NCBI RefSeq assembly: GCF_040739495.1
Contig: NZ_CP145263.1
Location: 186,001 to 250,000, forward strand
Reading direction: 5' to 3'
Length of the DNA: 64,000 bases
DNA from: Staphylococcus capitis subsp. capitis
GTDB lineage: Bacteria; Bacillota; Bacilli; Staphylococcales; Staphylococcaceae
Part shown: one piece after another, positions 1-64,000 of the stretch
How the letters are laid out: every line of letters starts with the position of its first letter
Position numbering within the stretch: position 1 is the stretch's first letter
Translations under genes and position numbers: made by a program
The notes under the pieces: model-generated
The model's database searches: none
Told to the model about the DNA's origin: nothing
The model's input: only the letters and a program-made list of their open reading frames with translations

Positions 1-2472
1 TGATTCTCTCTCATCTTGTCTATATTGTGATCTACGATATTGTGAGTCATTTTCCGAAAAATGATCTTCCCCATAGCCACGACGGTCATCATCTAGGCGA
101 ACGTAGCGAGGATAGTCCTCTTTATCATTATTGCCATAGCGATCACGATTGAAATAGCGCTCGCGGTCATCATAACGTCTATGTCTCTCATCATGTGCAT
201 CACGTTTATCATATGCTTGATTATGACGACGTGTATATTCTCGGTCATCATAATAAATGTCTTCATCACGATTACGACGGTTATAGCGAGGTGCTTTATT
301 CGTAGAAGTATTCGTGTTTGAATGACCTTCTTCTAAAGCTTTACCTTCGATATCAATCTTAGGTAAGATGCCGCCTAACCATTTAGGAATATACCAAGAA
401 CCTTTACCAAATAATTTAGTAAGTGCTGGAATTAAAGTCATGCGTACAACGAATACATCGAAAAGAACGCCGAATGCGATTGAAATACCCATGGATTTAA
501 TCGCTGAATCTTCTTGGAAGACAAAGGCGATAAACACACTGAACATAATGAGTGCTGCTGCAACGATGACTGGACCACTTTCTTTGGTACCTACACGGAT
601 AGAATGATTGTTGTCACCCGTTTTACTATACTCTTCATGTACATGTGTCATTAAGAAGAGTTCATAGTCAATGGCAAGTCCGAAGAGTAAGCCAATGGTG
701 ATGACTGGTAGGAATGCTAATAAAGGACCCGTATTTTCTACACCGAATAGGCTACCTAAGAAGCCATCTTGCATCACGAGTGTCGTAAATCCAAGTGTTG
801 CTAGTAATGATAATACGAAGCCGAGTACAGCTTTTAATGGTACTAGGATTGAACGGAATACAAATACTAGTAGCACAAATGCTAAGAGTACAATAACGCC
901 AGCAAATACTGGGATAGCTTCATTAAGTTTTTCAGACATATCAATGTTAATTACACTTTGTCCTGAAATCTCTGTATTAAAGTCATATTTCTCTTTAGCA
1001 GTTTTATTATAATCACGTAAATCATAAACTAAATTATTTGTAGACTGTTCATTTGGACCATCTTCAGGAATGATAGAAATCAATGCATAGTGATTATTAT
1101 CATTCAATTGTGGTGATGCCACTTTATCTACATTATCCATATCCTTAATATCATTTCTAATATTATTTAAATCTTGTTGGATATCTTTCTTGCTTCCGCC
1201 ATCTTTCGTGTTTACTAACATAACGATTTGGCCATTATAACCGGAACCAAAGTTATCAGTAATTAAGTTATAAGCTTTGTGCGCTGATGTATTGTTAGCT
1301 TTAAGACTATCATCAGGTATACCTAAACGTATACCACTCACTGGAAGGGCAGCTGCAATTAAAATAAGTAAACTAATAATAATAGCAATGATTGGTTTAC
1401 CTACAACAAATTTAGCCCATGGATGATTTTTAGGATCTTTATTCTTTTCAGGTTTATCTTTAATCTTAATACGTTTATGGAACACGCTAATAAGTGCTGG
1501 TAAAAGTGTTAACGCAGCAAGCACAGCGAATAATACACTAATTGCTGATGCGAATCCCATAATAGCTAAGAAATCAATGCCAACTAGTGATAAACCACAA
1601 ACTGCAATCATCACGGTTACACCAGCGAAGATAACGGCACTACCTGCAGTACCAACTGCTGTCGCAATAGCTTCGACAGGTTCTAGACCACGTTTACGCA
1701 CATCCTTATATCTAAAGAGTATAAATAGAGAGTAGTCTATTCCAACGGCTAAACCTATCATTACAGCTAGAGTCAGTGTGAAGTTTGGAATATCGAATAT
1801 AAATGTTAATAGAGCGATGATTCCAACACTGGAACCTAGTCCGATGAGTGCACTGACAATTGGCATACCAGCTGCAATTAATGAATCAAATGTGATAAGT
1901 AGAATGATGAAGGCAGTGACAATACCTACAAGTTCTGAAGAACCACCTACTTCAGAATTCATTGAGCCACCTTGAGTTTGCTCAATTTTAAGACTATGAT
2001 CTGCTTTTACATCATCTAATTCTCTATCGATAATTTTCTTAGAAGAATCTTGCAACGCTGTTTGGTTAACGACATAATTAACTGTTGCGATTGCAGTATC
2101 TTTGTCATCATTAACTTGATGAGAATCATAAGGGTTACTTACGTTTTGTACGTAATCATCATCTTGTTTGATATTATCAAGTGCTTTTTCAATATCTTTC
2201 TTAGTATCTTTGTCTGTAATACCATTCTTCTTATCGGAATGGAAGACAATCTTCATCGAGGCTTTTTGACTATCCTGATGAAATTCTTTAGTGATTTTAT
2301 CATTTGTATCTAATGATTTTAGACCATTCATTGTGATGTCATCATCAAACTTAGGTGAGTTAATCATTAGCGGGGTGATAATAACGCCTAGAACGATTAA
2401 CCATGCAAGGATACTCACCCATTTGTTCTTAGCAATGAATTTGCCCAATTTGTATAAAAGTTTTGCCAAGAC
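1..2472 (-). CDS. MMPL/RND-family membrane exporter, C-terminus beyond window
   Basis: The frame is open for 824 codons from a TTG start (preceded by GGAGG) to the window edge, so the 3' end is missing. It has the MmpL layout: one N-terminal membrane helix (about residues 12-31), an extracytoplasmic domain, a block of helices around residues 165-330, a second external domain, and a second helix block around 520-690. MMPL pumps export lipids, fatty acids or drugs using the proton gradient. S. aureus FarE is one member, but the divergent TetR gene that accompanies farE is absent here, so no symbol is given. From about residue 715 the protein runs into a long hydrophilic tail rich in Arg, Asp, Tyr and His, predicted cytoplasmic and not part of the MMPL fold. 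Confidence 0.85.
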
Positions 2473-2694
2473 ATTTCCTCCTATTTGTATATTATTTTGC
2501 AACAGAGCATGGAATTCTTAATAATTTTAACGCGATTTGGAGGCATTAAAATTAAGGTGCTTGTGAGTTACATATACTAATTTAACAATTTCCCAACGCC
2601 CTAAACACCACTAATTTGAGTAAGACGTTGAAAAATGCAACAGATAGTCAGAATTGTTGTTACTTTTTTAGAAAATGATTAAGCAATAAGATAT

Positions 2695-2871
2695 TTAGAG
2701 TGAAGCATTAACAAAATGACCAATTAAACAAAGCGTACCTATTAAGAGTAAACACAAACCTGGTACATAAATTTTCTCTCTTAAATCAAATGATTCAGCT
2801 TTAGACACGATTCTACTCACTAAAATAAGTATTAGACCAATTACCATAAAAATAATGGAAGTTGTTAACAT
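2695..2871 (-). CDS. Small two-helix membrane protein, 58 aa
   Basis: A short ORF with a strong ribosome binding site (GGAGG, 7 nt before ATG). It starts MLTTSIIFMVIG and has two hydrophobic segments (about residues 4-20 and 36-54) separated by a charged loop that includes SKAESFDLREK. Function is not recognisable. It lies upstream of, and on the same strand as, the MMPL gene with about 220 nt between, so it could belong to the same locus. An ATG 4 nt upstream is in another frame and sits too close to the SD, which favours the start chosen here. Confidence 0.6.
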   Translation of the reverse strand: MLTTSIIFMVIGLILILVSRIVSKAESFDLREKIYVPGLCLLLIGTLCLIGHFVNASL

Positions 2872-3143
2872 ACATCGTCCTCCTACAGTATCTCGTTGTC
2901 GCCTAGTTCTTGATATATATAATGAAGAAATAGTTTATGAAGTTACTTTCATATTCCCTTTTAATCTTGAAATATCTAATGTGATAGGAGAATATTTTTA
3001 ACAAACTGTGAAATATAGTAGTGAGAATATAAATTTTATAAAAGTATATATTCAAAAACTTTATAAAAATTTATTATCTATTTATTTTAATGTCATGTTT
3101 GCTACATAAACATCGTTTATGTTGAAAGTGGAGGTGGGAGCGA

Positions 3144-3941
3144 ATGACAAGTTCATTAATTAAAGTTGGAATGGTTACAACAGCAATTTTACTTGGTAGC
3201 GGAGTAACGCATAATGCGCAAGCTGAGACAAATCAACCAGATCAATATGAAGTTAAAGTATATGCAGATAGTCATAAAATAGTAAGAGACAATCGCCATA
3301 TTAAGCACAGTGTCTTAGAAGATTTAGGTTCAGAAGACAAAGATGAAGACTTTCAAGTTCAATATTTAGATGATGCCAACCGTACGAATTATCAAAACAA
3401 CGTCTCTTATCGTATACGCAAATCTGAAGATGATAGTAAACATAAACTGCAGTATAAAAAGAGATATGCTATTTCTAATCATGATGTGTCTAGCTCCATT
3501 CAACAAGCAAAAGCAGATGGCTATAATGGAGATGGGTACGAAGTAGAATATGGTGAAGGTAAAGAAACATTAAGCGTGACAAAAGAAGCAAAAGAAAAAC
3601 TAGGTTCAGGAAGTTTAGCTATGCCTAATGCTCAAGATAGTTTAAAGATTTTAAAGACTCATGCTGAACAACCTTATAGTGATGCATTAGATAAAATCAA
3701 ACAACCTCATTTAATTGGACCGGTTCATTTTGAACGACATAAAGGTAATATTGATGGTAATGAAGTGAAGATCGAAAACTGGGATATTAAAGATCAAAAT
3801 GTTGTAGAAATCTCCTCTAAAGTTACCAATGAAGCGGAAGCGAAAAAAGTTCAAAGTGCTATCATTAAGAGATTAGATCAATTAGGAATTCATGAGAAGA
3901 AAGATCAACTTAAAACCAATCTGATATTTGAAAATTACTAA
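3144..3941 (+). CDS. Secreted protein with CYTH-like sequence pattern
   Basis: The 265-aa product has a signal peptide ending in NAQA (cleavage near residue 27), so it is exported. The mature part contains YRIRKS, a Lys-rich LQYKKRY segment and a later EVEYGEG strand. This order resembles the Arg-x-Arg, Lys-x-Lys and Glu-x-Glu strands of CYTH/triphosphate-tunnel proteins, but the classical N-terminal ExExK motif is only partly present (YEVKVY). The CYTH link is inference from pattern; no secreted CYTH enzyme is assumed. The ATG follows GGAGGTGGGAG at good spacing. The gene stands alone between a small membrane protein and a LysR regulator and ends in a large hairpin. Confidence 0.75.
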   Translation: MTSSLIKVGMVTTAILLGSGVTHNAQAETNQPDQYEVKVYADSHKIVRDNRHIKHSVLEDLGSEDKDEDFQVQYLDDANRTNYQNNVSYRIRKSEDDSKHKLQYKKRYAISNHDVSSSIQQAKADGYNGDGYEVEYGEGKETLSVTKEAKEKLGSGSLAMPNAQDSLKILKTHAEQPYSDALDKIKQPHLIGPVHFERHKGNIDGNEVKIENWDIKDQNVVEISSKVTNEAEAKKVQSAIIKRLDQLGIHEKKDQLKTNLIFENY

Positions 3942-3963
3942 GAATTAAATGTTACTTTCATGA

Positions 3964-4038
3964 AAGTAGGGAAGTGAGTTGAGACAAAGTTAGGTTTAAT
4001 TTCTACTTTGTGTTTCAAACACTTCCTGCTTTTTATTT
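3964..4038. terminator. Long hairpin between convergent genes
   Basis: AAGTAGGGAAGTG pairs imperfectly with CACTTCCTGCTT about 45 nt later and is followed by a T run. A second internal pairing (TTGAGACAAAGT with ACTTTGTGTTTCAA) extends the stem. It sits between convergent genes and probably terminates both. It resembles the dispersed hairpins common between staphylococcal genes. Confidence 0.6.
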
Positions 4039-4046
4039 TACGTTAT

Positions 4047-4946
4047 CTACGTACGTTGATTTGGAGCTTCCCCGAAATTTACATTGTATATGAGTAAGAT
4101 AAAATTCTGTATAACTGGAGTTAAATACATATCATCACGGTAAACTATTGATATGTATCGAGGTCTAGGTCCATTAGGTAGCTTTTTACTTACGATGTCT
4201 TGACGATGTTGAATTGCACTATGACTAATTAAACTTAAATAATGAGAATGTTTAATCGTTTCTAAAATACTACTCAAACTATTCGATTGCATACGTGCAC
4301 GAAGTTGTACTAAATTATCGCGACGCCACTCATCAATACTTTCTCTGGTAGATCCTCCACTATGTATAACAAAATCATAGTATTCTAAATCCTTCATAGT
4401 TAACGCTTCTTTATGAGCAAGTGGATGTTCTTTGTCCATAGCTATCATTAATTCATTTTCCATAAAACGTTTTACCTTTAAATCATTCTCGTAAAAGGCA
4501 TTTTCAGAAATGACAGCTAACTCAATTTCTCTACTTCTCAATTTATCAATAATATGAGGCGCTGTATCTACTGTTAAATCAATTTGTATATTTGGATGAT
4601 TATTCATATAACTTTTAAAGGCTTCTGGCAAAATGTGGTAAACAGGCGCATGGCTTGCACCAATTTTTAAAGTTCCTCGCTTAGAAGCTTTGAAGTCTGA
4701 CATGACATCATTTGTTTCCTGCATTAAATTTAATAATTTAGTTGTATTTCGATATAACAATTCCCCAGCTTCAGTTAATTTAAAATGCTTTCCTTTTTTG
4801 TAATATAAAGGAATACCATAATATTTATTTAAATTTTTTAAATGAAATGTAACGGTCGGTTGAGTAATATTCATTGATTCAGCTACCGCATTTTCATTTT
4901 GAAATTCAACAAACTGCTTAAATATCATCATCTGCTTTGTATTCAA
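4047..4946 (-). CDS. LysR-family transcriptional regulator
   Basis: The 299-aa protein has an N-terminal winged helix-turn-helix (about residues 1-60, with the NITQPTVTFHLKNL recognition region) and a LysR substrate-binding domain (about 90-290). The start is TTG at a good distance from GGGAGGTGA. It is divergent from the ABC importer that begins 137 nt away, the usual arrangement for a LysR regulator controlling its neighbour in response to the transported compound or a metabolite. The effector cannot be read from sequence. Confidence 0.85.
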   Translation of the reverse strand: MNTKQMMIFKQFVEFQNENAVAESMNITQPTVTFHLKNLNKYYGIPLYYKKGKHFKLTEAGELLYRNTTKLLNLMQETNDVMSDFKASKRGTLKIGASHAPVYHILPEAFKSYMNNHPNIQIDLTVDTAPHIIDKLRSREIELAVISENAFYENDLKVKRFMENELMIAMDKEHPLAHKEALTMKDLEYYDFVIHSGGSTRESIDEWRRDNLVQLRARMQSNSLSSILETIKHSHYLSLISHSAIQHRQDIVSKKLPNGPRPRYISIVYRDDMYLTPVIQNFILLIYNVNFGEAPNQRT

Positions 4947-5083
4947 AGCATGTCACCTCCCAAATATAAATTTTCTCTATACATTTATACATATTACATA
5001 TAATTTTTTGAGTTAGCGTTAACATTCTGTTTAATAATTATTAACAATCTTTTTCTATAGTAGTAATTGAAAGAGGTGAGGAT

Positions 5084-7171
5084 GTGGTTTTAGAACTTAA
5101 AAATATTAAAAAATCATTTGGTTCAAGGACTGTGATTCAAGATATTAATTTAACGATTGAGAGTGGTAAATTCGTATCGCTCCTAGGGGCATCAGGATGT
5201 GGTAAGACCACGTTGTTACGATTAATTGCCGGTTTAGAAACACCAGATTCTGGAAGTATCAATCATGATGAGCGCACTTATTATGATTCTAACCAACATA
5301 CATATGTATCACCGGCTGAGAGAGACTTAGGGATGGTCTTTCAAGATTTCGCACTATGGCCACACATGACTGTTTTCCAAAATGTTGCGTATCCATTGAA
5401 GGTAAATAAAGATACGAAAGATTTAAAAACACGTGTGATGCAAGCGCTGAAAGAGGTTCACTTGGAAGAACACTATGATAAAGCGATTCATGAACTTTCA
5501 GGTGGTCAACAACAACGCGTGTCATTAGCCAGAGCAATTATTTCACAATCCAAACTGATATTGATGGACGAACCATTATCGGCTTTAGATGCAAGTTTAA
5601 GGGAAGATATGCAGTTATTGATTCAAAGATTAATTAAAACATATGACATGACCGCTATATTCGTCACACACGATCAATATGAAGCTATGAGTATGTCAGA
5701 TTATATTGCAGTCATGTCGAATGGACGTATCGTTCAATATGGAACGCCTGAAACATTGTATCAACATCCTAAGAACAAGGAAGTTGCCACATTTATTGGG
5801 AAGGGGACATTTTTAGAAGGCGTGAGTCATAATCAAGTTTTAAGCACGAATGAAGGTTTTCAACTTAATCATTCTATCCAAACTAAAGAGGGGAAATATG
5901 GCGTATTAATTCGCCCAGAACACGTACATATAGAAGAAGCCACTCATTCGAAAGCGACACCCGCTGTCATTGAGACAGTAAGCTTCACAGGTGAACGTTA
6001 TCAATATACAGCATCATCGCATGGTGTCTCGATTATGTTTTACGATAGTAACTATTTTCAAGAGAATGAGACGGTCAATTTAACCTTTGATATTCCTGAA
6101 AATTACTTTATAAAAATGGGGAAACTAAACATGAAGCAGTTCACTAAATATATCGTAATCTTAATTGCAACGGTAGTTTTATTAGCAGCATGTCAAAATA
6201 AACCAGAGAATGGCGACAAAGGGAGTAATAGTTCTAAATCGAGTTCAAATGACAGAAATAGTAAAGATAAACTCGTTTTATATGCAGCAGGACCAGATAA
6301 TTTAGTTAATGATATGGTCAAACAATTCGAAAAACAAACGGGGAAAAAAGTACAAGTTTTCCAAGGAACTACTGGAGAAATTCTTGGTCGCTTAGAAGCT
6401 GAAAAAGATAATCCTAAAGCAGATGTAGTTCAACTCGCATCACTACCTGCAGCATTAGATTATAAGAAGAAAGGGTTAATTGAACCTTATAAAGTTAAAA
6501 ATCATAAAAAATTATATAAAGATTGGATAGATAAAGACGGATACTATTATGGATTTAGTGGCAGTGCATTAGATTTATCTTACAATACTAAAAACGTTAA
6601 AAATCCACCTAAAGACGTCAAAGACTTAACTCAATCTAAATTTAAAAATAAAATTGCCATTCCTGATCCTTCAGAATCTGGTACGGCATTAGATTTATTA
6701 TCTATTAAAGTGAATAACGAAGGAAGTAAAGCTTGGGATGAATATAAAGCATTGAAGCAAAATGGCATGAAACTTGCTGGTGCGAATAAACCTGCATTAG
6801 AATCAGTGATTAAAGGTGACAATGATGTTGTATATGGTGGTGTAGACTACATGGTATATGCAGCGAAAGCAAAAGGTGAACCGGTAGACATCAAATATCC
6901 TAAATCAGAGACGGCTATTTCACCACGTCCAGCATTTATTCTAAAATCATCAAAACATAAAGAGTTAGCTAAAAAATATATGGACTATGTCACTAGTTCT
7001 AAAGGTCAAAAGCAAGTGGATGATCATTATTTAATTCCAGCAGACAAATCAGTAGAGAAGAAAAAATGTAAAGCTAAACGTAAAGATATCAAAGAGTATA
7101 AATATGATTGGAATCATTTAAGTGATAAGAGTGAAAAAGTATTGAAAAAGTTCACGGAATTGATGAGATAA
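5084..7171 (+). CDS. In-frame fusion: ABC ATPase plus lipoprotein substrate-binding protein
   Basis: Residues 1-349 are a complete importer ATPase: Walker A GASGCGKTT (35-43), LSGGQQQR signature, Walker B LILMDEPLSALD, the His-loop VTHDQYEAM and a C-terminal TOBE region. Residues 350-695 are a complete periplasmic-type binding protein starting MKQFTKY, with lipobox LLAAC (lipidated Cys at 370), of the Fe3+/2-aminoethylphosphonate family. In relatives these are two genes. Here no stop separates them, apparently because a stop codon near 6110 was lost. The second start (6131) keeps its own GGGGAAA ribosome site, so a separate lipoprotein may still be made. Translation begins at GTG after AGAGGTGAG. 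The permease gene follows 1 nt later. Confidence 0.85.
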   Translation: MVLELKNIKKSFGSRTVIQDINLTIESGKFVSLLGASGCGKTTLLRLIAGLETPDSGSINHDERTYYDSNQHTYVSPAERDLGMVFQDFALWPHMTVFQNVAYPLKVNKDTKDLKTRVMQALKEVHLEEHYDKAIHELSGGQQQRVSLARAIISQSKLILMDEPLSALDASLREDMQLLIQRLIKTYDMTAIFVTHDQYEAMSMSDYIAVMSNGRIVQYGTPETLYQHPKNKEVATFIGKGTFLEGVSHNQVLSTNEGFQLNHSIQTKEGKYGVLIRPEHVHIEEATHSKATPAVIETVSFTGERYQYTASSHGVSIMFYDSNYFQENETVNLTFDIPENYFIKMGKLNMKQFTKYIVILIATVVLLAACQNKPENGDKGSNSSKSSSNDRNSKDKLVLYAAGPDNLVNDMVKQFEKQTGKKVQVFQGTTGEILGRLEAEKDNPKADVVQLASLPAALDYKKKGLIEPYKVKNHKKLYKDWIDKDGYYYGFSGSALDLSYNTKNVKNPPKDVKDLTQSKFKNKIAIPDPSESGTALDLLSIKVNNEGSKAWDEYKALKQNGMKLAGANKPALESVIKGDNDVVYGGVDYMVYAAKAKGEPVDIKYPKSETAISPRPAFILKSSKHKELAKKYMDYVTSSKGQKQVDDHYLIPADKSVEKKKCKAKRKDIKEYKYDWNHLSDKSEKVLKKFTELMR

Positions 7172-7172
7172 T

Positions 7173-8823
7173 ATGCGACATCATTCTTCATTCTATCGTG
7201 TGAACCAAGTACTAGCAGTCATTGTGTTGTTCCTACTCATCATTTTGCCCTTATGTTTAATACTTTTTAAAGGGTTTGTGTCTGGTGAGGATGGCACATT
7301 TGGGGAACACATCCAACAACTAGGTCAACCTTACCACCTTAAAATATTATGGAACTCAGTTATTTTAGGTATTTCAGTCGTCATATTATGCACAATCATT
7401 GCACTACCACTGAGCTATATTATGACAAAGACTTCACTTTCTAAACATCAATGGTTAGATCTTGTTATTATGATTCCATTTATGACACCACCTTATATCG
7501 GATCAATGGGATGGATGCTAACAATGCAGAGAAATGGGCTGTTGGAACAACTCAGCCCCATTTTCTCACGTGTGACACCATATTTCTTTAGCTTTTTTGG
7601 GATGGTGTTGATCATGAGTTGCCACTTGACACCATTTTTATATATTATTTTGAAAAATGCACTCATGACAATTCATCAATCACAAGAAGAAGTAGCTGAA
7701 ATTTACGGAGGTACATTCTTTTATCGTTTTCGTAAAATTATAGTGCCACTTTTTGCACCAGGATATAGTATGGGAGCATTGCTTATTTTCGTCAAAACAA
7801 TCGGAGAATTTGGTACACCAGTCACAATGGGAAACAGAATAGGCTTTCAGGTATTAACCTCAGAAATTCATCATAGTGCTTCTATATGGCCGATTGATTT
7901 TCAAAGAGCAGCGTTATTATCTACTTTATTATTAGCTGTGAGTATGACAGTATGGGCATTTCAACAATGGTTTCAATCGCGAAATCACTTAAGTTCTAAT
8001 GCTGGAAAAGGACATAAAGTGAAAGTTCATTCTCGCAATAAGTGGAATATATTATGTTATGTATTTATTATTTGTGAAATTATCGTTACTATCGTTTTAC
8101 CTTATGCTAGTATCTTTATGAATGCCTTTATGAAACAGTTATCGTCAGGATTTCATCTAAGTAACTTTACTTTGCAAAACTTTGTTAATGTATTATCGGG
8201 TAATGGTGGCATAGCTTTATTTAATAGCGTCATGTTAGCTACTATTTCGGCTACGTTAGCAAGTTTAATTGGTCTATGGGTTGTATTAATCACACGAAAA
8301 CGTAATCCCTTAGGTCGGGTGATTGACTTTTCAAGTTTATTACCAAACACAGTACCTGGTATTATTGTGGTTATTGGGTTAATCCTTTTTTTGGAATAAT
8401 AAACATAATCCCTTACCGATTTATAATACAATCGGAATATTAGTAGTTGCTTACACAGTGCTTTATATTCCATACGCTGTTCAAAACATAAGAACGGTTG
8501 ATCAACGTTTAAGTAAAAATCTTATTGAAGCAGCTCAAATTTCAGGTAGTAAAGGATGGACATTGTTTAGAACAATTACATTTCCTTTATTAAGACCAGG
8601 CATTATTTCTGGATGGATACTTATATTTTGCATATCTATGAGAGAATTAGTTGCTTCGTTAATGTTGAGACCACCTAATACGGATACATCTTCAACGTTT
8701 ATTTACCGTCAATTTGAGCAAGGGGATTCTGCCCAAGGCATGGCAATGGCAATAATGTCTATAGGTATTACTTCAATCATTTTATTCATATTAGAAACGT
8801 ATCAAAGAAAGAAAAAGCTTTAA
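7173..8823 (+). pseudogene. ABC importer permease, frameshifted
   Basis: This is a double-length permease (about 549 aa when repaired) of the FbpB/AfuB type, in which two six-helix BPD_transp_1 halves are fused. The EAA loops are visible as EEVAEIYGGTFFYRF in the first half and EAAQISGSKGWTLFR in the second. The frame breaks in a run of seven T at 8386-8392; removing one T joins the two parts in frame through LFWNNKHNPLP. As read, the first part stops at 8399 after six or more helices and the remainder lacks a start. If real, the importer is inactive despite its intact ATPase and binding protein. A homopolymer sequencing error or slippage remains possible. Confidence 0.8.
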
Positions 8824-8858
8824 GAGTTCAGTAGTAGTGAGAGGAGCGTGATGCACAG

Positions 8859-9476
8859 ATGCCTAAAAGATTATTAGCAGTATCGGACATTCATGGGCAT
8901 GGTAAGTCTTTAGCGCGATTGCTGAAAGCAGCTCACTATGATGCAAAAGATGACCAACTTGTACTTATCGGGGACTATGTCAATAATGGCCCAGATTCAG
9001 TAGGAACATTAAAATTTGTAAAACAATTAGTAAACGACGGGGCTATCGCGTTAGTGGGGAATCATGAATTAAGATGGCTCGAACGTAAAGACAAACCAGC
9101 GATTCAGTGGCATCAATTTATCAATGAACTTCCATATTATAAAGTCATTGATCAATATATTTTTGTGCATGCAGGAATTGATACAAGTAAGTCGATGCGC
9201 AAACAATCAAGAGCAGTTGTTACAGGCCATGCTCCAGAAAATTTAAACCACTTCTTACCTAAAAATAAAGTTATTGTTCACGGCCATGTGCCGAATTATA
9301 GATTAGGATATAAAAAAGATAACATTCATATTGAACATCGTGTCATAGATATTGATACAGGCGCAGGTCATAATCAATACTTAACATTACTAGATTTAAC
9401 ATCGCAGAAACAGTATTCTGTGAAGGTTTCTGATAATGATGCTAAAATTCAAGAGCGTCGCGTTAAATTAAAGTAG
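8859..9476 (+). CDS. Calcineurin-like metallophosphoesterase
   Basis: The 205-aa protein has the PPP-type metal-binding motifs in order: DIHGHG near the N-terminus, GDYVNNGPDS, GNHE, and HGH near residue 145, followed by DTGAG. It is predicted to be a cytoplasmic di-metal phosphatase. The second motif is atypical: GDxVDRG of the family is GDYVNNG here, so the catalytic-pocket Asp-Arg pair is Asn-Asn. It lies 35 nt after the ABC permease and may be cotranscribed, which would fit uptake of a phosphorus-containing substrate, although the substrate is not known. Confidence 0.8.
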   Translation: MPKRLLAVSDIHGHGKSLARLLKAAHYDAKDDQLVLIGDYVNNGPDSVGTLKFVKQLVNDGAIALVGNHELRWLERKDKPAIQWHQFINELPYYKVIDQYIFVHAGIDTSKSMRKQSRAVVTGHAPENLNHFLPKNKVIVHGHVPNYRLGYKKDNIHIEHRVIDIDTGAGHNQYLTLLDLTSQKQYSVKVSDNDAKIQERRVKLK

Positions 9477-9553
9477 TATAAACAAACGTTACTACAAAAT
9501 GAAATGTTAAGCGTCATAATACATCAGAAAATATCTAGCATAGGTTAAACACC

Positions 9554-9590
9554 AAATCCCCTTACTACTGATAATAGTAAGGGGATTTTT
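9554..9590. terminator. Strong bidirectional terminator
   Basis: AATCCCCTTACTA (9555-9567) pairs perfectly with TAGTAAGGGGATT (9575-9587), followed by T. It sits between convergent genes. Its sequence and flanks (ACACCA before, TGGTGTGGCT after) match the terminator of the type I toxin-antitoxin locus at 34765-34801, so it may be a relic of a second such locus. Confidence 0.8.
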
Positions 9591-9615
9591 AAATGGTGTG
9601 GCTTTATCGTCTTTT

Positions 9616-10044
9616 TTATTGTGCTGTTACTTCTAATTGCACGTCGATGTTACCTCGTGTTGCTTTAGAGTAAGGACAGAATTGATGAGCTTGTTCTACA
9701 TATTTTTCAGCGTCTTCTTGAGAGATATTTTCAAGTGTTACTTTGATATCTGCCGCAAGTTTAAAGCCATTGTCAGTTTCATCTTTAATTAATTCAATAG
9801 TGATTTCTACTTCTGGGTTAGCATCGTTTACTTTGTTTTGGGATAAAATTAATGATAAAGCACTGTTAAAGCATGCACTATATCCAGCAGCAAATAATTG
9901 TTCAGGGTTCGTGTCATTACCACCTTGACCACCCATTTCTTTAGGTGTTGCTAGATTTTGAACGAATGTATTATCAGGGCTAAATACGCGACCATCACGG
10001 CCACCATTTGAAATTATTGTCGTAGTATATAAAGGTTTTGCCAT
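9616..10044 (-). CDS. ohr: Organic hydroperoxide resistance protein Ohr (OsmC family)
   Basis: The 142-aa protein reduces organic hydroperoxides in the cytosol with a redox-active cysteine pair. Both cysteines are visible: Cys58 in YSACFNSAL and Cys123 in FCPYSKATRG, with the NPEQLFAAG helix before the first. Length is that of the family. A palindrome upstream (10075-10105) could bind an OhrR/MarR-type regulator, but no such regulator gene is adjacent. Confidence 0.92.
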   Translation of the reverse strand: MAKPLYTTTIISNGGRDGRVFSPDNTFVQNLATPKEMGGQGGNDTNPEQLFAAGYSACFNSALSLILSQNKVNDANPEVEITIELIKDETDNGFKLAADIKVTLENISQEDAEKYVEQAHQFCPYSKATRGNIDVQLEVTAQ

Positions 10045-10074
10045 TTTGAAAACTCCTTACCTTATTTGATTACG

Positions 10075-10105
10075 CTTGATTAGATATTTTGTTTAACTAA
10101 TCAAG
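10075..10105. promoter_or_regulatory. Perfect 9-bp inverted repeat upstream of ohr
   Basis: CTTGATTAG (10075-10083) and CTAATCAAG (10097-10105) form a perfect palindrome with a 13-nt spacer, 31 nt upstream of the ohr start. It is a candidate operator for a redox-sensing MarR-family repressor. The match to a specific regulator is not established. Confidence 0.5.
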
Positions 10106-10295
10106 GTTATAACGAAGTATAATACCATTTAAGTCAAAATTACAAGAAATGTGATTTTATATTTAATATTATTTTTAAATAATCTACAGAAATCTAAAAG
10201 AGTGTAATAAAAATGATAAGTGTATCTTTATGTAAAATGGTATATAATGATATTGAATTGAGTAATTGGGAAATCTATAGAAGGAGAGTAAATAT

Positions 10296-12260
10296 ATGAA
10301 GAGAACACGTGTAAACCAACTTAGCGGATATTTAAAAATCTCATGTACAGCACTACTTGTCAGCGGGACAATCATTGGTTATGGATTTACGCACAATACA
10401 CACGCAGATTCTACAGAGACATCTCGTACGATGACGCAAGTGCAAGATCAAAATCATTCTTTAAGTAAACACATTAAAGAAGCTAAAGATAAACTAAATC
10501 ACTTAAAAGACTTATCAAAAGAAGATATCAAAGATTATCAAACTCGTATAGATCGTGCCAAAGATGACTCTAAAATAGACGCTATTATTAAAGATGCGAA
10601 ACAACATAATGAAAAGTTAGTAAACTCAACGGTCTCTAATGATAGTAACAACGATTCAAAAGCGTCTAAGGAGTTAGATCAATTTTTAGAAGATTTGGAT
10701 GCCATTTCTAATAATGTTGATAACTATCAACCAAACAATGGTGTAAATGAAGACCATCCCAATATAGACGCTATTCATAAAGAAGATACACAGAATACAG
10801 AAGCTAAAGACAATGATACTAAAGCACAGGCTAATGATACGACCATTTTCAAGAAATTAGACTCTATCAAAGATGATGTGGATTCTCTCCGCTCAAATGA
10901 AAGTTCTAGTACGAGTCAAAGTGATAAAAAGGCTTCAAATCAATCTGATAACAAAGAGCGTCAAAATCAAATAGAACATGATATAGCAACACTAAAATCA
11001 GAAGCTAATCAAAATAGGGATGATGCTGAGGATACGATTGGAAAAATCACTAAGGACTTACAAGGTAGTGATAAAATCACACATGCGCTTGCACAGAGAC
11101 AATCACGACAAAATGATAATAATGAGAACTATCTAAGTCGTAAATTGAATGATTTAGGTGCTTTAGAAAGCAAAGTTAAGAAAGATAACCATTTATCCGA
11201 CGATAATAAGCAAAAATTAAAACGTGAAATTGATCGAGCGCATCAAAAACTTGATGGACAACAAAGTGCGATATTAAATCAACTTAAAAATGATAAAGAT
11301 AAAGCTAAGACCACTGAAAATATACTTCATAGCATCATGAGTAACAATGAAGCTCAACGTGCATTGAAAAACATTAAAATTAAAGGTCAATCTGATAAAG
11401 ACATTGCTAATCAAATCGCGAAACAGATCGATGGCGTTGCCACAACTTCAAGTGATGATATTCTTAAATCAATGTTGAATCAATCACATAATAAAGAAAA
11501 ATTGATTAAAGAACTATTATCTACGCGACTAGGAAACAAAGAAGCTTCTCAAATAGCAAAGAAATTAGCCAATGGTCACTTGAGTCAATCTCAAATTGTG
11601 GAGCAATTAAAACACTATTTTGATAAAAATGGTCACGCAACAGCAGATGATATTTTAAATGACGTATTAAATAATGCTAAAAATAAAAAAGAAGCAATCG
11701 AAACGATATTAGCTACACGATTGAATCAAAATAAAGCGAAAATTTTAGCAAGTGTCATTACACGTATCCAAAATGATAAAACAGATGCGTTACAACTGAT
11801 ACAATCCGCTTTAAACGGTAAAGCAAATGACTTATTGCAACTTCAAAATCGTGTTAAACGAGCTAAAGGTGATTTAAATTATATTTTATCACCAATAAAA
11901 GATCGCCCATCATTACTTGATAGAATCCATGGTAATCATCACAACAGTAGTCAATTCGCTGATATATTAAATCAACTCGCAGGTTTAACAAATGGATCAG
12001 GTATATTAGATGGTTTAAACTCTAAAGATTCTATACTAGATGGTATTGGTAATATGGATACACCATCCCCAGAGAACAATTTATCGTTAGGTTCAGGTGA
12101 TGGCTTATTGAGTGGAATATTAAATGACGACGGCAATATCTCTTTACCAGCTGCAGGTAAAGTTCTTAAATTGAGTGTTTTACCATTTGCAATCATTGCT
12201 TTAGTGATTGGAAGCACGTTGATTTGGGTAAGTCGCCGTAAGAAACATCATGCATCATAA
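10296..12260 (+). CDS. Cell-wall-anchored surface protein with LPAAG sorting signal (SasF-like)
   Basis: The 654-aa protein has a signal peptide (residues 1-38, ending THADS), a long hydrophilic, Asp/Lys/Asn-rich region predicted to be helical and coiled, and a C-terminal sorting signal: LPAAG at 617-621, a hydrophobic helix, and the tail RRKKHHAS. Sortase A normally uses LPXTG; the A at the fourth position is the variant found in S. aureus SasD and SasF. Position next to the GH73-CHAP autolysin, as in S. aureus, supports a SasF-type protein. S. aureus SasF is linked to fatty-acid resistance; that role is only inferred here. The start follows AGAAGGAGAG. Confidence 0.75.
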   Translation: MKRTRVNQLSGYLKISCTALLVSGTIIGYGFTHNTHADSTETSRTMTQVQDQNHSLSKHIKEAKDKLNHLKDLSKEDIKDYQTRIDRAKDDSKIDAIIKDAKQHNEKLVNSTVSNDSNNDSKASKELDQFLEDLDAISNNVDNYQPNNGVNEDHPNIDAIHKEDTQNTEAKDNDTKAQANDTTIFKKLDSIKDDVDSLRSNESSSTSQSDKKASNQSDNKERQNQIEHDIATLKSEANQNRDDAEDTIGKITKDLQGSDKITHALAQRQSRQNDNNENYLSRKLNDLGALESKVKKDNHLSDDNKQKLKREIDRAHQKLDGQQSAILNQLKNDKDKAKTTENILHSIMSNNEAQRALKNIKIKGQSDKDIANQIAKQIDGVATTSSDDILKSMLNQSHNKEKLIKELLSTRLGNKEASQIAKKLANGHLSQSQIVEQLKHYFDKNGHATADDILNDVLNNAKNKKEAIETILATRLNQNKAKILASVITRIQNDKTDALQLIQSALNGKANDLLQLQNRVKRAKGDLNYILSPIKDRPSLLDRIHGNHHNSSQFADILNQLAGLTNGSGILDGLNSKDSILDGIGNMDTPSPENNLSLGSGDGLLSGILNDDGNISLPAAGKVLKLSVLPFAIIALVIGSTLIWVSRRKKHHAS

Positions 12261-12271
12261 TTAATAAATTT

Positions 12272-12320
12272 AGTCACCCGGACGTCTTAAAATTGTTAAA
12301 ATGTTTGGGTGACTTTTCAA
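12272..12320 (+). terminator. Terminator after the surface protein
   Basis: AGTCACCCGGAC (12272-12283) pairs with GTTTGGGTGACT (12303-12314) with G-U pairs, followed by TTTTC. Confidence 0.75.
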
Positions 12321-12410
12321 TGGAAATAAATATAAATAATTGGAGAATGAGTATCTCATATCGTTCTAATGTAGAAACTGTTCATGAAAAAGAGTTGAAG
12401 GAGTATGACT

Positions 12411-12971
12411 ATGACAAATCAAACAGCACTATTAGTGATGGATATGCAAAAAGGTATCGCAGATAATGTGCCACAAATTAATAGTTTAATTAAAGCAAAT
12501 CAACGCGCAATAGAAGCAGCACGCGCACACCAAATTCCGGTAGTCTTTATGCGTGTTGCATTAGAGAAAAACTTTGCAGACGTTTCACCTCATAATCGTG
12601 TGTTCTCAAGTTTTAAACAACGTGGTATATCCATGACAGAGGATGATGCGTTTGCACAAATTCTTGAGGAATTAGAACCTGCAGAGGATGAACCAATCAT
12701 GACTAAACGACGTTTTAGTGCCTTTACAGGTAGTGGTTTAGAGGTCTTCTTGAATGCGAATCAAATTAATCATCTTGTTTTAACAGGTATTTCGACAAGT
12801 GGAGTGGTGTTAAGTACCGCACTTGAAGCTGCAGATAAAGATTATCAAATTACAGTTTTAGAAGATGCTGTGGGAGATCGTTCAGATGATAAGCATGATT
12901 TCATAATAGAACAAATTTTAAATCGTTCATGCGAAATAGAATCAGTCGAATCATGGAGAAACCATTTATAG
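12411..12971 (+). CDS. Isochorismatase-fold (cysteine hydrolase) family protein lacking the catalytic Cys
   Basis: The 186-aa product has the isochorismatase-like hydrolase fold: the catalytic Asp in LLVMDMQKG near residue 11, a Lys in MTKRRFSAF, and the TGISTSGVVLSTA segment. In active nicotinamidases and related hydrolases a Cys lies in this last loop; here the position is Gly. It may therefore act on another substrate, as in the Cys-less branch of the family, or be non-catalytic. The ATG at 12411 is preferred over 12405 because GGAG then lies 7 nt upstream. It is monocistronic, with terminators on both sides. Confidence 0.8.
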   Translation: MTNQTALLVMDMQKGIADNVPQINSLIKANQRAIEAARAHQIPVVFMRVALEKNFADVSPHNRVFSSFKQRGISMTEDDAFAQILEELEPAEDEPIMTKRRFSAFTGSGLEVFLNANQINHLVLTGISTSGVVLSTALEAADKDYQITVLEDAVGDRSDDKHDFIIEQILNRSCEIESVESWRNHL

Positions 12972-13012
12972 TAAAGTAACATCCTTATATAACGATGAAA
13001 TACAAATTGAGC

Positions 13013-13045
13013 AATCCCTCCGTAAACATTGTTTATGGAGGGATT
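13013..13045 (+). terminator. Terminator after the isochorismatase-fold gene
   Basis: AATCCCTCCGTAAAC pairs with GTTTATGGAGGGATT (13031-13045), a long near-perfect stem with a 3-nt loop. Confidence 0.75.
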
Positions 13046-13083
13046 ATAATAAATACATATCAAACTCAACTATTTCCCGGAAA

Positions 13084-13124
13084 ATAAAAAAGATAGCAAG
13101 CTCTATGAAGAGACATGCTATCTT
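13084..13124 (-). terminator. Terminator of the autolysin gene
   Basis: On the minus strand AAGATAGCA (13124-13116) pairs with TGCTATCTT (13098-13090) and is followed by TTTTTATTTT. Confidence 0.75.
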
Positions 13125-13136
13125 GAGTAACTCTTA

Positions 13137-15236
13137 TTATTTTCCTTGAATATAATCTAAATCATTTGCATCTTCTGCATCAATGGTTCTGTATGAAATA
13201 ACGCCAAGACCTTTAACATTAGATTCTGAAATCACAATTGAACCATCGTCGTTGACTTTTTCAACGAAACCAACATGACCATATTGTGTATCTGCACCAA
13301 GTTGGCCAGCTTCGAAGACAACAGCAGTATGGTTTTTAGGTGAATGTGTTACAGTATAACCTTCTCTTTCAGCGTGATTGTTCCAATTGTGTGCATCACC
13401 CAAATCACCAGAAATAGATGAGTCATATTGTTGCATACGTTGATAAACATACCACGTACATTGTCCTTGTGGATATGGTGAAGATCCACTAGCTTCAACA
13501 AATGGTTTGAAATCACTTCCTGAAGTTTCTGTTCCAATAGATTGAGTATATTTTTTAAGATTTGGCATACGTTTTTTATCAAATGCAGTTAAATTGTAAT
13601 GTTTAATGATATTATTTAACTTTTTAGCATAATTCGGATCTGTCGCATAAGAATGTGATAAGTGTGACGTTGCCTCTTTATATGTTAATGCTTCGCTCTT
13701 CCAAGTAGGTTTATATATTGTAGGGTTGCCTTCAATACCATTTTTAATTAAGTCAGCATAATCTTGGAGTGAGGATTTCAAATTAGGATATTTACGGAAT
13801 CCAGCGTTTATACTAAACATTTGGTTATCGCTACCAGCCTCTAGTGTATTGAAGTTCACAGATTCCCCATTATAACTACCTTTAACACCGAATAAATTAT
13901 AGTTAGGTGATTGAGCTAGATTACTTTTACCTGAGTCAGATTCTAAGATAGCTTGAGCCATCATAACAGAGGTATAAATTTTTTCTTTTTGGCCAATTTT
14001 ATGTGCATCTTTAGCAATCGATTTAATAAATTTACGAGTATCTTGGCTGTCTACCACATTAAAGTTATCGTCTGACACTTTGCCATCTTCAATTTGTGGG
14101 ACTTGTTGGAATAAACTTGTTGAACGCGTATTAGATTTTTTAATATCATTCTCAAACGATTGAACCGGTTTAGATTTATGTTTCAATTCATCCTCTGTAG
14201 GTAGTTGCGGATTATTATTTTGAGAAGACTGCGATGTGTTCTTCTGATGTTTAGATTTCTGCTCATAATTAGATTGGGTTTTCTTAGCATCTTCACTATA
14301 TTCATCAAGAATGGTATCTAGAGCTGAATCAGATATGCTTGAATGATTGTTGTTACTCGATGAATGTGATGTTGTTTGATTAGAAGATGATTGATGCGTT
14401 TGATTTGATGACTGTTTAGATTCATCTTGTTGAGACGATTGACCTTGTGACTGGGAAGTATTTTTATCATCGTCATGTTCCCATTGAGATAGTGCGTCAC
14501 TCACCTTTGAATCATCTGTTTCTGCTTTAGAAGATGATGTACTACTTTGATGTGATTGATCTTCAGAATGAGAGGAATGACTTCCTTCAGAAGGAATGTC
14601 TGAATTAGTATTTTTATTCGATGTTACCTCTTTAGAATCATTGTTATCACTATCAGTAGAATCATCTCTATTTGAAGTGGAAGGTGATTGACTTGTATGA
14701 TCGTCTGACTGTTCATAATTTGAAATATTAGAATCAAAGTTAAAAAGATTTTGAATTAATGTAGTTAAACTAAAGCTATCATCATATTTATCAGGTTTTA
14801 ACAGGTCGTTCATATGAGACTGACTTTGAGCAACGTTATGGTAAAATTGGTCAACTAAATTTGTATTTTTTTGCTTATTTTGATCAGTAACTGCTGTTGT
14901 AGTTTGATGTGAGTGGTTAGAATTTTGATCTGAGTGATTAGATGTTTTGTTTTTATCCGCTTTAACATCATTATCTTTATTATGCGTTTTAGATGTTTTA
15001 CCGTTCTCTTTAGAAGGATATTTCTCAGAAGAAGCTTTTTCAGCTTGGTGCGCACGTTGATTGCTATCAGTTTGCTCTTGTTTATCTTCTTTCGACTGTG
15101 AACTTTTATGAGTTACCTTTGTTTGTTGATTTATGTCATCTGTATTATCTTTCGCAACGGCCGTAGGGGTAGTGAATGTTGGAAATACCAACGTAGTTGA
15201 TAGTAAATAAATTAACAATTTGTTTTTCGACATCAT
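13137..15236 (-). CDS. Secreted peptidoglycan hydrolase: glucosaminidase (GH73) plus CHAP amidase
   Basis: The 699-aa precursor has a signal peptide ending in PTAVA (about residue 28), then roughly 360 residues of low-complexity Ser/His/Gln/Asp/Asn, then a GH73 N-acetylglucosaminidase domain (about 400-560, with the catalytic Glu in MMAQAILESDSGKS). A CHAP domain fills 584-699, with catalytic Cys593 (PQGQCTWY) and His654 (YGHVGF). It cuts the glycan chain and the stem-peptide amide bond during cell separation. Gene order matches S. aureus, where a similar autolysin lies between the SasF gene and the phage-infection protein. The SD is GGGAGA. The unstructured linker probably threads the wall. 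Confidence 0.9.
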   Translation of the reverse strand: MMSKNKLLIYLLSTTLVFPTFTTPTAVAKDNTDDINQQTKVTHKSSQSKEDKQEQTDSNQRAHQAEKASSEKYPSKENGKTSKTHNKDNDVKADKNKTSNHSDQNSNHSHQTTTAVTDQNKQKNTNLVDQFYHNVAQSQSHMNDLLKPDKYDDSFSLTTLIQNLFNFDSNISNYEQSDDHTSQSPSTSNRDDSTDSDNNDSKEVTSNKNTNSDIPSEGSHSSHSEDQSHQSSTSSSKAETDDSKVSDALSQWEHDDDKNTSQSQGQSSQQDESKQSSNQTHQSSSNQTTSHSSSNNNHSSISDSALDTILDEYSEDAKKTQSNYEQKSKHQKNTSQSSQNNNPQLPTEDELKHKSKPVQSFENDIKKSNTRSTSLFQQVPQIEDGKVSDDNFNVVDSQDTRKFIKSIAKDAHKIGQKEKIYTSVMMAQAILESDSGKSNLAQSPNYNLFGVKGSYNGESVNFNTLEAGSDNQMFSINAGFRKYPNLKSSLQDYADLIKNGIEGNPTIYKPTWKSEALTYKEATSHLSHSYATDPNYAKKLNNIIKHYNLTAFDKKRMPNLKKYTQSIGTETSGSDFKPFVEASGSSPYPQGQCTWYVYQRMQQYDSSISGDLGDAHNWNNHAEREGYTVTHSPKNHTAVVFEAGQLGADTQYGHVGFVEKVNDDGSIVISESNVKGLGVISYRTIDAEDANDLDYIQGK

Positions 15237-15527
15237 ATTTTTTCTCCCTCGAAAAGTTTAATTTTGGTGTGATAATAATTGAGAATATGGTATAATTTAA
15301 CTTATGACTTATATTGTTGATATCTATCAACGAAACGTAATGCACCTTAATACATTTATTATACAAATCTTACTTGTAAAAATAAATTACTTTCCTAGAA
15401 ATGTTATAAAATAATATAAGTATCTCCTCAATGATCAAGTAATGATGGGGGGGAGTCATTTTCAAGAATAAAAATAGAGTTATTATAAAGAATAAATATT
15501 AAAGACCTTCTCAATAGGAGTGTGAAT

Positions 15528-18380
15528 ATGAAGAACGCACTAAAACTCTTTATCACGGATTTGAAGAGGGTAGCGAAAACGCCGGGCGTTTGGGTGATCT
15601 TAGCAGGTCTAGCTATTCTACCTTCGTTCTATGCATGGTTCAATTTATGGGCGATGTGGGATCCGTATGGTAATACAGGCCATATTAAAGTAGCAGTAGT
15701 AAATGAAGACAGTGGTGACAAAGTTCGAGGTAAAAAAATTAACGTCGGCGATACAATGGTCAAATCGTTAAAGAACAATGACAGTTTCGATTGGCAATTT
15801 GTTAGCCGAGAAAAAGCTGACCATGAAATTAAGATGGGTAAGTACTATGCCGGTATATACATACCAAGTAAGTTTACACATCAAGTTGCTGGCACCTTAA
15901 GAAAGCATCCGCAAAAAGCAGACGTTAATTTCAAAGTGAACCAAAAAATTAATGCCGTAGCGGCGAAACTGACAGATACAGGTTCATCGCTCGTTGTAGA
16001 GAAAGCCAATGAGCAATTTAATAAAACAGTTACGAAAGCATTGTTAACTGAAGCAAATAAAGTCGGTCTAACATTAGAAGACAATGTGCCGACAATCACT
16101 AAGATTAAAAATGCGGTATATCAAGCGAATGATGCATTACCTAAGATTAACGACTTCGCTGACAAAGTTATTTATCTTAACAATCATCAAGACGAGTTAG
16201 ATCAATATGCGAATAAATTTAGAGATTTAGGTAAATATAAGGCTAATATTACTGATGCTCAAGATAAACTCAATGCAGTCAATTCGGCTGTTCCCGCTTT
16301 AAATGAGAAGGCGAAACTCATCCTAGCACTTAATGATTATATGCCGAATATTGAACGACTACTCAATGTAGCTTCCAATGATGTGCCAGCACAATTTCCT
16401 AAGATTAATAAAGGCGTAGACATTGCTAGTGAAGGCATTGATGTAGCAAGTAGTCAATTAAACGACGCACAAGGATATTTAACTCAAGCGAAGCAGCGTG
16501 TGAAAGACTATCAAGAAGCTGCCGGTAGAGCACAAGAAGTGAATGGTGCTGTGAATAAAGATTTAAACAATCAGACAACGACACAGCAACAAAGTGCTAC
16601 CCAAAGCCATAAAGATCAAGGGCATAGTTACTCTAATATAAAGACCAGCCAAATGAGTACGATAGGTGATTCATCTAACAATGATTCAGATTTAACACAA
16701 AACGACGTTAAATCAATGAACACCGCCTTAACAGAATCGTTATTATCATTATCAAATCAGACAGACAAACAAGCTCAAGCCACTCAACAAGATATTAAAG
16801 CGTTGAAGAACATGGCATATGGTATTATCGCATCAGATAAACCTACACAATTTAAAGAACCACTTGAGAATATTAAATCTCGATTGGAAAATGCTACTAA
16901 ATATAATCAACAAATGATCGATATTCTCTCAGAATTAGAGAAAAGTGAAGATGTAGATTTATCATCAGAAATTAAACATATTAAAAAGGCGAATAACCAA
17001 ATTAATGATAGTTTACGTACAACTAATCAATTAATTGATGCTTTATCAAATGGTAGTTCAGGCCAATCTGAAGCAGTAAAAGTACTTCGTGGACTGCCAA
17101 AACTGAGTGATAATCTTGATAACTTCCGTTCATATATTAAAAATGAACTAAACAACAATTTATTAGCTGTTTCAAACGAAATTACAGATCAATTAAATAA
17201 AGGTCAGAATACTTTATCTACAATTCAATCGAAATTGAACTCAATCAACCAAGTGATTAATGCAGGTCAAGATATTTTAAGTGATGGTAAAGAACGTATT
17301 GATACTATACAAAGCACTTTACCTGGTATTGAACAAACATACATTAATGCCATGAAAACTGCTCAAGCTTACTTCCCAACTATGAAGAAAGACGTTGCAC
17401 AAGCCGCTAGTTTCGTGCGCAATGACTTACCACAATTGGAACAAGAGTTAGCTAATGTCACTCAATCAGTAAACCAAAACTTACCGGCATTATTTAATCG
17501 ATATGACAACGCTGTTAATTTATTAAATGAGAATCAACCACGTGCGAAAGAAGGTTTAGCTTCACTAGCTGACTTCGCACAGAATAAATTGCCTGACGTT
17601 GAGAAGGATCTTAAAAAAGCAGATAAAGTCTTCAAGAAACTAGACAAAGATGATGCTATCGACAAACTTATAGACACATTAAAGAACGATTTGAAAAAGC
17701 AAGCAGACACAATAGCAAATCCTATTAATAAAAAGACTACGGATGTCTTCCCAGTGAAAGATTATGGTTCAGGAATGACACCATTCTATACAGCGTTATC
17801 AATATGGGTAGGCGGCTTATTAATGGTAAGTTTACTTTCAGTTGATAACAAACATGAACATTTACGACCTATATTAACAGCACGACAAATCTATATGGGA
17901 AAAGCTGGTTTCTTCTTCCTCTTAGGTATCATTCAAGCACTTATCGTGTCGATAGGTGACTTAGTGATACTTAAAGCGGCGGTGGAATCACCAGTCTTAT
18001 TCGTAACCATCGCTGTATTCAGTTCACTCGTATTTAACTCAATCATCTATACATGCGTATCCATGTTAGGTAATCCAGGTAAAGCTGTAGCGATTATCTT
18101 GCTCGTATTACAAATCGCAGGGGGTGGAGGAACATTCCCAATTCAAACGACACCACAGTTCTTCCAAACCATTTCACCATATCTGCCTTTCACTTATGCC
18201 ATTGGCGCCTTACGTGAAACTGTAGGTGGTATTGTACCTGAAATATTAATTACTAAAGTTGTCGTACTCACATTGTTCGGCCTCGGATTTATTATATTTG
18301 GTATATGTATGAAACCTGTGATGGATCCAATTATGCGTAAAATTGCTAAACGTGCAGCAGAAAGTAAAGTAACTGAATAA
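15528..18380 (+). CDS. YhgE/Pip (phage-infection-protein) family membrane protein
   Basis: The product, about 950 aa, has one N-terminal helix (ILAGLAILPSFYAWFN), a long extracellular region of coiled-coil character (residues about 50-740), and a C-terminal block of five or six helices of ABC2-type permease appearance. Family members include the phage receptor Pip of Lactococcus and EsaA of type VII secretion. The S. aureus gene at the equivalent position is annotated phage infection protein. The TAGGAG site lies 7 nt before the ATG at 15528; the in-frame GTG at 15522 is too close. It is convergent with manA across a shared terminator. Function in staphylococci is not established. Confidence 0.85.
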   Translation: MKNALKLFITDLKRVAKTPGVWVILAGLAILPSFYAWFNLWAMWDPYGNTGHIKVAVVNEDSGDKVRGKKINVGDTMVKSLKNNDSFDWQFVSREKADHEIKMGKYYAGIYIPSKFTHQVAGTLRKHPQKADVNFKVNQKINAVAAKLTDTGSSLVVEKANEQFNKTVTKALLTEANKVGLTLEDNVPTITKIKNAVYQANDALPKINDFADKVIYLNNHQDELDQYANKFRDLGKYKANITDAQDKLNAVNSAVPALNEKAKLILALNDYMPNIERLLNVASNDVPAQFPKINKGVDIASEGIDVASSQLNDAQGYLTQAKQRVKDYQEAAGRAQEVNGAVNKDLNNQTTTQQQSATQSHKDQGHSYSNIKTSQMSTIGDSSNNDSDLTQNDVKSMNTALTESLLSLSNQTDKQAQATQQDIKALKNMAYGIIASDKPTQFKEPLENIKSRLENATKYNQQMIDILSELEKSEDVDLSSEIKHIKKANNQINDSLRTTNQLIDALSNGSSGQSEAVKVLRGLPKLSDNLDNFRSYIKNELNNNLLAVSNEITDQLNKGQNTLSTIQSKLNSINQVINAGQDILSDGKERIDTIQSTLPGIEQTYINAMKTAQAYFPTMKKDVAQAASFVRNDLPQLEQELANVTQSVNQNLPALFNRYDNAVNLLNENQPRAKEGLASLADFAQNKLPDVEKDLKKADKVFKKLDKDDAIDKLIDTLKNDLKKQADTIANPINKKTTDVFPVKDYGSGMTPFYTALSIWVGGLLMVSLLSVDNKHEHLRPILTARQIYMGKAGFFFLLGIIQALIVSIGDLVILKAAVESPVLFVTIAVFSSLVFNSIIYTCVSMLGNPGKAVAIILLVLQIAGGGGTFPIQTTPQFFQTISPYLPFTYAIGALRETVGGIVPEILITKVVVLTLFGLGFIIFGICMKPVMDPIMRKIAKRAAESKVTE

Positions 18381-18388
18381 TATACTAA

Positions 18389-18423
18389 AATCCCTCGAAT
18401 TGTAAGGTTCAATTCGAGGGATT
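18389..18423. terminator. Bidirectional terminator
   Basis: AATCCCTCGAATTG (18389-18402) is perfectly complementary to CAATTCGAGGGATT (18410-18423). It has A and T runs on its two sides and lies between convergent genes. Confidence 0.85.
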
Positions 18424-18447
18424 ATTTTAGTTATAAGCAATGCTTAT

Positions 18448-19383
18448 TTAAGGATGGCTAATAATTAGCTCCATGTTTCCATTAAACTGAATTGCTTTAT
18501 CTTCTGTAGTTAAAATAAAATGCGTACCTTTTTGAACAGTGAATGTTTCGTCATCAACTGTTAATTGACCATCACCCTCAATAACTGAAACTAAGCAATA
18601 CGGATGAGGTTTCGTTAAAGTTAGATGTTCAGAAATATCCCATTTCTCTACTGTGAAGAACGTATTCGACACATACAGCGTATAAGTGTTACCATCAATC
18701 GCTTTAGTATGTGGAGAAGTATTCGGCTGTCGATTAGAAATATCGATAACCTCTTTACTTTGTTCTAAATGTAATTCACGTGTGTTGCCATTTTTATCTT
18801 TTCTATCGTAATCATAAATACGATATGTGGTATCAGAAGATTGCTGTGTCTCTAAGATGAGGATGCCTGAACCTATCGCATGTACTGTACCAGCAGGAAC
18901 ATAATAGAAGTCGCCAGGTTGAACTGGAACATGAGTAAATAAATGGTCGAAGTCTTTATTATCAATGAGTTGTTCTAATTCTTCTTTTGTTTGTGCTTCT
19001 ACACCATAGATGATTTCTGAGCCAGGTTCTGCATCAAGAATATACCAACACTCTGTCTTACCATATTCACCTTCATGTTTAAGTGCATAGTCATCATTAG
19101 GATGAACCTGTACTGAAAGTTGATCATGAGCGTCTAGAATTTTAGTTAGAAGCGGGAAGTGCGTTCTAGAATCGTTATCGAACAACGCACGATCTTCTTC
19201 CCATACCTCATCTAACGTCTTACCTTGATGTTTGCCATTTTCAATGACATTAGGTCCGTTCTGATGTGCTGAAATAGCCCAACATTCGCCAGTTTGATCA
19301 CTTGGAATATCGTAACCAAACTGAGTTAAAGCATTGCCACCCCAAATGCGCTCTTGAAATACAGGCTTAAGAAACAATACCAT
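18448..19383 (-). CDS. manA: Mannose-6-phosphate isomerase, class I
   Basis: The 311-aa enzyme interconverts mannose-6-phosphate and fructose-6-phosphate with Zn2+ in the cytosol. The family signature is visible as FQERIWGG at the N-terminus, QVHPNDDYALKHEGEYGKTECWY in the metal site (His and Glu ligands), and a C-terminal cupin half. It lies 13 nt after fruA on the same strand, so the sugar PTS and the isomerase form one operon that probably ends at the bidirectional terminator at 18389. Confidence 0.95.
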   Translation of the reverse strand: MVLFLKPVFQERIWGGNALTQFGYDIPSDQTGECWAISAHQNGPNVIENGKHQGKTLDEVWEEDRALFDNDSRTHFPLLTKILDAHDQLSVQVHPNDDYALKHEGEYGKTECWYILDAEPGSEIIYGVEAQTKEELEQLIDNKDFDHLFTHVPVQPGDFYYVPAGTVHAIGSGILILETQQSSDTTYRIYDYDRKDKNGNTRELHLEQSKEVIDISNRQPNTSPHTKAIDGNTYTLYVSNTFFTVEKWDISEHLTLTKPHPYCLVSVIEGDGQLTVDDETFTVQKGTHFILTTEDKAIQFNGNMELIISHP

Positions 19384-19396
19384 ATCTTACACTCCT

Positions 19397-21373
19397 TTAT
19401 ATCTCTTTTAAAATGTTGTAGATTTCATTTTTATCTTGAGCATGCACGAGGTTGTCTCTTGTATCATTATGCATTAAAGCTTTTGATAAGCGTTGTAACA
19501 ATCTTAAGTGCGTATCATTACTGTCATTAGGCACAGCGATAAGGAAGACCAATTGCGGTAATGAACCATCAAGACTTTCCCACTGAATGCCCTTTCTATT
19601 TTGCATAACTGCTACGGCAGGTTGATTGACTGCACTTGATTTCGCATGAGGAATCGCCACATTCATACCAATGGCAGTAGTTGACTCTGCTTCTCGCTTA
19701 AGAATAGCTTCTTTAACTTCTTCAACATCAGAGATATAGTGATGTTCATTTAATTTAGAAATGAGCGTATCAATCGCATTGTCACGCGTAAGTTCAGTAT
19801 TTGATATTTCAATAATATTCTCGGCAAATACTTCATGTTCTTTACTTTCATTTGTAGGCTCACTTTGTGGAGCAGTCGTTGCTACATTACTTTGTGTTGT
19901 TGTGTCATTTGCTGATGTAGAATCATTTTCAAGGGTAGGGTCAGTCTCGTGTGCATTCACTTCATTCGCAGGTGTATGTCTCTTGAAAATTAAAACCGTC
20001 ATCATTGTGACTAAACTACCGATAATGACAGCGATAAAGAACCAAAGGACCTTATCAATACCGCCAAGTACTGCTACAACTGGGCCACCATGAGCTACTC
20101 TATCTCCAACACCTCCCAGCGCGGCGATGACAGATGCTACCATAGCACCAATCATATTAGCTGGAATCGTTCTAAGTGGGTCTTGTGCAGCGAAAGGTAT
20201 CGCACCTTCAGTGATACCGAAGAGACCCATTGTAAATGAGGCTTTACCCATTTCTTGTTCAGCTTTGTTAAACTTACGTTTTTGAATAAATGTTGCTAAG
20301 CCTAAACCGATTGGAGGCGTACATACTGCTACAGCAACCATTCCCATCACTGCATAGTTACCTTCAGCAATTAATGCAGAACCGAAGAGAAAGGCAACTT
20401 TGTTAATCGGACCACCCATATCGAAGGCAATCATAGCGCCGATAATCAACGCTAGAATAATAATGTTAGCGCCTTGCATACCTTTTAACCATGTCGTCAA
20501 TGCAGCAAAGATACTTGAAATCGGAGCGCCAATGACAAAGATAAATATCAGTCCCACTATCAGTGAAGAAATAATAGGTATGATAATAATTGGCATAATC
20601 GGTGCCATCGCTTTAGGAACTTTAATTTGTTTAATCCATTTAGCGATATAACCAGCTAAGAAACCGGCAACAATACCACCTAAGAAACCAGCACCTGCAG
20701 TACTGCCATAGAGACTTCCGTCAGCAGCGATAGCTCCACCAATCATACCTGGAACAAGTCCGGGTTTATCAGCAATACTTACGGCAATATAACCGGCTAG
20801 GATTGGAACCATAAATTTAAAAGATAAGCTTCCAATATTTTCAATTGATTTCCAGAATGAATGCTCTGGAATGACGAGGCCTTTAGAAGTCGCTTCGCCA
20901 CCTATAGTTAAAGCAATGGCCATCAGCAATCCGCCTACAACGATGAATGGCACCATGAAAGAGACACCATTCATTAAGTGTTGATAGACCATTTGCATGC
21001 CACTTTTATGTTCATTATCTTCTTCAGAATTGTGGCTGTGAGTTTCTGAATCATTTCCATGATAGATACGGGCGTCTTGATCAATGATACGTTGAATTAA
21101 TAGTTTTGGATGATGGATACCTTCACGCACGTTCTCATTAATGAGGCGTTTACCATTAAAACGTGAAAGATCAACTTGTCTATCAGCGGCAATAATGATG
21201 CCATCTGCTTCTTTAATTTCCTTGGCAGTTAAAATGTTTTCAGCACCTACACCGCCTTGCGTTTCAACTTTGATATCTACGCCCATTTCCTTAGCAGCTT
21301 GTTCTAATTTTTCTTGAGCCATATATGTATGAGCGATACCGTTCGGACATGATGTTATAGCAAGTATTTTCAT
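19397..21373 (-). CDS. fruA: Fructose-family PTS transporter, EIIBCA fused
   Basis: About 658 aa. The N-terminal EIIB domain carries the phospho-Cys in ITSCPNGIAHTYMA (Cys9). The central EIIC domain (about 115-460) has nine or so helices, including the GGPINKVAF segment. The C-terminal EIIA domain (about 515-658) has the phospho-His in NVAIPHAKSS. It imports and phosphorylates fructose or mannose. The ATG at 21373 fits the AAGGAG site better than the GTG at 21382. A perfect catabolite-response element lies just upstream, the regulator gene precedes it and manA follows. Confidence 0.93.
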   Translation of the reverse strand: MKILAITSCPNGIAHTYMAQEKLEQAAKEMGVDIKVETQGGVGAENILTAKEIKEADGIIIAADRQVDLSRFNGKRLINENVREGIHHPKLLIQRIIDQDARIYHGNDSETHSHNSEEDNEHKSGMQMVYQHLMNGVSFMVPFIVVGGLLMAIALTIGGEATSKGLVIPEHSFWKSIENIGSLSFKFMVPILAGYIAVSIADKPGLVPGMIGGAIAADGSLYGSTAGAGFLGGIVAGFLAGYIAKWIKQIKVPKAMAPIMPIIIIPIISSLIVGLIFIFVIGAPISSIFAALTTWLKGMQGANIIILALIIGAMIAFDMGGPINKVAFLFGSALIAEGNYAVMGMVAVAVCTPPIGLGLATFIQKRKFNKAEQEMGKASFTMGLFGITEGAIPFAAQDPLRTIPANMIGAMVASVIAALGGVGDRVAHGGPVVAVLGGIDKVLWFFIAVIIGSLVTMMTVLIFKRHTPANEVNAHETDPTLENDSTSANDTTTQSNVATTAPQSEPTNESKEHEVFAENIIEISNTELTRDNAIDTLISKLNEHHYISDVEEVKEAILKREAESTTAIGMNVAIPHAKSSAVNQPAVAVMQNRKGIQWESLDGSLPQLVFLIAVPNDSNDTHLRLLQRLSKALMHNDTRDNLVHAQDKNEIYNILKEI

Positions 21374-21398
21374 CGCTTTCACTCTCCTTTATTTAAAG

Positions 21399-21412
21399 TG
21401 TAAGCGTATTCA
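21399..21412. promoter_or_regulatory. Catabolite-response element (cre) upstream of fruA
   Basis: TGTAAGCGTATTCA matches the CcpA consensus TGNAARCGNWWWCA at every position. It lies 26 nt before the fruA start, a position where bound CcpA would block transcription when preferred sugars are present. Confidence 0.75.
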
Positions 21413-21452
21413 ATACTGTATAAAAAAGAATAATTGCCGTTATTAGTGGCAA

Positions 21453-23330
21453 TTATTCTCGAATTTGAGCGATTAACTTATTTTTCATGACTTGGTTATC
21501 CATCAGACACCACTGATCAACCGTATGTTCATCAAGTTGAGCCAGTGACTGAATCATATTTTTCATCATTTGTGCATCTTTCTTCGCAATCGCTAGGAAG
21601 AACACTAACTTCACATCATGTTGTTTCCATGGAATGGGGTGTTTGAATTTATAGACAATCACATGAGATTTCAGCACCTTCTCAGGATTACCGTGAGGAA
21701 TCGCCATACCATTGCCTATGAAAGTTGAAGACTGACGTTCGCGTTCCATCGCAGATTCAATGTAACCGTCTAAAGTCGCTTGATGCTGTTCTAGAATCTC
21801 TTGAGTTCTCTTAAAGATTGAGAGTGCAATGGAAGGTTCATCTTGTTCGATGTCGGACTCAACCACAAATTCTATTGGTGACAGGGCATCTCTTTGTAAC
21901 GTTGGATTTTTAAACGTTTTAATTACATGTTCAACTTGGCGTTCATCATCTTTCGAAAATAATGGCGACACCTGAATCACTTTCGGAAGGTGTGATGAAC
22001 GTTTGTGACTTAAGTTGATATCATGCGTCGTGATGAGCATATCCACTTGCGCAAAGTCATAAGTTTCAACATCTTCAAGTTTCAATGTATCAACAATTGA
22101 TATTGAAGGACTTAATTTCTTAATTCTTTCAGCTAATAAAGTTGAAACCCCTAAGCCGTAATAGCACACAATGACAACGTTAATGGTCGAGTGCATTTGT
22201 CGTTCAATTGATGATTGAAAATGGATCGTCAAAAAGGCAATTTCATCTTCGCTAAGTTGTATGTCAGTGTCTTTAGATAACTGATGAATCACATCGTAAA
22301 GCGTGTTAAAGATAAAAGGATAGAGTTGTTTGATTTCAGATGTCAGCGGATTGTTGAGGTAAACATTGCGCATCAATCGTAAGTAGGTACGACTAAAGTG
22401 CATATAAATATTTTCTTTTAGAATTGAATCTTTAGAAAAAAGAATATCTACATTCGTTTCCATCAATTGTATTAACCGTTGAATATAACTTTGAATAAAG
22501 AGTTGTTGGAAGCTTAAATCAAATTGATTGAAATGATAACTAATGAAGAATGAAAACAATTGACTCGTTTCATCAGTCAGCTGGTAACCTAGTTGTTGAT
22601 TAATATCTTTAATACACTGTCGTGCTATGGCTAGTGAAGTTGGATTCGACTCCCAATCTAACTCCTCAGAGTTAGTACGCTTGATAATTAAGATTAAATG
22701 CACAAGTAATTGTCGCACTTGATTATCTGACGTTTGAAGCTCGGAAGCTTGAATATGTTTCTTAATAATATGATGAATACGCTGAATATGTCCCTGTGGT
22801 AATTCTTGGAGAATCAAATCTTCTACCTTAATTTCATTCGAAGAGAGTTGATTCAGATGAAGAACCGCATTACTTAAATCCGAACCACTAGCATCGATAA
22901 TGATGCCTTGTTTCCTTTTCAAAGTGATGGTGACATCAAATTTTTCACACCAAGTTTGGATACGTGTGACACAATCGAGTACATCTGACTTTGATAGATG
23001 AAACTGTGATGCAAGATCACTCAAAGTATATGTATGATGATCCATCAATAATTTATAAGCAATCGTAATTAATAACTTTCTCTCTTTAAGAATACTGTCA
23101 TTTAATTGTCCCTCAATATAACTAATAGAATATGTATCTAAATTTAATTGATAACCTCTAGATTTAACACTCACTATAAGATTATCAATAAATGTAGAAT
23201 TAATAACTTTAATATCATTCCTAACTGTGCGATTAGACACATTTAAATAAGCCGAAACTTTATTCCCGCTAACGTACGTTTGAGCGTTATTGATTAAGAG
23301 TTGAATGAGTTTAATCTGTCTGTATATCAT
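21453..23330 (-). CDS. PRD-containing transcriptional regulator with EIIB and EIIA domains (MtlR/LicR-like)
   Basis: The product, about 625 aa, starts with two winged-helix regions (NVSNRTVRNDIKVIN at the N-terminus). PRD regulatory domains follow (His residues in FLTIHFQSSIERQ and others), then an EIIB-like stretch with CYYGLGVSTLLAERI and a C-terminal EIIA-like domain with AIPHGNPEKVL. Such proteins activate the neighbouring PTS operon and are themselves controlled by PTS phosphorylation. The start is uncertain: the ATG at 23330 is taken because the protein then begins MIYRQIKLIQLL, but an in-frame GTG at 23342 is possible. It lies upstream of fruA. Confidence 0.85.
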   Translation of the reverse strand: MIYRQIKLIQLLINNAQTYVSGNKVSAYLNVSNRTVRNDIKVINSTFIDNLIVSVKSRGYQLNLDTYSISYIEGQLNDSILKERKLLITIAYKLLMDHHTYTLSDLASQFHLSKSDVLDCVTRIQTWCEKFDVTITLKRKQGIIIDASGSDLSNAVLHLNQLSSNEIKVEDLILQELPQGHIQRIHHIIKKHIQASELQTSDNQVRQLLVHLILIIKRTNSEELDWESNPTSLAIARQCIKDINQQLGYQLTDETSQLFSFFISYHFNQFDLSFQQLFIQSYIQRLIQLMETNVDILFSKDSILKENIYMHFSRTYLRLMRNVYLNNPLTSEIKQLYPFIFNTLYDVIHQLSKDTDIQLSEDEIAFLTIHFQSSIERQMHSTINVVIVCYYGLGVSTLLAERIKKLSPSISIVDTLKLEDVETYDFAQVDMLITTHDINLSHKRSSHLPKVIQVSPLFSKDDERQVEHVIKTFKNPTLQRDALSPIEFVVESDIEQDEPSIALSIFKRTQEILEQHQATLDGYIESAMERERQSSTFIGNGMAIPHGNPEKVLKSHVIVYKFKHPIPWKQHDVKLVFFLAIAKKDAQMMKNMIQSLAQLDEHTVDQWCLMDNQVMKNKLIAQIRE

Positions 23331-23456
23331 AGTCCATCTCACTTCTCCCACAAAGTTTGTTTAGGAAAACGCTTACTCCACAATCAAAGTTTACTTGTTA
23401 GCGAGGAGATAGGCAAGTGGCAGGGTGAATTAAAACATTTATATAAATTATATTAA

Positions 23457-23488
23457 ACTCCCCAAACCACGGTGATAGTTAGGGGAGT
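23457..23488 (-). terminator. Hairpin after the carbamoyltransferase-like gene
   Basis: ACTCCCC (23457-23463) pairs with GGGGAGT (23482-23488), extended by AAC/GTT. The T run on the minus strand is weak, so termination is probable but not certain. Confidence 0.55.
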
Positions 23489-23587
23489 GATGTATAATTG
23501 TATACATGCTATTTTTATTAATTAATTGAATTTTTAATTCTAAAGGGCAAACTTCTTAAGAAATATTATTAAATTATTACTTTTGTA

Positions 23588-23601
23588 AGGAAACGTTTTC
23601 A
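23588..23601. promoter_or_regulatory. cre-like site
   Basis: AGGAAACGTTTTCA matches 13 of 14 positions of the CcpA consensus. It lies between the carbamoyltransferase-like gene and the PTS regulator gene, about 260 nt before the latter. A role in control of the regulator is possible. Confidence 0.35.
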
Positions 23602-23639
23602 AGTTTTCTTTACTTTTATTTAAATATTTGAAATGCACT

Positions 23640-24572
23640 TTAGTTGTCGTATTTCATAAAGTAATACAATAGAGACATTCTTATTAGCATGCCATTATAT
23701 GCTTGTTTAGTAAATATCACATTGCTCATACCATCTGTATCTGAGGAAAGTTCGTCCTCTCTTGGACCAGGACTTAAAACGGGGATAGTATTTTTATTAT
23801 TAAATTTATCTTTAGATACAATTAGATTATTTGGTAACTGAGGTTTATTATCCACTTTTTCAGAATAAGCAGAATTAAAATCAGGCAATTCAAAAGGGAT
23901 TATATCCAATATATCGGCTTGTTCTAATATTCTTTCTACATTATGAACTATAGAATAATTAGTGTTCCTTAATAAGTGTAATATATCACTATTCAATTCT
24001 TCGCCATTCGGTAAAAGGAAGATAATTTTTTTAATATCAAATTTTTCTAATCCCATAACTATAGAACGAATTACTCTACAATTAATATCTCCACCTATAC
24101 CTATAATCTTATTATCTAAACCACCTAATTCCTTAGTCATTGTATATAAATCTAGTAAGGCTTGTGTCGGATGTTCGTTTGTACCATCACCCGCATTAAT
24201 CATAGGTATGTTAGTAATATTGGACGCTTTTTCGACTGCGAAGTTTTCATAATGACGCATAACCATTGCATTTGAATATTGAGAGATATATTTAATAGTA
24301 TCTGCCATACTTTCATCAAAGTAATCATCGGTACGTGCTACCTTTGGACCTCCCATATCTATAACTTGACCACCTAACCTAAACATAGCACTAGCAAAAC
24401 TCATTCTAGTTCTCGTACTAGGTTGATAAAATAAGGTTGCTAAAACTTTTCCATTCAAATCTTTGATAATTTTGTTATTTTTCAAGGCTCTTTCATAGCG
24501 ATTAGCTTGTTCAAATAAGTTATTAATAAAATTTAAGTTTATATCATTCATTGATAATAAATTACCAATCAA
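23640..24572 (-). CDS. Aspartate/ornithine carbamoyltransferase-family protein, atypical active site
   Basis: The 310-aa protein has both carbamoyltransferase domains. The carbamoyl-phosphate loop STRTR (52-56) and the HPTQ motif (134-137) are intact, and GGDINCRVIRS corresponds to the DxxxSRV segment. Two catalytic features differ from aspartate carbamoyltransferase: the KKGETLADT loop is YFDESMADT (86-92), so the lysine equivalent to E. coli Lys84 is Phe, and the HPLPR loop is SPGPRED. It is thus unlikely to be pyrB and may carbamoylate another amine. It begins at TTG after GAGAGG, overlapping the stop of the ThiF-like gene, so the two are translationally coupled. It is not near other pyrimidine genes. 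Confidence 0.8.
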   Translation of the reverse strand: MIGNLLSMNDINLNFINNLFEQANRYERALKNNKIIKDLNGKVLATLFYQPSTRTRMSFASAMFRLGGQVIDMGGPKVARTDDYFDESMADTIKYISQYSNAMVMRHYENFAVEKASNITNIPMINAGDGTNEHPTQALLDLYTMTKELGGLDNKIIGIGGDINCRVIRSIVMGLEKFDIKKIIFLLPNGEELNSDILHLLRNTNYSIVHNVERILEQADILDIIPFELPDFNSAYSEKVDNKPQLPNNLIVSKDKFNNKNTIPVLSPGPREDELSSDTDGMSNVIFTKQAYNGMLIRMSLLYYFMKYDN

Positions 24573-25444
24573 TTTTATTCGCCTCTCTTTCTATAACTTT
24601 AGTTTTCCAAGAGGCTGAATCAAACATAGAATAACTAGGTGTTGTAGGTAGTTCTTTATATTCAGGGATATTTTTTAAATCTACTATTTCAAAACTCAGT
24701 CTTTCTACTAGAAGACCTTGTGCTAGAGGGGTCAACCAGCAAAAATGGGACATTCTTTATTATGAATCAACCATTCATCTAATTTTTCTTTGGATGGAAA
24801 TTGGGGATACTTAGGAAATAGGGAATAAACAATTTTTCTTGTATTATGTTCATCTAACTTTGAGCCGGGTTTGATATTGAAATAGTCTTTTGCAGACATA
24901 GAATCTTTGGTCCATTTAAAAAAGAAGGCTCTATGACCAAACACGGGGACTGTTAACATGAATTTACAACGGCTATGGGTTTTAAAAGCGTCATGTAATG
25001 CATAACGAGCTTCCAACTCAAACAATTCTATTTTATCTAAAACATAATCACAACCTTCTACAAATTCATCAGCAGTATTATCGTTGATGCCTTCAGGGAA
25101 AATATCAACATTAACATCTCTAGAAATATTAAATATAGATTCTCCAACAACTTCAGCTTTATTTTTACCGATGGTGCTGAGGGAAGCGCCATACTGTCTA
25201 TTAATATTAGAAAGGTCGAAATAATCAGGATCGGCAATTTTTATATGCCGTACGCCTAATCTCACTAGTCTCTCAGCTACAGCACCTCCTATACCTCCAC
25301 AACCTGCTATACCAATTACAACATTGCTGATTTTTTTCTGACGTTCTTTAGTGTATTTCCTAGCCAACCTAAATTTCGTTTAACTCTTTCCCAATAACGT
25401 TGTTCATCGAATTCAGCAGTGTACTTAATAACTTTAGACTTCAT
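24562..25444 (-). pseudogene. ThiF/MoeB/HesA E1-like adenylyltransferase, two frameshifts
   Basis: Three overlapping frames join into one protein of about 294 aa. The N-terminus (from ATG 25444, SD GGGAGG) reads MKSKVIKYTAEFDEQRYWER and continues after a frame change near 25370. The middle part carries the E1 nucleotide site AGCGGIGG, the acidic DPDYFDLSNINRQ motif and IGKNKAEVV. After a second one-base loss near 24745 the C-terminus (TPLAQGLLVERL to the end at NKIDW) resumes. E1-like enzymes adenylate carboxyl groups of small proteins or metabolites, as MccB does for microcin C. As read, the ATP-binding core is open for 211 codons but both ends are out of frame. It overlaps the downstream carbamoyltransferase-like gene. 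Confidence 0.75.
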
Positions 25445-25552
25445 AATGAACCTCCCAAAAATAAGTAATTGCTAATACTAGGTCTCAAGGAAAAATTGAA
25501 ATATAAGTAATCATATAACTTCTTGCTTTGTCAAAAGCTTTCATTTTACTTA

Positions 25553-26230
25553 TCAATTCGTATTCATATCTAAATGAGTTTTAAAAGATTTTTCTCCCTT
25601 TTTAGTTATCCTAAGACATCGATTTATTTCACATTTTTGGATCCAAGACAATTCAAATAATTTTTTTGTAATCTCTAAAGCAATAGGTCCGGCTATATGG
25701 TGTTTTCTTTCAGTCCAATCTATATGTTTAATAATAGGTTTAGAATATAGTTTATTATCTGTTTCTAATCCTAGACATTTCAACCAAGCTTTTCCACTTT
25801 CAGTTAATTTATAATATTCTTCACAATCTTCCATATAACCCTTTTCTAATAATGATTCCGTAAATTTAACACCCATTTTTCCAGCAATATGACCATAACA
25901 GGTCCTCATAAATGATAACTTTCTCTTTTTAGTTGTTTCTTTCAAAGACTTACTTTCCATAGATGGTGATATTATGGCTAATGCATTTATAGCATCTATA
26001 ACCTTCTCATCAGTTATTTTGTAATAGCGATGTCTTCCCCACTTTTCTACAGTAATTAGGTTAGCCTCTATTAATTTAGAAAGATGATCACTAGCAGTTT
26101 GAGGTTTCACATTAGCTAATTTAGCCAATTCACCAGCTGGGAGTGCTTTACCACTAGATAATTCTATTAACATTGTCAAACGTGTTTGATGTCCAATAAG
26201 TAGAATGTTATTAGCAAACTTTTTATACAT
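25553..26230 (-). CDS. ArsR-type winged-helix transcriptional regulator
   Basis: The 225-aa protein has an ArsR-type helix-turn-helix at residues about 12-80 (AGELAKLANVKPQTASDHLSKL, wing WGRHRYYKIT). A C-terminal domain of about 130 residues has several Cys and His, possibly for ligand sensing. It is longer than classical metal-sensing ArsR proteins. It is divergent from the MFS exporter and lies upstream of the ThiF-like/carbamoyltransferase-like pair on the same strand, so it could control both directions. A long palindrome lies in the divergent promoter region. Confidence 0.82.
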   Translation of the reverse strand: MYKKFANNILLIGHQTRLTMLIELSSGKALPAGELAKLANVKPQTASDHLSKLIEANLITVEKWGRHRYYKITDEKVIDAINALAIISPSMESKSLKETTKKRKLSFMRTCYGHIAGKMGVKFTESLLEKGYMEDCEEYYKLTESGKAWLKCLGLETDNKLYSKPIIKHIDWTERKHHIAGPIALEITKKLFELSWIQKCEINRCLRITKKGEKSFKTHLDMNTN

Positions 26231-26262
26231 ATATTCACCTTCTCTATTTATATTATTATTCT

Positions 26263-26308
26263 ATACCCATAAAATATTTCGGTGTTAAGCGAAATTTTAT
26301 GTGGGTAT
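26263..26308. promoter_or_regulatory. Long palindromic operator between divergent regulator and exporter
   Basis: The left arm, ATACCCATAAAATATTTCG, and the right arm, CGAAATTTTATGTGGGTAT, are reverse complements apart from small indels. The spacer is 8 nt. It lies centrally between the two divergent starts and is the likely binding site of the ArsR-type regulator. Confidence 0.65.
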
Positions 26309-26340
26309 GAATAAATTAGTTAGATAGGGAGGTATTATAG

Positions 26341-27723
26341 TTGAACATTTCTTCTAAATATTTTGATTATTTAGTTGTTTTTACCGCAGGCATAGGAATG
26401 TTTTTATCTACCTTAGATAGTGGAATTATTAACGTAGCATTACCTACTTTATCAAAATCATTTAATGTTGATACATCATTGATAACATGGAGTGTCACTT
26501 TATATACTTTATTATTGACGGGAACGATTATCATATTTGGAAGATTGAGTGACAAATATAGTCGAATAAATATCTATAGTATTGGGCTTATTGTGTTTTT
26601 AATAGCTTCAATTTTATGTGGTTTTTCAAGTAATGTTATCCAATTGATCACATTTCGAGGTTTACAAGGTATAGGAGCAGCAATGTTGCAAGGCACTGCC
26701 ACTGCTATTATTACAACTAGTATTCCTGAAGATAGACAAGGATCGGCCCTAGGAACGCTAAGTATACTTTTAGGAATAGGACCAGTTTTAGGACCTAGTG
26801 TAGGAGGGAGTTTACTCTCTTTAGGAAGTTGGAGATGGATATTTTGGATGAATATTCCCTTTATCGTAGTAGGGTTAGTTGGTTGTTTAATATTGAAGAG
26901 AAATATTAAAGAAAATAGAAGTACATCTATTCACCTAGATTTGCGAGGAAATATATTGTTATTTCTATCTATATTTTGTTTATTAATCAGTCTAACTGCA
27001 TGGTCTCATAATTCTATTAAAAGTTTACTCGTTTATGGGAATTTAATAACTTTTATCATACTATTTAGTTTGTTTGTAGTATGGGAATTAAAAAATAGTC
27101 ATCCAATCATAGATTTACGCATGTTTAAAAATATATCTTTTTCTTCTCCTATTTTTGCGATATTTGTTTTTGGCGGTACGACCTCTCTAGGATTTATCGT
27201 TCCACCGTACATATTAGAGAAAGCTAACCATCTCGGTTCATGGCAAGTGGGCTTAGTTAATTTAGCATCTCCTTTAGGCTTAGTCATTGTTTCAAAACTT
27301 GCCGGAAAGTTGATATCTCGTTTAGGAAGTACCATATTAATGGTGATTGGATTAATTATAATGACTATTGCTTATACAAGTTTAGGAGGCTTCCAATTTA
27401 TTTTAAGTCCAATAGCATTAAGTCTATTATTACTACTATATGGTTTAGGAGGTGGATTCTTTCTTCCTTCTAATACTTCAGCAATTATGGGCTCCGTTTC
27501 TCAAGATATGCAAGGTACAGTAGGAGCAGCTCAAAGAATGGTTCAAAATATAGGTATTGCTATTTATACAGCTATAACTTCATTATTTATTAATAACTTC
27601 TCAAGTTCTAATAAACTAATAGCAGGGGCTAGTGAAGCGTGGTTATTTGCAGCTGCATCTTTATTTATAGCACTACTCCCTTTCTTATTAAAAATCTTAC
27701 GAACCAAACAACGTGCTGAATAA
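26341..27723 (+). CDS. MFS multidrug-type exporter, DHA2/14-helix (EmrB/QacA) family
   Basis: The 460-aa protein has about fourteen membrane helices. Family motifs are visible: LDSGIINVALPTLSKS in helix 1 (motif D), GRLSDKYSRINIYSIG between helices 2 and 3 (motif A), and GIGPVLGPSVGG in helix 5 (motif C, typical of antiporters). It exports drugs or a small metabolite using the proton gradient. It starts at TTG, 9-10 nt after AGGGAGG. The divergent ArsR-type gene and the adjacent ThiF-like/carbamoyltransferase-like genes suggest it exports the product of that pair or protects from a related toxin; this is inference. Confidence 0.88.
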   Translation: MNISSKYFDYLVVFTAGIGMFLSTLDSGIINVALPTLSKSFNVDTSLITWSVTLYTLLLTGTIIIFGRLSDKYSRINIYSIGLIVFLIASILCGFSSNVIQLITFRGLQGIGAAMLQGTATAIITTSIPEDRQGSALGTLSILLGIGPVLGPSVGGSLLSLGSWRWIFWMNIPFIVVGLVGCLILKRNIKENRSTSIHLDLRGNILLFLSIFCLLISLTAWSHNSIKSLLVYGNLITFIILFSLFVVWELKNSHPIIDLRMFKNISFSSPIFAIFVFGGTTSLGFIVPPYILEKANHLGSWQVGLVNLASPLGLVIVSKLAGKLISRLGSTILMVIGLIIMTIAYTSLGGFQFILSPIALSLLLLLYGLGGGFFLPSNTSAIMGSVSQDMQGTVGAAQRMVQNIGIAIYTAITSLFINNFSSSNKLIAGASEAWLFAAASLFIALLPFLLKILRTKQRAE

Positions 27724-27761
27724 AAGATATTCTAATTTAAAATGATCTATTAAAAGATTTC

Positions 27762-27813
27762 TTGCACTCATAACAGTTTTTTCATTAATAATTGTTATGT
27801 GTGCAATTTTTGT
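27762..27813 (+). terminator. Terminator after the MFS gene
   Basis: TTGCACTCATAACA (27762-27775) pairs with TGTTATGTGTGCAA (27793-27806), followed by TTTTTG. Confidence 0.8.
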
Positions 27814-27881
27814 TTTTCACTATATATTGACCCAAGTAAATATGATATATTTTAATTAAATTATTTATATTGGGTGATAGT

Positions 27882-30695
27882 ATGGGGTATCAAAGCGAAC
27901 AAGCTCTAGAAGAAGATGTAATTAAACAATTAGTGAGTCAAGGATACGAGAGAGTTCAAGTACGTGATCACGCACAGCTAGTCGATAATTTCCGCTCAAT
28001 TCTAAACGAACGTAATGCTGATAAACTTGAAGGGAAGCCATTATCAGATGCGGAATTTCGTAGAATTATGATAGATATTAGCGATAAAAGTATATTTGAC
28101 AGTGCCATGATATTAAGGGATAAGTATGTTCTTGAACGTGATGATGAGACGAAAGTATATCTGAGTTTTATGGACACGTTAAAGTGGTGTAAGAATAAAT
28201 TCCAAGTAACGAACCAAGTTTCTGTTGAAGATACATATAAAAGTCGTTATGATGTGACGATTCTTATCAATGGTTTGCCTCTTGTTCAAATTGAGTTAAA
28301 AAGAAGTGGTATCGCTATTGCTCAAGCATTTAATCAAATTGAACGATATCGTAAATTTAATTACACAGGTCTGTTTAGATTCATTCAACTCTTCGTTATT
28401 AGTAATAAGATGGAAACACGTTACTACGCAAATAGCGACCAAAGAATTTTTAAGAGTGCGATGTTTTATTGGAGCGATAAAAATAATCAACGTATCAATA
28501 ACCTGAAAGATTTTGTTGAAGATTTTCTTAGCCCATGCAAACTTGCTAAAATGATTAGTCGCTACATGATTATTAATGAAACGGATAAAGTGCTTATGGC
28601 GCTTAGACCTTATCAAGTTTACGCAGTTGAGGCACTAATTAAACGTGCGACAGAGACGAATAATAATGGCTATATTTGGCATACGACAGGAAGCGGTAAA
28701 ACGTTAACTTCGTTCAAGACGAGTCAGATTCTCTCTAGGGAACCTAATATCAATAAAGTCATCTTCTTAGTCGACCGTAAGGATTTAGATAGTCAAACGC
28801 TTGCTGAATTTAATAAATTTGAAAATAACTCTGTCGACCTTACAGACAATACACGTAAATTACTTCAACAGTTAGACGACCCTACTTAGAACCTTATCGT
28901 AACGACGATACAAAAGATGGCAAATGCAATTAAAACAGGACACAAAGCGATTGAACGTTATAAAGAAGATAAAGTAGTATTCATTATCGATGAGTGTCAT
29001 CGTACACAGTTTGGTGATATGCATCGTGTGATCAAACAACATTTTAAGAACGCGCAATACTTTGGATTCACAGGTACACCACGTTTTGAAGAGAATGCGA
29101 GTCAAGACGGACGTGCGACGGCGGATATATTCGGGAAATGCCTCCATACTTACCTTATTAAAGATGCGATTCGTGATGGCAATGTACTAGGATTCTCTGT
29201 TGAATACCTCAATACATTTGATACATTGAAGGACAATATTGATGAAGAATATGTTTCTAAGATAGATGAGAATGAGATTTGGATGGCTGACGACCGTCTT
29301 AAGAAAGTAGCTAAACATCTTGTCGCAAACCATCACAAGAAGACGCGTAATCAGATGTATACTTCCATTTTTACTGTTCATAGCATACCGATGGCGATTA
29401 GATATTATAAAATCTTCAAAGAGATGAAAGAAGCAGGTTTACACAACCTCAATGTTTCTACAATTTTCACTTATAATCCTAATGAAGATATGCATAAAAA
29501 TAGAGAAGTGTATCAACAAAATGAAAATCCTAAGCATTCACGTGAAGAGTTAGAAACAGTAATTAAAGATTATAATAAAATGTTTGATAAAAATTATTCT
29601 ACAGATACTTTTGATGGATTCTTTAATGATGTTTCTCAGCGAGTGAAACGAGGCATGCCAGGTGAACGATTAGATATTTTAATTGTTGTCGATATGTTCT
29701 TAACAGGCTTCGATAGTAAAAAGTTAAATACGTTATATGTTGATAGAAATTTACAATACCATACATTAATTCAAGCTTATTCTCGTACGAATCGAGTTGA
29801 AGATGAGACCAAACCTTATGGCAACATTGTGTGTTATCGTAATTTGAAAGAGAATACAGATAAAGCAATCGAGTTATTCTCACAAACAGATGATGTAGAC
29901 ACGGTATTGAGTGCATCATTTGATGAGTATTTAGTTGAGTTTAAAAAGCAATTAATAGAGTTGTATAAAGTTGCAGATACGCCAGAAGCAGTAGACCGAT
30001 TAGAACGTGAAGATGATATTAAAGAGTTTGTATTAACTTTCCGTAGTTTGTCACGTTTAATGCAAATGCTAAAAACGTTTGACGAATTTAGCTTTGACAA
30101 GGATAAACTCGGCATAGCTCAGCAAACTTTTCAAGATTACAGAGGTAAATATCTTAATTTATATGATGCTGTGCGTCAGAAAAATAAAAGAGAGATAAAC
30201 AAAGTCTCTGTTTTAGATGATATTGACTTCGAAGTCGAGATATTAAGAAATGATTTGATTAATGTTCAATATATTCTAGATTTATTGAACCAGATTGATT
30301 TAACGAATAAAGAAGAACCAGATAAAGCATGTAAGCAGATACGTAAGTTACTTGAACAAGCAGATGATGATAAATTAAGACTGAAGGCAGACTTAATTCG
30401 CGAGTTCTTAGATAGTGTGATTCCACATCTTGAAGAGGAAATAGCGATTGATGATGCATATTATGAGTTTGAAGAGGAAGTCAAAGAAGGAGAGTTACAA
30501 GATTTCGCCAAAGATCAAACCTATCCAATTGATTTATTAAAACAGCTTGTCAGTGAATATGAGTACAGCGGACAATTAGATAATAATTTAGTTGAAGAGG
30601 GTGTCTCTGGTGGCTTACTCGTACGTACTAAGAAAATTGATAATGTTAAATCCTTCGTCCAAGAAACCGTTGAAAAATATGGTGCCGTTGATTAA
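27882..30695 (+). pseudogene. hsdR: Type I restriction endonuclease subunit HsdR, single nonsense codon
   Basis: One frame of 938 codons is interrupted only by TAG at 28887-28889, probably from CAG or a similar codon. Before the stop are the nuclease domain ([20 protein letters not shown], with the Asp and the ExK pair) and helicase motif I (TTGSGKT). After it come motif II (DECH) and the remaining translocase motifs and C-terminal helical domain. HsdR cuts unmethylated DNA together with HsdM and HsdS. As read, the truncated 335-residue product cannot translocate, and restriction should be lost. The ATG at 27882 is preferred to an upstream TTG because it lies just after GGGTGA. Confidence 0.9.
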
Positions 30696-30834
30696 TCAGA
30701 GTAAAGTTTTATATGACTTTAATGACGATGCTTTTAAAAGGGACTAGGGCGAGCCACGGTTTAGATAATTATCCTGCTCCCTTGGAAGTCGTGCGTTAGA
30801 TTTTATATCTAGTAAAATATTCTATAAAAACTGT

Positions 30835-30869
30835 AAGTTAGGTGGATGTTCCCACTTAACTTATTTTAT
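30835..30869 (+). terminator. Hairpin between hsdR and hsdM
   Basis: AAGTTAGGTGG (30835-30845) pairs with CCCACTTAACTT (30851-30862), followed by TTATTTTATTTTG. It probably separates the hsdR and hsdMS transcripts. The rest of the 260-nt gap shows no gene. Confidence 0.6.
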
Positions 30870-30955
30870 TTTGTGCTATAAAATTATAAATAAAAGACAA
30901 AATAAGTGGACAACTATTTATTTATAGATTTTGTACTAAATGGAGGGAACGTACA

Positions 30956-32512
30956 TTGACTACATCTGAGAAGCAACGTCAACAACAAGCAGAACTACAA
31001 AAGAAATTATGGTCCATTGCGAATGACTTACGTGGGAATATGGACGCCAATGAATTTAAAAATTACATTTTAGGCCTTATCTTTTACCGTTTCTTGAGTG
31101 AGAAGGTTGAAGAGACATCCGCAAGACTTCTTGCAGAAGATAATATTACATATTCAGAAGCAATGAATAATGAGGACTATCGTCCTATTGTTGAGAAAGA
31201 ATTAATTCAACGTATTGGTTTCGTCATTGAACCGGAAAATTTATTTAGTAATTTAAAAGCTAAAATTGAAAACCAGACATTTGAAATTGAAGACTTAAGC
31301 AATGCGATTAAAAATGTTGAGAACTCTACACGTGGTCACGAGAGTGAAGATGACTTTATTCATTTATTCGATGACATGGATTTGAACTCCAGCCGATTAG
31401 GGAATACGAATGCAGCTCGTACGAAATTAATTGGGAAAGTCATGATGAATATTTCTACATTACCATTCGTGCATAGTGATTTAGAAATCGATATGTTAGG
31501 CGATGCGTACGAATACCTTATTGGTCAATTCGCGGCTAACGCGGGTAAAAAGGCTGGTGAATTCTATACACCTCAACAAGTATCAACGATACTTGCGAAG
31601 ATCGTTACAGATGGTAAGGAAGATTTAAGAAGTGTGTATGACCCGACATGTGGTTCTGGCTCATTACTATTACGTGTAGGTCGTGAAGCTAAAGTACGTA
31701 ACTATTATGGTCAAGAATACAATAGTACAACTTATAACTTAGCTCGAATGAACATGTTACTTCACGATGTGAACTTTAAAGCCTTCCAAATTGAAAATGG
31801 CGGTACATTAGAAGATCCAGCGCATCGAGGCGAACAATTTGATGCGGTAGTCGCAAACCCACCATACAGTGCGAAGTGGAGTGCTGAACCTTCATTCTTA
31901 GATGATGAACGTTTTAGTGATTACGGCAAACTTGCACCTAAATCTAAAGCAGACTTTGCATTTATTCAACATATGATTTATCACTTAGATGATGAGGGGA
32001 CAATGGCAGTTGTTCTTCCACACGGTGTTCTATTCCGTGGCGCAGCCGAAGGCACAATTCGTAAATATTTAATCGAAGAGAAGAATTATTTAGACGCCGT
32101 GATAGGCTTACCTGCCAACTTGTTCTTTGGGACAAGTATTCCAACGTGTGTCCTAGTCTTTAAGAAGTGTCGTAAAGCAGATGATGACGTAGTATTTATC
32201 GATGCGTCTCAATCATTTGAAAAAGGTAAAAACCAAAACCACCTTACAGATGAAGATGTAGAAAAAATTGTCGAAACATACAGCAAAAGAGAGACAATAG
32301 ATAAATACAGTTACGTCGCAAGTTTAGATGAAATTAAAGAAAATGATTACAATCTTAATATTCCTAGATATGTAGATACATTTGAAGAAGAAGAGCCGAT
32401 TGACTTAGACCAAGTCCAACAACAACTCAAAGATATTGATAAAGAAATCGCCAACGTAGAGTCAGAAATCAACGAATACCTTAAAGAACTAGGAGTGTTG
32501 AACAATGACTGA
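30956..32512 (+). CDS. hsdM: Type I DNA adenine methyltransferase subunit HsdM
   Basis: The 518-aa protein has an N-terminal HsdM helical domain (about 10-150), the SAM-binding motif DPTCGSGSLLL, and the catalytic motif ANPPYS (N6-adenine type), followed by a C-terminal domain that binds HsdS. It starts at TTG, 8-9 nt after TGGAGGG. It overlaps hsdS by 8 nt (ATGACTGA), indicating coupled translation. It is intact, but its specificity subunit is frameshifted and HsdR is interrupted, so methylation at the original site is also doubtful. Confidence 0.95.
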   Translation: MTTSEKQRQQQAELQKKLWSIANDLRGNMDANEFKNYILGLIFYRFLSEKVEETSARLLAEDNITYSEAMNNEDYRPIVEKELIQRIGFVIEPENLFSNLKAKIENQTFEIEDLSNAIKNVENSTRGHESEDDFIHLFDDMDLNSSRLGNTNAARTKLIGKVMMNISTLPFVHSDLEIDMLGDAYEYLIGQFAANAGKKAGEFYTPQQVSTILAKIVTDGKEDLRSVYDPTCGSGSLLLRVGREAKVRNYYGQEYNSTTYNLARMNMLLHDVNFKAFQIENGGTLEDPAHRGEQFDAVVANPPYSAKWSAEPSFLDDERFSDYGKLAPKSKADFAFIQHMIYHLDDEGTMAVVLPHGVLFRGAAEGTIRKYLIEEKNYLDAVIGLPANLFFGTSIPTCVLVFKKCRKADDDVVFIDASQSFEKGKNQNHLTDEDVEKIVETYSKRETIDKYSYVASLDEIKENDYNLNIPRYVDTFEEEEPIDLDQVQQQLKDIDKEIANVESEINEYLKELGVLNND

Positions 32513-33712
32513 ACAAAATACTCCAGAATTAAGATTTCCAGGAATTAATGATAGATGGGAGAGTAGTACGTTAAATCAAATTACATCTATATTAAAAGAT
32601 GGCACGCATGGCACTCATAAAGATAGTAAAGAAGGACCTTGGTTGCTAAGTGCTAAAAATTTAAAAAATAATAAAATATCTATAAATGAAGATGATAGAA
32701 AGATTAGTAAAGTAGATTTTGATCGCATATATAAAAATTACAATTTAAAAAGAGGAGATTTGCTTTTATCAATAGTTGGTACTATAGGGAACGTAGCAAT
32801 TGTAAAAGACCCTGAAAATATTGCTTTTCAAAGAAGTGTAGCAATACTAAGAATGAGAAATGAGTTTGAAATAAATTTAAAAAGAATTTATTTCAAACTC
32901 ATTCTTTTAAGAAAAAACTCAAACGAAATCAAGTAGTATCAGCACAACCAGGTATATATCTAGGTGATTTAGGAAAATTTCAAATTAAATTCCCTTTAAA
33001 TTTAAAAGAACAAAATAAAATTGGAAATTTCTTTAGCAAACTCGACCGCCAGATTGAGTTAGAAGAAGAGAAGCTTGAATTATTAGAAAAACAAAACCAT
33101 TCTTATATAAATCAGATTTTTACAAAACAATTAAAATTTAATGATGATGAAGGTAATAAATATCCTGAATGGATAACTAAGAAGTTAGGGGATATTGGTA
33201 AAGTAGCTATGAATAAACGTATATACAAAAATGAAACAACTGAGAGTGGTGAAATACCTTTTTATAAAATAGGGAACTTTGGAAAGAGTGCTGATACATT
33301 TATAACTAGAGAAAAGTTTAATGAATATAAAGAGAAATATCCTTACCCTAATGTTGGTGATATATTAATATCAGCATCAGGAAGTATTGGTAGAACCATA
33401 GAATATACAGGGGAAGATGCATACTATCAGGATTCAAACATTGTTTGGCTAGATCATAATGATGAAGTCCTAAATAAATATTTAAAATACTTCTATAAAA
33501 TTGTTAAATGGGCAGGAATTGAAGGAACAACTATTAAAAGGTTGTACAATAAAAATATCTTAAATACTAAAATTGAATTGCCAAATATAGAAGAACAAGA
33601 AAAAATAGGAGAATTTTTAACTAAATATGAAGAATTAATTAAAAAACAATCTTCAAAAGTCGAATTGTTAAAGCAACGCAAGCAAGGATTATTACAGAAG
33701 ATGTTCGTCTAA
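32505..33712 (+). pseudogene. hsdS: Type I specificity subunit HsdS, frameshifted in the first target domain
   Basis: HsdS sets the recognition sequence through two target recognition domains (TRDs) with conserved helices between and after them. The first frame (32505-32936) covers most of TRD1. From about 32905 the true sequence continues in another frame without interruption through KLKRNQVVSAQPG, the central helix (IGNFFSKLDRQIELEEEK), TRD2, and the terminal helix (IGEFLTKYEELIKKQ) to 33712. The break coincides with a 19-bp perfect inverted repeat (32859-32903). Repaired length is about 402 aa, normal for the family. Confidence 0.88.
32859..32903. repeat. 19-bp perfect inverted repeat inside hsdS
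   Basis: AATGAGTTTGAAATAAATT (32859-32877) is exactly reverse-complementary to 32885-32903, with a 7-nt loop TAAAAAG. The reading frame of hsdS is lost across it, so it looks like a local inverted duplication (template switch) rather than a natural part of the gene. Confidence 0.85.
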
Positions 33713-33740
33713 TTCTGATAAAGTCCTATTATGTTAAGTA

Positions 33741-33773
33741 AAAAAGAGAGATCGTATTTTCTCTCTTTTTTTA
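33741..33773 (+). terminator. Terminator after hsdS
   Basis: AAAAAGAGAGA (33741-33751) pairs with TCTCTCTTTTT (33760-33770), followed by more T. Confidence 0.8.
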
Positions 33774-33866
33774 TCTTATTTTCAAATTTCATATAATAGA
33801 TTATTAACATGTGTTTTAGGACGATGTAAAAAGTACTCATTTGCATTGAAGCAAAGTTTATTAAAC

Positions 33867-34126
33867 CTAATCATTATCGTGTTTAATTCTATAAATAGTA
33901 TGTCTTATTATATTAACTTCTTTCTAAACAATCAATCGATTTTATCATAAACCAATCGACTATTTACACAAAGCTAAGCGCTTCTTGAAACACTGGTCTA
34001 TTTTCAATTGATTTCCCATACTGTTTTTCTGTAAATATTTTTTTCAACACCAAATTTTTTTAAAATTTTAAGGTGCCTTTCTAAATTTTGGGAGATAGAT
34101 GATACTCTCGTATAGCCAATAATCAT
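33867..34126 (-). pseudogene. Relic of Sin-type serine recombinase (resolvase)
   Basis: From ATG 34126 (SD AGGTGA) the minus strand reads [20 protein letters not shown], which matches the N-terminus of staphylococcal Sin resolvase, including the catalytic Ser in RVSS. A frame change then gives [22 protein letters not shown]. After stops and a large internal deletion the last helix of the DNA-binding domain survives as TIYRIKHDN. The catalytic core from about residue 70 and most of the helix-turn-helix are gone. Sin genes are carried on staphylococcal plasmids and transposons, so this marks past mobile-element activity beside the restriction genes. Confidence 0.75.
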
Positions 34127-34228
34127 TATTTTTCACCTGTAATTAACGTACATCTTAACCGTTCAATTAGATTGTTACAATTTCAACAATTCTTTTGTAT
34201 GTTTAGGGTGTACCTATTTTATACATTT

Positions 34229-34653
34229 TCAGCTTTTTTTATTTCTTTTTTTCATTTTAAAAGCTTTGTAACCTTGAACTTGACTTAACACTATGCCTAG
34301 TATTACTCCTATAGTTACTATATATATGATGGACTGTAAATAATGGTTTTTCACAATATTTCCTACATAATCTAAAAATGTGAAAGCTGTTGCAAAGTCA
34401 ATTATACTCTTTATAAAATCATGAGAGTATTCGTATTCCTTTTTATATTTAACTTAGAAAAAGGTGAAAAAAGTATATAATGATTTCAATCCCACCCCTA
34501 AAAAAACGTTATAATTATAGGTATTAATGTACTTACCTTTTCTTCTTTTAAGAAATTCGTTAAGTTAAAAATTACGATTAAATATAAATTACTAATTAAA
34601 GCCACACTCACAAAAATAATATTAAGTAGTTGCATATATGTTTTATCTTTCAT
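34229..34653 (-). pseudogene. Broken membrane protein of unknown function, about 140 residues
   Basis: ATG 34653 follows AAGGTGAAG. The product begins MKDKTYMQLLNIIFVSVALI and has two helices, then meets a stop after a run of seven T (34499-34505). One extra T restores the frame (ITFFLGVGLKSLYTFFTFF), but an in-frame TAA follows near 34455. The last part (VKYKKEYEYSHDF to the lysine-rich end at 34229) has a further hydrophobic segment, IIYIVTIGVILGIVL. It therefore carries at least two lesions. No family was recognised. Confidence 0.5.
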
Positions 34654-34700
34654 TTCTTCACCTTCTAAAATTATTTTAGTATTATTGATAATTTTACTTT

Positions 34701-34730
34701 TTGCATTTCTCCACTGACCAGTGTTATAAT
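34701..34730 (+). promoter_or_regulatory. Promoter of the antitoxin RNA
   Basis: TTGCAT (34701-34706) and TATAAT (34725-34730) with 18-nt spacing point right. Transcription would start near 34737 and run 60-65 nt into the terminator at 34765-34801. Confidence 0.6.
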
Positions 34731-34736
34731 TTAAAT

Positions 34737-34801
34737 AACGAAAATAAGTATTCACTTATACACCAATCCCCCCACTACTCGCAATAGTGAGGGGATTTTT
34801 G
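34737..34801 (+). ncRNA. Antisense antitoxin RNA (par RNAII-like)
   Basis: A short RNA of about 65 nt is predicted from its promoter and terminator. It carries a near copy (22 of 28 positions) of the plus-strand sequence that covers the toxin ribosome site and start codon (34899-34926), in two conserved blocks, AACGAAAATAAG and TATACACC. It can therefore pair with the toxin mRNA over its translation start and again over the shared terminator. This is the known arrangement of direct repeats a and b in the par locus of Enterococcus plasmid pAD1. Confidence 0.7.
34765..34801. terminator. Shared bidirectional terminator of toxin and antitoxin
   Basis: AATCCCCCCACTA (34765-34777) pairs with TAGTGAGGGGATT (34785-34797), with T runs outward on both strands. 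The two convergent RNAs end here, as in par/Fst loci. Confidence 0.85.
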
Positions 34802-34817
34802 TTGGTGTGGCTATATG

Positions 34818-34913
34818 TCACCTATTTTTATTGCCTTTACTTAGCCAATGAGAAAAAAACGCAATGGCACAGCCACTGATGACTGGTGCTATGATGTGAA
34901 CGAAAATAAGCAT
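34818..34913 (-). CDS. Fst/PepA1-family type I toxin peptide, 31 aa
   Basis: The peptide starts MLIFVHIIAPVISGCAIAFF, continues SHWLSKGNKNR and ends. This is the Fst-family layout: one membrane helix with the IAPVISGC core, a Trp at the end of the helix, and a short positively charged tail. Such peptides insert in the membrane and stop growth when unrepressed. A strong AGGAGG lies upstream; ATG 34913 or the adjacent GTG 34916 may start translation. The mRNA would run from about 34965 to the terminator at 34765, about 200 nt, close to the par RNAI length. A 5' hairpin (CGCCT/AGGCG) precedes the ribosome site. Confidence 0.88.
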   Translation of the reverse strand: MLIFVHIIAPVISGCAIAFFSHWLSKGNKNR

Positions 34914-34926
34914 CACTCTATACACC
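34899..34926. repeat. Direct repeat over toxin translation start
   Basis: This 28-nt segment repeats 34737-34764 in the same orientation with two exactly conserved blocks (12 nt and 8 nt). On the minus strand it contains the toxin start codon and part of the SD, so the RNA from the other copy is complementary to it. Confidence 0.8.
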
Positions 34927-34971
34927 TCCTCTCTACGTCAAATTGACGCCTGAGGGATAGGCGACCTATAT

Positions 34972-34977
34972 ATTATA
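34972..34977 (-). promoter_or_regulatory. Extended -10 of the toxin gene
   Basis: On the minus strand TGATATAAT forms an extended -10 element; a weak TTAACT lies 19-20 nt upstream. The transcript start would be near 34965. Confidence 0.55.
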
Positions 34978-35032
34978 TCATCTCCGAATATACGATGAGA
35001 GTTAACTTCCGATAAGTCATTTATGTTAACTA

Positions 35033-35074
35033 AAAAAGACTCTAGTTCAATTTGATATGTATTAGAGTCTTTTT
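35033..35074. terminator. Hairpin downstream of the 119-aa gene
   Basis: AAAAAGACTCTA pairs with TAGAGTCTTTTT (35063-35074) with T runs both ways. It ends the minus-strand gene to its right. Confidence 0.7.
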
Positions 35075-35079
35075 GTTAG

Positions 35080-35439
35080 TTAGTCATTTAATTCTACTGA
35101 TTTTATTTTTGGTTTCTCTGGTAGTAATGCATACTTAATTTTTACAGTTAAAGTCGCTGGTTTGTCATTAATATTCACTTGATAATAACCTATATGACCG
35201 CTACCTTGATTATCTGATTGTCCATTAATAGAAACTTTATCTTGGCTTTTTAGAAATTGATAAGTTTTATTATCTTTAGCAATTTCTTTTAAGTTTTTAG
35301 TATTTTTATTTTTGATATAGGTATTTATCTGTTCTTCACTTGAATATAAAGCCCATTTATCAAAGAATAAAAAATTTAGAATCATATAACAAATGGCTAC
35401 TACTATAATTACAAGAGTTATATAAATTAACTTTTTCAA
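35080..35439 (-). CDS. Membrane-anchored protein of unknown function, 119 aa
   Basis: There is a single N-terminal helix (about residues 4-26, LIYITLVIIVVAICYMIL) and an extracellular domain of about 90 residues with a GHIGYYQVNINDKPATLTVKI strand-rich end. It resembles small staphylococcal DUF-type exported proteins, but the family is not identified. It stands alone between the toxin locus and butA. Confidence 0.6.
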   Translation of the reverse strand: MKKLIYITLVIIVVAICYMILNFLFFDKWALYSSEEQINTYIKNKNTKNLKEIAKDNKTYQFLKSQDKVSINGQSDNQGSGHIGYYQVNINDKPATLTVKIKYALLPEKPKIKSVELND

Positions 35440-35606
35440 CGTTAAACACCTTTTTAAAATTATTTATAATTTATGATAACTCATAAGTATATGTAATTGC
35501 CAAATAAGATATAAAATTTAAATAAGTATTCACAAACTCTACAAACCATTCTTATATCTTAGTGATAATATAATAATTGAATATATTATCTGCAGGAGTG
35601 ATTTGG

Positions 35607-36386
35607 ATGAGTAATTCTAAAAAAGTAGCTGTTGTTACTGGAGCGGCTTAAGGTATTGGTTTGAAAATTGCTGAACGTTTATTTAAAGATGGATTTAATT
35701 TAGCCATAGTTGATTACAATGAAGAAGGTGCTAAAACTGCTGCGTCATCTTTAACGAATAATGAACAAGAGGCCATTGCGTTTAAAGCTGATGTTTCTAA
35801 TCGAGATGAAGTCTTTTCAGTATTAAGAAAAGTGGTCGAGCATTTTGGAGAATTTAATGTATTAGTAAACAATGCAGGTTTAGGTCCAATGACGCCAATT
35901 GATACAGTGGCACCTGAACAATTTGATCAAGTTATTGGAGTCAATCTAGGTGGCGTATTCTGGGGAATACAAGCTGCATTAGAACAATTTAATAAACTAG
36001 GTCATGGCGGTAAAATTATTAATGCTACTTCTCAAGCAGGTGTAGAGGGTAATGCGGGATTATCTTTATATAGTAGTACTAAATTTGCTGTTAGAGGTTT
36101 AACACAAGTTGCTGCTCGTGATTTAGCTGATAAAGGTATTACAGTTAATGCGTATGCACCTGGTATTGTTGAAACACCAATGATGGAAGGTATTGCAATA
36201 AAATTAGCTAAAGAAAACAATCAACCTGAAGAGTGGGGATGGAAACAGTTTACTGATCAAATCACTTTAAAACGTCTTTCAAAACCGGAAGATGTAGCTA
36301 ACGTTGTCAGCTTCTTAGCAAGTAGTGATTCAGATTATATTACAGGACAATCTATCATTGTTGATGGTGGTATGAGATTCCACTAA
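35607..36386 (+). pseudogene. butA: Diacetyl/acetoin reductase ButA, early nonsense codon
   Basis: One frame of 259 codons is interrupted only by TAA at 35649-35651, inside the NAD-binding motif GAA-stop-GIG, where relatives have Gln (CAA to TAA). The rest is a normal short-chain dehydrogenase with NNAG, catalytic YSSTKFAV, the [10 protein letters not shown] loop and the C-terminal GGMRFH. ButA interconverts diacetyl, acetoin and 2,3-butanediol. The ATG lies 7 nt after GGAGTGA. Any protein starting downstream would lack the cofactor motif, so activity should be lost. Confidence 0.9.
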
Positions 36387-36393
36387 TAAAAAT

Positions 36394-36434
36394 AAAAACG
36401 TTTATGCATACATCTGTTTGCATAAACGTTTTTT
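36394..36434. terminator. Bidirectional terminator
   Basis: AAAAACGTTTATGCA (36394-36408) pairs with TGCATAAACGTTTTT, a 10-nt loop between. It lies between convergent genes. Confidence 0.85.
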
Positions 36435-36435
36435 A

Positions 36436-36996
36436 TTACTCGTGTTTATTTTGTGTGCTGTTGTTATTGTTTTGTTGGTTACTTGGTTTGTTTTCAGAGT
36501 TTTGTGAGCTAGATTGCTGGTTGTTTGGTTTCTCTGATGTTGATGGTTGTGTAGAGTTCTGGCTATTTTGTTGTGAATGATTATTGTAGTTATTATTGCT
36601 CGTGTTATTTTGTGTGCTTGGTTTGTAGTTGTTCTTAGATGGTTTATCTTTAGTTTCGTTTGTGTTGGTTTGTTGTTTATCGTTTTGATATTGATTATTG
36701 CTAGGTTGCTTAGTTGTGTTGTTGGATTGATTGATATTAGAGTTTCCGTTATATGTGCCAGATGCTGGTTCTGATTGCGCATTTTCTTGACTTTGGTTAG
36801 CGTTATTATTTCCATTATATTGATCACTGTCTTGATTAGATTTATTTTTCTTCTTATGTTTCTCTTCAGTTTTTTGATTGTCTTTATCTGAGTCAGTATT
36901 AGAAGATTTGCTTTCATGCGTCATTGCGGCATAAATTGAGAAGCTTAAAGCAACGACAAGAAGGATCACTACGATGCTTGCTAATATCTTTTTCAA
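36436..36996 (-). CDS. Membrane-anchored Asn/Gln/Ser-rich low-complexity protein
   Basis: The 186-aa protein has an N-terminal helix (about residues 4-24), a Lys/Asp-rich spacer, and then about 130 residues dominated by Asn, Gln, Ser and Thr with loosely repeated NNQ and NQS patterns. It has no sorting signal or lipobox, so it is predicted to stay anchored by its uncleaved N-terminus or be released. Function cannot be assigned. It converges on butA and shares its terminator. Confidence 0.7.
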   Translation of the reverse strand: MKKILASIVVILLVVALSFSIYAAMTHESKSSNTDSDKDNQKTEEKHKKKNKSNQDSDQYNGNNNANQSQENAQSEPASGTYNGNSNINQSNNTTKQPSNNQYQNDKQQTNTNETKDKPSKNNYKPSTQNNTSNNNYNNHSQQNSQNSTQPSTSEKPNNQQSSSQNSENKPSNQQNNNNSTQNKHE

Positions 36997-37263
36997 ATGG
37001 TTGTCCTCCGTCCTAATTAAATTTTTCTGTATTCTATTATAATCGTTTTCGGGTCATAAGTAGAACTATTTTGAAACAATAAGTTACATATATCATACCA
37101 ATTATTTTTGAAAATATAAAAAATTACAAGAATGTAATAAAAACCATTAAAGAAAAATTTGCACTTTATGTAATCTAATTGTAATATTGTAATTGAATCG
37201 TAATATCCCATCTTTGTTGTACATAAATAGCGATTCCAATAAAAACAGAGGAGAGATCCATTT

Positions 37264-37806
37264 ATGAACAGAACTACAAAAGTAATCTTATCGTCAATGT
37301 TAGCAGCCGGAACAGTATTTGGAGTTGGCCTTTCAACAGATACGCCACCAGTGAATCAAGCCCATGCAGCAACAGCACCTTACTACTCATATACAGGATA
37401 TGCTGGTAATCATGCCTCATTTGTTTTAAACCAATTATTTATTAATTCGTTAAAGTATGACACTTTTAGAATGAATGGAATTAAAATTCCTTACACAACT
37501 GGTAAAAATCATGTGAACAAATATAAAGGCACGGTTAAGAAATATGACCAAAGCTTTAGTGGAGTTAATACTAAGAAAACAAGAGCAGGTAGCGTAGAGT
37601 TTAAAGTTACAAGTCATCTATCTGTGAAACAACTTAAAGAAGCTTATGGTAAAGGTTTGAGAGCTTTACCTAACAAGCATAAAGGCACTAAAACGTATGC
37701 TTATAGCCCAGGAAATAAACACTATGGTATATCTTTTACTACTAAGAATAATAAAGTAACTAAAATTACAATCGGAACACTAGGTGTGACTGGAGAAAAA
37801 TTTTAG
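37264..37806 (+). CDS. isaB: IsaB-family secreted protein, copy 1
   Basis: The 180-aa precursor has a signal peptide ending in NQAHA (about residue 36). The IsaB pattern is clear: YYSYTGYAGNHASFVL, FRMNGIKIPYTTG, a YDQSFSGV segment and a C-terminal KVTKITIGTLG strand. S. aureus IsaB is an immunodominant secreted protein that binds extracellular nucleic acid. The second copy follows within 63 nt. Position beside aur matches S. aureus. Confidence 0.85.
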   Translation: MNRTTKVILSSMLAAGTVFGVGLSTDTPPVNQAHAATAPYYSYTGYAGNHASFVLNQLFINSLKYDTFRMNGIKIPYTTGKNHVNKYKGTVKKYDQSFSGVNTKKTRAGSVEFKVTSHLSVKQLKEAYGKGLRALPNKHKGTKTYAYSPGNKHYGISFTTKNNKVTKITIGTLGVTGEKF

Positions 37807-37868
37807 CTAATCATTTATTAATACGTAATAAACAAGCAATATTAAATATAGAAAAGAGATAGCTTATC

Positions 37869-38390
37869 ATGAGAAAACTAACTAAAGTCTTTGTAGCATC
37901 AACTATCGCAATGGGAACATTAGTAGGAGCAGGTGTTTCTACAGCTACACCAGTTAATGGCATTGCTCAAGCTACAAACGCACATTACTATACGTATCAA
38001 GGTTACATTAAAGGAAATGGATCATTCTTAATTAAAGAGCAATTTATTAAAGCCGTTAAGAGTAATAATGTGACATTTAATGGAATTAAATTGACACGTA
38101 CGACTGATAATAAAATGGTCGATAAATATGATCAACATTTCGAAGGTGTCGCAAATGATGGGATTAAGGCTAAACAAGTCCAATTTACTGTGACTAGAGA
38201 TTTAACCTTAAATCAGCTGAAAAAAGCTTATGGCAAAGATTTAATTAAGAAAAGTCATAATAAAAACAAGGATGGCGGTATTTTTTGTTATACACCTTCA
38301 GGTAAAGGTTTAGGTGTATTGTTTGTAGTAGATAATAGTCGTGTCGTAGCAGTGACGATTGGCTACTCACTTTCTACACCAAGTAAATAA
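37869..38390 (+). CDS. isaB: IsaB-family secreted protein, copy 2
   Basis: The 173-aa precursor has a signal peptide ending near ATNA. The mature part shares YYTYQGYIKGNGSFLI, the VTFNGIKLTRT segment, YDQHFEGV and a final VVAVTIGYSLSTPSK with IsaB, and is closer to S. aureus IsaB than copy 1 by eye (for example GIFCYTPSGKGLGVLFVVD). The two copies are tandem, an apparent old duplication, and probably share a transcript. Confidence 0.88.
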   Translation: MRKLTKVFVASTIAMGTLVGAGVSTATPVNGIAQATNAHYYTYQGYIKGNGSFLIKEQFIKAVKSNNVTFNGIKLTRTTDNKMVDKYDQHFEGVANDGIKAKQVQFTVTRDLTLNQLKKAYGKDLIKKSHNKNKDGGIFCYTPSGKGLGVLFVVDNSRVVAVTIGYSLSTPSK

Positions 38391-38513
38391 GATTTATAGG
38401 TGGAGGCTGTAACATAAATAATTGTCTCAACCTTAATTAACATATTGGCAATAGATATCTGAATTGGAAGTGCACTTATGCTAAGCTTCTTTCAATCTTA
38501 GTCATCCTTGCCG

Positions 38514-38569
38514 GAGTGGTACAGAGAAATTAATTTTGACAAATTATATTTCTGTGCCACTCTTTTTTA
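38514..38569 (+). terminator. Staphylococcal intergenic hairpin/terminator in a gene-free stretch
   Basis: GAGTGGTACAGAGAAAT pairs imperfectly with ATATTTCTGTGCCACTC (38546-38562), followed by TTTTTTA. Hairpins of this sequence occur widely between staphylococcal genes. In the surrounding gap (38391-38833) no coding region was found. Confidence 0.6.
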
Positions 38570-38833
38570 TTTAGTGGAGAAATATTTATTCAAATCTATA
38601 AAATTAGAGTAGGGAAAACTGATATGATGAATAGAGAGACACTGATAAAGGTCAATGATGATGACATCCTCCCCCTTATTAAAGTGCACCAGCGCTAAAG
38701 AAATTTAATTTTCCTTATACGTAATTTAAGTTGTATCAATGAAATATTAAAATTTGATAAAGTTCACTTTCTGTCGGAAAATTAATTTTAAAAGTGAGTG
38801 GGTATAGAAGTCATGGAAAGGTGGTAATCATTC

Positions 38834-40072
38834 ATGAGTGTATTAACAAATGAAGAGAGAGTCAAAATTCTATCGGATATCGTCGCAATTAAAACAGTGA
38901 ACGACAATGAATTGGAAGTAGCGAAATACTTACAAAAGTGGTTCGACAAGTATGGAATTGAATCAAAATTAGATGAAGTTTCAGAAGGACGTACCAATTT
39001 AATCGCCACTGTTGGTTCAGGTCAACCTGTCATCGGTATTTCAGGTCACATGGACGTGGTCGCTGAAGGAAATCATGATGACTGGACTTATGATCCATTT
39101 GAATTGACTGAGGATAATGGTTACTTATATGGACGTGGTGCTGCTGATATGAAATCAGGTTTAGCAGCATTAGCCATTGCGTTAATCGAAATTAAAGAAA
39201 GTAACCAGTTAAATAAAGGTACAATTAAATTTATGGCGACTGTTGGAGAAGAAATGGAACAAGCAGGTTCTTCACAATTATACGAAAAAGGCTATGCAGA
39301 CGATTTAGACGCGTTACTTATCGCAGAACCGTCTTATCCAAGTTTAGTCTATGCGCATAAAGGTTCTATGGATTTCCGAATCACTTCTAAAGGTAGATCT
39401 TCACATAGTTCAATGCCATTCTTAGGTGAAAATGCGATTAAACCACTACTCGAATTTATTCAAAATATTGATAAAGAATATGAAGAACTTACGCAAACTG
39501 TTAAAGGTGAATCTTTAGACTACAGTAATATGGTGAATAAGTTAGCAGGTCAATTACCTGAAAATGTCACTAAAGAACAGGCTAAAGATTTAATTGAAGG
39601 TTTAGTCATGACAAATAGTATCTTTAACGGTGGTTCACAAGTCAATTCTGTACCGGATAGTGCGACTGCTGAATTTAACGTGCGTACTATACCAGAATAT
39701 AATAATGACAAAGTTAAAGAATTATTTAATAAATATTTAAAACAAGCTAACGAAAATGGTTCAAGTTTATCTCAAGAAATCTATCTTGATTTAGCGCCTG
39801 TTGTAACAACTGGTAAAAATAGATTGGTAGAACTTGGCCATGAGAAAGCACAAGCACATTTCCCTAATGAGGAAGGTTTAATTATCACGCCGACTGTTGC
39901 GGTTACAGATGCGTCTAACTTACTTCGTGGTAAGGATGAGCACTTCCCATTCTTAATGTTCGGCCCTGGTATTGGACCTCACCAAGTTGACGAATGTGTT
40001 GAAAAACAAAATTATCTTGATTTTGTTGATTATTATATCGATTTCTTAACGTCATTTACTGATGAATTTTAA
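38834..40072 (+). CDS. M20-family metallopeptidase (ArgE/DapE/succinyl-DAP desuccinylase-like)
   Basis: The 412-aa cytosolic enzyme has the di-zinc motifs of the family: SGHMDVVAEG, GRGAADMKSG with the bridging Asp, the catalytic GEE, and a C-terminal His in GPGIGPHQVDE. The dimerisation (lid) domain interrupts the catalytic domain around residues 185-300. Members deacylate N-acyl amino acids; S. aureus annotates its close homologue as succinyl-diaminopimelate desuccinylase, but the exact substrate is not shown by sequence. SD AAAGGTGG precedes the ATG. It is monocistronic with its own terminator. Confidence 0.88.
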   Translation: MSVLTNEERVKILSDIVAIKTVNDNELEVAKYLQKWFDKYGIESKLDEVSEGRTNLIATVGSGQPVIGISGHMDVVAEGNHDDWTYDPFELTEDNGYLYGRGAADMKSGLAALAIALIEIKESNQLNKGTIKFMATVGEEMEQAGSSQLYEKGYADDLDALLIAEPSYPSLVYAHKGSMDFRITSKGRSSHSSMPFLGENAIKPLLEFIQNIDKEYEELTQTVKGESLDYSNMVNKLAGQLPENVTKEQAKDLIEGLVMTNSIFNGGSQVNSVPDSATAEFNVRTIPEYNNDKVKELFNKYLKQANENGSSLSQEIYLDLAPVVTTGKNRLVELGHEKAQAHFPNEEGLIITPTVAVTDASNLLRGKDEHFPFLMFGPGIGPHQVDECVEKQNYLDFVDYYIDFLTSFTDEF

Positions 40073-40090
40073 GTACTAATTGATAAGGTG

Positions 40091-40128
40091 AAAGCCCATC
40101 TCGCTAGAAAAAGTGAGGTGGGCTTTTT
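40091..40128 (+). terminator. Terminator after the M20 peptidase gene
   Basis: AAAGCCCATCTC pairs with GAGGTGGGCTTT (40115-40126), followed by TTTG. Confidence 0.85.
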
Positions 40129-40274
40129 GTGCATTTTTGATTGAATGGATATTTTTAGTGAGTTCGTAGGCTTTTATTTGTAAGGGTCTAATTTATATAT
40201 ATAAAGATGAAATATGATAATTATATATAAATTAGGGAATATAATAATGTATAGGACATCTGGGGGGGATGAAA

Positions 40275-41114
40275 ATGGACTTAAACAAATTAATTACTCT
40301 AATCGAAAATAAAAAGCACAATGAGTTATATAGGATGTTTTCTAAAAGTTTTAAGCGCTCTATTAGTAAACGCATGTTAATGGAAACATTAGATCTATAT
40401 ATGAAATATGCGAAGAAACATACTTTGTATGTGGATATAGGCAATGAAAAGAGTGGCGAAAAAATTTGGCTAGATGAATACCAAAATTATGGTGTTTTCG
40501 TGTTATTGGAAAATGATATTATTTATAGTTTAATACTGAAACCCCTCTATTATTTTAAAGATAAATGGACGAAACAGACTTATGATCTTCCTATTAAAGA
40601 TGAATGGCTAATATATTGGGGTGGAGATAACGAATTATTCAATTATCACTATAACTACGAAACGCAACGTTATGCATACGATTTAGTCAAACTAGTTAAT
40701 GGTAAAACGATGTATGATGGTGGTCAATTTTGTTCAAATTATTATAGTTTTGGGGCGAATGTGATTGCACCGATTTATGAAGAGGTTGTTAAAGTGGTGA
40801 ACCATATCAATGATAATACGCCTGGAAACACAAATGAGAGTGAGCCATATGGAAATTATGTAATGATGAAGCATGGCGATCATGAGTATAGTGTTCTTGC
40901 CCATTTAAAGAGGGATTCGATTACTGTACATGAAGGGGATTTAATATATGCGCAAGAAGTGATTGGCCAGTGTGGCAATTCAGGAAACTCTACCGAACCT
41001 CATTTACACTTTCAAGTTATGAATGCCCCTGACTTGGAAAATGGTCAATCATTGAAGATTCAATTTAAAGATTATAATAATCCTATTAAAGGTGAAATAT
41101 TAAAAATTGATTGA
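40275..41114 (+). CDS. M23-family (LytM-type) metallopeptidase without signal peptide
   Basis: The product is about 279 aa. The C-terminal half has the M23 zinc motifs: HYNYETQRYAYDLV (His and Asp ligands), SVLAHLKRDSI, and the HLHF motif after CGNSGNSTEP. The N-terminal 100 residues are unfamiliar. No signal peptide, membrane helix or lipobox is visible, unusual for enzymes that cut peptidoglycan. ATG 40275 is preferred to 40269 because the GGGGGGG site then lies 6 nt upstream. It could be released by lysis or act in another role. Confidence 0.8.
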   Translation: MDLNKLITLIENKKHNELYRMFSKSFKRSISKRMLMETLDLYMKYAKKHTLYVDIGNEKSGEKIWLDEYQNYGVFVLLENDIIYSLILKPLYYFKDKWTKQTYDLPIKDEWLIYWGGDNELFNYHYNYETQRYAYDLVKLVNGKTMYDGGQFCSNYYSFGANVIAPIYEEVVKVVNHINDNTPGNTNESEPYGNYVMMKHGDHEYSVLAHLKRDSITVHEGDLIYAQEVIGQCGNSGNSTEPHLHFQVMNAPDLENGQSLKIQFKDYNNPIKGEILKID

Positions 41115-41119
41115 TGGAA

Positions 41120-41152
41120 ATTACTCGATTGAATGTCGAGTAATTTTTTTAT
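41120..41152 (+). terminator. Terminator after the M23 gene
   Basis: ATTACTCGA (41120-41128) pairs with TCGAGTAAT (41137-41145), followed by seven T. Confidence 0.85.
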
Positions 41153-41301
41153 GTTATAAAACCCTTGATATCAAAGGTGTTACGCACAATACGCTTTTAC
41201 TTAATTTCATTATGCATAATATAATTATTAATTTTATTGAAGTTTAATTAATAAAAATAAATAAATACAGTTTATCAAAGTTTAAATACTAACATAAGTT
41301 T

Positions 41302-41329
41302 TTGACATAATGAACATATTATTTATACA
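41302..41329 (+). promoter_or_regulatory. Promoter of aur
   Basis: TTGACA (41302-41307) and TATACA (41324-41329) with 16-nt spacing lie about 118 nt before the aur start. The remainder of the 41153-41446 gap is AT-rich with no ORF. Confidence 0.5.
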
Positions 41330-41446
41330 AATAATTTATAAATGAAAAGTATGTGAATAAAATGCAGTTTCCATTTACTTAACAGAAAATTAAAATTACG
41401 ATGGCTCCGTAAGTTGCTTTTTCAAAAATTTATAGGAGGTTACGAG

Positions 41447-42966
41447 ATGAAAAATTTTTCAAAATATGCACTTACAAGTATCGCAGCACTTACGGTTGCA
41501 AGTCCCTTTGTCACTATGGATGGCCATGCTAAAGACAAGTCAGTAAAACAAGACATTGATGCGAAGGTTACTCAACAGACTGACGCACCAAAAGCACTTA
41601 AAGCATTGCCCGGTTCAGAAAACGTTAAGAACCATTATAAAGACTATGTTGTCACTGATGTAAAAAAAGACAACAAAGGATTTACGCACTACACTTTACA
41701 ACCTAAGGTAGGTAACGTCTTTGCTCCTGATGAGGAGGTTAAAGTACATGTGAATACTGAAGGTAAAGTTGTATTAATTAACGGTGACACAGATGCGAAG
41801 AAGGTGAAACCAACTAATGAGGTGTCGATCAACAAAGAACAAGCATCTAAAAAAGCGTTTGAAGCAGTTAATCTTAATCCTAAAAAAGCGAAAAATATGA
41901 AAGAAGACGCCGTCAAAAAAATAAAGTAGAAATCGATGGTAAAACAAATAAGTATGTTTACAATGTAGAATTGATTACTACAACACCTAAAATTTCACAT
42001 TGGAATATCAAAGTTGATGCAGAAACTGGTGAAGTTGTTGATAAACTTAATCTCATCAAAGAAGCAGCGACGACAGGTACCGGTAAAGGTGTACTTGGTG
42101 ATACGAAACAAATCAATATCAATAGTGTAAATGGAGGATATGCGTTACAAGATTTAACGCATCAAGGACAATTAGCAGCTTACAATTATAGTGATAACAC
42201 TGGCCAAAATTCGCTCATCAAAGATAACGATAAAAACTTCACAGATGATAATCAACGTGCTGGTGTTGACGCTAATTACTACGCTAAACAAGTGTATGAC
42301 TACTATAAAGATACTTTCGGTCGTGAATCATATGATGATAGAGGAAGTTCAATTATCTCTCTAGCACACGTAAACAAATTCCAAGGTTCTGATAATAGAA
42401 ATAATGCCGCATGGATTGGCGATAAGATGATATATGGGGATGGAGACGGACGAACATTTACAGCACTATCTGGCGCGAATGACGTTGTAGCTCATGAAAT
42501 CACGCATGGTGTAACCCAAGAAACAGCGAATCTTAATTATCGTAATCAATCAGGTGCTTTAAATGAAAGTTTCTCAGATGTCTTCAGTTACTTTGTCGAT
42601 GATGAAGATTTCCTAATGGGTGAAGATGTTTATACACCAGGACAAAATGGAGATGCACTAAGAAGTATGTCCAATCCAGAACGATTTGGTCAACCATCTC
42701 ACATGGATGATTACGTAAATACACAATCAGACAATGGTGGTGTACACACTAACTCCGGAATTCCTAACAAAGCAGCTTACAATACAATACGTAGTATTGG
42801 AAAGGGTAAAGCACAACAAATTTACTACAGAGCGCTCACAGAATATTTAAGTTCAAATTCAAACTTTAGTGATGCTAAAGAAGCGCTGTATCAATCAGCT
42901 TTAGATTTATATGATAAAAACACAGCTAACCAAGTAGCAGATGCATGGGACGACGTTGGTGTATAA
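41447..42966 (+). pseudogene. aur: Aureolysin-type thermolysin metalloprotease, frameshift in propeptide
   Basis: The gene encodes a secreted M4 zinc protease: signal peptide (residues 1-27, ending GHA), FTP/PepSY propeptide, and mature enzyme with HEITH zinc motif, the downstream ESFSDVF Glu ligand, and the GGVHTNSGIPNKAAY His. The frame is lost in the propeptide at 41914-41920, where seven A replace the eight needed (VKKNKVEID in the repaired frame). Repaired length is 506 aa, close to S. aureus aureolysin. As read the precursor is truncated before the catalytic domain. SD TAGGAGG fixes ATG 41447. In S. aureus aureolysin activates the V8 protease; that downstream effect would be lost here. 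Confidence 0.9.
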
Positions 42967-43105
42967 ATAATTGAAACTTTAAATCAGCCATAAACAATCT
43001 ATCAACGAACATAATCAACGCCTTAATAAACAAGAATTAATGTTAAACACTTACAAATATTAAACGCCTTAATAAATGATGATCAAACAATGTTTGGCTT
43101 CATGT

Positions 43106-43140
43106 GGCCCTTACTCTAACAGTAGAGTAGGGGCTTTAAA
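43106..43140 (+). terminator. Terminator-like hairpin after aur
   Basis: GGCCCTTACTCT (43106-43117) pairs with AGAGTAGGGGCT (43124-43135) with G-U pairs, followed by TTAAAA. The remaining gap 42967-43301 shows no coding region. Confidence 0.6.
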
Positions 43141-43301
43141 ATATTCTTAGGGAGGAGACTGCGGGTTGTCTAGCCGAAGTGAGACGGCAGTCTATTGATT
43201 GAAACTATTAATAGATATTCTTAACTCTACCTAACCTTTTTGTTCTATCTTATAAATGTTATAAAGAGTGAAAGAGACAATACATATGAGGGGTTATAAA
43301 C

Positions 43302-43507
43302 ATGAATGATCCAATGAAAGATTTTAATTTAAGAGACGTTATAGGAATATTGATTATGGGATTCGTTAGTTTTTTAAGTTGCCTTTACTAAGTGTCGTAT
43401 TATTAGCATTGCTTATGATTATTGTGACATCTTTTATAAATGAAAAATTATGCTCTAAAAGCAATATTACTAGGAGAGAAGAGGATGAAAAAGATAAAAC
43501 ATCTTGA
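43302..43507 (+). pseudogene. Small membrane protein 1 of 4, frameshifted
   Basis: ATG 43302 (SD GAGGGG) gives MNDPMKDFNLRDVIGILIMG, then meets a stop after 29 residues. One extra T in the T run around 43370-43375 restores a 68-aa protein with two hydrophobic helices and a charged tail ending KDKTS. Its end overlaps the start of the next small gene by 23 nt, as expected of an operon. Size and helix layout resemble the three following genes. Confidence 0.55.
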
Positions 43508-43676
43508 AGTTATTGATATTCTGTTAATCATTATTAGTTTATTAGTCGTTTTAATTGGAGTTTTGCAGATATTTAATTTAATACACGTATCACCAATCAT
43601 TACGTTAATACTTCTTATAATCATTGTCGTACTTAATCTGTTTAAGTCATTGGATGAACATAAACATTCCAAATAG
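43485..43676 (+). CDS. Small membrane protein 2 of 4, 63 aa
   Basis: Two hydrophobic helices (about residues 9-28 and 34-53) follow a short charged start, MKKIKHLEV; the tail is KSLDEHKHSK. ATG 43485 lies after AGAAGAGG. An in-frame upstream ATG at 43440 has no ribosome site and overlaps gene 1 too far. Function unknown. Confidence 0.6.
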   Translation: MKKIKHLEVIDILLIIISLLVVLIGVLQIFNLIHVSPIITLILLIIIVVLNLFKSLDEHKHSK

Positions 43677-43701
43677 AAAATATGATGTTAGGAGGTAAGA
43701 A

Positions 43702-43905
43702 GTGCGTAAATTATTAAAGAAGTTAACTAAAAAAGATTTCATATTGATTGTCATTTTATTTATAGTTGCAGTGATGTGCTTCTTAAATACCTTTGACATA
43801 GTAAAGCTGTCAGAAAGTCAATCTAATTATGTTGCCACTATTTTTACCATTATCGTTTTTATTAGTTTAATTCGAATAAATAAGAAAGATAAACACGATC
43901 AATGA
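43702..43905 (+). CDS. Small membrane protein 3 of 4, 67 aa
   Basis: Starts at GTG, 6 nt after GGAGG. It has a basic N-terminus (MRKLLKKLTKKD), two helices (about 13-29 and 44-58) and a charged tail, KKDKHDQ. It shares the layout but little residue identity with its neighbours. Function unknown. Confidence 0.65.
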   Translation: MRKLLKKLTKKDFILIVILFIVAVMCFLNTFDIVKLSESQSNYVATIFTIIVFISLIRINKKDKHDQ

Positions 43906-43925
43906 TAGAAAGTTTTAGGAGTTGA

Positions 43926-44132
43926 TTGAGGTTGAATAAATCTGAGCAAGGTCTGAATATTATAGATTTCATTTTATTTACACCACTAATAATTCTTTTC
44001 TTCATTAATATTTTAATATTCACTCATTTGATTCACGTACCTGCATTTTATTCTAACTTATTATCAATTATTAATTCGGCTTTATTAATGATTGGATGGA
44101 TTAGAATGATTTATAAAGATAAGACATCTTAG
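43926..44132 (+). CDS. Small membrane protein 4 of 4, 68 aa
   Basis: Two hydrophobic segments (about 14-33 and 40-58) and a tail ending YKDKTS, the same last residues as repaired gene 1 (KDKTS), which hints at common ancestry. The start is TTG at 43926 or 43932, with AGGAG just upstream. Gene spacing is 20-25 nt, so genes 1-4 form an operon. Confidence 0.6.
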   Translation: MRLNKSEQGLNIIDFILFTPLIILFFINILIFTHLIHVPAFYSNLLSIINSALLMIGWIRMIYKDKTS

Positions 44133-44333
44133 ACATTGTACAATTGATTGTTCAATGTCAGTTATACATTAAAGTGATGTATGGTACTACCTGTGTTACT
44201 CAATATTTGTCACAAAATTTTACATACTTTCTCATATATTTTTAACATTAGAATAATAAATTATTATTAAATAAAAAGAATTATTAAAGTTTAAATGAAT
44301 TTAAATTAGATTTAGTGAGGAGTTTATCATTTA

Positions 44334-44795
44334 ATGAAAAAGAGTAAACGTCAGGATTTAGTAACCATGATTGTTAAACAAAATCACATCTATAAAAAAG
44401 CAGATATCATTGATTATATTGATGATCACTTTGGCATTCGTTATAGTATGACAACCATTGCGAGAGACTTGAGAGAACTTAATATTTTTCGTCTGCCAGC
44501 TGAGAGCAAACAATTTGAATACAAAATTTTAAATAATCAATCGCAAATCGACGCTAAAATTAAGCTAGATGATTATTTAGAAACAGAAGTCATTAGTACC
44601 GTGATTAAAGAATCATATATACTTATAAAGACGTCACCAGGATTTGCGCAAAGTATCAATTATTATATTGACCAATTACAACTTAAAGAGATTGTTGGTA
44701 CTATAAGTGGCAACGACACTATTATGATACATACTCATTCTAAAGCAATGGCTGAATATGTGTATTACAAAATATTCAATCATAATTATTCATAA
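44334..44795 (+). CDS. argR: Arginine repressor/activator ArgR
   Basis: The 153-aa protein has the ArgR winged helix (residues about 1-70, with YSMTTIARDLRELNIF recognition) and the C-terminal oligomerisation and arginine-binding domain, with GNDTIMIHTHSKAMA in place of the GDDTLLVI-type strand. It lies immediately upstream of the arginine deiminase operon, as in S. aureus, and probably controls it with ArcR. Intact, unlike the enzymes it serves. Confidence 0.9.
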   Translation: MKKSKRQDLVTMIVKQNHIYKKADIIDYIDDHFGIRYSMTTIARDLRELNIFRLPAESKQFEYKILNNQSQIDAKIKLDDYLETEVISTVIKESYILIKTSPGFAQSINYYIDQLQLKEIVGTISGNDTIMIHTHSKAMAEYVYYKIFNHNYS

Positions 44796-44822
44796 TCTCT
44801 CATATCTGAATAATGAATAGAT

Positions 44823-44862
44823 AGGCCTGGTAAACGTATTACATGCGTTTGCTAGGTCTTTT
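44823..44862 (+). terminator. Terminator after argR
   Basis: GGCCTGGTAAACG (44824-44836) pairs with CGTTTGCTAGGTCT, followed by TTTTA. Confidence 0.75.
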
Positions 44863-44897
44863 ATATTACTAAAGTTATTAATTCGCATATTGACTAA

Positions 44898-44967
44898 CTA
44901 TTCATTTAAGTGAATAAAAAACTTTTTATCGAAACATTCATTATTTAATATTAGCTGAATATTCATT
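44898..44967. promoter_or_regulatory. Candidate ArgR operators upstream of arcA
   Basis: Two palindromic segments, TTCATTTAAGTGAA (44901-44914) and TGAATATTCA (44956-44965), resemble ARG boxes (TGNATWWWWATNCA-type). They lie between argR and arcA in the position expected for ArgR control. Assignment is by pattern only. Confidence 0.45.
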
Positions 44968-45056
44968 TTCTATACGAAATAACAATACAAAAATGTATAA
45001 ACAATCATATAAATGTATTGAATAACCAAATTGTACAAAACTTTCTACATTGAACT

Positions 45057-45072
45057 TGTGAATATAATCACA
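45057..45072. promoter_or_regulatory. ArcR (Crp/Fnr-type) operator at the arcA promoter
   Basis: TGTGAATATAATCACA is a perfect TGTGA-N6-TCACA site, the sequence bound by staphylococcal ArcR. The spacer contains TATAAT (45063-45068), so the site overlaps a possible -10 element. It lies 61 nt before the arcA start. The arcR gene itself is at 50428. Confidence 0.75.
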
Positions 45073-45132
45073 TAAATGTATGTGAAATCACTATATACTC
45101 ATGTTGAAGTTACAGAAAAGGAGGAAATGAAT

Positions 45133-46367
45133 ATGGCAGATGGACCCATTCAAGTAAACAGTGAAATTGGTAAACTTAAAACCGTTTTACTTAAACGTCC
45201 AGGTAAAGAGTTAGAAAATTTAGTTACAGATTATTTAGGTGGTTTACTATTTGACGATATTCCTTATTTGGAGGTTGCTCAACAAGAGCACGATCGGTTC
45301 GCCAAAGTGTTACAAGATGAAGGAGTAGAAGTACTATACTTAGAGAAACTTGCTGCAGAAAGCATTGAAGATTCAGATATTAGAGAACAATTCATCAATG
45401 ATGTGTTAGCAGAATCTCGTAAAACAATTATTGGTCATGAGAAGGAAATAAAAAATTATTCTCAACATTATCTAATCAAGAGTTAATTGATAAAGTTATG
45501 GCTGGTGTGCGTAAAGAAGAGATAAAATTAGAATCTACGCATTTAGTTGAGTATATGGATGACAAGTATCCATTCTATTTAGACCCAATGCCTAACTTAT
45601 ACTTCACTCGTGACCCACAAGCATCAATAGGTCGAGGTATGACAGTGAATCGTATGTTTTGGAGAGCTAGACGTAGAGAATCAATCTTCATATCATACAT
45701 TTTAAAACATCATCCTCACTTCAAAGATGCGGATGTTCCGGTATGGTTAGACCGTGATTGTCCTTTCAACATTGAAGGTGGGGACGAACTTGTACTTTCT
45801 AAAGAAGTACTAGCAATTGGAATATCAGAACGTACGTCAGCTCAAGCTATCGAACGCTTAGCACGACGTATATTTAAAGATCCGTTATCCACTTTTAAAA
45901 AGGTAGTAGCAATTGAGATTCCAACTAGCCGTACATTTATGCACTTAGATACAGTTTGTACAATGATTGATTATGATAAGTTCACAACACACTCTGCAAT
46001 CCTTAAAGCTGAAGGTAATATGAACATTTTCATTATTGAAAATGATGAAGCTAGTGATGACATCAAAATCACTCATTCAAGTCACCTTAAACGAACATTG
46101 GAAGAAGTACTTGGTGTTGATAATATCGAGTTAATCCCAACTGGTAATGGTGATGTGATTGATGGTGCACGTGAACAATGGAATGATGGTTCGAACACAT
46201 TATGTATCCGTCCAGCTGTAGTAGTCACATATGATCGTAACTATGTATCAAATGATTTGTTAAGAAAACGCGGTATTAAAGTAATTGAAATTCCTGGAAG
46301 CGAACTTGTTCGCGGACGTGGTGGCCCAAGATGTATGAGTCAACCATTATTCAGAGAAGATTTATAG
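45133..46367 (+). pseudogene. arcA: Arginine deiminase ArcA, frameshifted
   Basis: Arginine deiminase converts arginine to citrulline and ammonia. Repaired length is 411 aa, the family length, with catalytic motifs FTRDPQAS, the EGGDEL segment, HLDTV-type FMHLDTVCT, and the terminal Cys in [15 protein letters not shown]. The frame is lost at 45450-45455, where six A replace the seven needed ([13 protein letters not shown] when repaired). The first product stops at 45486 and the rest has no ribosome site. The start is ATG 45133, 8 nt after AAGGAGG. One base of difference separates it from a full gene. Confidence 0.92.
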
Positions 46368-46491
46368 AATCGTATTCAAACACCTGTTATAGTGTAGTTG
46401 AAATCGATTTCAATTTAAAAGCTTATCATATTAAGTTTTGAAGGCGCTGATGATTTACGCTGCGACTAATTAGATGAAAGGGGCGTATATT

Positions 46492-47499
46492 ATGGAAAAA
46501 TCCGGAAATCATTTGACTTAAAAGGAAGAACACTACTTAAAGAATGTGATTTTACCAAAGAAGAATTTGAAGGTTTAATAGATTTTGCCATGACGTTAAA
46601 AACGTATAAACAACAAGGCACACCGCATCGTTATTTAGAAGGTAAAAACATTGCATTACTTTTTGAAAAAACGTCTACACGTACGCGTGCTGCATTCACA
46701 GTCGCATCTATTGATTTAGGTGCACATCCTGAATTTTTAGGAAAAAATGATATACAATTAGGAAAAAAAGAATCTGTTGAAGACACTGCGAAAGTATTAG
46801 GCAGAATGTTTGATGGTATAGAGTTTAGAGGTTTCTCACAAGAGAAAGTAGAACAACTTGCAGAATTCTCTGGTGTACCAGTTTGGAACGGATTAACAGA
46901 TGATTGGCATCCAACACAAATGTTGGCAGATTTTATGACAGTAAAAGAAAACTTCGGACATCTTGAAGGCATTAATTTGACTTATGTCGGTGATGGACGT
47001 AACAACATGGCACATTCATTAATGGTAGCTGGTGCGATGCTTGGTGTAAATATTAGAATTTGTACACCACAAGCACTAAGTCCTAAAGATGCTTAATGTA
47101 GAAATTGCTAGAGATTGTGGCTCTAAATATGGTGGTTCCGTGTTAGTCACTGATAGGATCGAAGAAGCAGTTAAAGATGCCGATGTTATTTATACAGATG
47201 TATGGGTATCTATGGGCGAAGAAAGTGAGTTTGAAGAACGCATTAATTTATTGAAGGACTATCAGGTCAATAAAGCGATGTTCGAATTAACTGGTAAAGA
47301 CAGTACAATCTTCTTACATTGTTTACCAGCATTTCACGATACACAAACAGAATACGGTCAAGATATATATGATAAATATGGCCTCAGTGAAATGGAAGTT
47401 ACTGATGAAATCTTTAGAAGTGAGCACTCTAAAGTATTTGATCAAGCCGAAAATCGCATGCACACAATTAAAGCTGTTATGGCTGCTACACTAGGCTAG
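46492..47499 (+). pseudogene. arcB: Catabolic ornithine carbamoyltransferase ArcB, two frameshifts
   Basis: ArcB splits citrulline into ornithine and carbamoyl phosphate. Repaired length is 335 aa with the STRTR loop, [14 protein letters not shown] and the C-terminal [10 protein letters not shown]. The first lesion is at the third codon: five A after ATGG instead of six, giving a stop within ten codons. The second is an extra A at 47094-47096 (GCTTAAT where GCTTAT is needed), which stops the frame after PKDA. Two independent lesions make inactivity likely. Confidence 0.92.
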
Positions 47500-47874
47500 A
47501 TTAAATCAACACAACATCATGAGGAACTATAGACTTACAACATACAAAACAAATTGAGCCACTCCAAGTGTATGAAGTCAAATGAGTGATTGTGTTTATC
47601 ATATTCGAGCAGTGATGAATCAAGATTAAACGTTCATCATCATTAAGTCGTTACGAATTGACCGTTATCAATCCGTCCGTAGTCACATGTTTACTAACCC
47701 ATTTAATGTAACGGTCGTAACTATCTTTCACACCTTTCCACAACACCCACTCTCGCATACTGACTTAATGAAAGGATATGAATGAAAGAAAATACACTAT
47801 TGGTTTCAGCACAATGATAACAATTAGAGGGAAAAGTAAGTCTATAGATTCCTACTTCTAAAGGAGAAATGAAT
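47500..47874. other. Gene-free gap between arcB and arcD
   Basis: This stretch of about 375 nt has stops in all frames and no convincing terminator or repeat. It ends in AAAGGAG, the arcD ribosome site. It may hold an internal promoter, which would explain why arcD stays intact, but none is clear. Confidence 0.4.
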
Positions 47875-49305
47875 ATGAGCGAACAAGGAGAAAATAAGTT
47901 AAGTCGATCATCATTGATAGGTCTTGTAATAGGATCAATGATAGGTGGCGGTGCATTCAATCTCATGTCTGATATGGGAGGACAAGCTGGTGGTTTAGCC
48001 ATTATTATAGGATGGGTTATCACAGCCATAGGCATGATTTCATTAGCATTCGTTTTCCAAAACCTTACAAATGAACGACCGGATCTTGATGGCGGTATAT
48101 ACAGTTATGCCCAAGCTGGTTTTGGCGATTTTATCGGCTTTGCAAGTGCATGGGGATATTGGTTCTCTGCATTTTTAGGGAACGTCGCGTACGCAACATT
48201 ACTAATGTCTTCCGTCGGTAACTTTTTCCCAATTTTTAAAGGTGGTAACACATTCCCAAGTATACTCGTTGCTTCAATTTTATTATGGGGTGTTCACTTT
48301 TTAATACTTAAAGGGGTAGAAACTGCGGCGTTTATTAATAGTATTGTTACGGTTGCCAAGTTAATACCTATTTTATTAGTCATTATATGCATGTTAGTCG
48401 CCTTTAATTTTGAAACTTTTAAAGAAGGATTCTTCGGAATGAATGCACATGGTGCACTACCATTTAACTTTGGAGACACAATGTCTCAAGTGAAAAGTAC
48501 AATGCTCGTCACTGTATGGGTATTTATTGGTATAGAAGGTGCTGTCGTCTTTTCAAGTCGTGCCAAACGTAAGAAAGATGTAGGTACTGCAACAGTAATA
48601 GGATTAATTTCAGTGTTACTCATCTATTTCTTATTAACTGTATTAGCACAAGGTGTCATCATTCAAAACCATATCTCTCAATTAAACACACCATCTATGG
48701 CACATGTCCTTGCTTACATCGTAGGAGATTGGGGTTCAACACTTGTAAACATCGGACTAATTATCTCAGTTTTAGGTGCATGGTTAGGTTGGACACTACT
48801 TGCCGGAGAGTTGCCTTTTATCGTTGCGAAAGATGGATTATTCCCGAAATGGTTTGCTAAGGAAAATGAAAACGGCGCACCAGTCAATGCATTATTAATC
48901 ACTAACATATTAGTTCAAATTTTCTTGATTAGTATGTTGTTCACTGACAGCGCGTACCAATTTGCATTTTCATTAGCATCTAGTGCCATTTTATACCCAT
49001 ATATGTTCAGTGCCTTTTACCAAGTTAAGTACACTATTGAACATAAACAACACGCGACACCTAAACAATGGACAATAGGTATACTCGCCTCACTATACGC
49101 AGTATGGTTGGTCTATGCTGCAGGATTTGATTATTTATTATTAACAATGTTGCTTTACATTCCTGGTCTTATCGTTTATTCAATCGTTCAAAAAAATAAC
49201 CAAACACGCTTAACACGCATTGACTATATCTTCTTCACTATCATTATCATTCTATCTATTGTTGGACTTATACGACTATGTAGTGGCGCGATTAACGTGT
49301 TCTAG
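47875..49305 (+). CDS. arcD: Arginine/ornithine antiporter ArcD
   Basis: The 476-aa membrane protein of the amino acid/polyamine antiporter family has twelve or so helices, beginning with SLIGLVIGSMIGGGAFNL (the glycine-rich helix 1 of APC transporters). It exchanges arginine for ornithine in the deiminase pathway. ATG 47875 is 8 nt after GGAG; the ATG at 47869 is too close. It is the only intact structural gene of the operon, so it could still exchange amino acids without catabolism. Confidence 0.95.
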   Translation: MSEQGENKLSRSSLIGLVIGSMIGGGAFNLMSDMGGQAGGLAIIIGWVITAIGMISLAFVFQNLTNERPDLDGGIYSYAQAGFGDFIGFASAWGYWFSAFLGNVAYATLLMSSVGNFFPIFKGGNTFPSILVASILLWGVHFLILKGVETAAFINSIVTVAKLIPILLVIICMLVAFNFETFKEGFFGMNAHGALPFNFGDTMSQVKSTMLVTVWVFIGIEGAVVFSSRAKRKKDVGTATVIGLISVLLIYFLLTVLAQGVIIQNHISQLNTPSMAHVLAYIVGDWGSTLVNIGLIISVLGAWLGWTLLAGELPFIVAKDGLFPKWFAKENENGAPVNALLITNILVQIFLISMLFTDSAYQFAFSLASSAILYPYMFSAFYQVKYTIEHKQHATPKQWTIGILASLYAVWLVYAAGFDYLLLTMLLYIPGLIVYSIVQKNNQTRLTRIDYIFFTIIIILSIVGLIRLCSGAINVF

Positions 49306-49323
49306 AAAAAGGAGCGAACTGTT

Positions 49324-50266
49324 ATGGATAAAAAATTGTCATCGCATTAGGTGGTAATGCGATTCAGACGTCTGAAGGTTCAGCAGAAGCACAACGACGG
49401 GCTATTCGTATGACCATGCAAACACTTAAACCACTATTTCAATCCGATAATGATATTGTCATTTCGCATGGTAATGGTCCTCAAATAGGTAATTTATTGA
49501 TTCAACAATCTCAATCTGATAGTGAACAAACGCCCGCTATGCCACTTGATGTATGTGGGTCTATGACACAAGGTATGATAGGCTACTGGTTAGAAACAGA
49601 AATTAACCGTGTACTATCTGAGATTGGCAGTGACAGAGCTGTCGGTACTATTATTACTCGTGTAGAAGTCGATAAAGATGATCCGAGATTTGATCGACCA
49701 ACTAAACCGATTGGTCCATTTTACACTGAAGAAGAGATGCAAGAATTGAAAGAAGCACAACCTGAGGCTATCTATAAAGCAGACTCAGCTGGTCGGGTTA
49801 TAGAAAGGTTGTAGCATCACCTTTACCAATTTCAATACTTGAACATAAATTGATAAGTACACTTGTTGAACAAAAAAATATCATCATTGCATGTGGTGGT
49901 GACGGTGTACCTGTTATTAAGAAAGATAATACTTATGAAGGTGTCGACGCCGTCATTGATAAAGACTTCGCTAGCGAGAAGTTAGCTGCCTTAATTGATG
50001 CGGATACGCTAATGATTTTAACCAATGTAGAGCACGTGTATATTAATTTTAAAGAACCTAATGAAGAAAAGTTAACAGATATTGATGTTGAAACTTTGAA
50101 ACGTTACGCGAAAGAGGGTAAATTCGCTGAAGGATCAATGCTACCTAAGATAGAAGCGGCGATTGATTTCGTTGAAAGTGGGGAGCATAAAGAAGCGATC
50201 ATCACTAATTTGGAAAATGCTTATCAAGCGTTCGACAAGCAAGCAGGTACACATATTCATAAATAA
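49324..50266 (+). pseudogene. arcC: Carbamate kinase ArcC, two frameshifts
   Basis: Carbamate kinase makes ATP from carbamoyl phosphate, the energy step of the pathway. Repaired length is 314 aa with [11 protein letters not shown] at the start, [10 protein letters not shown], the RKVVASPLP loop, IACGGDGVP, and [10 protein letters not shown] near the end. Lesion one: six A instead of seven after ATGGAT, so translation stops after eight codons. Lesion two: three G instead of four at 49794-49796 (repaired [11 protein letters not shown]). Inactive as read. Confidence 0.92.
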
Positions 50267-50427
50267 TGAATGATTATGCTATTGGACATTTATGAACGAT
50301 GGCCCCCTAATCAAAAAATATAACATCTTTGAAGCGGTTCTTCTTTGACACTTCCCCCGTTAACAACTTGCAAAAGATGTTTGGTTGTTCCTCTATCCAA
50401 TAGCTTAGGTAGTAAGGAGTTTATGTT

Positions 50428-51114
50428 ATGGCTGGAAATCAAATGTTTTGTAGAGAAAATGAACTTGATGAAAGTTTTAAACAATTAGCGTCATATATTC
50501 ATATACCTGTAGGTGTCTTACTTCCATTTAAAAGCCAATGCTTTGTGAGACATTATAGTAAGGGTCAGGTTATTTACTTTTCGTCAGATGAAACGACGCA
50601 TATCTATTTATTAATAGAAGGGAATATAATGAGAGAAAACTTTAATCTTAATGGTGATGTATATCGCTATTTAAATAGAGAAAAAGTGTTATTTCCCTTA
50701 AACAATTTATTTCAAGATAAGGCGCCAAATGAAATGTGCACCGCATTGACGAATTGCGAAGTGATTGGCATACCTAAAGATTTAATTGAATATCTTTGTA
50801 AAAATCATGAAGATATCTTTGTAAGGTTATTTGAATTGTTGAGTGCAACGCAATGCCAACACATTGAGTATAATATGGCGTTAACCAGCAAGCTTGCGAA
50901 AGAACGCGTAACAAAGATATTACGCTATCTTTGCCAAACAGTTGGTTATGATAATGATGAATTTTATGAAATTAAGCAATTCATGACGATACAACTGTTG
51001 AGCGATATGGCCGGTATATCTAGAGAAACCACAGGTCATATCATTAATGAACTTCGAGAGGATAAAGTTCTATTCAAAAGTAATAAAAACTGGTTAATCA
51101 GCAAAGATTTATAA
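50428..51114 (+). CDS. arcR: Crp/Fnr-family regulator ArcR
   Basis: The 228-aa protein has a cyclic-nucleotide-type beta-barrel (about 20-130) and a C-terminal winged helix (MSDMAG-like [20 protein letters not shown]). It lacks the N-terminal Cys cluster of oxygen-sensing Fnr. In S. aureus ArcR activates the arc operon under anaerobiosis through TGTGA-N6-TCACA sites; one is present upstream of arcA. The gene is open even though its targets are broken. Confidence 0.92.
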
Positions 51115-51287
51115 TGACACTTAAAAAATTTACTAATATAAAAATAATACGTTGAAACGCTAAGTATTCTGAAATAAAATTGAAATTCAAAAAAATAACA
51201 CCAAAAACAAATTTCATATATTTTGTGAATTATTAATAACATTTTAATTAACTCTTTTATATAAAAAGAAATTGTAGTATTATATTC

Positions 51288-51310
51288 TTTGTGATTATAT
51301 AAATCACAAA
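51288..51310. promoter_or_regulatory. Palindrome upstream of the SD-repeat protein gene
   Basis: TTTGTGATT (51288-51296) and AATCACAAA (51302-51310) are perfect inverted repeats with a 5-nt spacer, just before the ribosome site of the gene at 51333. It could be an operator or a 5' UTR hairpin. Its spacing differs from the ArcR consensus. Confidence 0.4.
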
Positions 51311-51332
51311 ATTTTTTTAGGAGAGAAGTAAT

Positions 51333-53165
51333 TTGAGAAAAAGAATGGATTTCGTGCCTAACAGGCACAATAAGTATGCCATTAGAAGATTTACAGTAGG
51401 AACGACATCAATATTAGTTGGTGCAACATTAATATTCGGAGTGAATCATGAAGCTAAAGCGGCTGAGACTTCAACTGAATTAACTCAGGCACAAGCGGAT
51501 GAAGATTGTTCGGGTATTACTGATCAAGGCCAGCAAGAAGAAATGTTAACAGAAACTCAAAACACACAAAACGACTATAACGAGCAACAACCAACTCAGC
51601 AAATAGACAACGATTGTATTATTGATGAAGTTCCTATGAACGAAGTTGAATATAGTGATGATGCATCATCCAAAGCCCAAGAAGAAGATGCTACATCATT
51701 AGAAAATGTTTCAACAGATATTAACACACGTAATACGGAGAATGAATCAGTTGACGCCCAATCAACTGATAACTGCATTGCAAATGAACAAACTTTTGAC
51801 AACGAATCAGTGCAAGAACAAACAGATAACCAAGTGAACAACGACAATAACATAGATGAATTACAAAAAACCCAAGAATATGAAACTCAAGAAGAAAATA
51901 ATGATGCAAATCAATCATTGTCAGAATCAGCAGACTGTGAAAATGGTATTCAAGCAGGTTCTAACAATTACGATATAGAAGCAATAAGTGGTGTTTCCGA
52001 AAATAATAATGATAATTTAGATAATTCATCTGATGTCTCAGCTAATGGAGACGTTGCTGAAAATGTTTCAGCTTTAGATAGCAACTCAGATTGCGATTTA
52101 TACGCGGATCGTAGCTTAGACTATGACACTGACTCAACAAGCTATGATTACAACACAGATAGTGGTTACGACACAAACAGTGAATATAATACTGATAGTG
52201 ATTACAACACAGATAGTGATTACAACTCAGACTGTGATTATAGCTCAGATAGTGATTCAGGCTTAGATTATGATTCAGATTCAAGCTATGATTCAGACTC
52301 AAGCTACGATTCAGACGCAAGCTATGATTCAGACGCAAGCTATGATTCAGACACAGACTGTGATTACAACTCAGACTGTGATTCAGACTCAAGTTATGAT
52401 TCAGATTCAGACTATGATTCAGATTCAGATAGTGATTTAGATTCAGATAGCGACTCAGATTCAGACAGCGACTCAGAGTCAGATTGTGATTCGGACTCAG
52501 ATTGTGATTCGGACTCAGATAGCGACTCAGATTCAGACAGCGATTCAGACTCGGGTTGTGACTCAGATTCAGATAGCGACTCAGATTCAGACAGTGATTC
52601 AGACTCAGACAGCGATTCAGACTCAGATAGCGACTCAGATTCAGACAGCGACTCAGATTCAGATAGCGACTCAGATTCAGACAGCGACTCAGACTCAGAT
52701 AGTGATTCAGACTCAGATAGCGATTCAGACTCAGACAGTGACTCAGACTCAGATAGCGATTCAGACTCAGATAGTGACTCAGATTCAGATAGCGATTCAG
52801 ACTCAGACAGTGATTCAGATTCAGACAGCGACTCAGACTCAGACAGTGACTCAGACTCAGATAGTGATTCAGATTCAGACAGCGACTCAGACTCAGATAG
52901 TGACTCAGATTCAGACAGTGGCTCAAATTGTGATTCTGGTTCAGAACATAAGGTACCAGTAGTACCAACACAATATCATGAAATGACATCACATCATGAT
53001 TCAAACCATCATTATAATAATCTAGTGATGGAGCAGCATCATAAGCAAGAACTACCAGATACTGGTTATGATGTGGCAAATAATGGTACGTTATTTGGAG
53101 GTATTCTTGCAGCATTAGGATCATTACTTTTAGTAGGAAGCAAACGTAGAAGTAAGAAATACTAA
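51333..53165 (+). CDS. Sdr-type cell-wall-anchored protein, no recognisable adhesin domain, Cys-containing SD repeats
   Basis: The 610-aa protein starts at TTG after TAGGAGAG. It has a YSIRK-type signal ([22 protein letters not shown]), cleavage near KAAET, an acidic Asn/Glu/Asp-rich region (about 50-265), a region of YDSDS/YNTDS-type repeats, then SD dipeptide repeats to about residue 535, and a sorting signal LPDTG followed by a helix and KRRSKKY. The fold-forming A domain of ClfB and other Sdr adhesins is absent, although the gene sits at the clfB position between arcR and the esterase. About a dozen cysteines occur, several within the SD repeats, which is unusual for this class. Confidence 0.88.
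52430..52925 (+). repeat. Coding Asp-Ser dipeptide repeat (18-bp units)
   Basis: Tandem units of the GATTCAGACTCAGATAGC type encode (SD)n, with the third positions varied between units. Such repeats change length by recombination or slippage in sdr genes and also create long false ORFs on other frames. Cysteine codons (TGT) replace Ser at several positions near the start. Confidence 0.9.
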
Positions 53166-53190
53166 ACCATCATTTACTATTTAATCTTTA

Positions 53191-53219
53191 AACCCGAGCT
53201 TTGGTGCTCGGGTTTTTCT
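53191..53219 (+). terminator. Terminator after the SD-repeat gene
   Basis: AACCCGAGC (53191-53199) pairs with GCTCGGGTT (53206-53214), followed by TTTC. Confidence 0.85.
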
Positions 53220-53278
53220 ATGAAATAAAACAAAGTAAATGTAAAATAGAATTGAACACGAATGAAGGAGTGAAGCAC

Positions 53279-54037
53279 ATGGCTTTAATGACATTGAATT
53301 ATAGTTCACCGACAATAGGTATGCATCAAAATCTTACAGTCATCTTACCGGAGGACTCAACTTACTTTGATAGCTCCACTTCACCTAAACAACTTAAATC
53401 ATTATTACTTTTACATGGTTTGTCGAGTGATGAAACAACTTATGTGAGATACACAAGTATTGAGCGATATGCTAATGAACATCAGCTCGCAATTATTATG
53501 CCTAATGTAGATCATAGTGGTTACGCTAATATGGCCTATGGTCATAGTTATTATGACTATATATTAGAAATATATGAGTATGTACATCAAATTTTGCCAC
53601 TCTCTAAAAAACGTGAAGATAATTTTATCGCGGGACATTCAATGGGTGGTTATGGAACGATTAAATTTGCGCTTACCCAACCAGATAAATTTTCCAAAGC
53701 AGCACCATTGTCTGCTGTATTCCAAGCGCAAACTCTCATAGATTTAGAGTGGATAGATTTTTCTGCTAAAGCTATCACTGGAGAGAATACTGATATTAAA
53801 GGTACAAATCTAGATACGTATCATCTTTTAGAACAAGCAATTGTTTCAAATGCGCAATTACCAGAACTTCTTATTATGTGTGGAACTGAGGATTTCTTAT
53901 ATGAAGATAATTTAGAATTTATTCGCACGCTTGATGAAAAAGGTATTAGTTATACATTCGAGGACAGCCCGGGTGAGCATAATTATGCATTTTGGGATAA
54001 GGCAATCAAAAGGGCTATTGAGTGGTTTGTAGAATAA
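53279..54037 (+). CDS. Alpha/beta-hydrolase esterase (EstA/FphF-like)
   Basis: The 252-aa cytosolic serine hydrolase belongs to the S-formylglutathione hydrolase/tributyrin esterase family. The nucleophile is in GHSMGGYG, the oxyanion region in LLLHGLSSDET, the Asp in CGTEDFLYEDN, and the His in SPGEHNYAFW. It lies next to the Sdr gene, as the fluorophosphonate-binding hydrolase FphF lies next to clfB in S. aureus. ATG 53279 follows AAGGAGTG; the in-frame start at 53201 overlaps the terminator and is rejected. Confidence 0.88.
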   Translation: MALMTLNYSSPTIGMHQNLTVILPEDSTYFDSSTSPKQLKSLLLLHGLSSDETTYVRYTSIERYANEHQLAIIMPNVDHSGYANMAYGHSYYDYILEIYEYVHQILPLSKKREDNFIAGHSMGGYGTIKFALTQPDKFSKAAPLSAVFQAQTLIDLEWIDFSAKAITGENTDIKGTNLDTYHLLEQAIVSNAQLPELLIMCGTEDFLYEDNLEFIRTLDEKGISYTFEDSPGEHNYAFWDKAIKRAIEWFVE

Positions 54038-54094
54038 TTCAAGTTGAATATTAAAATTCAACGATTATCTAAATATATTGAAATTTATATGAAC

Positions 54095-54108
54095 TCAAAG
54101 CGCTTTCA
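54095..54108. promoter_or_regulatory. cre-like site
   Basis: TCAAAGCGCTTTCA matches 13 of 14 positions of the CcpA consensus. It is about 400 nt upstream of the CapA-family gene, with a terminator between, so it may be a relic. Confidence 0.3.
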
Positions 54109-54110
54109 GT

Positions 54111-54266
54111 TTGAAAATTCTACTCCGTGGTAGACACACATATCGTATTAAGTATGACTCTAAAGATTTTGTCAGTCGCTACTCTTATTTTCTTGAAATT
54201 GATATAAAAGATTATATAATTACGCAAAGATATTTAGTTTATAACCGTAGTAATCTTATTTCCTAG
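54111..54266 (+). other. Possible gene remnant in a gene-poor gap
   Basis: A 51-codon open stretch starting TTG (LKILLRGRHTYRIKYDSKDF) runs to TAG just before a strong terminator. No ribosome site or family was recognised. It could be the decayed end of a gene once controlled by the cre-like site before it. The rest of 54038-54511 shows nothing clear apart from the terminator. Confidence 0.2.
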
Positions 54267-54280
54267 AAAATAATTTATTT

Positions 54281-54316
54281 ACCCCGTGTCATAATTAATT
54301 TGACGCGGGGTATTTG
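54281..54316 (+). terminator. Terminator in the gap before the CapA-family gene
   Basis: ACCCCGTGTCA (54281-54291) pairs with TGACGCGGGGT (54301-54311), followed by ATTTG. Confidence 0.75.
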
Positions 54317-54511
54317 TATTTAAGATTTTTACCTTGGAAAATTCAAAACCAAACAACTAAACCTAACTTTTAAAATGTAAAGAAAATGTAAAATTTTATA
54401 GAAAACTTAAAATAATTTACATTATATTGTTTTAAAATCTTGCTAAGTTTAAAATAAGAGTAATATATTAAATGTTTTGAAGATTGGATTTTTAAACTAG
54501 GAGTGACGCCA

Positions 54512-55651
54512 TTGCTGAAATATTATATTTCTACAGTTATATTCTTTATTGCGTTTTTATGTGTAAGTGGATTAACCTTAGCTACTAATCTAGAGTCAGA
54601 AGCATCGGTTGTAGCTGTAGGTGATAATTTGATTCACCCTGAAGTCTATAATGATGCGAAAACAGGTAAAAATAGTTTTGATTTCAAACCTATGTATGAG
54701 CCTGTTAAAAAAGATATTCAAAACGCCGATATTGCATATGTTAACCAAGAATCTCCACTTGGTGGCGATGATAGACCTTATCATGGATTTAAGCGTTTTA
54801 ATACACCAAGTAGTGTGGCTCAGGACTTAGTAGATACAGGCTTTAACTTTGTAAATGGCTCTAATAATCACGCAATGGATTAAGGTGAATCGGGTATCAA
54901 TAACAGTATACATACATGGGATAAATTTAAAGACAAAGTTTTATTTACAGGTGTTTTTAACTCTCAAGAAGCTCGAGATAATATTCCAACAAAAACAGTT
55001 AATGGTATAAAAGTATCAATGTTAAGTTATACATTTGGCACTAATGGTATTAAACCTTCCCATCCATACACAATTAATACATTTGATGAAACACAAATTA
55101 AAAAGGATGTTAAAGAAGCTAAAAAACACAGTGATGCTGTGATTGTATCGGCTCACTGGGGCAATGAAGGTCATCATAAAGAAAATAAAACTCAAGAAAA
55201 ATATGCAAAAGTCTTTGCAGATGCAGGAGTAAATGTAGTTTTAGGAATGCATCCTCACGTTATCGAGCCGGTGAAATGGGTGAAAGGGAAAGATGGCAAT
55301 AAAACACTTGTTGCATATTCACTTGGTAATTTTTTAAATGGCCAAGCTACAGGTAACGAAAGCAATGATTTATTAGGTCGTCTTAATTTTAAATTAGTTA
55401 AAAATGCAAAAGGCGTCAAAGTGGAAAACGTTAAATGGAGAAGTATGGTCAATCATTATGAATTAGCCAATGTATATGATAAGAATTCTAAAAAAGATTT
55501 TAAAGTTTATCCATTACATGACTATACGGATAAACTAGCAGAGAAGCATGGCTTGCATTACGTTAATGGGGCAAATATGACTAAAGAGAGATTACAAGAA
55601 ATCACTAAAGAAGTCATTGATAAAGAATTTTTAGATGATGAAAGCTTATAG
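54512..55651 (+). pseudogene. CapA/PgsA-family metallophosphatase-fold protein, nonsense codon
   Basis: One frame of 380 codons is interrupted only by TAA at 54881-54883, where relatives have Gln (HAMDQG-type). Before the stop: an N-terminal helix (KYYISTVIFFIAFLCVSGLTL), AVGDNLIHP, VNQESPLGG and GSNNHAMD. After it: VIVSAHWGNEGH, GMHPHVIEPV and YSLGNFLNGQ. This is the CapA fold used in poly-gamma-glutamate capsule export, but no capB, capC or capD is adjacent. The TTG at 54512, 8 nt after TAGGAG, is the likely start. As read, only 123 residues are made. Confidence 0.85.
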
Positions 55652-55662
55652 AAGATAAAGAT

Positions 55663-55699
55663 AAGCGCATAAACGTTTTAACGTTTATGCGCTATTTTT
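55663..55699. terminator. Bidirectional terminator
   Basis: AGCGCATAAACGTT (55663-55676) is perfectly complementary to AACGTTTATGCGCT (55680-55693), followed by ATTTTTA. It lies between convergent genes. Confidence 0.85.
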
Positions 55700-55714
55700 A
55701 TTTCGTAACTTAAA

Positions 55715-56080
55715 TTATTTAATAAACTCTATCGTAAAAGGCACAACGTAGTCTTCGCCTTTGAGTACAAATATCATTGCGACGATTGAATAAATGATCA
55801 TTGCTATACCTAGGATGAACAATAAGACGACGCCTATAAGTACAAAGACTAAAACGGATGCAATAATTGTATAAATAAGATAACTAATTAAGTAATTAAG
55901 ATAATTTTTACCTTGTTGATCGATAAAAGCAGAATCATCTCTTTTTAATACCCAAATAATGAGTGGCCCTAAGAAAGTTGTGAAAAATGATAATAACCAA
56001 ATGACCATAGCAATCGTAGTTTCATTATCAGAAACATCTTTAAATGCATGAGGATTTTTAGATTGATTCACCAATTTCAT
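55715..56080 (-). CDS. DUF4870-type membrane protein
   Basis: The 121-aa protein has three to four helices: about 22-44 (IAMVIWLLSFFTTFLGPLII), 60-95 in two segments, and 95-112. The pattern FLGPLIIWVLKRDDSAFIDQQGKNYLNYL is typical of DUF4870 (Tic20-like) membrane proteins. Function unknown. Single gene with its own terminator. Confidence 0.8.
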   Translation of the reverse strand: MKLVNQSKNPHAFKDVSDNETTIAMVIWLLSFFTTFLGPLIIWVLKRDDSAFIDQQGKNYLNYLISYLIYTIIASVLVFVLIGVVLLFILGIAMIIYSIVAMIFVLKGEDYVVPFTIEFIK

Positions 56081-56223
56081 ATATCATTTAGCCCCTTTTT
56101 GTATGATTTACTTTAAATATATACATTTTAATTATTAAAGTAAATGACTAAATAATAGTAACTAAGGGTTATATTGTTCAAAGTAATTTTAATTATGTAA
56201 CTGTTTCACGCGAAACGGTTACT

Positions 56224-56493
56224 TTATTGATAATGAAATCTGCAAGACACTACGAATATTGAATCATCCTTAATTTTGTATATTAATCGGTGTTCTATTG
56301 AAACTCTTCTACTGAAATAGCCTTCGTAGTTTCCTTTTAATGCTTCTGGTTTTCCAATACCATCGACACAACCATCTCTTGCAATACTTTTAAGTAAAGC
56401 ATTCACTTTTTTAAAATAATTTTGATTGTGTTGTTGCCAATATTGATAATCTTTAAATGCTTGAGCTGTAAAAGTTACACTAAACTTACTCAT
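56224..56493 (-). CDS. yoeB: Toxin YoeB (RelE superfamily ribosome-dependent RNase)
   Basis: The product of about 89 aa has the YoeB pattern: AFKDYQYWQQHN near the start, the GIGKPEALKGNYEGYFSRR segment, EHRLIYKI and the terminal CRFHYQ, which together supply the catalytic Glu, Arg and His residues. It cleaves mRNA in the ribosomal A site when free. The ATG at 56493 overlaps the antitoxin stop (ATGAGTAA), so translation is coupled; the in-frame ATG at 56502 is less likely. Confidence 0.92.
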   Translation of the reverse strand: MSKFSVTFTAQAFKDYQYWQQHNQNYFKKVNALLKSIARDGCVDGIGKPEALKGNYEGYFSRRVSIEHRLIYKIKDDSIFVVSCRFHYQ

Positions 56494-56743
56494 TATCATC
56501 AATCTCTATTGTAATTGTTTGGTTATGATTCAATTCCATAATTGATTGATTTAAGTGAGACACATTAGCGAGATTGGATTGAAGGTACATCGTTTCCAAC
56601 ATCGCATTATAATCCTTTTCAGCTAAAATCACTGCATTTTCATTTTCCTTTGTCGTAATAGTGTAAGCCACACTATCCTCGTTCACTTTAGTAATAAGTT
56701 CTTTGAAATTCTGTCTAGCGTTTGAATAATTAACTGAAGGCAT
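56486..56743 (-). CDS. yefM: Antitoxin YefM (Phd/YefM family)
   Basis: The 85-aa protein has an N-terminal DNA-binding part (MPSVNYSNARQNFKEL) with the family's VILAEKDYNAMLET strand-helix and a C-terminal acidic toxin-binding tail ending EIDDNE. ATG 56743 follows AAAGGAG. It represses its own operon with the toxin through the TGTACA operator just upstream. Confidence 0.92.
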   Translation of the reverse strand: MPSVNYSNARQNFKELITKVNEDSVAYTITTKENENAVILAEKDYNAMLETMYLQSNLANVSHLNQSIMELNHNQTITIEIDDNE

Positions 56744-56763
56744 ATTAACAGCTCCTTTAAACG

Positions 56764-56783
56764 TTGTACAATTTATTGTACAA
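56764..56783. promoter_or_regulatory. YefM-YoeB operator: two TGTACA hexamers
   Basis: TTGTACAA occurs twice (56764-56771 and 56776-56783), so two TGTACA cores lie 12 bp apart centre to centre, the spacing known for the YefM-YoeB operator. It is 21 nt upstream of the yefM start. Confidence 0.8.
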
Positions 56784-56927
56784 TGATTCCGCTCTGTTGT
56801 CATCAATATTTTTTGTCTATAAATCATATTGATGTTTAAAAATGATAAATTCGGACATACATCATATGTAACCATTTTCAAAAGCACTTAATAGAACTAA
56901 TCATTAATTTTTGGAGGAATGTTTCGC

Positions 56928-57785
56928 ATGACTAAAGAAATTAAACAAAATGTTGGCACAGTTGAAGTTCCTGATACAGTTGAATCTGCAGTTGCTTTAG
57001 AGTATTCATTTGTAGAAGCATTAGTGAAATTAGACGTAAATGTAACTGGTATTGCAGATGATAACAATGTAGACAATTTAGACAGTGAAACTCGTAAAAA
57101 TGTAGGTAGTTATCAATCAGTTGGCCATCGTCAAACACCTAGTGTTGATGACATTAAAAATGCTGAGCCACAAGTGATTTTCGCAGATGAGGATAGACAT
57201 AAATCTATCTTTGAAGATTTAAATTCAATTGCACCTACAGTATTAGTTAAAAGTTTTGATGCAGACTATAAACAAAACAAAGAATCATTTGATTATATTG
57301 CGAAAGTTGTTTCTAAACAAGATGAAGGTAAAACAATTTTAGATAATCATGAAAAAGAAATTAAAGATTTAAGTTCTAAAGTACGTATTGATAAAGATGT
57401 TGCTACAATCGCTGGCGTTGTTACTGATCAAGATTTAATCATTCATGCTTCTAAATCTTATGTTGGTCAATTATTAGAAGATGTAGGTTTCAAAGCTGGT
57501 ATTTCTAAAGAAAATGAAAATGATTTACCTGGTTATATGGGTGCTGATTATCATAAATTACCTATTAGCAAAGTTGCTGAAGTTAATCCAGAACGCTTAA
57601 TTGTTATGGTAGATGAAGATAACCAAAAAGATTTCAATAACTTTAAAGAGTCAGATGTATGGAATCAATTAGATGCTGTTAAAAACAATCGTGTTCATGA
57701 AGTTAATCGTGAAACATGGGCTAAACATCGTGGTTTAGTAGCAGCAGAACAAATTTTAGAAGACATTACACAATTTACTGAGTAA
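56928..57785 (+). CDS. Siderophore/Fe3+ substrate-binding-type protein without signal peptide
   Basis: The product of about 285 aa aligns with the mature part of FecB/FhuD-type binding proteins: TVEVPDTVESAVALEYSFVEAL at the start, RQTPSVDDIKNAEPQVIFAD, an internal linker helix, and a C-terminal lobe with GLVAAEQILEDI. No signal peptide or lipobox precedes it, and a stop lies within eight codons upstream, so it should stay in the cytosol. ATG 56928 is 10 nt after GGAGG. No ABC permease or ATPase is adjacent. It could be a cytosolic iron-chelate protein or a gene that has lost its export signal. Confidence 0.8.
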   Translation: MTKEIKQNVGTVEVPDTVESAVALEYSFVEALVKLDVNVTGIADDNNVDNLDSETRKNVGSYQSVGHRQTPSVDDIKNAEPQVIFADEDRHKSIFEDLNSIAPTVLVKSFDADYKQNKESFDYIAKVVSKQDEGKTILDNHEKEIKDLSSKVRIDKDVATIAGVVTDQDLIIHASKSYVGQLLEDVGFKAGISKENENDLPGYMGADYHKLPISKVAEVNPERLIVMVDEDNQKDFNNFKESDVWNQLDAVKNNRVHEVNRETWAKHRGLVAAEQILEDITQFTE

Positions 57786-57824
57786 TAAAACGTTTAATTG
57801 TTTAAAACAATAAAGCATAAAGAA

Positions 57825-57862
57825 AATGCCCTCTTATCAATTCATTGATAGGAGGGCATTGT
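57825..57862. terminator. Bidirectional terminator
   Basis: AATGCCCTCTTATCAA (57825-57840) pairs with TTGATAGGAGGGCATT (57845-57860), with A and T runs outside; convergent genes flank it. Confidence 0.85.
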
Positions 57863-57899
57863 TATATCTCATTCAATTACAATGAGTATGAAATTCAAT

Positions 57900-59540
57900 T
57901 TATTTATTTTGAGAAGCAAATGCTTTGGCAATTTCACTTAATTTTACTGGTGCATCTTCCACTGCCATTTTTACTTCTACATAGTGCATACGATCGCTAT
58001 TTGCATTAATTTTTTCAAATACACGCTTTAATTCTTCAGACGTGTTAACATCGTGAACTTCGACATTGTCTCCGCCAAATACTGCAGGTAAAGCTTTATA
58101 ATCCCACATACGTATATCATTATATGGTTCTTTCATACCATGAATCATTCTCTCAACAGTGTAGCCATCATTATTGATAACAAAGATAACAGGTTTCAAG
58201 TTTTGACGTATCATTGTAGATAATGATTGTACCGTTAATTGTAATGAACCATCGCCAATGAGTAAGACATTTCTACGTTGAGGGTCAGCAATTTGAGTAC
58301 CTAATGTTGCTGGTAACGTATAGCCAATTGAACCCCAAAGTGGTTGACCTATAAATGTATTATTTTTATGCATTGCTAAGTCATATGCACCGAAGAAAGA
58401 TGTCCCTTGCTCTGCGATTAAGATATCGTCTAATTGTAAGAAATCTTGAATCATGTTGAAGTATGTTTCTTGAATTAATGGCTGATCACTTAGTTCATAA
58501 TTATTCTTTTGTGGTCTTTCATATTGAGGGTAGTCGTTTTTATTTTCAAAATGAAGATCCTTCAAACCATGTACTAAGCTAGGTAATGTAACGTCATTCG
58601 CAACTGTATCATTCATCTTGAAGTTCTTATGATTAATCATCACGACATCATCAATGTCGAATTCGTAAGAGAAGCCAGCTGTTGCTGAGTCAGTTAATTT
58701 CGCACCGATATTAAAAATCGCGTCACTGTTATTCACATAATCTTTAATCTTATCTTCAGCAATTTCACCATCAAATACTCCAATATAATGAGGGTTTTCT
58801 TCATTAAAGGCACCTTTACCTAGTGATAATTGAGCGACTGGAATATTTGTTTGATTAACAATCTCTTCTAACTCTTTATGCAAGTTGAAACTATTAATTT
58901 CATGTCCTGCAATAATAAGTGGTTGGTTCGCTGATTTCAATTTATCTTCAATCATATCAATATATTTTTTAACATCTTGATGAGGCACGTCTTCAGGTTG
59001 GAATGTTTCTGAAACTTCGATTTCAGCTAATGCAACATCAATTGGTAAGTGTAAGTGAACTGGTCGACGCTCTTGAATTGCTGCATTGATCAATCTAGGA
59101 ATTTCAGTTGTTGCATTTTCAGGAGTAATGTAACCTTGAGCAGTTGTAATAGGTTCGAACATCTTTCTGTAATCATCAAATGTACCTTCACCAAGTGAAT
59201 GGTGTACAAACTTTCCAGCTTCTTCTACTGCACGAGTTGGTGCACCTGTGATAGCTATTACTGGTACACGTTCGGCATAAGAACCTGCAATGCCATTTAC
59301 TGCACTAAGTTCACCAACACCAAATGTAGTGACCATAGCACCTAAACCATTGATACGTGCATAACCATCTGTGGCATAACTCGCGTTTAATTCATTCGTA
59401 TTGCCAATCCATTCTATATGTTCATGTGAGATAATATCGTCTAAAAAGGCTAGGTTAAAATCCCCGGGAACACCAAAGACTTTATCTACTCCGGCTGCAT
59501 AAACTGCGTCCATTAAATATTGTCCTACGCGTTGTTTCAT
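57900..59540 (-). CDS. ipdC: Indole-3-pyruvate/alpha-keto acid decarboxylase
   Basis: The 546-aa thiamine-diphosphate enzyme has the catalytic Glu in IGNTNELNASYATDGYAR, the twin His in KFVHHSLGEG, and the TPP/Mg motif GDGSLQLTVQSLSTMI to NNDGYTVE. It decarboxylates branched or aromatic 2-keto acids to aldehydes. The S. aureus homologue is named ipdC. ATG 59540 lies 6 nt after GGTGGAG; the GTG at 59552 is within the SD. It is divergent from a MarR-family gene, which probably controls it. Confidence 0.92.
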   Translation of the reverse strand: MKQRVGQYLMDAVYAAGVDKVFGVPGDFNLAFLDDIISHEHIEWIGNTNELNASYATDGYARINGLGAMVTTFGVGELSAVNGIAGSYAERVPVIAITGAPTRAVEEAGKFVHHSLGEGTFDDYRKMFEPITTAQGYITPENATTEIPRLINAAIQERRPVHLHLPIDVALAEIEVSETFQPEDVPHQDVKKYIDMIEDKLKSANQPLIIAGHEINSFNLHKELEEIVNQTNIPVAQLSLGKGAFNEENPHYIGVFDGEIAEDKIKDYVNNSDAIFNIGAKLTDSATAGFSYEFDIDDVVMINHKNFKMNDTVANDVTLPSLVHGLKDLHFENKNDYPQYERPQKNNYELSDQPLIQETYFNMIQDFLQLDDILIAEQGTSFFGAYDLAMHKNNTFIGQPLWGSIGYTLPATLGTQIADPQRRNVLLIGDGSLQLTVQSLSTMIRQNLKPVIFVINNDGYTVERMIHGMKEPYNDIRMWDYKALPAVFGGDNVEVHDVNTSEELKRVFEKINANSDRMHYVEVKMAVEDAPVKLSEIAKAFASQNK

Positions 59541-59606
59541 ATTCAACTCCACCTTTGTATTGTATTTATATTACATCTAAAATATTATCTGTTATAATAA
59601 TTAAAG

Positions 59607-59629
59607 TCAATAAACTTGACCTTTATTGA
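59607..59629. promoter_or_regulatory. Palindrome between ipdC and marR
   Basis: TCAATAAA (59607-59614) and TTTATTGA (59622-59629) are perfect inverted repeats with a 7-nt spacer. The position suits a MarR operator in a divergent promoter. Confidence 0.5.
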
Positions 59630-59712
59630 AAAGTTAAAAAAATCTGAAATTGATGACGAATAGCATTATTTTTATTATAATGACGATATTGAAGAGAAGG
59701 GAAAGTACACAA

Positions 59713-60168
59713 ATGTCGATGAATAAAAATGATTATGAACACATGTTATTTTACTTCGCTTACAAAACTTTTATTACAACGGCAGATGAAATTATTGAAG
59801 AATATGGTATAAGTCGTCAACATCATCGCTTTTTATTTTTCATCAATAAATTACCAGGCATTACTATTAAAGAATTATTGTTAACTCTAGAAATATCTAA
59901 ACAAGGCTCTCATGGAACGTTACGTAAATTGAAAGAAGAAGGTTTGATTTATGAAGAAACGTCTGAAGTGGATCGTCGTGTAAAAAAATTATATTCTACA
60001 CAAAAAGGCGATGCGTTAATTCATAAGTTGAATAAAGCACAAGATGATTTATTTCATCAGACCAAGCAAAATGTTGGTAATGACTGGTATGCTATAATGG
60101 AAGAATTAGCGAATTATCGTGAAGGATTTAAAACAGTAGAACATTTAAAGGAAACTGATAAAAGCTGA
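59713..60168 (+). CDS. MarR-family transcriptional regulator
   Basis: The 151-aa protein has the MarR winged helix (about 40-105): ITIKELLLTLEISKQGSHGTLRKL recognition region and the wing EVDRRVKKLYST. Helices at both ends form the dimer. The divergent ipdC is the likely target. ATG 59713 follows AAGAGAAGGGA. The stop codon overlaps the terminator stem. Confidence 0.88.
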   Translation: MSMNKNDYEHMLFYFAYKTFITTADEIIEEYGISRQHHRFLFFINKLPGITIKELLLTLEISKQGSHGTLRKLKEEGLIYEETSEVDRRVKKLYSTQKGDALIHKLNKAQDDLFHQTKQNVGNDWYAIMEELANYREGFKTVEHLKETDKS

Positions 60169-60200
60169 GACTGTATGAATGACGGTCTCAGCTTTCTTTG
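60161..60200 (+). terminator. Terminator of the marR gene
   Basis: AAAGCTGAGAC (60161-60171) pairs with GTCTCAGCTTT (60185-60195), followed by CTTTG; the marR stop lies in the left arm. Confidence 0.8.
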
Positions 60201-60224
60201 TTTTCAAAATATATATAATGATGA

Positions 60225-60326
60225 TTATTGGCTATTCTTTTTAATTAGACTTACAACTAATGCAATAAAACCTACTGGGATTAATAAAATAAGTAATGCA
60301 ATTAACCCTAAAGCACCTAATACCAT
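60225..60326 (-). CDS. Single-helix membrane peptide, 33 aa
   Basis: ATG 60326 follows a strong GAGGAGG. The peptide starts MVLGALGLIALLILLIPVGF, continues as one membrane helix and ends SLIKKNSQ. The strong ribosome site supports translation. Its size and layout are like small hydrophobic stress or toxin-type peptides, but no family was recognised. Confidence 0.6.
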   Translation of the reverse strand: MVLGALGLIALLILLIPVGFIALVVSLIKKNSQ

Positions 60327-60540
60327 TGCGATTCCTCCTCATTTGGTTTAGTTACTTAATTCTAGGTTAATTAAGTAATAAGTGTTATTCAATGATTTGT
60401 AGGTTAACTTTCAATAATGTAAGAAATAAAAAAGGTAAGTATGTTTTAAATGTTTACTACAACTAAATAAAAAAGTATTGCTTTTAACAGAAAATGGTAT
60501 ATTATTGTTTTATATTAATTCATTTTTAAGGGGAAATGGT

Positions 60541-62112
60541 ATGAAAATATTAGGACATACTCGTGCATTTTCATTTAGAAAAGTGACTTTGGGAGCAGTC
60601 ACTGCTTTAATTGGATTAGGCACTATAGGCGCAATGGGTAATCAAGCTCAAGCTAGTACGCACTCGAGTTATTCACAATCTCATCGAACAACGACTAATG
60701 GTAAAAGTACATCAACGCAATCGAGGGTTAAAACAACTACAGTTAAACCGAAAGTAACATCTACAAAGGTAGTTAAGCCAGTTCATCAGACAAGCAAAGT
60801 TCAAACTACTAAGAAAGTCGTGCCTACTAAACAATCGACTAAGAGTATAAAACCTGTAGTTACGAAAGCACCAACTAAACAAGCTACGAGTAGTAAAACT
60901 TCAGTTACTGTATCCAAAGCACCCACAACTTCTACGGGTAAAACGACAACTACTAAGTCAGTTACTACTCGACCAAAATATACATCAGCAGTAAAATCTA
61001 CATCTACTAAGCCGACAGCTAAAACTTCAACTTCAAGAACATCATCAACATCTAAAAAATCAACTACTACGACTAAAGCAACAAAGTCTACTACAACTAC
61101 GAAACGTAAGTCGTCATCAACATCGGGAAGTAAGAGTGGAACGACAACATCTCGCACAACAACTCCAAGAAAGTCGACTGCTACTCATACAAGCACATCT
61201 ACTCGCACAAGTTCGACTAAAAAGTCTACAACATCTACAACAAAGCCATCAACAACAAAATCAACTTCAACGTCGACAAAGCCTATATAATCAACTAAGA
61301 AATCAACTACGACAACGACTAAACCTACAACTTCAACAGCGAAGTCTACAACTTCAGCAACAAAATCAACTACGACACCGACAAAACCATCAACATCAAC
61401 TAAGCAGCCTACTTCAACACCGACAACTACCGTGCCTACCACTAATCAAGAAATGATTGGTACTGCACCAGAAGGACATATAAAAGATAAGTACCAATCA
61501 ATGACACAACTTGAGAATGAAACGGTGGAAGGTGTAGATTGGAAAAAAGATACAAGAGATAATGGTACGAAAGTACTTATTGTTGCGCCACATGGAGGAA
61601 ATATTGAACAAGGAACGACAGAAGCAACGAAAGCTTTGGCGGAAAAAGGAAATTATGATTATTTCTCTTTTGAAGCTATAAGACCTAAAAATAATACAGA
61701 ATTACATGTTACTTCAACGCATTATGATGATCCTACTCTTAACCAAATGATTAAAAATCGCACAGCTACAATTTCTATTCACGGTGCAGCTGGTACAGAT
61801 CAAATTATTTATTTAGGAGGGCCACGTTCAACTTTAAGAGATGAAATGGGAACACAATTAAAAAGTAGTGGTTTTACAGTGATGGTTCCACCTGATCGTA
61901 TCGGAGGAGTAAAGAAAAATAACTTTATAAACAGAGAAGAAAACAATACAGGCGTTCAACTTGAACTAACAACTGCACTCAGAAAAGCTTTCTTCAATAA
62001 TGGTGATACAAGTACTAAGAATCGTTCTAATGAAAGTAATTGGACGCCGCTGATGCAGACATTTGTTGATGCGTTATATACGAGTATCAACAATATTTAT
62101 CCAAATAATTAA
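60541..62112 (+). pseudogene. Secreted poly-gamma-glutamate hydrolase-family protein with long Thr/Lys/Ser linker, nonsense codon
   Basis: One frame of 524 codons is interrupted by TAA at 61288-61290. The signal peptide is YSIRK-like (FSFRKVTLGAVTALIG, cleavage near AQAS). Residues about 40-310 are Thr/Ser/Lys-rich low complexity, probably wall-spanning; the stop lies in this linker. The C-terminal 210 residues form a DUF867/PghP-type domain: APHGGNIEQGTTE, HVTSTHYDDPTL, SIHGAAG, and GVQLELTTALRK, with probable zinc His and Glu ligands. Such enzymes cut poly-gamma-glutamate. As read, the exported fragment lacks the catalytic domain. ATG 60541 follows AAGGGGAAA. A paralogue follows. Confidence 0.82.
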
Positions 62113-62159
62113 TTTTGTAGAAGTAAATTAATTCAAAAACTATATAACAATATTGTCAT

Positions 62160-62200
62160 AATAGGGCTAAAGGATGATTTCGATAGCCCTATTATTTTTT
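62160..62200 (+). terminator. Terminator after the first hydrolase gene
   Basis: AATAGGGCTA (62160-62169) pairs with TAGCCCTATT (62184-62193), followed by ATTTTTT. Confidence 0.8.
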
Positions 62201-62282
62201 ATATTTATAACTAATAGAAATTGTTCAAATTTAATAAATTGATTTGAAATACTTCTTTTATAAATGGTAAGAAGGGAAATGT

Positions 62283-63170
62283 TTGATTTTGAAAAAGAGA
62301 ATATCAATAAGTACCTCAAGTAAAATGAAATTATCAATACTTATTTGCTTGGTCATTCTAATAATAGGAATCACTAGCGCCTGTGCTATAACACATGAAC
62401 ATAAGCATTCTGCAACGCATCACTCAAAGTTGCATCATGTACCACTGATTGTAGGTCAAGGAGAAGATAAGGGACAGGCATCCACTGTCAATCTTGAGCC
62501 TTCAGAATCAGCACAAGAAGATGTACATCATAAAGACCGTTTTAAATCTATGACTGATTTATTTAAGCATACAAAACGGAATGTGGATTGGAAGAAAGAA
62601 GTTAAAAAAGTAGGAAGTCATGTATTAATTATTGCGCCTCACGGAGGAAACATTGAAGCGGGTACCACAGAGTTAACTAAATTAATAGCTAACGATAATC
62701 ACTATGATTATTTTTCATTTACCGTTTTAAGAAAAAAACATGCTGAAGATTTGCATGTCACTTCAAGTCATTATAATGATCCTACATTATTAAATATGGT
62801 TAAATCTAAAGATTATGCAGTTTCCATACATGGTGCTAAAGGGGATAAACCTGTCATTTATCTTGGAGGGTTGGATACACCTTTAATAGAATCAATTAAA
62901 AAACAATTAGTCAAACATCATTTTGTTGTTAAAATCGCACCGACTTATTTAGGCGGAGATTTAAAAGAAAATTTCATTAATGAAGATATCAAAGGGAAAG
63001 GTGTGCAACTTGAATTAACGACAGCTTTAAGAAAATCTTTGTTTGTGAATGAGAAACTATCCGCGAAATCTAGAATTAATCGAAGTAATTGGTCACCAGC
63101 GATGTATCGTTTTTCAGATGCCATTGATAAAGCCGTACAACAAGTTGATGAATCAGGAAAAGATAGATAA
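62283..63170 (+). CDS. Poly-gamma-glutamate hydrolase-family protein, membrane or lipid anchored
   Basis: The 295-aa paralogue of the preceding gene has an N-terminal helix (about 16-33) ending ITSAC, a possible lipobox with an unusual Thr at -3, then a short His-rich segment (THEHKHSATHHSK). The catalytic domain (about 90-290) keeps APHGGNIEAGTTE, HVTSSHYNDPTL, SIHGAKGD and GVQLELTTALRK. It may cleave poly-gamma-glutamate at the surface. It is intact. The start is TTG at 62283 or 62289 after AAGAAGGGA. Sequence of the mature domain is clearly related but divergent, so the duplication is old. Confidence 0.78.
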   Translation: MILKKRISISTSSKMKLSILICLVILIIGITSACAITHEHKHSATHHSKLHHVPLIVGQGEDKGQASTVNLEPSESAQEDVHHKDRFKSMTDLFKHTKRNVDWKKEVKKVGSHVLIIAPHGGNIEAGTTELTKLIANDNHYDYFSFTVLRKKHAEDLHVTSSHYNDPTLLNMVKSKDYAVSIHGAKGDKPVIYLGGLDTPLIESIKKQLVKHHFVVKIAPTYLGGDLKENFINEDIKGKGVQLELTTALRKSLFVNEKLSAKSRINRSNWSPAMYRFSDAIDKAVQQVDESGKDR

Positions 63171-63226
63171 AGTGTGGCTATATGAAAGAATATTAAATAC
63201 AAAAATTAAAATAGTAGAAAATAAAA

Positions 63227-63258
63227 AATCTCAGAATCGCAAGTGCTTTTCTGAGATT
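63227..63258. terminator. Terminator between convergent genes
   Basis: AATCTCAGAA pairs with TTCTGAGATT, separated by about 12 nt, with A/T tracts outside. Confidence 0.75.
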
Positions 63259-63273
63259 AGTCTCTAATATATT

Positions 63274-63900
63274 TTAGAAAGTTTTAGCTAGTTCTTTTGC
63301 TTCTTCAATGCCGGCTAATTTGATTTCTTCAGCCTTTTCAGGTTCAGCGTTATGACCTTCAATAATAACAGTTTCGTATGAAGGTACACCTAGGAATGTC
63401 ATAATGTTTCTTAAGTATCGGTCTCCAGATTCAATTTCTGCAGTGGGTCCTTCGCTATAGTATCCGCCTCTAGATTGAATGTGAAGTACCTTTTTATCAG
63501 TGAGTAAACCTTGAGGTCCTTCTGAAGTGTATTTAAATGTTTTACCAGCTACTGTAATTGCATCGATATAAGCTTTTAAAACAGGTGGGAATGATAAGTT
63601 CCACATTGGGCTAACAAATACGTATTTATCAGCTTCTAAAAATTCATCAAGAATGGCTCCTAAACGAGTAACTTTTTTACTTTCTTCAGAAGTAAGTTCT
63701 TCGCCTTTTGCAGCTTTTCCCCAACCAATTAATACATCTTTATCAATATGAGGAATATCTTCAGTAAATAAGTCGATGTGTTTAACTTCATCTCCTGAGT
63801 GATTGTCTTGATAAGCGTCGATGAAAGCTTTGCCAGCTGCCATAGAATTTGAAACGAGTTCATCGAGTGGATGAGCTGTAATGTATAATAATTTTGCCAT
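63274..63900 (-). CDS. azoR: FMN-dependent NADH azoreductase
   Basis: The 208-aa flavodoxin-fold protein has the FMN phosphate loop [17 protein letters not shown], the [18 protein letters not shown] segment (M-x-N-F-x-x-P in the family), and SRGGYY near the active site. It reduces azo compounds and quinones and is usually induced by electrophile stress. Length fits the family. The ribosome site is weak (AACTAAAAA); upstream at 63925-63948 lies an imperfect palindrome that could bind a MarR-type sensor. Confidence 0.9.
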
Positions 63901-64000
63901 TTTTTAGTTCTATTAAAAATGTTGTATAGTTGATATAATAATTATACTTAGTCGGGGAGATTTCACAATATGTTAAATTAAAAATCATCCTAATGGACTA

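Follow-up and report, generated by a model that had tools for sequence, protein, structure and literature searches.

Enzymes of the E1 fold that adenylate a small substrate are known from MccB of the microcin C system, which also has an MFS exporter, and from PaaA of pantocin A. TcdA, another E1-like enzyme, activates a carbamoyl-amino acid group by adenylating its carboxylate, and the group then cyclises (passages of PMC13139853). In the indolmycin producer S. griseus, an auxiliary tryptophanyl-tRNA synthetase (TrpRS) has a self-resistance role, protecting against the tryptophan analogue (passages of PMC6804068). The locus described here lies in a 64,000-nucleotide stretch of Staphylococcus capitis subsp. 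capitis DNA (the window; NZ_CP145263.1, positions 186,001 to 250,000). A first-pass annotation had claimed four genes in it, for a ThiF/E1-like enzyme, a carbamoyltransferase homologue, an ArsR-type regulator and an MFS exporter, and scans with Pfam and NCBIfam profiles match all four at coordinates 23,640 to 27,723. Several further genes of the window also appear frame-broken, and an RNA family scan of positions 18000-36000 returned the Fst antitoxin RNA as its sole match. Among the open-licence PMC articles returned by literature searches, none describes this block or the trpS-MFS plasmid cassette discussed below, to judge by titles and abstract openings.

The ThiF/E1-like gene of the window, on the minus strand, is a defective copy, split into frames by a small length difference near each end. 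An N-terminal piece (25362..25444), which has an ATG and a ribosome-binding site, is out of frame with the main piece (24732..25367), a 211-aa ORF with the ATP-binding GxGGxGG motif that matches PF00899 at 109 bits and is 86% identical to residues 35-242 of the plasmid ThiF; a C-terminal piece in another frame (24562..24753) is 80% identical to plasmid residues 238-296. Assembly error was rejected as the cause of the break, since the database alleles P0129 and P0133 start and stop at the same points as the broken gene. The protein belongs to the ThiF/MoeB/E1 superfamily by its Pfam ThiF domain, which scores above the gathering threshold, and by an E1 fold predicted for P0122, a 60%-identical homologue modelled in place of the window's broken protein (pLDDT 95.2; closest to ThiF, MoeB, PaaA, MccB and AclA). 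It falls short of the narrower NCBIfam cut-offs, with 78.0 bits against 275.25 for adenyl_thiF (plasmid ThiF) and 40.9 against 376.55 for moeB (window piece). TcdA/CsdL, the tRNA ct6A dehydratase, is among its best sequence matches in the PDB; however, TcdA/CsdL acts on tRNA, nothing links the cluster ThiF to tRNA modification, and the latter comes under other NCBIfam models.

The closeness of this fold to MccB and PaaA, together with the resemblance of an E1 enzyme plus an MFS exporter to mccB-mccC, would suit a microcin C-like RiPP system, in which ThiF adenylates a short precursor peptide and the MFS protein acts as an MccC-like exporter. This is most improbable, because the gap between regulator and ThiF contains no conserved short ORF that could encode a precursor in five staphylococcal sequences and because, to our knowledge, a formyl- or carbamoyltransferase is no part of the microcin C system. 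Unlike in the MccB and PaaA clusters, the frequent partner of the E1-like enzyme here is a carbamoyl-, formyl- or GNAT-type transferase.

In the window, this partner is an intact carbamoyltransferase-like gene with a TTG start (23640..24572, minus strand, 310 aa), and its overlap with the ThiF gene, noticed at first in the broken copy, is real, amounting to 8 bp in an intact plasmid copy. The protein matches Pfam OTCace_N (141.7 bits) and OTCace (35.2 bits), sharing the fold family of PyrB, and misses the PyrB equivalog cut-off of TIGR00670 (224.7 bits against 236.95, NCBIfam). In the alignment, the carbamoyl-phosphate residues held in common with PyrB are kept, R105, H134, Q137 and R167 in 11/11 assessed core rows and the STRT stretch (S52-T55) in 10 of the 11. 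In contrast, K84, R229, Q231 and L267, which we take to be the aspartate-binding residues of PyrB, are not kept, and the acceptor site carries F or Y for K84, P for R229 and G for L267 in all 11 rows, which bears out the altered active site proposed for this enzyme. These core rows exclude L015, L017, L020, L022 and L042 (the last partial) as well as the divergent L036, L038, L039 and L044. In the tree, which includes L015, L017, L020 and L022 with their frames re-cut (L042 was not re-cut), the carbamoyltransferase-like proteins form a separate clade apart from the ordinary PyrB and ArgF rows; the grouping with ordinary PyrB or ArgF that would speak against a distinct enzyme is not seen. Judged from its residues, the enzyme has kept the carbamoyl-phosphate site and lost the aspartate site, and it is no ordinary PyrB or ArgF.

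Upstream of these genes lies an intact ArsR-type winged-helix regulator (25553..26230, minus strand, 225 aa; Pfam HTH_20/HTH_5), divergent from an intact DHA2-type MFS exporter (26341..27723, plus strand, 460 aa) that scores 200.2 bits with MFS_1 (Pfam) and 196.7 bits with NCBIfam efflux_EmrB (cut-off 230.2). The pump carries the annotation mdeA. The divergent arrangement stands as first described; the long palindrome between the two genes is perfect in four plasmid relatives, where arms of 28 bp (L006, L007, L082) or 23 bp (L013) enclose an 8-nt spacer, and in the window it is an imperfect, operator-like inverted repeat read from the sequence (26263..26308), whose longest perfect arms are 6 bp. 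Orthologues of the regulator adjoin the exporter in five other genomes of the genus, and 5 of the 84 genomes searched in the genus carry the ArsR-MFS pair without ThiF; the pump may therefore have a wider role.

The same gene order is found intact on other staphylococcal replicons. Among 72,556 plasmid records, 46 match the block, and in 10 of these a single unbroken alignment spans 80% or more of its length; the block's co-occurrence is more than chance, and the absence of co-occurrence that would undo the proposed unit is not seen. The intact carriers are small mobilizable plasmids of S. epidermidis and large plasmids of S. pasteuri, and in the plasmid copy the ThiF and carbamoyltransferase genes lie downstream of the regulator on the same strand. 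A phage origin was rejected, just two weak matches being found in 50,697 records. Purifying selection acts on ThiF, ArsR, MFS and trpS: between L006 and L007, dN/dS is 0.064 for ThiF, 0.116 for MFS and 0.175 for ArsR. The carbamoyltransferases of this pair (dN/dS 0.352 at dS 0.04) are too alike for showing selection; against the plasmid copies, the window's genes give 0.076-0.078 for the carbamoyltransferase and 0.097-0.103 for MFS. The pump is retained where ThiF or the transferase is lost or broken in the window, L013, L014, L064, L071 and pSE45A5-4.

On two staphylococcal plasmid backbones, the unit of carbamoyltransferase, ThiF and regulator is exchanged for trpS, with an identical junction before the exporter. 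In S. pasteuri, the flanks on either side of the two alternatives are 96-98% identical, and the right-hand junction is the same in S. epidermidis. In the closest pairs, the exporters are 98.9-100% identical, and the pump of the producer-type plasmid pSE45A5-4 shares its protein accession with that of a trpS plasmid. The trpS genes are 94.7-99.7% identical to one another, but the pumps split into lineages that share about 85% identity. Each of these lineages is close to a producer-type plasmid, and the exchange therefore involves at least two backgrounds. Of 42 matching plasmid records, 13 combine trpS with the pump, whereas on at least one plasmid trpS occurs and the pump is missing. The encoded enzyme belongs to the auxiliary TrpRS-II type, scoring 383.8 bits against PDB 2a4m, and DQHAIT and LMAADI are altered in it; it is closest to Deinococcus TrpRS-II and 33% identical to the TrpRS of the window's genome. 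TrpRS-II is absent from the examined stretches around ThiF loci of other genera, and a search at E 1e-80, run without a positive control, found it in 0/84 genomes of the genus. No T-box scored above the gathering threshold before trpS in L088, L089, L091, L095 and L097; the scan returned one Fst RNA and two rli28, none of them in the trpS leader.

Tentatively, and with a probability somewhat short of even, we read the block as a minimal, horizontally moved antimetabolite cassette, with a two-enzyme pathway, an exported product, and the pump and TrpRS-II as immunity. The carbamoyltransferase-like enzyme would transfer the carbamoyl group of carbamoyl phosphate to the amino group of an alpha-amino acid other than aspartate, and the E1-like enzyme would adenylate the carboxylate of the resulting N-carbamoyl acid, which might then cyclise in a hydantoin-type reaction, as in TcdA-type action on t6A, or stay activated. 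The product would leave via the MFS pump, which would also shield the producer, and the ArsR-type regulator would control both divergent units via the palindrome. The product may carry a carbamoyl group. TrpRS is the likely target, because the rival plasmids have a TrpRS-II gene replacing the biosynthetic half before the same pump; the product is thus probably a tryptophan mimic or TrpRS inhibitor. The analysis establishes the genes, the selection on them, their family, the changed active site and the exchange of cassettes, whereas chemistry and target are inferred. The parallel with S. griseus is partial, since the enzymes of biosynthesis are different here and, on rival plasmids, TrpRS-II takes the place of their genes. 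The compact self-exporting pathway suggested at the outset is consistent with the gene set and with the context of its relatives; the window copy itself is no working pathway because ThiF is broken, and with regulator and pump kept it would provide immunity at most.

The same arrangement would also fit resistance, with ThiF and the carbamoyltransferase modifying and so inactivating a TrpRS inhibitor, or another drug, that enters the cell, the pump expelling it and TrpRS-II offering an alternative at the level of the target. Regulator and pump diverge from a single operator-like repeat, as they do in drug-inducible efflux, the enzyme genes follow the regulator on its strand, two kinds of gene swap beside one pump, and the ArsR-MFS pair occurs without these enzymes in five genomes. 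Still, two enzymes for one detoxification would be unusual, and in some actinobacterial clusters the same enzyme pair is part of larger gene sets that include oxidases, a methyltransferase and nitrous-acid genes, as biosynthesis needs, which makes resistance unlikely. A further reading takes the trpS exchange for recombination by chance and the window block for a relic whose metabolic role is unrelated. It agrees with the broken window copy and with the confinement of trpS to staphylococcal plasmids among the examined loci; it is very unlikely given that two backbones share the right-hand junction, that at least two pump lineages are involved and that ThiF, ArsR, MFS and trpS are under purifying selection.

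Beyond staphylococci, the E1-like family extends through Bacillota, Actinomycetota and Pseudomonadota. In a scan of genome contigs, the E1-like gene often has a carbamoyl-, formyl- or GNAT-type transferase as its partner, and which type it is follows the E1 tree. Of the 75 ThiF-matching loci, 53 are in this tree, from which fragments, near-duplicates and weak matches were omitted; its GNAT label also takes in L035 and L037, where the neighbouring gene matches Pfam T_hemolysin, presumably akin to GNAT. Gene calls in the high-GC loci are rough, and statements on them are based on tblastn and family scans. As the first-pass annotation had supposed, the surroundings of some relatives look biosynthetic, and certain actinobacterial clusters have nitrous-acid genes and cyanase in addition. 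Genes for a CreD-like nitrosuccinate lyase and a CreE-like flavoprotein, known from the cremeomycin-type aspartate-nitrosuccinate pathway and absent from the staphylococcal block, lie near ThiF in L016, L020, L031, L032 and L043, and a CreE-like gene without a CreD-like one in L033. The L016 CreD-like protein has CreD as its best PDB match (451.6 bits) and reaches 607.5 bits against a cut-off of 650 with NCBIfam NF052556.

Such neighbours would fit a chemistry of N-N bonds, in which the E1-like enzyme would activate nitrite, or an acid nitrosated later, and the transferases would add N-carbamoyl, N-formyl or N-acetyl groups, giving nitrosourea- or nitrosamide-like DNA alkylators; staphylococcal nitrite would come from nitrate reduction, and NarG is intact in the window's genome. 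Cyanase directly follows CreD in L016 and L020, and nitrosoureas release cyanate. A haem-oxygenase-like plus cupin protein occurs in L021, and L024 has a relative 50% identical to it; the assignment of this protein to SznF was rejected, as the PDB search returned cupin matches only, and the likeness presumably lies in domain order only. DNA-alkylation repair genes are added in some lactobacilli and enterics, with DNA-3-methyladenine glycosylase in four lactobacillus loci and, additionally, pieces of it in L008, and Ada-AlkA and MGMT in L011 and L052. This account is nevertheless quite improbable for the staphylococcal block, which has no adjoining nitrous-acid genes and whose TrpRS-II exchange it leaves unexplained; among the 73 loci that show any match, moreover, just 5 contain CreD. 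The terms ThiF, MoeB and E1-like do not appear in PMC11705231, a review on the N-N bond. Several observations weigh against the antimetabolite reading: the TrpRS link is confined to staphylococci among the examined loci, trpS can occur apart from the pump and has no T-box match before it, the ArsR-MFS pair can occur apart from ThiF, DNA-alkylation repair in some relatives points to another target there, and nitrous-acid genes fit poorly with plain hydantoin formation.

The most specific form of the antimetabolite reading, in which the enzymes turn tryptophan and carbamoyl phosphate into a hydantoin-type indolmycin mimic that poisons TrpRS, with a war between plasmids and parallel relatives, is distinctly unlikely. 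If true, 8-10 kb plasmids of skin commensals would carry a two-gene antibiotic pathway, at war with sister plasmids on which a resistant TrpRS-II has taken its place next to the same pump, and the relatives with formyl- and GNAT-type partners would yield parallel products in different phyla. More generally, an antimetabolite pathway of this kind would rank among the smallest for natural products, carried on mobile plasmids of staphylococci from human skin and food. The gene exchange nominates a target, and the plasmid trpS and the mdeA-annotated pump gain a testable meaning. E1-like enzymes are tied to one-carbon transferases, carbamoyl and formyl, in a wide family and, since some members adjoin nitrous-acid and DNA-repair genes, the family may hide new N-carbamoyl, N-formyl or N-N chemistry.

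The block (window 23640..27723) belongs to a genome of 2.48 Mb and lies on a contig of chromosome size, flanked by a fructose-type PTS system on one side and a type I restriction system on the other. Its ArsR-type regulator, ThiF/E1-like, and carbamoyltransferase-like genes are on the minus strand, divergent from the DHA2-type MFS exporter (pump), and the regulator–exporter gap holds a palindrome, imperfect in the window, with perfect arms around an 8-nt spacer of 28 bp in the plasmids L006 and L007 and in locus L082, and of 23 bp in S. capitis L013. The first-pass annotation had described this gene set, the divergent exporter, and the palindrome correctly throughout. Carbamoyltransferase, regulator, and exporter have uninterrupted reading frames. 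In the ThiF gene, aligned with two plasmid copies, a small length difference breaks the frame once near either end, and the window copy of the block is defective. The same 211-aa ThiF remnant, with other substitutions, recurs in the protein entries P0129 (58 member sequences, 1 contig) and P0133 (26 member sequences, 6 contigs), so the break is common to a lineage, and the dN/dS that the middle piece still shows against the plasmid copies (0.065–0.067) makes the loss look recent. Elsewhere in the window, hsdR, an aureolysin-like gene, arcA, arcB, arcC, and a PGA_cap-like gene (names by reading) each appear split into two ORFs that lie in different frames (27870–30695, 41414–42966, 45076–46367, 46590–47499, 49410–50266, and 54503–55651), reflecting either an indel-prone assembly or many pseudogenes. 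The pyrB-like match of this genome has an inner stop. An Fst antitoxin RNA (34780–34873, 93.5 bits), a plasmid-type type I toxin–antitoxin element, lies here close to the type I restriction genes, in a chromosomal setting.

The block is real, selected, and plasmid-borne. Of 72,556 plasmid records searched at the DNA level, 46 had a match (38 from Staphylococcus), and in 10 at least 80% of the block lay in one unbroken alignment; a ThiF protein search also yielded 46 records, 14 from Staphylococcus at 80–90% identity. The block is intact on plasmids, and its carriers include S. epidermidis MOBV/RepB plasmids of 8.4–10.4 kb, a 25-kb plasmid in which one of this kind is repeated three times, and an S. 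pasteuri plasmid of 116 kb that has the block twice. In the plasmid records L089, L109, and L094 the whole unit, or its backbone, recurs; these are either multimers (dimers and trimers) of small circular plasmids or artefacts of their assembly. Between L006 (S. epidermidis) and L007 (S. pasteuri), dN/dS is 0.064 for ThiF, 0.175 for ArsR, and 0.116 for MFS; the carbamoyltransferase pair (0.352 at a dS of 0.04) is too similar to judge, and plasmid carbamoyltransferases give 0.076–0.078 against that of the window. ThiF is rare in the genus: of 84 genomes, only that of the window and G074 have it, and the G074 locus is of the formyltransferase form.

On many plasmids the pump occurs without the ThiF block, and trpS stands directly upstream of it in 13 of the 42 plasmid records matching the region (12 annotated; one, labelled Streptomyces, without annotation). 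NZ_CP107771.1 (9.3 kb, labelled Streptomyces griseorubiginosus), which matches the staphylococcal trpS–MFS region at 91% across 99% of the query length, is probably contamination. Producer-type and trpS plasmids of S. pasteuri have common flanks at 96–98% identity: positions 5975–8698 of L007 (carbamoyltransferase, ThiF, regulator, and operator) are replaced by trpS at 5988–7226 of L095, and homology restarts 30 bp before the pump start. The S. epidermidis plasmids L006 and L089 have the identical right-hand junction, the L006 pump matches the L089 and L091 pumps at 98.9% identity, and pump WP_049388105.1 is common to producer-type pSE45A5-4 and a trpS plasmid. The biosynthetic half has been exchanged for TrpRS-II, and, since plasmid trpS genes are nearly uniform (94.7–99.7% identity) while pump lineages, each close to a producer-type plasmid, are only ~85% identical, on at least two backgrounds. 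The plasmid product, of TrpRS-II type, shares 33% identity with the TrpRS encoded by the genome of the window, with the conserved DQHAIT changed to DQQALT and LMAADI to SQAADI. In an indolmycin producer, an auxiliary TrpRS has a self-resistance role (PMC6804068). The most economical interpretation is that TrpRS is the target of the compound that the pump carries; counting against it, the examined stretches of ThiF loci of other genera contained no TrpRS, p1457 has trpS without the pump, and a search for a T-box at trpS found none.

The carbamoyltransferase was compared with E. coli PyrB in 11 core rows (window, L006, L007, L016, L018, L019, L021, L040, P0014, P0017, and P0020). R105, H134, Q137, and R167 are retained in all 11 and the STRT motif in 10, whereas K84 is replaced by F or Y, R229 by P, and L267 by G in every row, and Q231 by E in nine. 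Judged on this alignment and on the roles of these residues in PyrB, the acceptor site is changed: the pattern fits an acceptor that has an alpha-carboxylate (retained R167) and lacks a second carboxylate, and the aromatic and acidic loops fit an amino acid that is neutral or aromatic. A tree of 38 rows groups 15 core rows in one clade (95/93) that adjoins two relatives without assignment (P0027 and P0029), apart from ordinary PyrB, ArgI, and YgeW rows; it does not include the carbamoyltransferases of L036, L038, L039, and L044.

These loci belong to a wide ThiF family with exchangeable TRANSFERASES, in which one-carbon transferases interchange. A ThiF-alignment scan of genome contigs yielded 64 loci; by tblastn, among 73 loci with any match, 18 had a carbamoyltransferase, 20 a formyltransferase, and none both, while the remainder had a GNAT-type gene or lacked all these transferases. 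On the ThiF tree (53 rows, chosen from 75 ThiF-matching loci), the formyl loci make up a single clade (18 rows, 99/100), and the full set of transferase labels requires 6 changes against a shuffled mean of 28.1, indicating that transferase type and ThiF evolved together, as expected if ThiF acts on the acylated substrate. The structure model of P0122, a 60%-identical homologue (pLDDT 95.2), is closest to the E1-like AclA entry 9egb, then ThiF, MoeB, PaaA, and MccB; sequence profiles match TcdA too. For TcdA-type enzymes, adenylation of the threonylcarbamoyl carboxylate followed by cyclisation is proposed (PMC13139853), and on this model ThiF would adenylate the carboxylate of a carbamoyl-amino acid, which would then cyclise. 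An uncharacterised row in the Pseudomonas loci L045–L051 (P. syringae group; 5900–12840) comprises PEP-mutase-like, alpha/beta hydrolase, ThiF, transporter (MFS where scanned, in L047), GNAT-type, EctB-type aminotransferase, and haem-oxygenase-like genes. In L054–L057 (Yoonia, Loktanella, and relatives), ThiF has another setting, without a visible transferase: its neighbours encode a ketosynthase, a short-chain reductase, HAD, and alpha/beta hydrolase proteins.

Accessory genes of the relatives point to reactive products in some branches of the family; taken alone, they do not match what a TrpRS inhibitor would call for. In Streptantibioticus L016 and Streptomyces L020 the row goes on with an FAD-linked oxidase, a flavoprotein (in L016, 653 bits to PDB 8cp2, which appears to be CreE-like), a CreD-like nitrosuccinate lyase, and a cyanase. 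In L031, L032, and L043, a CreE/CreD pair follows ThiF, formyltransferase, methyltransferase, PGA_cap, and RidA genes; in L033 there is a CreE-like gene alone, and in L071 there are weak pieces. Within the examined stretches of actinobacterial loci, CreD is present in 2 of 10 with the carbamoyl form and 3 of 12 with the formyl form; 14 of 30 genomes or records searched have a CreD-like gene at some position. L021 encodes a haem-oxygenase-like plus cupin protein, with a relative (50% identity) in L024. DNA-3-methyladenine glycosylase lies downstream of the pump in the Lactobacillus loci L010 and L025 (one species), L014, and L064, with pieces only in L008, and Salmonella L011 and Gilliamella L052 have Ada-AlkA and MGMT. 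The cluster genes L017 9863–10870 (335 codons) and L024 6337–7929 (530 codons) had no Pfam/NCBIfam match at the thresholds used.

The pump is retained despite loss or breakage of ThiF or the transferase in the window, S. capitis L013, lactobacillus L014 and L064 (both also with the glycosylase), Corynebacterium L071, and pSE45A5-4 (carbamoyltransferase lost or broken), and 5 of the genus's 84 genomes have the regulator–pump pair without ThiF, one of these pumps having an internal stop. Survival of the pump beyond the enzymes would also fit a pump with other substrates, and the main rival explanation for the enzymes is that they inactivate a toxin made by others. We infer that the block itself makes a toxin, an N-carbamoyl amino-acid derivative that hits TrpRS; the outlasting pump would be the trace expected from a costly toxin with useful immunity.
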